A stretch of DNA of 29,352 bases from a virus (IMGVR_UViG_3300049719_000023:1-29352), one strand, 5' to 3'. Positions 1 through 29,352 are shown, counted from the first letter of the stretch. Program-made: numbers and translations. Notes: generated by a model from the sequence alone, not told the origin.

Positions 1-61
1 TACCATCATCTAGCCCTACGGTTATGCAGTTCCGCTGGGTCTCGTGCCTGCACCCTGCGCG

Positions 62-250
62 ACCGTGCGCAAAGGTGGTGACATCGTACCTCCCAGTGAC
101 AACTCCCCTACCTGCCGGAGACGGTGAGGTAGGGGCTTCTCGGTTCTTTGGACTCATTCAGCCCTCCCCGAAGGCGCTGCCCGCGCCTTGCGATGTTGAT
201 TGCCGCGTTGGTGTCGCGGTCCAGAACGAGCCCGCACGCGCAGGTATGTA
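62..250 (-). ncRNA. Candidate omega RNA (reRNA) of TnpB, boundaries approximate
   Basis: In IS200/IS605 elements the RNA guide used by TnpB is made from the 3' end of tnpB through the right end of the element. Here the tnpB stop lies inside a strong hairpin (105-135), and the shared CTCCCAG block follows at 90-96, which matches that layout. The guide would be the sequence just outside the element, read leftwards below about position 80. The location is inferred from family knowledge; the 5' boundary is arbitrary. Confidence 0.35.
105..135. repeat. Right-end hairpin of the IS element
   Basis: CCCCTACCT at 105-113 pairs with AGGTAGGGG at 127-135, a perfect 9-bp stem with a 13-nt loop. It contains the tnpB stop codon (108-110) and resembles the hairpin at the tnpA side (1720-1746) in stem ends and the CCTGCCGG segment. 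It is probably the right-end recognition hairpin and part of the omega RNA. Confidence 0.7.
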
Positions 251-1268
251 CCCGCACGCCGAGCCCCTTCTTGACCACGGCACCGCAACCGCTGCACTCC
301 TGACTCGTCCCGCGTGGATCCACGGCCACCACTTCGCGTCCAGCCTTTTCAGCTTTGGCCCGAATGATGTTCGTGAACTGTGCCCACCCGGCATCATGCA
401 CCTGCTTGGCCAGAGCCATTTGCGCGAGGCCCTTGACGTTGAGATTCTCGACGGCGATGACATCGAACCTGCGAACCAGGTCGAGCGCCGTCTTGTGGTG
501 AAAGTCGAGCCGCACACGACTGACCTTGTCGTGCCGCTTGGCGAGCTTTTGCGTGGCCTTGCGCCGTCGATGCGAGCCGCGCTTGCGCCGAGATACCACT
601 CGCTGCGCTTTTCCAAGCGCTTGCTGTGCGGTCTCGTAGGGGCGTGGGTTGGGAACCAACTCGCCGTTACTGAGCGCGGCGAATGTCGTGATGCCAACAT
701 CCACCCCGATACTTGCGCCGGTATCTGGCAGCGGACTGGGCTGCACGCCGTCGCAGGCGAAAGCCACGTACCAATGGCCGTCTCCGGACAACGTGACCGA
801 AGCCTGCTTGATTCTGCCCTCGACCGGGCGGTGCAGCTTGAGCTTGACGTTGCCGACACCAGCGAGCTTGACCCGCTTACCTCCGGCAGCAAGTCGCACG
901 CCATTGTTGTGGCTGGCGTCTTTGAACGTGAAAGTCCGGTAGCGGTCGCGACCCTTGAAGCGCGGGAAGCCTGGCTTCTCGCCGGCCTTGCAACGACGGA
1001 AGAACGCGCTGAAAGCTCGGTCGAGTCGAGTGATCGCGTCCTGCAAGAGATGTGTGTGGATCTTCCCGTACTCTGGCCGGACTTCGCGAATTCCGGCAAG
1101 CTCCCGCATTTGGCTGTACGCCGAGACCGTCTCGCCCGTGCGTCGGTACACGTCGCTCCGATGCTGAAGGGCGGCGTTGTAGAGTTCGCGCAGGAGCCAG
1201 ATCGTTCCGAGCATCGCGAGATGCTGTGTCCGACTCGGGTACAGGCGATAGCGGTAGACGCGAACCAT
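108..1268 (-). CDS. tnpB: TnpB, RNA-guided RuvC-like nuclease of the IS605 family
   Basis: TnpB is the ancestor-type RuvC nuclease that uses an RNA copied from the element's right end to cut DNA and help keep the element in place. The protein (386 aa, close to the family norm) starts MVRVYRYRLYPSRTQ, the usual N-terminal pattern. It has the RuvC-I aspartate in IGVDVGITTFAALSNG, the RuvC-II glutamate in VIAVENLNVKGL, a zinc ribbon (CSGC and later HTCACG) and the RuvC-III aspartate in LDRDTNAAINI. The second zinc-ribbon pair is spaced C-x-C. The ATG at 1268 is preferred over an upstream TTG at 1298 because the latter would run into tnpA. The gene is divergent from tnpA with 23 bases between start codons. 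No frameshift is seen, so all catalytic residues appear present. Confidence 0.92.
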   Translation of the reverse strand: MVRVYRYRLYPSRTQHLAMLGTIWLLRELYNAALQHRSDVYRRTGETVSAYSQMRELAGIREVRPEYGKIHTHLLQDAITRLDRAFSAFFRRCKAGEKPGFPRFKGRDRYRTFTFKDASHNNGVRLAAGGKRVKLAGVGNVKLKLHRPVEGRIKQASVTLSGDGHWYVAFACDGVQPSPLPDTGASIGVDVGITTFAALSNGELVPNPRPYETAQQALGKAQRVVSRRKRGSHRRRKATQKLAKRHDKVSRVRLDFHHKTALDLVRRFDVIAVENLNVKGLAQMALAKQVHDAGWAQFTNIIRAKAEKAGREVVAVDPRGTSQECSGCGAVVKKGLGVRVHTCACGLVLDRDTNAAINIARRGQRLRGGLNESKEPRSPYLTVSGR

Positions 1269-1291
1269 CCCAACATGGTACTCAGTTCGGT

Positions 1292-1705
1292 ATGCCAAAG
1301 CAAGCGATTCATCGCAATTTCAACGCTGTCTTTCGTCTTGTCTATCACTTGGTGTTGGTCTCAAAGTACAGGCGGCGCGTTTTCGACGCCCTCATGCTCG
1401 ACCGATGCAAAGACATCCTCGCCACCCTTTGCGCATCCTCGGGCGGCGCTTTGCTCGAATGCTCGGGCGAGGCGGACCACGTCCACGCCCTCATCGACAT
1501 GCCGCCTAGAGTCCGTCCGTCCGACCTCATAAACGTGCTCAAGACGGTATCCTCGCGCCTCTTGCGCAAGGAGTTCCCCGCGCTGCGAACCGCCTACCGG
1601 GGGAAAGCTGTCCTCTGGTCTCCAAGCTACTGCCTCATCTCAGCTGGCGGTGCGCCTATCGAGATCCTTCGCCAGTACGTGGAGAACCAGACCAGACCGG
1701 ATTGA
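1292..1705 (+). CDS. tnpA: TnpA, Y1 (HUH) transposase of the IS200/IS605 family
   Basis: TnpA cuts and rejoins single-stranded DNA at the element's ends during peel-and-paste transposition. The 137-aa product has the expected small size. It shows the N-terminal YHLVLVSKYRRRVF motif, the metal-binding HUH motif in EADHVHALIDMPP, and the C-terminal helix APIEILRQYVENQ with the presumed nucleophile tyrosine, preceded by WSPSYCLISAGG. The ATG at 1292 begins MPKQAIHRNF; a longer open frame upstream is antisense to tnpB and lacks family similarity. No clear ribosome binding site precedes the start, in keeping with the low expression usual for this family. An end hairpin follows 14 bases after the stop. 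Confidence 0.92.
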   Translation: MPKQAIHRNFNAVFRLVYHLVLVSKYRRRVFDALMLDRCKDILATLCASSGGALLECSGEADHVHALIDMPPRVRPSDLINVLKTVSSRLLRKEFPALRTAYRGKAVLWSPSYCLISAGGAPIEILRQYVENQTRPD

Positions 1706-1719
1706 TAGTGCTCCCAGAA

Positions 1720-1746
1720 CCCCCGCCTGCCGGGCCGAGGCGGGGG
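1720..1746. repeat. Left-end hairpin of the IS element (tnpA side)
   Basis: CCCCCGCCT (1720-1728) pairs with AGGCGGGGG (1738-1746) around a 9-nt loop. CTCCCAG at 1711-1717 precedes it and CTT follows, as at the other end. It has no run of T after the stem, so an end-recognition role is more likely than a Rho-independent terminator, although it may slow transcription leaving tnpA. Confidence 0.6.
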
Positions 1747-1810
1747 CTTGCCCGATCTGGGTCACGATTCTTTCTTGCATCTTCCGCGCGTTCGTGTACC
1801 GTAAAAGACA

Positions 1811-1872
1811 TGCGAGACTCGAAACACTTGATCCGTCGAAGGATGCCGCACGCACTCCCCACGAGTCTCGCA
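1811..1872. repeat. Perfect 11-bp inverted repeat with 40-nt loop
   Basis: TGCGAGACTCG (1811-1821) and CGAGTCTCGCA (1862-1872) are exact reverse complements. The loop holds a smaller stem ATCC/GGAT around GTCGAA. It lies between the IS end and a small plus-strand lipoprotein gene whose start is 51 bases further on. It could be a structured leader, an operator, or an old terminator; the sequence does not decide. Nothing else recognisable was found in 1747-1922. Confidence 0.55.
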
Positions 1873-1922
1873 GCTTTGGGTAGATCGTGCGGGCGGCGTC
1901 CTTGGGCGGGTGAGGGCTCACC

Positions 1923-2147
1923 ATGAAAACTGCGATGCTTGTTTTGTTCCTTGGCCTGGTCGGTGGATGCGATGGTGCTGGCGGGTTCGGCGAGGCGCCG
2001 GGCGCGGATGCAGGAAGCGATGCGGGAGGCCCCACCAACATCATAGGCAGGTGTCACCAAGACCCGCCTGCCTGCCCCTCTGGCCAGGTCGTGCTTGAGG
2101 GTCCCAATGAGTGTGAGCTTGGCTGTGGGGCGGTCGACGAAAGGTGA
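1923..2147 (+). CDS. Small putative lipoprotein, cysteine-rich
   Basis: This 74-aa protein is not recognised by family. Residues 1-16 (MKTAMLVLFLGLVGGC) form a lipoprotein signal: one positive residue, a hydrophobic core and a VGGC lipobox, so the mature protein would be anchored in a membrane through Cys16. After the lipobox comes a flexible Gly/Ala/Asp linker (GADAGSDAGG), then a short Cys-containing tail with four more cysteines. TGAGGG lies about 6 bases before the ATG. The next gene starts 4 bases after its stop with its own AAGGTGA, so the two are probably co-transcribed. It is on the strand opposite to the phage structural genes. It could be a phage moron altering the host surface, or a host gene next to the phage end. 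Confidence 0.6.
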   Translation: MKTAMLVLFLGLVGGCDGAGGFGEAPGADAGSDAGGPTNIIGRCHQDPPACPSGQVVLEGPNECELGCGAVDER

Positions 2148-2151
2148 TGCC

Positions 2152-2412
2152 ATGCTAAACGCCATCGCACTCGCAGCGCTACTTGCCCAGCCCCCCTCCG
2201 CCACGGCGAAGCCGCCACTGCTTCCCAGCCTCGAACTCGCGCGCCCCGCGTGGGCCTTCGAGCCGATGCCGTGGATTCCAGACGAGCCCGAGTTTCCGTT
2301 CGGTGTCGCGTTCGCAGACTTTATCGATGACGTTCGATCTGAGTCGCTCATGTCCACGGTGACGCCATTCGCGGTTGAAGATGCCGCGCAGCCGTTCGCG
2401 GGGGAGGAGTAG
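2152..2412 (+). CDS. Hypothetical protein, possibly exported
   Basis: The product is 86 aa and unrecognised. The ATG at 2152 is chosen because AAGGTGA (2141-2147) sits at good spacing and overlaps the stop of the preceding lipoprotein gene. The N-terminus MLNAIALAALLAQPPSATA looks like a weak signal peptide with an A-T-A cleavage site, but it has no basic residue before the hydrophobic stretch. The rest is Pro-rich and acidic (EPMPWIPDEPEFPFG) and ends in AGEE. It ends 7 bases before the convergent stop of the large fibre gene, with no obvious terminator between. Coding status is supported mainly by the ribosome binding site and coupling to its neighbour. Confidence 0.45.
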   Translation: MLNAIALAALLAQPPSATAKPPLLPSLELARPAWAFEPMPWIPDEPEFPFGVAFADFIDDVRSESLMSTVTPFAVEDAAQPFAGEE

Positions 2413-2418
2413 GTGATG

Positions 2419-5400
2419 TTATTGAAAAACTTCAACGACCAGATTGCTCAAATTGGCTGGGACTGTGCAGGTTGAGCCGGCGATAGCCCTTAACTGCGCG
2501 GCTATGGTGTGGCTACCGGCAGCCACGGTGGTAGAAGCCACGTTGAACATAGGAGCATAGCCAGCCCCAACTGCTGCGAACCTATTTTCAGGCCCCATGG
2601 GCGCCGCAGGCACGGAGTCATATAGGCGCATATAGCAAGTAGTGACACCACTGGCTCCAACTGTAAACATAGCATGCGCCACAACGGTAGCTGTTGCCGT
2701 GGGAGAAATTACCGTCGACGCGACTGTGGTCCAGTTTCCAAATGTATCTGTTGGGGCGTCTATGCCATTGGAACCACTGCTGGCTGCCAACAACCTACCG
2801 TTCACCCATGAATTGAGCGACCCGCTGCCGTCGCTGACGGGGATGACTGACGGGGTGGGCGTGTTGTTCGCTTCCACCGTCGAGGCGATCACCTTCGAGC
2901 CTGTGAAGTACGCAAGTCCTCCCGTGGTTCCGCTGCCGGTGATGTCGTTGGTGATCCAACTGTTCAGGGTTCCGCTGCCATCGGCGACGGGAACGACGTT
3001 CGGCGTTGGGGTGGGGGTGAGATTCGCCGTCGAGCCGAGGGTGTTGGACGATGACCAATAAGCCAGCCCGCCGGTCGTGCCGCTTCCATGCGGCGGCGTG
3101 TAGCCGAGCGCGTTCGTGACGTCGGTTGAGTTGATGTTCGTCGCACCTGTAGCAAAGCCGGATGCGGCCAGCGTCACCTTGCTGTAGGTCCCAGGGACGA
3201 CCCAGCTTCCCCTGGCCGTATCCAAGTCGCCCGAGTTGAGGCTGCTCGCCGCCGTCATGAGACCGTTCTCAAAGTTTCCGGCAGTGACGTGCGTGCCGCT
3301 TACCCCTGTCCCCGCCACGGGCGTGAAGCCGAGCGCACCCGTGATCTGTCCGCTGTTGATCTGTGAGAGAGGGTGGACGTGGTCAGCGCGCGCGGCGGTG
3401 CTGCCGACTCCGACGGTGCCCGCGCCGCCGTAGGTCTCCGCCGTCGGGGTGCTGACCGATAGCGAGACGCCCGCGGCAGGCGTCTGCCAAGTCGCGTGCG
3501 TGGCGTCGGTGGTCATGAGCACCTGGCTGGCCCCGCTGGGAGCGGTCGAGCTGATCGCGACGTTTGAGCCCGCGGCGACGAAGGCGTTGGCCGGCGCTCC
3601 GGTGATCCAGTTGTTCAAATTCGACGCCGTCGACACGGGGATGACGCCGCTCGCTGGCGTGGTCTGGCCGATGTCGGTCTGTGACACCGTTTGCGTTCCG
3701 GTCCAAGTCTTCGTCGAGTTCGGGAATACCGCGACGGTTGCAACTCCTGTCCCCGTGCTGGTGACGGTGTTGGATATGCCAGTGATGGCAGCGATGCTGG
3801 TGTTGGTGGTGGTCGCGGTCGCGGTGCTGGTGCCCGTGCCGGAGCGGTAGACGTAGACGATACCGCCTTGGCCGGTGAGGGTCTGGCTTGCGGGGACGGC
3901 GCCGACGTCGGCCGCGGTGATGGCCACGTTGGTGCTGGTAAGGGTTTTGCCGGCGATGACCTGGCTGGTGGGGACGTCGCCCGAGACGTGGGTGACGGTG
4001 CCGTTCATTGGCGTGAAAGGCGCGTTTCCGACCGCGTTTGAGCCGGTGAACGCCGCCCACTGGCCCGATGTCCCGCTGACCGCTGCGTTCGCTGCCGTGG
4101 TCCCGGCTCCTACCGGGTCGGCGCCAACATCGCTCGCGGTGCAAACAACATCGGCGTCGAGTCCGTGGCCGCACACGAAACGATCACCTGGCAACCACGC
4201 GGGGTCTATGGTGGCGGGTGTGGTGCGGGACTTGACGACTTTGTTCGCCGCTGGCGTCGCCGTGATGTTGTTCGCACTCACGTCTCCGTTCACGTCGAGC
4301 GTGGTTGCGGGATTAGTTTTGTTGATGCCGATGTTGCCATTGTCGTAGGCAGTCGAATTGGTCAGCGACGTGACGGTGACTGTAATGGTAGCCGTCCCTG
4401 TCGTGGTGCTGGTCTGCGTGTAGGTGGTCCACTTGGCCATAAAATTGGCGTTGCCCGTGCCGGTCGCGGTGCTGGTGCTTGTCGCCGACGACGGCGGAAT
4501 CCAGGATGGGTCGATCTTGCCTGTACCGTCTGCAAGTGGGCATCCGCCGGGGGTTGCGGACGTGGTGCAGGGGAGCCAGCCGATTGCGATATGGTGGTTA
4601 GTGTCAGCCTGGGGGATGAAGCTCGCCGTGGGGGTGGCGTTGATGTTGTTGGCAAACACGTTTGCGCTCCCATCGAATCCGGCCGTGCCGGACGCGCCTA
4701 CACGAAGAAGGTAGGCGCCGCAAGTCGTGTTCCCGATGTCAATCTCTCCAGCTTGGCAGATAGCGAATCTGCCGGTCTCCGCAACTGTAGTGAAATACGT
4801 CCCTATCGGGGCTGTCGAAAAAATGATGTTGCCGTTCGTTACGCCAATCTTCGCCGCGAAACCATAGGACCCGTAAACGCCAAATCTGTCATTGAACCCG
4901 ATCACATTGGATCCGATTGAAAGAGGACTGGTCCCAGCCGTGATCACTCTGTTAAGAAGTAGCTGCCCGAAGCTGTCAAACTGCGCTTGTCCAGATGAAC
5001 CTAGCGAAAACATCCCCGGCGCCGCGCTCGCGTTTCCAATGCTGATATTCATCTCGGTTGTGGTGCTGGAGCCCGTACCGATACCCGTCGCCGTGACCGT
5101 CTTGGTGCCGGTGCCCGTGGCTGTCGCGGACGCGGTTCCTGACACCGTCTGCGTTCCCGTGAGCGTGCCGGTCCCCGCGCATGTCCCTGTTCCCGTGGCC
5201 GTCGCTGTGATCGTGTAGGTGCCGGTTGCCGTCGACGAGCCCGTGGCCGTGGTTGTGATGGTGCCAAGTCCGGTGATGCTGCCGGGGAGGAAGTATTGCG
5301 GGGGCGGGATGATGTCCGTCGTGGACCACGTCCCGGTCGCGCAAGAGTTCATCGTCACTGTCTGACCAGATGGGGTGACCATCGTGTAGCCGCGCGCCGA

Positions 5401-5580
5401 CTCGATGCACCTGGTCTGCCCGGTTGGGTGGGCGGCGTTGACCGTCGTGGCGTCCTTCTGGGCCGCGCCCGCGTAGCCTGCCCCGTCGGTTCCCTGGACG
5501 GTGGTCACGGCCCACGCAGCGGGCGGCAGCGCCAGCGAGGCGATGAACAGGCCGAGAAGGATTGCGCGTGTGCGTCTCAT
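2419..5580 (-). CDS. Large tail-fibre-like protein with Sec signal peptide
   Basis: This 1053-aa protein is the last gene of the minus-strand array. Residues 1-24 form a convincing Sec signal peptide (basic MRRTR, hydrophobic LLGLFIASLAL, AWA cleavage site), which is unusual for a virion fibre. Residues 105-175 are almost entirely Thr/Gly/Ala/Ser. The middle has a fibre motif, NIGINKTNPATTLDVNG, resembling the GIGTT-P-LDVNG pattern of S74-type fibres, although no S74 chaperone domain is seen. Later segments repeat PTPxVxPVxDGSGxLNSW and the GSGTTGGLAY motif. The C-terminal ~110 residues (from about TDTFGNW to VVEVFQ) look like a separate beta-rich domain. GGAGGC precedes the ATG, which overlaps the stop of the small membrane ORF (ATGA). 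It may be an adhesin-like fibre or receptor-binding protein. Confidence 0.8.
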   Translation of the reverse strand: MRRTRAILLGLFIASLALPPAAWAVTTVQGTDGAGYAGAAQKDATTVNAAHPTGQTRCIESARGYTMVTPSGQTVTMNSCATGTWSTTDIIPPPQYFLPGSITGLGTITTTATGSSTATGTYTITATATGTGTCAGTGTLTGTQTVSGTASATATGTGTKTVTATGIGTGSSTTTEMNISIGNASAAPGMFSLGSSGQAQFDSFGQLLLNRVITAGTSPLSIGSNVIGFNDRFGVYGSYGFAAKIGVTNGNIIFSTAPIGTYFTTVAETGRFAICQAGEIDIGNTTCGAYLLRVGASGTAGFDGSANVFANNINATPTASFIPQADTNHHIAIGWLPCTTSATPGGCPLADGTGKIDPSWIPPSSATSTSTATGTGNANFMAKWTTYTQTSTTTGTATITVTVTSLTNSTAYDNGNIGINKTNPATTLDVNGDVSANNITATPAANKVVKSRTTPATIDPAWLPGDRFVCGHGLDADVVCTASDVGADPVGAGTTAANAAVSGTSGQWAAFTGSNAVGNAPFTPMNGTVTHVSGDVPTSQVIAGKTLTSTNVAITAADVGAVPASQTLTGQGGIVYVYRSGTGTSTATATTTNTSIAAITGISNTVTSTGTGVATVAVFPNSTKTWTGTQTVSQTDIGQTTPASGVIPVSTASNLNNWITGAPANAFVAAGSNVAISSTAPSGASQVLMTTDATHATWQTPAAGVSLSVSTPTAETYGGAGTVGVGSTAARADHVHPLSQINSGQITGALGFTPVAGTGVSGTHVTAGNFENGLMTAASSLNSGDLDTARGSWVVPGTYSKVTLAASGFATGATNINSTDVTNALGYTPPHGSGTTGGLAYWSSSNTLGSTANLTPTPTPNVVPVADGSGTLNSWITNDITGSGTTGGLAYFTGSKVIASTVEANNTPTPSVIPVSDGSGSLNSWVNGRLLAASSGSNGIDAPTDTFGNWTTVASTVISPTATATVVAHAMFTVGASGVTTCYMRLYDSVPAAPMGPENRFAAVGAGYAPMFNVASTTVAAGSHTIAAQLRAIAGSTCTVPANLSNLVVEVFQ
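5056..5268 (-). repeat. Thr/Gly/Ala low-complexity tract in the fibre gene
   Basis: Codons for residues 105-175 of the large fibre-like protein are built from imperfect repeats of TATGTGT/TATGSS type. Similar shorter Thr-rich stretches occur further along the same gene. Such tracts can form extended linkers and are prone to length change by slippage or recombination. Confidence 0.7.
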
Positions 5581-5675
5581 GCGAGCCTCCAGAGTGCAGC
5601 GATGCCGGCCATGGCGGCGACGAACGCGCCGGCAAGAATGGCGGCGTCAACGTAGATGTCTTTGCGTAGGGTCAA
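5577..5675 (-). CDS. Tiny single-span membrane protein (32 aa)
   Basis: The frame reads MTLRKDIYVDAAILAGAF followed by VAAMAGIAALWRLA, a short basic N-terminus plus one hydrophobic helix of about 20 residues. It fills the gap between two large secreted fibre-like genes. Its TTG start overlaps the stop of the upstream gene by two bases, and its TGA overlaps the ATG of the downstream gene (ATGA). A GGCGGTGA stretch sits before the TTG. These overlaps make it likely to be translated. It could be a small holin-like or anchoring peptide, or only a coupling ORF; no family is recognised. The start codon is the least certain part, as an internal ATG would give only 11 residues. Confidence 0.5.
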   Translation of the reverse strand: MTLRKDIYVDAAILAGAFVAAMAGIAALWRLA

Positions 5676-7774
5676 GAAGTCACCGCCTTGATAACCACGA
5701 ATTGCAAGACAGGCGCCTCACTCGCCGATGTCGACGCCGAGTTGTTGCGGATGGTGACGGTGAACGAACCAGATGCCGGCGTGACCGCGATGGTGTAGAG
5801 CCCAAGCGTTCCACCGCTGGCGTGTTGGACGACTACCAGGTCAGTTGCCGCGACGAAGGTATTTGTCACGACGAACGCCTGCGACGTGACTGCCGCCAAC
5901 GTGGTGGTGAACAAGGTAATTTGCCCGCAGAGCTTCGAGAGCGTGACGCCCGTGGTGCGGCTTGTCCCCTGGGTGACGGTGCCGCCTGCGCCAGTGCTGT
6001 ACCCGTGGCCGCCACCGCTCGAAAGAATGGCCCCGGTCACGGTGAGTGATGTCCCGGTGGCAGCGCCGATTGCGGGCGTCGTAAACGCGGGACTGGTCAT
6101 CGTCTGAACGCCGGTGAAGGTGTTGGCCGCATCGGTGCGCGCCACCGTGAAATTGGCATCTGGGACAGTGATGGTCCTCGCTGCCGTTGGCCCCGAGATG
6201 GTCAGCGCCTGCGTGATGGTCGGGACAGTAGTGGCCGAATCCGGGAGGGTGATCGTCCTTGCGGCGGTTGGCCCGGAAAAGGTGAGTTGCTGGGTCGCAG
6301 CGGGCACCGTCGTATTGGAATCCGGCAAAGTTACCGTGCGCGCAGCGGTCGGACCCGAGAAGGTAATCGTTTGCGCCGCCTGCGGGACATTGGTGCTTGA
6401 GCCGGGGAACGTGATCGTCGTGCCGTCGGTCCCGGCCAGCGTGAGCGAGTTCGAGACGTTCAAAACCTTTCCGCTCGCCGGATTCGGGTTGTAGGCGTCT
6501 ACGTCCCACGTCCCTGCGGCGACTGATTTTGTCATCATGACAACGCGCCCACCCGCGCCCGGCCCGAAAATGTAGAGAATTGCGCCGCCGTTTGCCTGCA
6601 ATGTGAGCGCACCCGTGCCCGACGTGGCGTTGTCGAACTCATATTCTGTGTCGGCGAAGGGCAATGTTGTTGCGTCAGGAAGAACGACGGTTTGAACGGA
6701 CGACGATGAGCCGGTGAATACCTGTAACCGAGTGCTCGCGCTCGTGAGGGTCGTGGTGGTCCCAGTCATCGCCGTCGTGGTGAATCCGCGAGGCTGCACA
6801 CTCAGAAGCGTCTGGGTCTGCGCCACCGTGAGGGCGAGCGGGGCTGCCGGGCTGCCGGTGTTGTTGCCTTGGATCGAGTTGGCCGCAAGGTTGGCTTGTT
6901 TGGCCAGCGTGACAGAGGATGCCTGGATCGTGTACGCGCCAGTGGATGAGACGAACACGTCACCGCTTGCCGCCACCGAGGCGTAAGCCGTTCCGCCAGC
7001 GTTGCCCACGAGCAGGTTGCCCGCAGCCGGAACAGTGTTGGGGACGATGCTCGCCAAGGTCTGGGCCGCGTTGGTCACGCTCCCCAAGCTCACGTCCGAG
7101 GCCGTCACCGTGACGTTGCTCGAAAGCGCGTGGCCGTTGACCGTGGTCGAGGTCGCCACGTCGCCGGTCAAGTGCGTTGTCGACGTCGGTATGTACGGTC
7201 CGCCAGGTAGGTCACCGGACACCGCAATGCTAGGCGCTCCGGTCCCAGTGGTGTTCTTGAGCAGTCCTGTGCCGAGACCCGCAAGTGAGGTGCCGTTGAT
7301 CTTGGTGACGGTCGTGGACAGCGCGCCAGTGCTCCCCGTGGCCGTCACGTCGCCAGTACATGAGATCGTCTGGTCGCCAGTATTCGCGCCTGAAAGCGTC
7401 GTGATCCCGAGCTTCGTCTTGATCGTCGAAAGCGTTTCGTCTCCCGTATTCGACCCGCTCACACCGTCGACCTTCGTCTTGTCCGCGCCAGACATGAGCC
7501 CGGACGCTCCGGCCGCCACGACGTTTGCGATGGGGTCGCTGCCCGTCGACACGTGCGTCGAGGCGTGCGCCGTTGGGGTGCGAGAGTCGCTGAGCCGCGA
7601 GTCGTTGCCAATGGTGACGGTGCTGGAAGTGCTGCCGGTGGGCAGATAGGTGATCGCCACCTTCCCCGTGCTGTCCAGGGGGCAGAACATCGACCATCCG
7701 CTGAGGGCGGGACCGGACAGCCCGACGACCGCGAGGGCCAAAACTACGAGAGCAAGAATCCGTTTTCTCATCAT
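5672..7774 (-). CDS. Tail-fibre-like protein with Sec signal peptide and 27-aa repeats
   Basis: The product is 700 aa. The first 26 residues (MMRKRILALVVLALAVVGL...) form a strong export signal. The following sequence is typical of phage fibres: NDSRLSDSRTPTAHAS, GADKTKVDGVSGSNTGD and NTGDQTISCTGDVTATG. Near residues 445-545 there are about four tandem 27-residue repeats of the form TFSGPTAARTxTLPDSxTTVP. The C-terminal 150 residues (from about TSPAFTTPAIG) look like a tip domain ending in VLQFVVIKAVTS. The ATG at 7774 overlaps the stop of the upstream gene (ATGA) and follows AAAGGTG. The combination of a fibre sequence and a secretion signal is odd, because phage fibres are normally assembled in the cytoplasm. 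Exact attachment or receptor function is unknown. Confidence 0.8.
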   Translation of the reverse strand: MMRKRILALVVLALAVVGLSGPALSGWSMFCPLDSTGKVAITYLPTGSTSSTVTIGNDSRLSDSRTPTAHASTHVSTGSDPIANVVAAGASGLMSGADKTKVDGVSGSNTGDETLSTIKTKLGITTLSGANTGDQTISCTGDVTATGSTGALSTTVTKINGTSLAGLGTGLLKNTTGTGAPSIAVSGDLPGGPYIPTSTTHLTGDVATSTTVNGHALSSNVTVTASDVSLGSVTNAAQTLASIVPNTVPAAGNLLVGNAGGTAYASVAASGDVFVSSTGAYTIQASSVTLAKQANLAANSIQGNNTGSPAAPLALTVAQTQTLLSVQPRGFTTTAMTGTTTTLTSASTRLQVFTGSSSSVQTVVLPDATTLPFADTEYEFDNATSGTGALTLQANGGAILYIFGPGAGGRVVMMTKSVAAGTWDVDAYNPNPASGKVLNVSNSLTLAGTDGTTITFPGSSTNVPQAAQTITFSGPTAARTVTLPDSNTTVPAATQQLTFSGPTAARTITLPDSATTVPTITQALTISGPTAARTITVPDANFTVARTDAANTFTGVQTMTSPAFTTPAIGAATGTSLTVTGAILSSGGGHGYSTGAGGTVTQGTSRTTGVTLSKLCGQITLFTTTLAAVTSQAFVVTNTFVAATDLVVVQHASGGTLGLYTIAVTPASGSFTVTIRNNSASTSASEAPVLQFVVIKAVTS
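6168..6410 (-). repeat. Three tandem 81-bp repeats in the fibre gene
   Basis: Units begin at 6168, 6249 and 6330, with a diverged fourth unit continuing from 6411. Each encodes 27 residues of the TFSGPTAARTITLPDS type. The exact 81-base spacing keeps the reading frame, so gain or loss of units would alter fibre length without breaking the gene. Confidence 0.85.
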
Positions 7775-8466
7775 ACTGCACCTTTCAAAATCCACTGTGT
7801 GCCACCAGGGCCAAGCTGCCACGTGAGCTGTGCTCCGGCCGGAGCGGTGAGGTCACCGTTGGCCATCGAAAACGGAACCACCGGGGAGACGACAGAGCCC
7901 CCATTGCGCACGATGCGCCCAGAAGCCAGCGCCAGATAGAAGATGTCACCCGGTTGCAGGCTGCCCGGCGACATGCCGAGAAAGTCCTCGGCGCCCGTGG
8001 CTTTGAGGCAAAAGTACCCGGACGGGATGGTAAGCGATCCCGTTACCGTCGCCGTGTCCGGGCCGAATGGCGTGTGAGGAATAGCAGCGCCTCCTGGCGA
8101 CTTGGCCGCACCGTTCTGCGCTTTGATCACAAAGACGCCGGCTGCCTGGTCGTACTCCAGCACGTCCCCCACGTCGAGGGTGAATGACAGCACGGCGATG
8201 GAGTTGACCACTAGCGACCACGTGATCTGTCCCGCTGTCGTGTTTTGCAGTCGGTAGGCAAGCATTCGGCGAGTGGTCCCGGGCGCGGGCGCAGACATCA
8301 CCGTCACGGGGGATGCGCCGTTTAGCTGCGTGGGTGCTATCGAGGCATCACCCGTCACGCCACCTGCGACGGTAGAATCGACGTAGCTGCCCCAGAAGTA
8401 GGGGTTCGCCGACGGGGTTCCGCCGAGCTTCGCTTGTAGGGTGTCTGTCGATTGGATCGAGATCAT
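7771..8466 (-). CDS. Putative tail fibre/appendage protein
   Basis: This 231-aa protein starts MISIQSTDTLQAKLGGTPSA at the ATG at 8466, preceded by GGGGTGA and 4 bases after the stop of the upstream fibre gene. It lacks a signal peptide, in contrast to the next gene. The sequence is beta-rich with several predicted sheet-forming stretches (ITWSLVVNSIAVLSFTLDVGD, YFCLKATGAEDFLGM, DIFYLALASGRIV) and ends in GPGGTQWILKGAV. It is not recognised as a named family. Its place between two fibre genes suggests a fibre adaptor, tip or capping subunit; that is inference from position. Confidence 0.65.
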   Translation of the reverse strand: MISIQSTDTLQAKLGGTPSANPYFWGSYVDSTVAGGVTGDASIAPTQLNGASPVTVMSAPAPGTTRRMLAYRLQNTTAGQITWSLVVNSIAVLSFTLDVGDVLEYDQAAGVFVIKAQNGAAKSPGGAAIPHTPFGPDTATVTGSLTIPSGYFCLKATGAEDFLGMSPGSLQPGDIFYLALASGRIVRNGGSVVSPVVPFSMANGDLTAPAGAQLTWQLGPGGTQWILKGAV

Positions 8467-8470
8467 GTGG

Positions 8471-10510
8471 TCACCCCAGCAGCAAAGAGATATATCGGAC
8501 CATGGCGGGATTGGCGCCGCCGCCCATTGGAATGTCGCCCGGACCGAGCAAAGAGTTGCCCCCCACGGTTTTGATGTTCGTCCCGCTGACAAGAGTCGCT
8601 TGCTTGGCCGCCAGCGCTGACGCAAGGTCGGTCTGCGCCGAGAGCGTGCCCGTGATGCTGCCCCATGCAGCGGAGACACCGCCCGAGCTTGCACCCGCGC
8701 TGCCCGTGCCGATGACGATGCTCAGCCCCTGGACAAAGAACACGTGCGCGGCGTCGCTCGATGCGATGGCCAACTTAACCGGCAGCTTTCCGCCTGGGTT
8801 CGTGACGCTCGCCTGAAGCAAAATCTGCGTGTAGGCGCCCGTCCCCGTGTAGGTCATGGTCGCGGCGGTCGTGCCGTCGGGGTTGTCCTTGGTGCCGCCG
8901 ACCATCACAGCTATCGTCCCGGTGGTACCAACGTCGGCCTTCGCCCAACCGTTCAGCTCGACGGGGATGGAGCCGGTGGGCAGGTTGTCGAAGTCGCCTA
9001 CCGTCTGCGCGGCCGCTGGGACCACGGGCGTCGTGCTCAGGGTCGGATAGGTGTCGACCAGGGGGACGACGATGGATCCACTCGGGGTGATACCGGCCAT
9101 CGCGAGCGCGAAGGGGCACTTGATCCACGTGGCGTGCGACGGGTCGCTATAGCGCAGAAAAATCGTGACCGGCGTCGGCGAGGTCGTGCTCAACACCGGA
9201 ATCGCGACGAGCTTTGACGTTGGTCCGAAAGGGATGTCGGCCGCTTGATTGTACTGCGGGGCCATCGGGACAGCAGACATGGTGAGCGGCGGGGAGACAA
9301 TCTCGAATAGGTCAGTCCCTACGCCTTCGTCGTCCTTCAAAATCTTCCACTTGAACACCGTTACGCCTGTCGAATCGTCGTCGACGTAGACCTCGGGCAG
9401 ATTCGCAGTCCAAAGTCCAGCCGGCAGCGAGCTGAGTCCAGGCGTACCCGCCAAGGTGATGAAGCTCTGCGGCCCCTCGGCATCGCCAGATAAGTATGTC
9501 CACGACATATCGAGCGTCTCGTTGCTGGCGCCTTCGCTGGTGAGCTGCGGGCCGGTCAGAAGCTCGAACTTGTCGGTCGGGGTGTAGCTCGACGAAACCG
9601 AGAACGTCAGCGCGGTGGTGTCGACCACGATTGGATCCGCCGTGGTCAGGGTGAAGAAATCGCCGTTGTGCTCGGCATTGCTGGGTCCATCGATTTGCAC
9701 AGTCATGCCGCCGCAGATGGTCGCTGGGGTATTGGCATCGGGTGCGCGCTGGATGATCGCCGGGTGGGTTAGGTCGCCAGGATTGACCACCACATAGATG
9801 CCGTATGCCTGCGGCTCGTCGGGACCGAATGGTGTAGAACTCCATGCGAGCAGACGATCTCCAGCAGCGGCCATGATGTCGTCACCACCCGTCTTGCTGA
9901 TCAGTAGGTGCGAATAGAGAGTGCTCTCTCCGACGACAAATCCATTCATCTGCCAGGTATAGAGCGCACCAGGCGAACGTGACCAGGTGAGGTCGAATCC
10001 CACCCCTTCGCCGTGTTGCAGAAGTCCTCGACAACTCGTGCGCAGCTTCGCGTCTGGCACCTTCGCCGTGTAGAGAGTCGAGGCGACGGTCGGCGAAGAC
10101 GCTGCCCCAACAACCAGGTTCGTGATGTTGGTAATCAGCGTTTCGTTGTTGGTGATCGAAGTGATGAACGTCGGGTCGCTGACGATGGCTGCAACATCGG
10201 CGGGCCAAATTTTTGACCAGTCGAGCGGCCCGTAGTCGACCTTGATCCATATCGCCACGGGTAAGTCGGTGAGTGGGTCGATTTGAAGACTAACCGTGTC
10301 CGGTGGATACGGAACAGAAATGTCGTCTAGGTAATACGGATTCACCGAAGGATCGAAGGTAATTTTTATCCACTTGTGCTCATAGTACAGGTCGAGAATG
10401 TTCCCGACCGCGCGCCAAATGGGTACACCGTTCGCCAATGCCGTGGTAATCGACGTCGCTATGATGTCGCCGGCCAGTTCTCCATGTGTACTTGGGTCGG
10501 TCACTCCCAT
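8471..10510 (-). CDS. Putative tail fibre protein
   Basis: The 679-aa product begins MGVTDPSTHGELAGDIIATS. Its C-terminal 60 residues (WGSITGTLSAQTDLASALAA, followed by KQATLVSGTNIKTVGGNSLLGPGDIP) are a pattern common at the ends of phage fibre shafts. The central region is a long series of beta-strand-like segments, with a threonine/asparagine-rich piece near residues 110-135 (FITSITNNETLITNITNLVV) that may form a trimeric coil or beta-helix. It follows the carbohydrate-binding-like appendage gene by 7 bases. It probably forms a side or central fibre of the baseplate; receptor specificity cannot be read from the sequence. Confidence 0.75.
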   Translation of the reverse strand: MGVTDPSTHGELAGDIIATSITTALANGVPIWRAVGNILDLYYEHKWIKITFDPSVNPYYLDDISVPYPPDTVSLQIDPLTDLPVAIWIKVDYGPLDWSKIWPADVAAIVSDPTFITSITNNETLITNITNLVVGAASSPTVASTLYTAKVPDAKLRTSCRGLLQHGEGVGFDLTWSRSPGALYTWQMNGFVVGESTLYSHLLISKTGGDDIMAAAGDRLLAWSSTPFGPDEPQAYGIYVVVNPGDLTHPAIIQRAPDANTPATICGGMTVQIDGPSNAEHNGDFFTLTTADPIVVDTTALTFSVSSSYTPTDKFELLTGPQLTSEGASNETLDMSWTYLSGDAEGPQSFITLAGTPGLSSLPAGLWTANLPEVYVDDDSTGVTVFKWKILKDDEGVGTDLFEIVSPPLTMSAVPMAPQYNQAADIPFGPTSKLVAIPVLSTTSPTPVTIFLRYSDPSHATWIKCPFALAMAGITPSGSIVVPLVDTYPTLSTTPVVPAAAQTVGDFDNLPTGSIPVELNGWAKADVGTTGTIAVMVGGTKDNPDGTTAATMTYTGTGAYTQILLQASVTNPGGKLPVKLAIASSDAAHVFFVQGLSIVIGTGSAGASSGGVSAAWGSITGTLSAQTDLASALAAKQATLVSGTNIKTVGGNSLLGPGDIPMGGGANPAMVRYISLLLG

Positions 10511-10517
10511 TGTCGCC

Positions 10518-11396
10518 TTAGTATCCGAGCAGCCTCACATATGCGGTGGCATTCGGCCCCGATGCCCCAGCACAATGGATGCGTACCAAATTGTTCCCAA
10601 GTTTCTCCGCCCAAGCTCCAACGCCGGGAGCTACTGCGCTGGTTGCCTGCACATTCTGGATTCCAGATCCAAACGCTATGGGCGCTGACAGCGTTACGTC
10701 CACATATCCCGGAGCAATGGGAATGTTTGTAAGCGTGAACGCCAGGTCGCGCACTATAGTCGAGTATCCTAAACGCACATCAAGCACGTCAGCCACGTTC
10801 CCGGCTGTCAGACTAATTCCAGTTGAGGAATAGAAAACGGTCATGTTCGGATTACCCTGTATCAAGTTAACCACGTCAGAATCAAGGTGCGCCCAATGCG
10901 ACCAATAGGTCGGCGATGCGTGGGGCTCATGTGGGCTAGCATGGCCGTTGGCCAGGATGCAAACGTAGCTGTCCCCATCGGACGGTGCGAAAACTACGTC
11001 ATTGACGACATAGTCCACGTCTGACCGATACGCGGGGATGCCGCTTCCCCACGCCGCCCATTTAGTGGGTGAATTCCCTGGGCTGTTGGAGCCTGACCCG
11101 TCACCGATGGACGCCACCACGCACACGAACGTCCTGCCCACGCCGCCACCCCACTGCACGCGGTCACCGACCGAGTATGTCTCGTTGGGGTCGTAGTCAG
11201 TAAGCCCACGCGCGGAAAGATAGCGCCCAACCGCATCGCACTTGTTGAGGATCCAATTCATCCAAGAGAATGGTGGACATGCACTCGCGGCGGTCCATCC
11301 GGTATCTTTTAGGCCACCTGGATCGGCTATACCTGTATCTCCGGCGGGCGCAGCGTTTGCCCAGATGTCAGAAAGGGTCGGCTTTGCGATGCTCAT
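10518..11396 (-). CDS. Baseplate-attached appendage protein with two carbohydrate-binding-like modules
   Basis: The ATG at 11396 (MSIAKPTLSDIWANAAPAGD) follows AAGGAGC and lies one base after the DUF2612 stop; an open frame extends upstream but lacks a good start. The N-terminal 65 residues resemble fibre attachment domains of myoviruses (GDTGIADPG, PPFSWMNWILN). Two modules at about 68-116 and 122-168 share the pattern Y-x4-Y-x2-G/N-D-x-V, a Y/F-V-C strand, and a terminal W-x2-W, as in CBM5/12 (chitin-binding type) folds. The C-terminal ~120 residues are a beta-rich tip (TVFYSSTGISLTAGNVADVL). It likely connects the baseplate to fibres and binds a surface glycan. Total length is 292 aa. Confidence 0.75.
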   Translation of the reverse strand: MSIAKPTLSDIWANAAPAGDTGIADPGGLKDTGWTAASACPPFSWMNWILNKCDAVGRYLSARGLTDYDPNETYSVGDRVQWGGGVGRTFVCVVASIGDGSGSNSPGNSPTKWAAWGSGIPAYRSDVDYVVNDVVFAPSDGDSYVCILANGHASPHEPHASPTYWSHWAHLDSDVVNLIQGNPNMTVFYSSTGISLTAGNVADVLDVRLGYSTIVRDLAFTLTNIPIAPGYVDVTLSAPIAFGSGIQNVQATSAVAPGVGAWAEKLGNNLVRIHCAGASGPNATAYVRLLGY

Positions 11397-11397
11397 A

Positions 11398-12147
11398 TCA
11401 GAAGCTCCTTGCCCAATGGCCTGTGCCTGAAAGGTGGGACGAATTGAAACCAAGCGCGCCCGTGAACAATGCGACGCCTGGATTTGAAGAAGAAGAGAAC
11501 CCAAAGCACCCGGCGTTTTGCCAGTAGGTCAGCAGTGCAACGCCAGAAGGACGCGGCATGATTCCGCCCTTGAGCTGGCGTTGCCCCGATGGGATCGCGA
11601 AGATGCCCGCTTCCCAGTCGTTTACCGCGCGCCCGATGGCTACGAGGGTGGTCATAAATCCGATCTCGCCAATCTTCACGGCGCTAGCTGAGGTCAGGTC
11701 AGGCATGATGATTTGGATCGACTGGAGAAGCTGCGGGACGGTTCCGCCCTTCACGAAGTTGCGGAAAATCTTGGCATTGATGAGCTTCAGATATTGCGCA
11801 TCCGTGAGCGTCTGGGGCGACGTGGTGAGCCCTGCCCCCGGTACCACATTGGTAACTCCGACGATGCGCCCAATGGTGGCGAGCTGCCCCGTTGTTCCGC
11901 CCTGCGCCCCGTGCGTGTTCACGGGGTACGTGACGCCGCCGTCTGGCGTGTAGCTCGTATCATCAAGTGGGTTCAAGTATCGCTGGATGCGTTGGAAAAG
12001 CAATTCCAGATCGTTGGCCATGCCTCCCACGCCGACGATGAGCGTTTGCAAGGATGGGCTCTTCGCGTACTGCGCGCACAGCCGCCCGAGTCCCTGCGTG
12101 AGCGGGTTCCCTGCTTGGCCGATGTACTCTTGTACGGGACTGGACAT
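11398..12147 (-). CDS. Baseplate protein, DUF2612 family (tail protein I-like)
   Basis: DUF2612 proteins sit after baseplate J in simple contractile tails and help join the wedge to fibres. This 249-aa protein has a helical N-terminus with QYAKSPSLQTLIVGVGGMAN and DLELLFQRIQRYLNPLDD, the short IGRIVGV segment, and the later LKLINAKIFRNFVKGGTVPQ motif, all typical of the family. The C-terminal third is beta-rich and Gly/Ser-rich and may carry the fibre contact. The ATG at 12147 follows the baseplate J stop by one base. Confidence 0.8.
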   Translation of the reverse strand: MSSPVQEYIGQAGNPLTQGLGRLCAQYAKSPSLQTLIVGVGGMANDLELLFQRIQRYLNPLDDTSYTPDGGVTYPVNTHGAQGGTTGQLATIGRIVGVTNVVPGAGLTTSPQTLTDAQYLKLINAKIFRNFVKGGTVPQLLQSIQIIMPDLTSASAVKIGEIGFMTTLVAIGRAVNDWEAGIFAIPSGQRQLKGGIMPRPSGVALLTYWQNAGCFGFSSSSNPGVALFTGALGFNSSHLSGTGHWARSF

Positions 12148-12148
12148 C

Positions 12149-13441
12149 CTAGCTCCCGTTCACCGTGACGGTCGAGATGGTGACGAATGAGCCAAATGGC
12201 ACGGGCAGGCTATTGGGCGAAGTCGTCCAGGTTGATCCAGCGTTCGCGCTAAACTCCATGTCGACGAAGTCGAATCCAGGAACGACGCCAAGGAACGACG
12301 AAAGCACGTCGGTCCAGGAAAGCGTTCCTTTGTCGTCTCCGCTGATCGGAATGTTAGGCCGACCCGTGCTGATATTGGATCCGCTCGCCCAGTTGGCAAT
12401 CGCCTGCTTGATTTGGGTCGCGCCATCGGTCGGGAAGTTCATGCGCTGGTTGATATTGATCCGGATCAAGACCGGCATCGCAGTCGCCACGTCGTACTGA
12501 ATCAGGTGTGAGTTGCCCACCTTGTCCAGTGGGTACTTCGATGTCCCGCCCTGCGTGTTGCACCCGTTCCCCTTCAAGGAAAAGATCGTATTTGCGATTG
12601 GGTCCGTACTTGATCCAGTCAGAGATGGATCGGCGCTGCCACCTGGCACCACCTCAACGATGGCCCGCACGGTGTTCGCGTTGATGGTGTTTGTCCCCAC
12701 CATGTACGCCGAGGGGAGGTTGTTTTCCCACACGACCGCATCGATTACGGCCGCGGAGCCGTTCGGCTGCTTCAGCGCTTTCAAGGCCGCTTGGATTCCG
12801 TCGGCCATGCCCTGCGATGCGATGACGGTGGCCTGCTGTCGTCGCACGCGAAGATTCGGATCCGCCTCTGCGATGGCACCGGGAACGCCTACCGTGTTGG
12901 TCACAGAAGCGATCCCCGCGGTGATGGTCACGATCTGAGTCAGCACGCCAGCTCGGGGAGGGCCTCCGCTCGCGAGCGGCCCAATGGTTGTACAAATGAG
13001 CGTACCAAGGACAGTGCCGCCACCGCCGATGGTGTACTGCGCGTTGGGAGACTGGGGCGGCATCCATGAGGTTTGGTCGTCGGTACTCTTGACCGCGAAC
13101 GTGTAGGGCACAACCGTGCCAGGCGTCCCGGTGAACGTGACCGGCGCCGAAGGGTAGCTCTGGCCGTTCTTCGTGATGCCCGTCAGGTAGGCAAGATTCG
13201 CGAGCATGTTCCCGGTGGCGCCGTTTGGGTTCGCCAGGTTTAGCGTATCTCCAGCGATGCCATTCAGGTCATCGAATATCTCGGCCAAAGAACCGATCAC
13301 GTTGCCATCGGCTGACCGTGGGTCGACGTCAGCGTCTGCGCCAAAGGCGCTCTGCCAGATGGTGTTTAGTGCGCTCACCACGTTGGCCAGAGAGGTTTTG
13401 ACAAAGCCCGATGCGGTCAGTTGCGAGTTGAACAGCGACAT
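12149..13441 (-). CDS. Baseplate J-like protein (wedge component)
   Basis: Baseplate J proteins form the main wedge ring (the gp6/gpJ role). This 430-aa protein starts MSLFNSQLTASGFVKTSLAN at an ATG that overlaps the gp25-like stop (TAATG) after GGGAGCC. Family features are the N-terminal DPRSADGNVIGSLAEIFDDL, the GNMLANLAYLTGITKNG stretch, a beta insert with TGTPGTVVPYTFAVKSTDD, the EADPNLRVRRQQ segment and the C-terminal repeat with PVLIRININQRMNFP. The long open frame extends upstream but out of family. Confidence 0.9.
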   Translation of the reverse strand: MSLFNSQLTASGFVKTSLANVVSALNTIWQSAFGADADVDPRSADGNVIGSLAEIFDDLNGIAGDTLNLANPNGATGNMLANLAYLTGITKNGQSYPSAPVTFTGTPGTVVPYTFAVKSTDDQTSWMPPQSPNAQYTIGGGGTVLGTLICTTIGPLASGGPPRAGVLTQIVTITAGIASVTNTVGVPGAIAEADPNLRVRRQQATVIASQGMADGIQAALKALKQPNGSAAVIDAVVWENNLPSAYMVGTNTINANTVRAIVEVVPGGSADPSLTGSSTDPIANTIFSLKGNGCNTQGGTSKYPLDKVGNSHLIQYDVATAMPVLIRININQRMNFPTDGATQIKQAIANWASGSNISTGRPNIPISGDDKGTLSWTDVLSSFLGVVPGFDFVDMEFSANAGSTWTTSPNSLPVPFGSFVTISTVTVNGS

Positions 13442-13845
13442 TATGGCAAGGCTCCCGCGACGCTGAATGCGCCACCGTTCTCTGTCACGCCGCTTGCGGT
13501 GCAAGTCGCCGCGCGCGAGGTGTGGTTGAAGTTCAGCGAAAAAGCAGTCAGCGAGTTGACTCCAGGCACGCTCAAGATTGCCGCCTTGATGAGCGCTTCC
13601 GCGCGCGCAAGGTCAGCGGGGAACACCCCCATGATGGGTGTCGTGGTTGAATTGGGCTGCGCGTACCAGGGTATTCCGCGGGTCACGTCGAGGAACCACT
13701 CGCCAAGGATTAGCTGAAGCTCGCACGAAACGGATTGCTCAATCGCCGGGTCGCCGGTAAGGTAGCTGTTGAGGCCGTGTCCGCCCGCAACGTCCCAATA
13801 TGCCCCCGCGCCCGATCCAACCTTGATGAGATTGCGGCACTTCAT
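13441..13845 (-). CDS. Baseplate wedge protein, gp25/GPW-like
   Basis: The 134-aa product matches the gp25-like lysozyme-fold wedge proteins in size and place, between spike and baseplate J. Visible features are an SYLTGDPAIEQSVSCELQLI stretch (the helix that usually includes the E-L/E-I-Q-x-L motif), then LGEWFLDVTRGIPWYAQ, which fits gp25-type proteins that carry EW-F-D-x-x-x-GIPW. The C-terminal part ends with an SVPGVNSLTAFSLNFNH beta segment. Its ATG overlaps the spike stop (ATGA). Confidence 0.85.
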   Translation of the reverse strand: MKCRNLIKVGSGAGAYWDVAGGHGLNSYLTGDPAIEQSVSCELQLILGEWFLDVTRGIPWYAQPNSTTTPIMGVFPADLARAEALIKAAILSVPGVNSLTAFSLNFNHTSRAATCTASGVTENGGAFSVAGALP

Positions 13846-14558
13846 GTCGCCCCCGCCAGTACTCGCAGGGAGGGAGAGACGCCGCCCCCGAATGAGCCGT
13901 GCGTCGTGCCAAGGATGGGACAGGGGTGCGCGCCGAGAAGCACGCCGTTCAGCTGCGACGTTGCGCCAGGCTGAGCGTTGAGCTTGATCATCCCCGTGGC
14001 CGAGCTGGCAGTGATGTCACCAGCGCTCGACTGCACGGTGATATTCTGCGAGCCGTCGATCTGAATCGACGCCTGCCCATCCAGCGAGCGCAGCTCGACG
14101 GCCGAAGCATTCAGCCCCGGCGAAACCTTCGCGATGCCTGGATTACTGGAGAACCCTACGAAGGCGAAGGCGTCGGAAAGGTCGTGTGTGCGAAGCTCCG
14201 AGGGAAGCTGGCTGCCGCCGTTCTTCCACCAGAAGTCAATCGCGCGCTCCGAGAACACGAGCAGGCATTCGTCTCCTGCAGTCACGGGAAACGACAGCAC
14301 AAAGCCACCCCCACGCGGGAAGAACACCGGCACGTCGACCAGCTTGGGAATGTCAACCGCGCCCTGGCCGCGAAAGAGCTTCTGGATTCCCGGCTGCACC
14401 TGTACCGTCTGCGTGCCAGGGTCGTAGCTTGTCACCGTGCCCGGCATGCTGGTGTGCAGGTTCAGCCGCTGCGCTTCCAGGGCGGCATTGAGCGCGGCTT
14501 CGTCGTCGTCGCAGGCGGCGTCGAGTTCTTGAAGCTGTTGAGTGAGATCGTCGCTCAT
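13842..14558 (-). CDS. Baseplate spike protein, Gp138-like
   Basis: Gp138-type spikes are trimeric membrane-piercing tips with an OB-fold N-terminal domain. This 238-aa protein has an N-terminal acidic helix, then HTSMPGTVTSYDPGTQTVQV and DIPKLVDVPVFFPRGGGFVL, then VTAGDECLLVFSERAIDFWW, the characteristic OB-fold segment. The C-terminal part alternates short beta repeats (ASIQIDGSQNITVQSSAGDI) typical of a spike beta-helix and ends in a LGAHPCPILGTTHG segment. The start is one base after the preceding stop. In this class of phage the spike follows the hub; here a small zinc-finger gene stands between them. Confidence 0.85.
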   Translation of the reverse strand: MSDDLTQQLQELDAACDDDEAALNAALEAQRLNLHTSMPGTVTSYDPGTQTVQVQPGIQKLFRGQGAVDIPKLVDVPVFFPRGGGFVLSFPVTAGDECLLVFSERAIDFWWKNGGSQLPSELRTHDLSDAFAFVGFSSNPGIAKVSPGLNASAVELRSLDGQASIQIDGSQNITVQSSAGDITASSATGMIKLNAQPGATSQLNGVLLGAHPCPILGTTHGSFGGGVSPSLRVLAGAT

Positions 14559-14559
14559 G

Positions 14560-15054
14560 TCAAAAATCTCGGTTCATTGCCGCACTTTCGGACAGTCGAC
14601 CCGTTGAAACAAGTTCTCGGATTTCCTTCTCACTGGCAACTGCACTCACGGCTCCCTGTCGCGCCGCCCACCTGATAGACGCAGCCCGCGATTCTGGAAT
14701 ATGGGATGGCGCCTCTTCACCTTTCTCTGCCTTGTTTTGAGTAGGCGAAGCGGTTGCGCCAGGCGGCGTTGGTTGCGCCTCCTTGGTTTCACAGGACCTC
14801 GCGTGCCTTATGCGTTGCAAATTGTTGCTCACGAATGCATTGCAGCTTTTGCATCGTAGGGTTGACGAACCATGCCCATGATCTACAAGTTCAACTCCGG
14901 CGTTTGCTCCCGAATGCTCTACGCCCGCTCCCCCGCCGCCCTCCCCGAACTTTCCGTCAGCATCGCGAGGCTGGTCAGGATTGAACCCGTCAACGATGCG
15001 CCTGGCACCCTTGACGCCATCCCTCGCTAGCCGTTTGTAAAAGTTCAGATCCAT
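14560..15054 (-). CDS. Small tagged protein with C2HC zinc finger, inserted between hub and spike
   Basis: The 164-aa product begins MDLNFYKRLARDGVKGARRI, almost identical to the start of the head-module gene at 26579-27019, which supports the ATG at 15054 (GAGG 8 bases before) over upstream GTG/ATG codons. The shared N-terminal part runs through DQPRDADGKFGEGGGG, an R-D-x-x-G-x-F/W-G-type motif common in phage accessory proteins, followed by a flexible Gly region. Residues C68, C71, H84 and C88 form a C-x2-C-x12-H-x3-C zinc-finger pattern. The C-terminus is helical and ends in SESAAMNRDF. No enzyme domain is seen. Location in a structural operon suggests a virion-carried or assembly factor; this is inference. 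Confidence 0.7.
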   Translation of the reverse strand: MDLNFYKRLARDGVKGARRIVDGFNPDQPRDADGKFGEGGGGAGVEHSGANAGVELVDHGHGSSTLRCKSCNAFVSNNLQRIRHARSCETKEAQPTPPGATASPTQNKAEKGEEAPSHIPESRAASIRWAARQGAVSAVASEKEIRELVSTGRLSESAAMNRDF

Positions 15055-15062
15055 GGTCATCC

Positions 15063-16100
15063 TCACATCATCAGATCATCATCCGGGGTCGAAGACATCG
15101 GAACCCCGGCCTTGGAAGGAATCGGCGAATCGAGCGCCACGCACATACATTCACAGTACCAGTCCGGCCCGCGGGTGTCACCAACCAGCTTGACCGCGTA
15201 GACCTTGTAGACGCCGTCAGGGTCGAGCCGAACCGGCATCTTGGGGCCTTTTAGCTTGTGTTTCTGGCCCTCGATGCTTGCCTTGAGGTGCTTCTGCTTG
15301 ACGTCGTTGTTCTGTAGCCAGAGCTTGCACCCTGGGATAATGCGCGGGTCGAGCATGCACTTGATCTTGATGCCCTTGTTGTTCACCTCGGGGGCGCCGA
15401 GAAGCCCGGTTTCAGAGCTGATCGCGATGGCCACGCCGGGCAGTACGGAATCGACCGGGACCAACACCATCGAACCGTTTTGGATCGACCAGTGGCCGTC
15501 GCTGTCCTTGGCGATCTTGTCCATCACGTCGCGTGCGTTCCCCGAGTAGGTGCGCCCGCGAAGCCGCTTCGTCTTGAGCTTCTTGCCGGCGACGCGCCCC
15601 ATGGTGGTTGCCCGCATGCTGGTTGTCAGGCTTCGGATCGTATCTTCGTCGTCATGGCCAGCCGTCAAAGTGAAGTTCACGAGGGCGCCGCGGAAGTCCT
15701 TGTCGCCATCGCCCGCGTTGATCTCGCTGATGTGGTCGTTCTCCTCGCGGTAGAAGTGGGTGAAGCGGATGTTACCGCGAAAAAAGGTGCGCACCTGACC
15801 GCGATAGCCGCCCTGGAGAATGACGTCGTTGAACTCGCGATCGATCTGACGCTCGTGGGTTTGGTTGAGGTTGTAGACCTTGATCAGTGCCTGGTTTGGC
15901 GTGCGATAGATCGTCTTGGTGATCTCGAAGGTGATACGCAACCCCGGGGAGTTGTCCTTCGGCATGGCGTCGATGAGCAGACCCGTAGCCGGCGAGACGT
16001 CCCCGTTTCCGTCCTTGCCCACGAGAAGTTGCAAGGACCGGAGAAACTTCGGGCCATCGTTCTTGAGGACGTACATATTCGGCCCCCACTGCGTGCTCAT
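15063..16100 (-). CDS. Baseplate hub protein (gp27/protein D-like)
   Basis: This 345-aa protein is the probable central hub linking tube, spike and plug. It follows the pattern of hub proteins from simple myoviruses: an N-terminal beta domain with GLRITFEITKTIYRTPNQAL and IKVYNLNQTHERQIDREFND, then VILQGGYRGQVRTFFRGNIR, which is strongly typical. A middle region has AGDGDKDFRGALVNFTL and TYSGNARDVMDKIAKDSDG, and the C-terminal domain has IIPGCKLWLQNNDV and YKVYAVKLVGDTRGPDWYCE. Its ATG overlaps the plug stop (ATGA). Confidence 0.85.
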   Translation of the reverse strand: MSTQWGPNMYVLKNDGPKFLRSLQLLVGKDGNGDVSPATGLLIDAMPKDNSPGLRITFEITKTIYRTPNQALIKVYNLNQTHERQIDREFNDVILQGGYRGQVRTFFRGNIRFTHFYREENDHISEINAGDGDKDFRGALVNFTLTAGHDDEDTIRSLTTSMRATTMGRVAGKKLKTKRLRGRTYSGNARDVMDKIAKDSDGHWSIQNGSMVLVPVDSVLPGVAIAISSETGLLGAPEVNNKGIKIKCMLDPRIIPGCKLWLQNNDVKQKHLKASIEGQKHKLKGPKMPVRLDPDGVYKVYAVKLVGDTRGPDWYCECMCVALDSPIPSKAGVPMSSTPDDDLMM

Positions 16101-16540
16101 GGCGACGGCACACTTTCACCAGGCGCGAGGTAGACAACGACCACGCGCGTCCCCAGGTCATCGTTGAACGCGCCCACCGGGTCGGCATCGAGCATCTGGT
16201 ACGCCGGGATAGTCAACTGGGACGTCGAGATGGCTGGACCAATCCAAGACAATGGCGTCGATGGATCGTTGCTTACGGGGCCAAGCACCCACGCGGGCGA
16301 GGCCGCCAAGTCGACCGCGAACAGACTCCCGATGTTGAGCCCGAACGGAGCCAGCATGTCGCAGCCGAGCAGGATAGGCACGCCGGCAACTAGCACTTCC
16401 TCGGTTGCCTTGAGCGATAGGTCGAACGACCACACGCCGTTGCGGTCGTTGTAGTTCGCCGCGAAGCCGTACTCGGTGCCGTTCAGGGTGCAACTGAAAG
16501 TCTGCCAAGGGTCGGAGGTGAATGGGATTACCTGTGGCAT
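16097..16540 (-). CDS. Baseplate plug protein (Pam3 gp18-like)
   Basis: The 147-aa protein resembles the plug described in the cyanophage Pam3 baseplate: an IPFTSDPWQTFSCTLNG start, a GFAANYNDRNGVWSFDLSLK strand pair, the GVPILLGCDMLAPFGLNIGS core and a C-terminal strand. It sits directly upstream of the hub gene, as in that phage type. The ATG at 16540 overlaps the previous stop (TGATG); a GTG one codon upstream is also possible. Confidence 0.75.
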   Translation of the reverse strand: MPQVIPFTSDPWQTFSCTLNGTEYGFAANYNDRNGVWSFDLSLKATEEVLVAGVPILLGCDMLAPFGLNIGSLFAVDLAASPAWVLGPVSNDPSTPLSWIGPAISTSQLTIPAYQMLDADPVGAFNDDLGTRVVVVYLAPGESVPSP

Positions 16541-17157
16541 CACAGCCCCACAATCTGCGCCATGATCGACGTCGGCTTGGCCTGTTGGCTCGATATCTCT
16601 TCGGCTTCCTTTTTCCCATCACCTGCCGGCGGCGCCGCTTGCCGCTTCGTCTTCTTCGGCCCGCGCGGCGGGTAGACCACCAGCGACGTGGTGGCGAACT
16701 GCACCGGGATGAGCTGGATTGTCGCCCGCAAGATGCCCGCGCTGTCCTTCTTTTGCTCGGCCGAGCCGTCGGCGAACATCATGTTCTGATAGAGCCTCAG
16801 GCCGGTCTGGACATCGAACACCACGAAGCTCGCTGCCTTGTCTAGAATCGCCTGCCAGGCCACCACAGAACGTTTGGTGCTCTGCCCGCTGGTCCAGGTC
16901 TGGCCGTGCAAGGGAAGCCCGGTCGCCGTGTCGACGAACGGGGTATCGCTGACGGTGATCTCCAATTCAAGCGGCACCTGTGCCACATAGGCGTGGTCCG
17001 CCAGGCTTTGGCCTGTCTCCACCGGGTTCTTGGTAATTTCCACGTGGAACTGATGCTTCTCGCGAATGACCGAGTCGAAGATCATCACGTCGGCGAGCCC
17101 GCTCACGGGGTCGGTGCCGAAGTCGAAGCGGCGAGGGATGATTGCGGTGGTTGCCAT
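16540..17157 (-). CDS. Dit-like tail protein
   Basis: This 205-aa protein follows the tape measure gene and overlaps its stop (TAATG). Features include an N-terminal beta domain with MIFDSVIREKHQFHVEITKN, then PVETGQSLADHAYVAQVPLE and LEITVSDTPF, a set typical of Dit-like baseplate ring proteins that bind the tail tube end. A helix precedes VFDVQTGLRLYQNMMFADGS. The C-terminal 40 residues are Lys/Pro-rich and probably disordered. Confidence 0.8.
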   Translation of the reverse strand: MATTAIIPRRFDFGTDPVSGLADVMIFDSVIREKHQFHVEITKNPVETGQSLADHAYVAQVPLELEITVSDTPFVDTATGLPLHGQTWTSGQSTKRSVVAWQAILDKAASFVVFDVQTGLRLYQNMMFADGSAEQKKDSAGILRATIQLIPVQFATTSLVVYPPRGPKKTKRQAAPPAGDGKKEAEEISSQQAKPTSIMAQIVGL

Positions 17158-18857
17158 TAGTGCGCCCCGCCTTGGCCGTTGCGTGCCTTCACGCGCGCGG
17201 AATCGCGCCCTTGGGAAATGCCACGGGCTTCAAGCTTCGCGCTGAACTCGCGGAACAGCTTTTCCGAATCGTCCCGCCCAAGCTTTGAGCCGTCGATGTG
17301 GAAGTGGAGATCACCCATCGTGATGACGTTAGACGTGGCCGATCCGCGCATCCCGCCGAGGAACGGGGAAACAGATCCAAGCCCTGGCATCATGGCCGCC
17401 CCGGCGCCCACGTAGCGCCCATAGGCTGCGCGCTCCGCTGGACCCTGTGGCCCGCGCGCGTTCACTGGCCGATGGTCAGCATTGAAGGCAGCGTTGCGCG
17501 TAGCCGCGTGGTTCTCGTTCATGGACAGGTCGACGCCAAACAGTTTGGCCGCCCAGCGCAGGGGGGCGTCCAACTTGTTGACGAACCAAGCGACCTTGTC
17601 CGCGAGTGAATCCCAAGCTTCCTCGAACCACTGCATGAGCGGATTCCAAGCATCCTTGATGGCCATGGCAGCGATGACGATGCCGCCGATCGCGAAGGCA
17701 AAGACGCCGACCGGCCCACTCCCGAGGGAGAGCGCAAGGAACGCGGCGCCAAGCACGTCAAGCGCTACCACCATGACGTCGACCGCCTGGGGGAACTCCG
17801 TCAGCATCCATCCGGTGACGCTCACGCCTCCCTGATGGAATACCCACAGGTCCTCGGCCACCAGAATCAACAACCCGAGAACGCCAGCGGTGAGCACGCC
17901 TTGGATCGCCTTGAAGCCGGTCGCGAGAAGTTGCGCCGTCGCTGCCCCTTTCCCGAGCGCGCCCACCACGCCCATGATCTTTGTCCCCCACTCCATGAAC
18001 ATCATCCCGTACTTGTGCGCGTAGATGACGGCGAACACGGCCAGAATCTTGTCTAGGTTTCGCGCGAGCGCGCCCACGATCTCTACCACCTTGTTGATGG
18101 CGTCGCGCAACTTGGCGACGTTCTTCTCATTGCTCACCCACGCTGTGAACTTCTTCAGCAGGTCGTTGACGGTCGGGAAAAGTCCGACGGCGAGACGGTC
18201 GCGCAGACGCTGCACCGCCTGGCCGGCCTTTTTGAAACCTTCCTCGGTCTTGAGGGCGTTCTCATAGTCCTTGTCGCCGAAGGGATTGGCCTTTTGAGCC
18301 GCGCTGGCCATGCGTTCGAACTCGGCGCGCCCCTTGGCCAAGATGGGAACGATGGCCGGGTCGAATCCAAGGCGCGAGCCCAGCGCCATCTTCTGCGCGA
18401 GGCTGGGCAGCTTGGCCATCTTGTCGGCTACGTCGCCAAGGAGCTGGTTCATCGGCTTGACGTGGCCCTCGCTGTCCTTGACCTGGATGCCGAATCGCTT
18501 GAAGATCATCGCCCCGCGGCCCACGCCTTGCGCGGCCTGGCCGGCCATCATGGTCATCTGGCGAAGCCCGCCCTCCATGGCCTCCATAGATGAGCCATTC
18601 TCTGCCGCTACTCGCCCAAGCGCCGCGACCTCGCGGGCGTTGATGCCCATCTGCTCGCCGAACCGCTGGATGCCGCCCATCTTCTCGGCGGTGCCGCGCA
18701 CCATGCGTTCGAGGCCGTAGACCGTGCCAGCGACGGCGGCGCCCACCGCGAGCATGCCGTGCTTTAACGTATCGGTGGTCTTGGCGTACTTCTCCAGCCC
18801 TTCGGGTTCAATCTTCCACCCTAAGCTGACAAAAAGCGCGTCGATTATTGTGGGCAT
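17157..18857 (-). CDS. Tail tape measure protein
   Basis: The tape measure sets tail length and is threaded through the tube. This 566-aa protein has a helical N-terminal half with MGGIQRFGEQMGINAREVAA and MEGGLRQMTMMAGQAAQGVG, then a hydrophobic middle with several possible membrane segments (GVLTAGVLGLLILVAEDLWV, VFAFAIGGIVIAAMAIKDAW). The C-terminus is Gly-rich and contains VITMGDLHFHIDGSKLGRDD, common in the ends of such proteins. At the usual ~0.15 nm per residue the tail would be about 85 nm, fitting a short contractile tail. The ATG at 18857 lies inside the tiny ORF upstream, overlapping it by 13 bases. Confidence 0.9.
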   Translation of the reverse strand: MPTIIDALFVSLGWKIEPEGLEKYAKTTDTLKHGMLAVGAAVAGTVYGLERMVRGTAEKMGGIQRFGEQMGINAREVAALGRVAAENGSSMEAMEGGLRQMTMMAGQAAQGVGRGAMIFKRFGIQVKDSEGHVKPMNQLLGDVADKMAKLPSLAQKMALGSRLGFDPAIVPILAKGRAEFERMASAAQKANPFGDKDYENALKTEEGFKKAGQAVQRLRDRLAVGLFPTVNDLLKKFTAWVSNEKNVAKLRDAINKVVEIVGALARNLDKILAVFAVIYAHKYGMMFMEWGTKIMGVVGALGKGAATAQLLATGFKAIQGVLTAGVLGLLILVAEDLWVFHQGGVSVTGWMLTEFPQAVDVMVVALDVLGAAFLALSLGSGPVGVFAFAIGGIVIAAMAIKDAWNPLMQWFEEAWDSLADKVAWFVNKLDAPLRWAAKLFGVDLSMNENHAATRNAAFNADHRPVNARGPQGPAERAAYGRYVGAGAAMMPGLGSVSPFLGGMRGSATSNVITMGDLHFHIDGSKLGRDDSEKLFREFSAKLEARGISQGRDSARVKARNGQGGAH

Positions 18858-18985
18858 TTTCCATCTCGCAAGTGAACGCGATGCTCGCGCAGCCTGACCT
18901 CGATGGCCATGGATTGCCCAACGTACCGATCTCCCGTCGCCAGGTTTCGGATTTGGTAGAGGCCAGATGTTCCTATTCTTGCCAT
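18845..18985 (-). CDS. Tiny GIY-YIG-like ORF (46 aa), truncated endonuclease motif
   Basis: The ORF starts three bases after the chaperone extension stop and ends inside the tape measure gene, so it fills the gap exactly. It reads MARIGTSGLYQIRNLATGD, then RYVGQSMAIEVRLREHRVHL and RDGKCPQ. This matches the start of GIY-YIG nuclease domains: GLY, about 10 residues, YVGQS, then a helix with the conserved Arg in the I-x-x-R-x-x-x-H pattern. A complete GIY-YIG domain is about 90 residues; the part with the catalytic Glu and Asn is missing, so nuclease activity alone is unlikely. It may be a remnant of a homing endonuclease or a small protein reusing the fold. No strong ribosome binding site is seen; translation would depend on coupling. 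Confidence 0.6.
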   Translation of the reverse strand: MARIGTSGLYQIRNLATGDRYVGQSMAIEVRLREHRVHLRDGKCPQ

Positions 18986-18988
18986 GGT

Positions 18989-19629
18989 CTACGTCTGCGG
19001 CTTGTTCACCCTGTCGAAACGCCTCTGGTTCTCTTCCTCGATGTCCATCGCCTCGTGCATGTCGGCGAGGTCATCTATGGAGTACGTCCCATCTTGGAGT
19101 TCTCGCAGGGTGCAAAGCGGCGGGTTTCTCAAGATGGGCCTCCAGATTGCGCGGTCTATGTTGGCCGGTAGCGCCGGCTCGAATGCTATGGCGTCGTCGT
19201 CGGTGGGCTCGAACCCGAGGGGCTTACGGGAAAAAAACGGCTGTAGTTCACCTTCAACCCCTCGAAGAACACCTTCCACATGGTGGCCGGGTCGGAGTCT
19301 CCGAACACGGCGTCGATGGTGCGCGGCTCGATGTCGTTGCCCTCGCACGTGGTGTAGGCGAAGACGACTTCCATCAGCTTCAGAACCTGATCACCGTCGG
19401 AGCTTTGAATAATGCCGGTGACGATGGGCCCGAGCGCGTTGGCAATTGCGATGATATCCCTGGAAGCGAAGATCGCTTTCCACTTGTCCATGTCCTGGGT
19501 AAAGAGAAGCTGAATCTCTGGCCCAACCAGCTTGAGCAGTTGCACTTGCAACGGGACCGACTTGGTCGGCGGGATGCGGCCGAAAGCGTACTCTCGGCCG
19601 TCGATGCGTTTGATGGGCGCCGAGGCCAC
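18989..19629 (-). CDS. Tail assembly chaperone, -1 frameshifted long form (about 213 aa)
   Basis: Two overlapping minus-strand frames occupy the tail-chaperone position between tube and tape measure. Frame 0 runs 19629-19186. A -1 shift on the seven T residues at 19231-19237 joins residue 133 (after YSRFF) to SRKPLGFEPTDDDAIAFEPA and the rest of the second frame, ending in DIEEENQRRFDRVNKPQT. The shift codes for an acidic C-terminal extension of about 80 residues, as in lambda gpG-gpGT type chaperones that bind the tape measure protein. The second frame has no convincing start of its own. The fused form is an inference based on the slippery heptamer and the family's known behaviour. Confidence 0.75.
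19186..19629 (-). CDS. Tail assembly chaperone, short form
   Basis: The unshifted product is 147 aa, starting at a GTG (MASAPIKRIDGREYAFGRIP) three bases after the tube stop, with a GGGGGTG stretch upstream. It is mostly helical, with PLQVQLLKLVGPEIQLLF and DQVLKLMEVVFAYTTCEGND, typical of chaperones for contractile-tail tubes. The short form ends in PVSPSGSSPPTTTP after the slippery site. Together with the long form it should coat the tape measure protein during tube assembly. Confidence 0.8.
   Translation of the reverse strand: MASAPIKRIDGREYAFGRIPPTKSVPLQVQLLKLVGPEIQLLFTQDMDKWKAIFASRDIIAIANALGPIVTGIIQSSDGDQVLKLMEVVFAYTTCEGNDIEPRTIDAVFGDSDPATMWKVFFEGLKVNYSRFFPVSPSGSSPPTTTP
19231..19237 (-). 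other. Slippery heptamer T-TTT-TTT for -1 frameshifting
   Basis: On the minus strand seven T bases lie in the chaperone frame as cgT TTT TTT ccc, the arrangement that allows a tandem -1 slip. A short stem CTCG/CGAG (19208-19219) begins about 11 bases downstream. The shifted frame is open for a further 80 codons. Confidence 0.75.
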
Positions 19630-19632
19630 GGG

Positions 19633-20115
19633 TTACACCCCCAGCAATTCGGCGATGGCCGCGGGTGTGCCGGAGAAGGAAGGATCCCCGAGTTCGAGTT
19701 TTCCACCCTCAAAGAGTAGCGTCCACTCCGTCTCATTCTGCTTCCCGCCACGCTTGATCGGGGTGTGGTTCTCGATGCATCCGACGGTCGTGACGCCGAA
19801 GTCTTGCCGGCGGGCATCTTGAAACCCAATGGTGATTTGTCCGTTCTGCCCCGGCGTCTGCTGCCGGTTGAACATCTTGGACAAGATAGCGTTCATGGGC
19901 GAGAGCTGCGAGAACTTCCAGGTCACCTTGATCGAGTTGTCCGCGCTCGTGCTGATGCTCGCGAGCCCATCCACACCGATGTCCATCTCGACGCCGGGGG
20001 AGCGGCGCTCGAACTGGAACACGTCATCGCCCTTGCCCCACCCGGTCAGGGGAACGTTGTTGTAGCCGTACCCGCTGATGACGGTGGTGATTGTGCGCCA
20101 ATCGAAATTCTTCAT
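19633..20115 (-). CDS. Tail tube protein, DUF3277 family
   Basis: This 160-aa protein follows the sheath gene, the usual order. It has GYGDDVFQF-like and tube-fold features: GYNNVPLTGWGKGDDVFQFE, the SADNSIKVTWKFSQLSPMN stretch and ITIGFQDARRQDFGVTTVGC, all typical of DUF3277 tube proteins, and ends in a GTPAAIAELLGV helix. It should form hexameric rings stacked inside the sheath. The ATG at 20115 is 10 bases after the sheath stop with AGGAGCT before it. Confidence 0.85.
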   Translation of the reverse strand: MKNFDWRTITTVISGYGYNNVPLTGWGKGDDVFQFERRSPGVEMDIGVDGLASISTSADNSIKVTWKFSQLSPMNAILSKMFNRQQTPGQNGQITIGFQDARRQDFGVTTVGCIENHTPIKRGGKQNETEWTLLFEGGKLELGDPSFSGTPAAIAELLGV

Positions 20116-20125
20116 GGGTCAGCTC

Positions 20126-21319
20126 CTAGCGTTGGAAGATGATAGTGGGGGCGCAGTATTGGATCGCGCCTGCGCCGCAAACGAGAATGGTGATGGGGGG
20201 AGCCTGTCGCGCCGCCCTCTGTGCTGTGGTGAGTGATGACACTGGGGCCGCATAGACGTAGTAACCGCGGGGCAGAACGTCGAGCGTGTTGACGTTCCCG
20301 ACGCCCTGGAAGGTCCAGATGCCAGGCGCACAGAGCCCGGCCGACTTGGCTTGCTCCATGACGGTCGTGATGGCGTTGACGAGCATCGCGGATCCGCTGT
20401 CCGTCTGGGGGATGCGGCTGCCGCTGGTCGCCGCCTGTTGCATGGCATTGAAGACGGCCACCTGGACGTTGCTTTGCAGCCAGTCGAGCGCGATACCCTC
20501 GTCCTCGAATCGACCGTCACACGCCTGCCCTCGCGCCAGCATGGCCGTGTTTCCGAAGGTGGCATAGACGTTGCCATTCCATCCTGGCGTCACGCCGTCG
20601 AAGGTGCCGGTGATGGTCGTGAGCTGCGATTGAGTCAGCGTCGAAGCAGACAGCGCCGCGAGCGACTGAAACATGAAGGTCTTCATGCTGTTCGGCGCGC
20701 CAAGGTTCATCGTCGAAGCGATGGCCATCACGCCAGCGTGCGCGGTGCCGTTCGCGTCCGATGCGGAATCAGAATAGATGCCACATGCGCGCGGGGTGGA
20801 TACGCCGCCGACAACGCCGACGGTTCCGCTCAAGAAGGCCAGCAGGTTGACGGGAGGACTCGCGGGCGCGAGGCAGTCAGCTTCCTGCGTGACGAAGAAG
20901 AAACGCAGCCCGTTCGCCTGGCAGAACGCAGCGGCCAGCTTGACGTTCGCCGCGGTCGTGGCAGGCTCGCACGCCACCAGGTAGAAGTTCGGATCGTAGT
21001 TGAATGTCGCCGTCATGGCCGCCGTAATGCTGGCGTCCGCGCTCAGCCAGAGCCCGACCTTGATCGAAGCTGGAGCGGGAGACTGCGAGAAGTACGCGGC
21101 GACGAAGTTCTGCAAGGCCGTGTCGCTGCCGAAGTCGGTTGTGACCGCAGCGGCGCCCGTGTAGCTCGCCGTCCGCTGACCAGCGGCCCACGCGGCGGGC
21201 TTCGCGGCCTGCGCCGAAGTCAGAACGAGCCCGATGTTGAAGTTCTTCGCCGACTGTGGCGTCGCCGTCACTTGCAGCGTGACCGGGACGACGTTGTTTA
21301 GTGAGAGTGTGCTGGCCAT
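20126..21319 (-). CDS. Tail sheath protein, DUF3383 family
   Basis: The 397-aa product has the DUF3383 sheath layout: N-terminal NNVVPVTLQVTATPQSAKNF, an early FNIGLVLTS strand, a RTASYTGAAAVTTDFGSDTA domain, YDPNFYLVACEPATTAANVK, and a C-terminal domain with DEGIALDWLQSNVQVAVFNA, IPQTDSGSAMLVNAITTVME and RAARQAPPITILVCGAGAIQ. These are the elements that form the contractile sheath and its interlocking arms. AAAGGAAA precedes the ATG at 21319. Confidence 0.9.
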   Translation of the reverse strand: MASTLSLNNVVPVTLQVTATPQSAKNFNIGLVLTSAQAAKPAAWAAGQRTASYTGAAAVTTDFGSDTALQNFVAAYFSQSPAPASIKVGLWLSADASITAAMTATFNYDPNFYLVACEPATTAANVKLAAAFCQANGLRFFFVTQEADCLAPASPPVNLLAFLSGTVGVVGGVSTPRACGIYSDSASDANGTAHAGVMAIASTMNLGAPNSMKTFMFQSLAALSASTLTQSQLTTITGTFDGVTPGWNGNVYATFGNTAMLARGQACDGRFEDEGIALDWLQSNVQVAVFNAMQQAATSGSRIPQTDSGSAMLVNAITTVMEQAKSAGLCAPGIWTFQGVGNVNTLDVLPRGYYVYAAPVSSLTTAQRAARQAPPITILVCGAGAIQYCAPTIIFQR

Positions 21320-21341
21320 GTTTGGTTTCCTTTGGTTGAGA

Positions 21342-22100
21342 TCACGGCTGCGCTACCGTAAGGACTCGGATATCAGGCGCTGGCTGTCCCGGCGAGGCGA
21401 ATTCCAGCGAGATGCCGACGTTCGCGAAGGTGTTGAGGATGAGGGTTTCGCTGTTGGGAATCGTGAAGGTAAAGTCGACCGAGCCGCGATCTTCGAAGTA
21501 GGCGCTATTCACCAATGCGGCCACGTTGCGCGCGGGAGAGTTGTCCTCGATGCCAAGGTTCATGGTGTCCATGAGATTGAGCATGTCTTCTTGGCCAAGA
21601 CGAGACGCGAGCCGCGCCGCCTTGTCGAAAGCACCGAGGCCGAACGTAGCGAGTCCAGCTCCATCGGGATTCGGGTTCGCGTGGCGGAAAAACTGAATCG
21701 AAGTCGTGAACGTGTAGATGTTGTCGTTGGTCTCGACGGTCTGAGTAGTCGGCGTGGCCGTCGCCCAGTGGGTGTTGTCGGTAGCCGGACCGGCGCCGCC
21801 CGTTACCGCCATGATGCACAGGTAAGAGTTGGCGCCGACCGAGACGAGCGCGCCGTAGGCGTAGGCAAGTGTCACGTCCCACGCGGGATAGACCGCGGTC
21901 AGGTATGATTTGTTCCCGGTGCCGAAGTCCGAATAGCTCGACATGATCCGGACAGTCGCGTACTCGTCCTCGTCGCTTCCCGCTGGGCTCTTTTGGTCAG
22001 CGGGTCGGACGCTGTTGGGCGCCATGCCGTAGGCAGTGCGCACGAGGTAGCAGATCAGGAACTCGGCCGCGTCCTTGAAACTGTTGGCGACAAAGCTCAT
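21342..22100 (-). CDS. Tail terminator/neck protein with a carbohydrate-binding-like insert
   Basis: Position before the sheath gene and the ends MSFVANSFKDAAEFLICYLV and TLILNTFANVGISLEFASPG fit LIC_12616-type neck terminator proteins, which cap the tube and connect it to the head. The family is usually shorter; here a stretch at residues 70-113 (YPAWDVTLAYAYGALVSVGA, then NSYLCIMAVTGGAGP and THW) has the layout of a CBM5/12 module and interrupts the fold. The 252-aa protein then resumes with DNIYTFTTSIQFFRHANPNP, DKAARLASRLGQEDMLNLMD and DRGSVDFTFTIPNSE. Its ATG overlaps the previous stop (ATGA). Confidence 0.75.
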   Translation of the reverse strand: MSFVANSFKDAAEFLICYLVRTAYGMAPNSVRPADQKSPAGSDEDEYATVRIMSSYSDFGTGNKSYLTAVYPAWDVTLAYAYGALVSVGANSYLCIMAVTGGAGPATDNTHWATATPTTQTVETNDNIYTFTTSIQFFRHANPNPDGAGLATFGLGAFDKAARLASRLGQEDMLNLMDTMNLGIEDNSPARNVAALVNSAYFEDRGSVDFTFTIPNSETLILNTFANVGISLEFASPGQPAPDIRVLTVAQP

Positions 22101-22471
22101 GGTGATCCCTCCGGGAGTAGTCGCTGCGCAAGTGCCTTGATCATGCCGTGCTTGTAGAAACCCTCGACATGCAGCACCTGGAAGGTGTGGCCCATGTCGT
22201 TGATCAACACGTCGCCGATGGTAGAAGACCCATCGCCAGCGCTCACGGGAACCGATGAGTAGAAGGCCCTGACGTCCGAAAGTCTGACGCCATCGGGGAG
22301 AAACTGCGCATCTTCGGTGTTGGCGGGCTGGATGATTCCCGCAACGGTCAAATCATCGTAGGACTGCTGGGCGATGCCTTCGCCCGAGTAGGTCGTGGTA
22401 GGCCGGCGCCGTGTGAAGGTGGTGCCACCCAAGTCGAAGTCAACGACGATGTCGGAAACGTCGACTCTCAT
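22097..22471 (-). CDS. Neck/head-closure-type protein
   Basis: This 124-aa protein lies between the HK97 gp10-like and terminator genes, where head-closure or stopper proteins are normally found. It has the pattern TFTRRRPTTTYSGEGIAQQ, then TVAGIIQPANTEDAQFLPDG and DVLINDMGHTFQVLHVEGFY, similar to small connector proteins with a query-type beta fold. The assignment is by pattern and position. Its ATG overlaps the preceding stop. Confidence 0.6.
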   Translation of the reverse strand: MRVDVSDIVVDFDLGGTTFTRRRPTTTYSGEGIAQQSYDDLTVAGIIQPANTEDAQFLPDGVRLSDVRAFYSSVPVSAGDGSSTIGDVLINDMGHTFQVLHVEGFYKHGMIKALAQRLLPEGSP

Positions 22472-22980
22472 CGGACTACCCTCGCGTTTGCGGATTCGGA
22501 TCCAGCCTCAATCCAGGTGATCGACTGCCGAAGGTTCCCGCTTGCAATCAGTGGCCGAGAGCTGGCCTTGCCGAAACGGCGCTTACGCGCGTCGATGGTG
22601 GATTGCTTGAGCGGTGCAAAGTCTGCCGTGGTGAACTCGCGCTTGACTTCGCCGGCCGCCAGCGCCCCGAGTTGCCCCATGGCCTGGCTGACCGTCGATT
22701 CACCTTGCACCACGGCGCGAAGGTTCTTCTCGTTGAGCGCGCTAAACTTGGGCATGCCTCGGCGAATCCCGCCGCGAAGAAAAGAGCGCTCTGGGATGTT
22801 CTGCTCTGGTGAGCCGAATTCGTGAACTGCGGCGATCATCGCCATGGGGGTGCCGTCTTCTTCAGGCTTCGCGCCCACGGGAACGCCCACAAGAACGCTC
22901 TTGTTTGCGTCCTTCATGCGCTGGCGAAGCGCCTTCAGTCCAGGCAGCGCGCCGCCGCTAGACTTAACTGAGAACGACAC
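22468..22980 (-). CDS. HK97 gp10-like tail/neck completion protein
   Basis: The 170-aa product starts at GTG 22980 (MSFSVKSSGGALPGLKALRQ), which overlaps the stop of the small upstream ORF and has a G-rich stretch before it. The central MIAAVHEFGSPEQNIPERSF is the hallmark of the HK97 gp10 and phage virion morphogenesis families, followed by LRGGIRRGMPKF. The C-terminal part has FTTADFAPLKQSTIDARKRR and RPLIASGNLRQSITWIE, also usual for such proteins. It likely joins head and tail. Confidence 0.8.
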   Translation of the reverse strand: MSFSVKSSGGALPGLKALRQRMKDANKSVLVGVPVGAKPEEDGTPMAMIAAVHEFGSPEQNIPERSFLRGGIRRGMPKFSALNEKNLRAVVQGESTVSQAMGQLGALAAGEVKREFTTADFAPLKQSTIDARKRRFGKASSRPLIASGNLRQSITWIEAGSESANARVVR

Positions 22981-23152
22981 GCTCGCCCCCAATCTGCATG
23001 CCACCAATCGTTGGCCGTTCGCCAGCGACAGTCATGCGCGTGAGCGTCCAGCGCGGCTCGGCGTCTGCCGGTGCTGTGTCCTTGACCTGCGTCTCGGTCA
23101 CGGCCGGCGCGGGCGTCGGGATTGCCTGCGTCCTGTGATGATGCTTGCTCAC
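22964..23152 (-). CDS. Small hypothetical protein in neck module (62 aa)
   Basis: The GTG at 23152 overlaps the preceding TGA (GTGA), and its own stop lies inside the next gene, so it fills the gap exactly. The product starts MSKHHHRTQAIPTPAPAVTE, Pro/His-rich, and ends with RWTLTRMTVAGERPTIGGMQ and IGGERVVLS. It is not recognised. The closeness of both overlaps supports translation. GAGG lies about 7 bases before the start. Confidence 0.6.
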   Translation of the reverse strand: MSKHHHRTQAIPTPAPAVTETQVKDTAPADAEPRWTLTRMTVAGERPTIGGMQIGGERVVLS

Positions 23153-23562
23153 CAAAGTACCTCGTCGAGTCCGTCGGCCGCCGCGAAGCTGCCCGCCGCA
23201 ATGGTGCCGCCCAACCCGACCATGTCGCGCAGCTCGCAGTAGCGGCGCCCGTAGTCGGTCAAGAGGAACGTGTCGGAAAGCTGCTTGTTAAGTATCTGCG
23301 AATCAAACGAAGTCCCGACAGGGCCAACATGCTTCTCGGTTGTATTGCCGCCGTTCATCTGGACAATGCCCCTGGCCGCTCTGGCCTTGCTCACCACGAT
23401 GCTGTGGGCAACGTAGCAAGAAAGGCCCTCCGAATACCAAGACCCCCAGCTCCCCACATCAAAGAATGGGGTCGCCGCGTTCAAGAACTTCTGAACGTAG
23501 TCACCCGTCAGCGCGGAGAATTCGCCGTCGGGAAACTGGGCCTGGAATTCGGAGGGCAGCAC
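23149..23562 (-). CDS. Head-tail connector, DUF4054 family
   Basis: This 137-aa protein begins MLPSEFQAQFPDGEFSALTG at a GTG four bases after the capsid stop. It shows the DUF4054 layout: a first helix, then FLNAATPFFDVGSWGSWYSE and GLSCYVAHSIVVSKA, then GPVGTSFDSQIL and a final TDYGRRYCELRDMVGLGG, the conserved TxYGRRYxEL motif. It likely binds the portal or neck as an adaptor. Confidence 0.8.
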   Translation of the reverse strand: MLPSEFQAQFPDGEFSALTGDYVQKFLNAATPFFDVGSWGSWYSEGLSCYVAHSIVVSKARAARGIVQMNGGNTTEKHVGPVGTSFDSQILNKQLSDTFLLTDYGRRYCELRDMVGLGGTIAAGSFAAADGLDEVLW

Positions 23563-23566
23563 GGGG

Positions 23567-24826
23567 TTAGCTCTGTTGATCGGCCTTCAGGACGTTGTCC
23601 TGGTAGTAGATCGTCGAGGGGTATCGGACGTCGATTGGGCAGAAGCGGTAGCGACCGGGGACCACCACTTCATCATTGCGGGGCTGAGGAGCCAGGAAGG
23701 TCAGCGTCAGGGGCTGATGCATGATCAGGTATTCCGGGGACTTCGCGTAGTAGACCACGCGAGATGACACCTGACCGGCGGTGATGGCGGATCCGGAGTG
23801 CTTCAGAGCGCCAGCGTAGTTCAGCGAAGAACCCGCCGTGGTGATGGCGCTCCCCGTGGACTCGTCCTTGTCGGGAACGATGCCGTGAAATTGGATGTCG
23901 ATGTTCCCTTGCAGCTTGCTCATGTTGTTCGCCTTGATGTAGGCGAGCAGGCTTTGCCCAACCGGCACGGTCACGCCGCTTCCAGTCGCGGAGAGGATTG
24001 TGTTGTTGAGCGCCGACAGTGCATCCATCGGGAGAGCGATGTCAGTCACCAGGGCGTTGGTACCCGATGCCGAGTACACCGCCGTGATGCCCAGATTGAT
24101 GTCGGCCAGGATGGCGAGGGGCGACGTCGATGAGTTGTCCCAGTTGCCAGTTGGCGCGACCACGGGGGTAATCTTCGAGCTGGGCTGATTCCAGAACCCA
24201 TAGAGCCCGTGGACGGTGTCACCGCGAAGCGCGATGTCCTGCATGTGGCGCTCGTAGCCGATCATCGCCGCCTTCATGCGGAAGTCGCTCAAGGGCTTCT
24301 TGAGCTGCTGCGATTCGATCAGCTCTTGGACGTTGTACTTGTAGCCGATCTTTCCGCCCTTGACCTCGATCAAGCGCCGGCCGAACTTGGCGTCGGCGAA
24401 AGGCATATCAGTTGCGTTGGCCGCAACGATCTGCCCCTTGCCGGTGCTCGTGTACTCTTCGGCCTGCACGCTGTCCGCCCACGGGGGAGCCTCGTAGGAG
24501 ACGGGGATAAGGTCCTTGTAGACCACGGGGACGCGGAACTTCTCCAGCATCTTCGCCTCGGTGTAGGCGAGCTGGGAAATGTTCCACGAGAGGGGATCTG
24601 TCGAGTCGTAGGCGGCTCGCGTCCCGTCGAAGATGTACCCGAACGACTTCAGCGCGGCTTCGATTTGGTCGAAGCGGCTGGCGGCGTTGAGCGGGCGGCC
24701 ATCTGCGGTGATGTGGTTGGTCAGTTCGACCATCCGGCCTTGCGGGTGGCCGTCGAACAGTCGCAGCGTGCGGCAGTCGACAGCGTAGCCCTTTGCGTCC
24801 TTTACCTGAGTTCTTGAGAGCAACAT
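23567..24826 (-). CDS. Major capsid protein, DUF2184 family
   Basis: The ATG at 24826 (MLLSRTQVKDAKGYAVDC) follows AAGGAAAGGAC. The 419-aa sequence matches the DUF2184 HK97-fold capsid family: AYTEAKMLEKFRVPVVYKDL followed by IPVSYEAPPWADSVQAEEYT, GKIGYKYNVQELIESQQLKK, ERHMQDIALRGDTVHGLYGF, WNQPSSKI, then ALPMDALSALNNTIL, and a C-terminal core domain with YYAKSPEYLIMHQPLTLTFL and RFCPIDVRYPSTIYYQDN. It follows the protease-scaffold and cement genes as expected. An upstream in-frame extension to 24898 lacks family similarity and has no ribosome binding site. Confidence 0.9.
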   Translation of the reverse strand: MLLSRTQVKDAKGYAVDCRTLRLFDGHPQGRMVELTNHITADGRPLNAASRFDQIEAALKSFGYIFDGTRAAYDSTDPLSWNISQLAYTEAKMLEKFRVPVVYKDLIPVSYEAPPWADSVQAEEYTSTGKGQIVAANATDMPFADAKFGRRLIEVKGGKIGYKYNVQELIESQQLKKPLSDFRMKAAMIGYERHMQDIALRGDTVHGLYGFWNQPSSKITPVVAPTGNWDNSSTSPLAILADINLGITAVYSASGTNALVTDIALPMDALSALNNTILSATGSGVTVPVGQSLLAYIKANNMSKLQGNIDIQFHGIVPDKDESTGSAITTAGSSLNYAGALKHSGSAITAGQVSSRVVYYAKSPEYLIMHQPLTLTFLAPQPRNDEVVVPGRYRFCPIDVRYPSTIYYQDNVLKADQQS

Positions 24827-24854
24827 TTGCTGTGTCCTTTCCTTGCTGTGCCTG

Positions 24855-25409
24855 TTACGAGATGTATGGCGCGATGTCGCGACGGTAGACCGCCACAACG
24901 CCGAGCTGACCTTGGGACGTGGTGGTCTTCCACACGTGGCCCGGAACTGCGATGCGCGAACCGCTTGCGGTGCCGGCGGAGTCGCCTCCCACGTTGGTCG
25001 AGATGCCCGTCGAGGGCGAGTACGGGGTGACGAGCGCGATCACTTGATCGTTTTCGTTGACGTTCTCGGCCGCCATGCAAACAACGTCGCCAGTCTCGTA
25101 GACTGCGAACTCGTCGTTGGTCTTGTAGCCAACCAGCTTCGTGGACGGGTCAGCGCCGCGCTTGATTCTGCGCGAGCTGATGCCGACGGGACGAAGGTAG
25201 CCGGTCTGGAGCAACCCGGCGTTGTTGTCCGCGCCGGGGTACTTGGCGACGACCACGCCGAAGTCGACCATGCCAGCGGAGTCGAGTCCGTTGGTCGTTC
25301 CGACGTTGATGAACGTGCTCTTGGGGGCGTCGGTCTTGCCGTTCGCTTCCGCGCCGGGGAGCCCGATCTGCTGAACGTATCCGCCTACGGTATCGAGTAG
25401 AGATGCCAT
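24855..25409 (-). CDS. Capsid structural cement/decoration-type protein
   Basis: The product is 184 aa and sits between scaffold and major capsid genes, where decoration or cement proteins are common in phages with DUF2213 and DUF2184. It begins MASLLDTVGGYVQQIGLPGA and carries FINVGTTNGLDSAGMVDFGV, TGYLRPVGISSRRIKRGADP, VYETGDVVCMAAENVNENDQ and a final QGQLGVVAVYRRDIAPYIS, beta-rich throughout. AAGGAAAGG precedes the ATG. It is probably needed in many copies per head, fitting the strong ribosome binding site. Confidence 0.7.
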   Translation of the reverse strand: MASLLDTVGGYVQQIGLPGAEANGKTDAPKSTFINVGTTNGLDSAGMVDFGVVVAKYPGADNNAGLLQTGYLRPVGISSRRIKRGADPSTKLVGYKTNDEFAVYETGDVVCMAAENVNENDQVIALVTPYSPSTGISTNVGGDSAGTASGSRIAVPGHVWKTTTSQGQLGVVAVYRRDIAPYIS

Positions 25410-25433
25410 GTTCTTTGCCTTTCCTTTGAAGCC

Positions 25434-26027
25434 TTAGAGACGCTCAACCGGGCCGGTCGCCGTCCATGAAGTGGTGTTGCTGCCGAGGGCGCGTCCGACG
25501 GCTGCATCTTGGGCCGCGAGGGCGGCGTGCTTGGGGAGCGCCAGCAAGACTCCGAAGGTCGCCTTGACCTGGTCTTCCGTGGCCTTGTCGATGCCGGCGG
25601 CGCCGAACAGTTCGTCGGCAACGGCCTTGTTGGTGGCATCGCCACAAGCAACCGCGATGGCTGCCTTGCGGATGTCGTGCGAGCTGCCCTTGATGTCCAG
25701 CTCGGGCGCCAGCTTCTTGGCCGACTCAACCAGCGCGGCGCGGTCTGCGACGAGCGTGTCGATGTCGATGGCTTCCACCTTCGCCAGCTTGGCCTTGAGG
25801 GCGGTGATTTCTGTGTCATTGGCCGTGACCGACGCCTTGACGGCGGTCAGCTCGGCATCCTTGGCAGAAATCTTCGCCTTGTGCGTGTCGACGGCTTCGC
25901 TGAAGTCGGCGATCACTTGGTCGCGGTCTGCGGCCAGTTTCTTGACGTGGGTCTCGATGGCCTCGGCCGCTAGTTCGTCAATCTCGAACCGCGGCAGCCC
26001 ATCCACTGCGATCTTACGTGTGCTCAT
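25434..26027 (-). CDS. Nested in-frame scaffold protein (internal start)
   Basis: Inside the protease-scaffold gene, GAGGAG lies 7 bases before an in-frame ATG at 26027 (MSTRKIAVDGLPRFEIDELA), exactly at the junction between protease and coiled-coil parts. Translation from here would give a 197-aa scaffold without the protease, as known for the lambda C/Nu3 gene pair. This is an inference from the ribosome binding site quality and domain boundary; the same DNA is counted in the full-length gene. Confidence 0.6.
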   Translation of the reverse strand: MSTRKIAVDGLPRFEIDELAAEAIETHVKKLAADRDQVIADFSEAVDTHKAKISAKDAELTAVKASVTANDTEITALKAKLAKVEAIDIDTLVADRAALVESAKKLAPELDIKGSSHDIRKAAIAVACGDATNKAVADELFGAAGIDKATEDQVKATFGVLLALPKHAALAAQDAAVGRALGSNTTSWTATGPVERL

Positions 26028-26579
26028 GGTCTGCTCCTCTGTTTGGTTTTCACGGTCCGCGATTCGGCAAACAGGTCCGCCCCGCGGGACGTCGACGATG
26101 GCGACGTGATCCCCTAAAATTTCTCGCTGGTAGCCGTCGAAGCCTTCGCCCGGTGTCAGGTCGAGGTTGAAGCTATAGCCGCATGAAAGCGCGCCCTTGC
26201 CAGCGACTACCTTGCTGACCATGGCGCCGTCTTTGACGATGGACTTCCCGCCGAGCAGGTCGCCGTCGGCCTTGCTGACGTCGCGAACTTCGCCCTTGGA
26301 CAGCTTCGCCCAGTTCTGCGCGTTCACGCCTCCGGACGGATGCCCATCGGTGATCGGCACGTTCTCGAAGCTGGCGACTGTCTCGGGGCGGAATACCTCG
26401 TCAGCCGTCCGCATGAGCCGCACCAGCGCGCGCGGGTCACCGTCAAGGCCAAGCTCGCCGCGGGTGTAGGTCTGCACGCCAGTCCGACCGATGATCGCGG
26501 GCGCGACGAGGTAGCCTTGCGGCGTGACCTCGCGCTTCGAGATCGTCGTGATGTCGTGGACCTGGCAGCGGGTGCTCAT
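25434..26579 (-). CDS. Capsid maturation protease-scaffold, DUF2213 family
   Basis: The 381-aa protein has an N-terminal DUF2213 domain (about residues 1-180): ISKREVTPQGYLVAPAIIGR, TGVQTYTRGELG, ETVASFENVPITDGHPSGGV and the conserved end QREILGDHVAIVDVPRGGPV. DUF2213 proteins are thought to be head maturation proteases. The C-terminal part (about 185-381) is a long charged coiled coil (KKLAADRDQVIADFSEAVDT, KAKISAKDAELTAVKASVTA) with a helical tail domain, the expected scaffold. A strong internal start at 26027 suggests the scaffold is also made alone. Its ATG overlaps the previous stop (TAATG). Confidence 0.85.
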   Translation of the reverse strand: MSTRCQVHDITTISKREVTPQGYLVAPAIIGRTGVQTYTRGELGLDGDPRALVRLMRTADEVFRPETVASFENVPITDGHPSGGVNAQNWAKLSKGEVRDVSKADGDLLGGKSIVKDGAMVSKVVAGKGALSCGYSFNLDLTPGEGFDGYQREILGDHVAIVDVPRGGPVCRIADRENQTEEQTMSTRKIAVDGLPRFEIDELAAEAIETHVKKLAADRDQVIADFSEAVDTHKAKISAKDAELTAVKASVTANDTEITALKAKLAKVEAIDIDTLVADRAALVESAKKLAPELDIKGSSHDIRKAAIAVACGDATNKAVADELFGAAGIDKATEDQVKATFGVLLALPKHAALAAQDAAVGRALGSNTTSWTATGPVERL

Positions 26580-27019
26580 TACTTCTTGCCCTCGACTGCC
26601 GCATGCGCAGCTTGCTTGGCGTACGTCAACGCCTTCGCCAAATTGCCTGCTCTTTCGTGCCCCTCGCTTTGCTTAGCAAAATCCCTGGAACTTTCGCTGT
26701 CACTGCGCCTAGCGGCTTCTCTGTAATATTCGATTGCTTTCGTGGCTCTTCCCGCCACCTCGTGTTGCTTTCCTGTCTTCTGTAAATCCTTGAGTTCTTC
26801 CTTGCTGGCTCCAGTGACGGGAGAAAAGACTAGGTGCCCTTCGGCGTTTCGCTGACTACTTCCGCTCCCTTTGCCACCGCCGCCACCCCCGCTTCCCCCG
26901 CTTCCCCATTTCCCATCCGGGTCGCGTGGCTGGTCTGGGCTTCCGTCCAACGCCTTCACGATGCGCTTCGCGCCCTTGACGCCATCCCGAGCAAGTCGCT
27001 TGTAGAAGTTGATGTCCAT
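26579..27019 (-). CDS. Small tagged protein with Gly-rich linker and TPR-like helices
   Basis: The 146-aa product begins MDINFYKRLARDGVKGAKRI, sharing its first ~45 residues with the gene at 14560-15054, including the DQPRDPDGKWGSGGSGG motif and Gly-rich linker. The C-terminal half is helical with TPR-like pairs (GKQHEVAGRATKAIEYYREA, EGHERAGNLAKALTYAKQAA). The ATG at 27019 is 2 bases after the previous stop; an open frame extends upstream into the neighbour and is not used. No enzyme motif is visible. It may be a virion-carried protein; the function is not known. Confidence 0.7.
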   Translation of the reverse strand: MDINFYKRLARDGVKGAKRIVKALDGSPDQPRDPDGKWGSGGSGGGGGGKGSGSSQRNAEGHLVFSPVTGASKEELKDLQKTGKQHEVAGRATKAIEYYREAARRSDSESSRDFAKQSEGHERAGNLAKALTYAKQAAHAAVEGKK

Positions 27020-27021
27020 GG

Positions 27022-27333
27022 TTACTTGCCCCAGCAATCCCCCGCCTTGTGGCAGGCCAGCGCGTCCTTGTAGGCGTCCTTGGCCTGCTCGTGTTCGCCG
27101 CGCGACTCGTGCAAGCGCCCGCGCTCTTCGTGAACAGACGCGGCCTGGTCGTGCTCGCCGGCTTCGCTGTGGGCCTTGGCGCGCCCGTTGAGTTCGCCGA
27201 TGGCGCCCGCAAGCTGCGTGCTGGAATCGGAATCGTCCATCTCTTCGCCGGGCATCGAGCCGAAGTCGTCAGCGATGTGCTTCGCATTCGCGTTGCCGTC
27301 GGCTGCCAAGCGTCGGTAGAGTTCGGTATTCAT
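27022..27333 (-). CDS. Small tagged protein with TPR-like helices
   Basis: The 103-aa protein begins MNTELYRRLAADGNANAKHI, a more distant version of the YKRLARDG tag (Y, RLA, DG, AK and I conserved). It lacks the DQPRD motif and Gly linker. The rest is TPR-like: GRAKAHSEAGEHDQAASVHE, then ERGRLHESRGEHEQAKDAYK. AGAGGAGA precedes the ATG at 27333, which overlaps the stop of the head morphogenesis gene (ATGA). An extension upstream to 27420 lies inside that gene and is rejected. Confidence 0.7.
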   Translation of the reverse strand: MNTELYRRLAADGNANAKHIADDFGSMPGEEMDDSDSSTQLAGAIGELNGRAKAHSEAGEHDQAASVHEERGRLHESRGEHEQAKDAYKDALACHKAGDCWGK

Positions 27334-28283
27334 GCTGCGATCTCCTCTTGCTGTTCGTTCGTGCCGAATCCGAGGGCCGCGTCGCCCATGTCGATAAATG
27401 GGATGGCCACGCACCTGCATAAAATCGGGGAGCCAGGGGTTGCCACTTCGTCGTCAACAATGGGCGGGTCGTCCCAGCTGAAAATCTTTCCATCAAGCTC
27501 CGCGTGCGACTCGCGGACGCGCTCGTCTTCCGACGTGGACCACTCAAACTTCTCGATCCCGACCTGCTGCTGTCGCTCTTGGTTGAAAGAGCTGTTCATC
27601 TTGCTGGTCTGGTCGCGCGCAATCAGCTTCGCGCGGTTCTCCGTGATGTCGCCGTCTCGCTGAATCTGGTCGACGAGCGATTCCCAGCGGACGCCGCCGG
27701 TCCAGCCCGCGGTAAGCGTCTCGGTCACGCGGCCGAAATACTTCTCGGGAATCGACTTGATGAGCGCGACGTTGTCCTTGGTCGCCGTCTTCATCGCTTG
27801 CAGGAGCGGGCCGTTCGCGTGGAGTAGGTGGCCGACGTCGACCCCGATGGCGCGCTTGATTTCGCGCGCGAGCCGGTCGTCCACGCTGTCACGGTTCGCT
27901 TCAACGGCGAGCCCGACCATGCGCTTGGTCCACTCGTCGAGACCGCCGAGCTTGCCCTTGGCAGAGCGAATGAATGCCTCGATGGAGTAGGGGAGGGAAT
28001 CGCCCACCCGCACGCCGTCGGCGCTTGTGGGGCGAGGCCAGTGCGATTCGAGCGCGGCTAGCTGGCCGTCGACGATGGACTTGCACCGCGAAACGAGCTG
28101 GAGAATGCCAGATCGATATTTCAGCTCCGCAACGTGGTTTGGATGAATCGGGCGCAGCCTCTTCACCGGCCGGGCGTTACCGTGGCGCCGTTTGTGCCCG
28201 CGAGCACCGGCCGCCAGAATCGCAAGGTGAAGCGCCATGCTGTTGGCCCATAGTGCAGCGTATTGCTGTGGCCATACAAGCAT
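27330..28283 (-). CDS. Head morphogenesis protein, SPP1 gp7/Mu F-like
   Basis: This family assists early head assembly and binds the portal. The 317-aa protein has the typical C-terminal motif: AKLIARDQTSKMNSSFNQER, QQQVGIEKFEWSTSEDERVR, ESHAELDGKIF and then PGSPILCRCVAIPF, the last resembling the conserved P-x-x-R/CRC signature. The N-terminal helical part (LRPIHPNHVAELKYRSGI) is also usual. The start is uncertain: ATG 28283 is used, ATG 28238 is an alternative, and neither has a good ribosome binding site. It is the first gene of the array here; its usual upstream partners, portal and terminase, are absent from the window. Confidence 0.85.
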   Translation of the reverse strand: MLVWPQQYAALWANSMALHLAILAAGARGHKRRHGNARPVKRLRPIHPNHVAELKYRSGILQLVSRCKSIVDGQLAALESHWPRPTSADGVRVGDSLPYSIEAFIRSAKGKLGGLDEWTKRMVGLAVEANRDSVDDRLAREIKRAIGVDVGHLLHANGPLLQAMKTATKDNVALIKSIPEKYFGRVTETLTAGWTGGVRWESLVDQIQRDGDITENRAKLIARDQTSKMNSSFNQERQQQVGIEKFEWSTSEDERVRESHAELDGKIFSWDDPPIVDDEVATPGSPILCRCVAIPFIDMGDAALGFGTNEQQEEIAA

Positions 28284-28310
28284 TGCGGTGCCACGTTGGC
28301 ACAATTGTTG

Positions 28311-28368
28311 CTAAGTAAAGTTTATGCGATAAAGTTTATTGACAATTCTCATGGTCTGCCTTCACTAT
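28311..28368 (+). promoter_or_regulatory. Divergent control region: direct repeats and sigma70-like promoter
   Basis: The AT-rich gap between the divergent genes has two exact copies of TAAAGTTTAT (28316-28325 and 28330-28339), 14 bases apart, next to TTGACA (28339-28344). A fair -10 element CACTAT (28363-28368) follows at 18 bases, giving a rightward promoter for the gene at 28416. The repeats could be operator sites that also control a leftward promoter for the structural array, of which no clear -10 is seen. Confidence 0.5.
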
Positions 28369-28415
28369 GGCCACAGGCTCCTCATTCCCGAGGGCCTCGA
28401 TAAAAGGAGACTCCG

Positions 28416-29090
28416 ATGGCATTTGGAAAAAAGAACGAAGGACTTCAGCAAATCATCATCAAGGCCCCAAACTTCCAGGACGTGAGGTTGCTCGTAGTGG
28501 GGACATCCCCCTACGTCTGCAACAACATGACCCCCACGTCTGAGAATTCCATGCGCGAAGGCATGGGGGGCGGCGTCGACAAGGCGGCCAAGAAGAAGCG
28601 CCCACCCAAGGATTTCGATGGCGACTTCAAGGGCTCGCAGCATGTCGATGTGAAGGACGGGTGGGTCGGCATTCCCGCCGCTGCCATTCGCGCGGCGATG
28701 ATTCGCGCATGCTCAACCTGCGGAGTCGAGATGACGAAAGCCAAGCAGTGTTTTTTCGTACAAGCCGACGGCATGGACGAGAAGGGGCGTCCGCTGGTCA
28801 AGATCACAAAGGGAAAGCCCGAGAAGTTCGAGTGCACGGTCAAGAACTCGAATGGCTCAACCGACATCCGCGCGCGCGCTCGGTTCAACACAGGATGGGA
28901 GGCAACATTGCGGATCTCTTTCGATGCCGATCAATTCTCAGCGTCCACAGTTGGCAACTTGATCCAGCGCGCCGGCATGAGTGTCGGCGTTGGAGCTGGT
29001 CGCCCGTTCTCATCCAACAGCGCCGGCTGTGGCTGGGGCACCTTCAGTTTGAAGAACCCTGACAAGAAAGACGCATCGGCTTCCAGCTAG
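28416..29090 (+). CDS. Phage protein of unknown function (224 aa)
   Basis: It belongs to a type of phage protein I have seen as an unnamed family: an opening strand IIIKAPNFQDVRLLVVGTSP, then a charged Lys-rich loop (KAAKKKRPPKDFDGDF), GWVGIPAAAIRAAMIRACST, a central CFFVQADG strand and a final Gly-rich region SVGVGAGRPFSSNSAGCGWG. The GIPAAAIRAA helix and the Gly-rich end recall RAMP/Cas7-like RRM folds, but this is only a resemblance. AAAAGGAGA precedes the ATG at good spacing. It is the first gene of the rightward unit, so it may act early (replication, recombination or DNA/RNA binding). Confidence 0.75.
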   Translation: MAFGKKNEGLQQIIIKAPNFQDVRLLVVGTSPYVCNNMTPTSENSMREGMGGGVDKAAKKKRPPKDFDGDFKGSQHVDVKDGWVGIPAAAIRAAMIRACSTCGVEMTKAKQCFFVQADGMDEKGRPLVKITKGKPEKFECTVKNSNGSTDIRARARFNTGWEATLRISFDADQFSASTVGNLIQRAGMSVGVGAGRPFSSNSAGCGWGTFSLKNPDKKDASASS

Positions 29091-29099
29091 GTCGGGAAG

Positions 29100-29255
29100 C
29101 GCGGGGCAAGGCAGGCGAAGCTAGGCGAGGCGAAGCGTAGCGAGGAGTGGCGCGGCGCGGACGGGCGAAGCAAGGCATGAGAGGTTCGGTCGGGCCAGGC
29201 GTGGCCAGGAGGGGCCGAGCATGGCTCGGCAAAGCAAGGCAAGCAAGGAACCAAG
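29100..29255. repeat. Pentamer-periodic G-rich spacer
   Basis: The gap between the gene ending at 29090 and the next start at 29271 is almost wholly made of 5-base units related to GCGAA/GCAAG/GGCAA, keeping a 5-base period from about 29105 to 29179 and, with a one-base phase shift, on to about 29250. It has no clear stem-loop or gene. Role is unknown. Confidence 0.8.
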
Positions 29256-29270
29256 AAAGGACAATTTAGA

Positions 29271-29352
29271 ATGGCAAAAGAATTGAAGGTAAAGGGCTAC
29301 TCATGGCGACCCGGATCACAGCACAAGATCGAGCCGGAAGTGGCGGCAACAG
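29271..29352 (+). CDS. Start of a plus-strand phage gene, cut by the window end
   Basis: Following AAGAAAGGACA, an ATG opens MAKELKVKGYSWRPGSQHKI and continues to the last base without a stop. Only 27 residues are visible. The Y-x-W-R-P-G pattern resembles the beginning of small phage proteins that start with a YRWRPG segment. No function can be given. Confidence 0.65.
   Translation, partial: MAKELKVKGYSWRPGSQHKIEPEVAAT

What the first reader, a model, noticed from the sequence alone, without database searches (positions are those of the whole stretch)
14560..27333. Three small proteins share an N-terminal 'YKRLARDG' tag at two places in the structural operon
Genes at 14560-15054 and 26579-27019 start with nearly the same ~45 residues (MD-x-NFYKRLARDGVKGA, then DQPRDxDGKxGxGG), followed by unrelated C-terminal parts: a C2HC zinc finger in one and TPR-like helices in the other. 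A third gene (27022-27333) has a diverged copy of the first 24 residues. A shared head plus swapped tail looks like an address label: the tag might direct accessory proteins into the capsid or onto the baseplate, or be removed by the maturation protease. The RDxxG motif is common in phage accessory proteins, but its role is not established.
Basis: partly seen in the sequence, partly recalled or inferred. Interest (0 to 1): 0.68.

Follow-up and report, generated by a model that had tools for sequence, protein, structure and literature searches.

The report
Shared label heading phage cargo proteins
Three small proteins of a bacterial virus begin with the same short label, which also recurs in unrelated viruses at the joints between head-building proteins and the enzymes or toxin-like proteins thought to be shipped into the host, so it may be a general tag for loading cargo into virus particles, though its function is untested.

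Summary
P0002 (14560-15054) and P0003 (26579-27019) share a ~44-residue head; P0004 (27022-27333) has a diverged copy of its first 24 residues. The match is not a recent copy: 32 of 43 aligned residues agree, but 20 of those 32 use different codons. Near-identical relatives lack P0002 (two contigs) or P0003 (one). Two others keep the P0003 head and carry a different tail; in one the exchange falls inside the Gly linker. These are dispensable 'constant head, exchangeable tail' cassettes, not structural parts. The second half of the head, F-N/D-P-D-Q-P-R-D-x-x-G-K/R-W/F-x-x-G-G, recurs in about 90 ORFs from diverse phages. Before it stand portal proteins (five Pfam families) or MuF; after it ADP-ribosyltransferases, zeta toxins, topoisomerase IB, Acb1, PBECR nucleases or prohead proteases. 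Copies within one phage co-vary (0 of 5000 permutations) although the sequences after them are unrelated. Best reading: a header that marks accessory proteins as phage-head cargo, comparable to T4's capsid targeting sequence. Rivals are a processing site, a hinge or a passive linker. A baseplate role is unlikely. No paper found describes the motif. The function is inferred; nothing was measured.

The parts
14560..15054 (-). P0002: tagged small protein (164 aa) between baseplate hub and spike genes; head + C2HC zinc-finger-like tail + C-terminal helices
   Evidence: absent in relatives L132 and L133
14929..15054 (-). Head (tag) of P0002, residues 1-42
   Evidence: match to the P0003 head, E 8e-18
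14935..14985 (-). Motif FNPDQPRDADGKFGEGG in P0002 (residues 24-40)
14791..14853 (-). CKSC...H...C zinc-finger-like stretch of P0002 (residues 68-88)
   Evidence: read from the sequence; AlphaFold strand-strand-helix at 54-88, pLDDT about 70; Foldseek hits weak
26579..27019 (-). P0003: tagged small protein (146 aa) between MuF/P0004 and the DUF2213 protease; head + Gly linker + TPR-like helical tail
   Evidence: absent in L139, tail replaced in L007 and L008
26888..27019 (-). Head (tag) of P0003, residues 1-44; predicted helices at residues 3-11 and 17-24
26894..26947 (-). Motif DGSPDQPRDPDGKWGSGG in P0003 (residues 25-42)
26848..26905 (-). Gly-rich linker of P0003 (about residues 39-57); homology with L007 ends inside it near 26868 and resumes at 26578
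   Evidence: blastn blocks; AlphaFold pLDDT < 50 at residues 41-69
27022..27333 (-). P0004: helix-only copy of the head (residues 1-24) without the QPRD motif; TPR-like tail
25434..26579 (-). DUF2213 head maturation protease / scaffold (context)
   Evidence: Pfam DUF2213 E 6e-45, phrog_530 head maturation protease E 4e-72
27330..28304 (-). MuF-like head morphogenesis protein (context)
   Evidence: Pfam Phage_Mu_F E 3e-22
15063..16100 (-). Baseplate hub, E217 gp41-like (context)
   Evidence: Pfam E217_GP41 E 1e-6, phrog_196 baseplate hub E 2e-64
13842..14558 (-). Spike-type protein with PF18352 N-terminal domain (context); 'spike' is inferred from position next to the hub
   Evidence: Pfam PF18352 E 7e-39

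Best explanation
The head is a cargo header. A short N-terminal helix pair (MDxNFYKRLARDGVKGAKRIV) is followed by a linear motif (F-N/D-P-D-Q-P-R-D-x-x-G-K/R-W/F-x-x-G-G) and a flexible Gly-rich hinge, and behind it sits an exchangeable accessory domain. The header most likely docks the accessory protein to a phage-encoded partner inside the growing procapsid, so that it is enclosed with the DNA and can be released into the host. Shown here: shared heads, swapped or missing genes, recurrence of the motif beside head proteins and effector-type domains, and co-variation of copies within a phage. Inferred: docking in the procapsid, presence in virions, ejection, and the identity of the partner (portal, MuF or the DUF2213 scaffold-protease are candidates).
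For: (1) Head kept at protein level after synonymous divergence: 20 of 32 conserved residues use different codons. (2) Cassette behaviour: P0002 absent in L132 (hub 99% identical) and L133 (95%); P0003 absent in L139; in L007 homology ends inside the Gly linker and resumes at the next gene; L008 carries the head with another tail. (3) Motif in about 90 distinct ORFs. Parts before it: 12 portal matches over five Pfam families and 6 MuF. Parts after it: ADPrib_exo_Tox 14, Zeta toxin 5, ART-PolyVal 4, TopoIB 2, PBECR, Acb1, and prohead proteases. (4) In 110 non-motif ORFs of the same loci the ART family has at most one member: 14 of 104 against 1 or fewer of 110, Fisher p 2.5e-4. (5) Copies in one record agree at 6.1 of 9 variable positions against 3.7 expected, 0 of 5000 permutations, while following residues are about 9% identical. 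(6) Independent phages also share a head ahead of different tails, including a portal and a 398-aa protein in one Lichenifustis genome, and a zeta-toxin protein and its neighbour in L032. (7) It starts genes annotated 'capsid maturation protease' in cultured mycobacteriophages and Nocardia phage P3.1. (8) Literature: phage effectors fused to MuF or portal are thought to be head-packaged (PMC5512222, PMC9503650); T4's N-terminal capsid targeting sequence does this job (PMC9026906).
Against: No virion proteomics or localisation data were available for any motif protein. Sixteen polypeptides carry 2-3 copies at domain junctions, more than one address label should need, unless labelled cassettes fused. 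P0004 has the helix but no motif. Many MuF, portal and protease proteins in the same loci lack the motif. The tails of P0002 and P0003 have no recognised effector function. No binding partner was identified.
Confidence: 0.5

Rival explanations
1. The motif is a processing site or release hinge. The prohead protease (DUF2213, S78 and others) cuts at or beside QPRDxxGKW, freeing effectors from portal, MuF or N-terminal helix anchors, so that multi-copy proteins are polyproteins.
For: Motif lies between domains, with 2-3 copies spaced by domain lengths in 16 polypeptides; Gly-rich disordered stretch follows; within-phage co-variation would fit a phage-specific protease; T4 cuts its targeting sequences off.
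Against: The window's major capsid protein lacks the motif, although the cleaved T4 head proteins share one cleavage motif. Some proteins start with the motif, with nothing upstream to be cut off: L052 and L070, Predator and P3.1 proteases.
Confidence: 0.22
2. The motif is a passive flexible linker, kept because Gly-rich joints tolerate domain exchange and serve as recombination points; it has no partner.
For: It sits at domain junctions, is Gly-rich, and the L007 exchange point falls inside the Gly run.
Against: FxPxQPRDxxG[KRQ][WF] is sharply conserved with sharp edges (though the sequences were collected with this motif), conserved through synonymous divergence, and co-varies within phages at positions that a passive linker would leave free.
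Confidence: 0.15
3. The head marks proteins for the baseplate or tail tube, as the P0002 gene position between hub and spike suggests.
For: Gene position of P0002; contractile-injection systems carry lumen cargo (own knowledge). A short QPRDASGRFAYSGG stretch occurs in the solved phage 7-7-1 baseplate hub (E 1.6 with the profile), probably by chance.
Against: Relatives with 95-99% identical hubs lack P0002. Elsewhere the motif joins portal, MuF and prohead protease proteins.
Confidence: 0.05
4. Ordinary paralogy: the genes descend from a duplicated small head protein whose N-terminus is merely the conserved part of one fold, with no label function.
For: P0003 and P0004 are tandem and both TPR-like; several tagged relatives have similar His/Ala-rich helical tails.
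Against: The same motif stands before folds that are clearly unrelated, such as ART, zeta toxin and topoisomerase, and tails exchange while the head stays.
Confidence: 0.08

Closest known systems
T4 capsid targeting sequence (CTS) of IPI, IPII, IPIII (PMC9026906)
   Same: Short N-terminal sequence shared by otherwise different, non-essential, exchangeable internal proteins; according to that review gp21, the protease, may also carry a targeting propeptide.
   Different: No similarity to the short CTS (about 10 residues needed) or to the T4 cleavage logo was sought or seen; here the label is longer, also stands inside portal/MuF fusions and occurs in many unrelated phages; neither targeting nor cleavage has been shown.
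Polyvalent proteins and MuF/portal-effector fusions (Iyer et al. 2017, PMC5512222; Viruses 2022, PMC9503650)
   Same: Same domain repertoire: MuF, portal, ART, 2H, PBECR, zeta-type kinases, ParB, linked to head genes.
   Different: In the passages searched no shared linear motif at the junctions is described; the window's tagged proteins are small and carry no recognised effector domain.
MuF polymorphic toxins of temperate phages (Jamet et al. 2017, PMC5576092)
   Same: Constant head-associated N-terminal part with exchangeable C-terminal part.
   Different: P0002, P0003 and P0004 have no MuF domain and no recognised toxin domain; the paper's text holds neither 'motif' nor 'linker'.

Membership tests
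T4-type capsid targeting sequence | Short N-terminal sequence shared by otherwise unrelated proteins of one phage | tested here: met
   P0002/P0003 heads; L032, L086, Lichenifustis genome
T4-type capsid targeting sequence | Sequence sufficient to bring a foreign protein into the head | not testable with these tools
   needs fusion and virion analysis
T4-type capsid targeting sequence | Removed by the prohead protease | not testable with these tools
   needs mass spectrometry; window capsid protein lacks the motif
T4-type capsid targeting sequence | Sequence similarity to the T4 CTS | not tested
   no comparison was run; functional analogy only is claimed
Polyvalent / head-delivered effector proteins | Effector domain fused to or encoded beside head packaging genes | tested here: inconclusive
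   met for the motif's wider set; for P0002-P0004 only the gene context is met, no effector domain was found
Polyvalent / head-delivered effector proteins | Presence in the virion and ejection | not testable with these tools
   no proteomics available
MuF polymorphic toxins | MuF domain in the same polypeptide | tested here: not met
   no MuF match in P0002, P0003, P0004
MuF polymorphic toxins | Exchangeable C-terminal tail behind a constant part | tested here: met
   L007 and L008 against window
TPR proteins (tails of P0003, P0004) | Pfam TPR model above its gathering score | tested here: not met
   best 22.6 bits against cut-off 27.8 for P0004; 18 against 27 for P0003
C2HC zinc finger (tail of P0002) | Recognised zinc-finger family or confident fold match | tested here: inconclusive
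   Cys/His spacing fits and the model shows strand-strand-helix, but no Pfam hit and weak Foldseek hits

The most novel reading that the evidence does not exclude
FNPDQPRDxxGKWxxGGG is a widespread, undescribed virion-cargo signal used by tailed phages with unrelated portals and hosts: a portable header that lets any accessory protein be loaded into the phage head by a phage-specific partner with which it co-evolves.
Probability: 0.4. Interest if true: 0.82.

Novelty: new variant of a known kind. Interest (0 to 1): 0.62.

Why it matters
How phages outside the T4 group choose which proteins travel in the head is poorly known. A short motif that marks such proteins would let unknown small genes be recognised as candidate host-takeover or anti-defence factors from sequence alone. 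It would also make the loading mechanism testable in cultured phages (the mycobacteriophage Predator group carries it). If it is instead a processing site, it would reveal the cut specificity of prohead proteases in many phages.

Tried and rejected
Full 44-aa head against cultured phages: only chance-level hits. DNA-level relatives in INPHARED: one weak hit to a minor capsid gene. Short-motif tblastn with other variants, phages and plasmids: none; short queries are insensitive there. PDB by sequence: no convincing match; the phage 7-7-1 baseplate hub stretch (E 1.6) was rejected as probable chance. AlphaFold plus Foldseek: P0003 tail gave no useful match; P0002 only weak zinc-binding-fold matches. 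Recent DNA duplication as the cause of shared heads: rejected by codon comparison. Baseplate role for P0002: rejected as main reading because relatives lack it. Literature for the motif string: the only hit is a Theileria paper. NCBIfam: nothing. The RNA-structure tools were not relevant. A search of an order of bacterial genomes failed on a wrong handle and was not repeated.

Full report
CHECKING THE OBSERVATION. The window is a 29,352-base virus record; its structural genes run on the minus strand. The P0003 head finds only itself, P0002 (E 8e-18) and P0004 (E 0.007) in the record. P0002 and P0003 agree at 32 of 43 aligned head residues, 20 of these encoded by different codons, with 69% nucleotide identity. 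The head has therefore been held at protein level for a long time, against chance or a recent copy. P0004 keeps only the helix part. The gene order is MuF - P0004 - P0003 - DUF2213 protease - decoration - major capsid protein, then tail genes, then hub - P0002 - spike.

CASSETTE BEHAVIOUR. Contigs with nearly identical flanks settle what kind of genes these are. In L133 (hub 95% identical) and L132 (99%) the hub gene runs straight into the spike gene: in L133 the stop and start overlap (ATGA), in L132 17 bases separate the aligned flanks. P0002 is absent from both. In L139 (DUF2213 92% identical) P0004 runs straight into DUF2213 and P0003 is absent. In L007 the flanks are 96% and 88% identical; homology ends within the Gly linker of P0003 (about window 26868) and resumes at the DUF2213 start (26578), so the whole tail is another sequence. 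L008 likewise carries the head with a third tail. P0002 and P0003 are thus dispensable accessory genes with a constant head and an exchangeable tail.

THE MOTIF BEYOND THIS PHAGE. Scans of IMG/VR with the head and with the 16-residue motif gave about 90 distinct ORFs. The logo of 101 copies is F/Y-N/D-P-D-Q-P-R-D-x-x-G-K/R/Q-W/F-(T/G/S/A)-x-G-G-G, with no conservation before it and Gly-rich sequence after it (the core positions were part of the search pattern or filter, so their full invariance is partly by construction). Segments before the motif match five portal families (Phage_portal_3, Phage_portal, Portal_2, Portal_Mu, P23-45), MuF, 2H and Acb1. Segments after it match ADP-ribosyltransferases, zeta toxins, MuF, ParB, topoisomerase IB, Acb1, PBECR1/3 and several prohead protease families. 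In 110 non-motif ORFs from the same loci the families are terminases, capsid, connector, tail and also some MuF, portal and protease genes; the ADP-ribosyltransferase family has at most one member there. In cultured phages the motif opens the gene annotated as capsid maturation protease in the mycobacteriophage Predator group and Nocardia phage P3.1, at residues 3-15 (Predator) and 6-18 (P3.1). The sister contig G001 holds four copies of head or motif: P0004, P0003, P0002 and the portal, where the motif is followed by a domain with an HNHPSG...STAD stretch that looks JAB-like by eye but has no Pfam match.

CO-VARIATION. In 16 records with more than one copy, copies agree at 6.1 of 9 variable positions against 3.7 for permuted copies (0 of 5000 permutations reached the observed value), although the 40 residues downstream are about 9% identical and third positions at conserved, mostly fourfold residues agree at only 42% against 30% between records. 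The 20 residues upstream are also more alike within records (15%) than between (8%), with clear shared heads in L032, L086 and L068 and between a portal and a 398-aa protein of the Lichenifustis genome. A common partner per phage explains this best; old duplication within a lineage under selection is not excluded, and related records are not fully independent.

STRUCTURE. AlphaFold gives the head two confident short helices (3-11, 17-24; pLDDT about 85) and leaves the stretch from the end of the motif through the Gly linker and the start of the tail (residues 41-69) below 50, followed by a helical tail; pTM is only 0.28. P0002 alone gives a finger-like strand-strand-helix and confident C-terminal helices, pTM 0.32. 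No fold match is significant.

MECHANISM. Shown: a constant, selected head; exchangeable or missing cassettes; association of the motif with head proteins and effector-type domains; per-phage co-variation. Inferred: the header docks the protein to a procapsid partner, the protein is packaged, and it is ejected. T4 offers the precedent (PMC9026906): about ten N-terminal residues shared by different internal proteins suffice for head loading, the internal proteins are non-essential and vary among relatives, and the protease itself may be targeted in the same way. The strongest points against a pure address label are the 16 polypeptides with two or three copies, which fit a processing site or hinge better, and the absence of the motif in P0004. 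The strongest points against a processing site are proteins that begin with the motif and its absence from the window's capsid protein.

NOVELTY. Head-delivered effectors and their fusion to MuF and portal are known (PMC5512222, PMC9503650, PMC5576092). A search of the held literature for the motif string found no phage paper describing it, but subscription papers are not held and the search is by exact string. I file it as a new variant of a known kind (cargo-loading signal), with function unproven.

Noticed in passing
L012:8558-10906, L012:10882-11934, L069:5186-8215, L069:9911-11890: A second junction motif, GGPGSGNFGHxGRPGxVGGS, occurs in proteins of the same contigs, in three of four cases together with the QPRD motif; it may be an alternative header of the same class.
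   Followed up: no
L056, L078, L087: A further variant, NPxHDxxGRFAS, takes the same Gly-rich junction position.
   Followed up: no
L004:1981-2592 (portal C-terminus; outside the window): Portal extension after the motif carries HNHPSG...STAD, JAB/MPN-like by eye, no Pfam match; Predator and P3.1 encode a metalloprotease next to the motif-bearing protease.
   Followed up: partly
L037, L044, L055, L067, L007, L020: Tails of many tagged small proteins are His/Ala-rich helical hairpins (HxxAAxxH), possibly one cargo family distinct from the enzymes.
   Followed up: no
L008:9728-10000: The P0004 slot of L008 holds another small protein whose start, YRRAVDSGSQHAQHLLDEL, looks like a further diverged helix-only head.
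   Followed up: no
L140 and L142 (Lichenifustis flavocetrariae genome): Portal and a 398-aa protein share a 47-residue head ending in YSPDQPRDPxGRWTEGGG, an independent example in a prophage-like region.
   Followed up: partly
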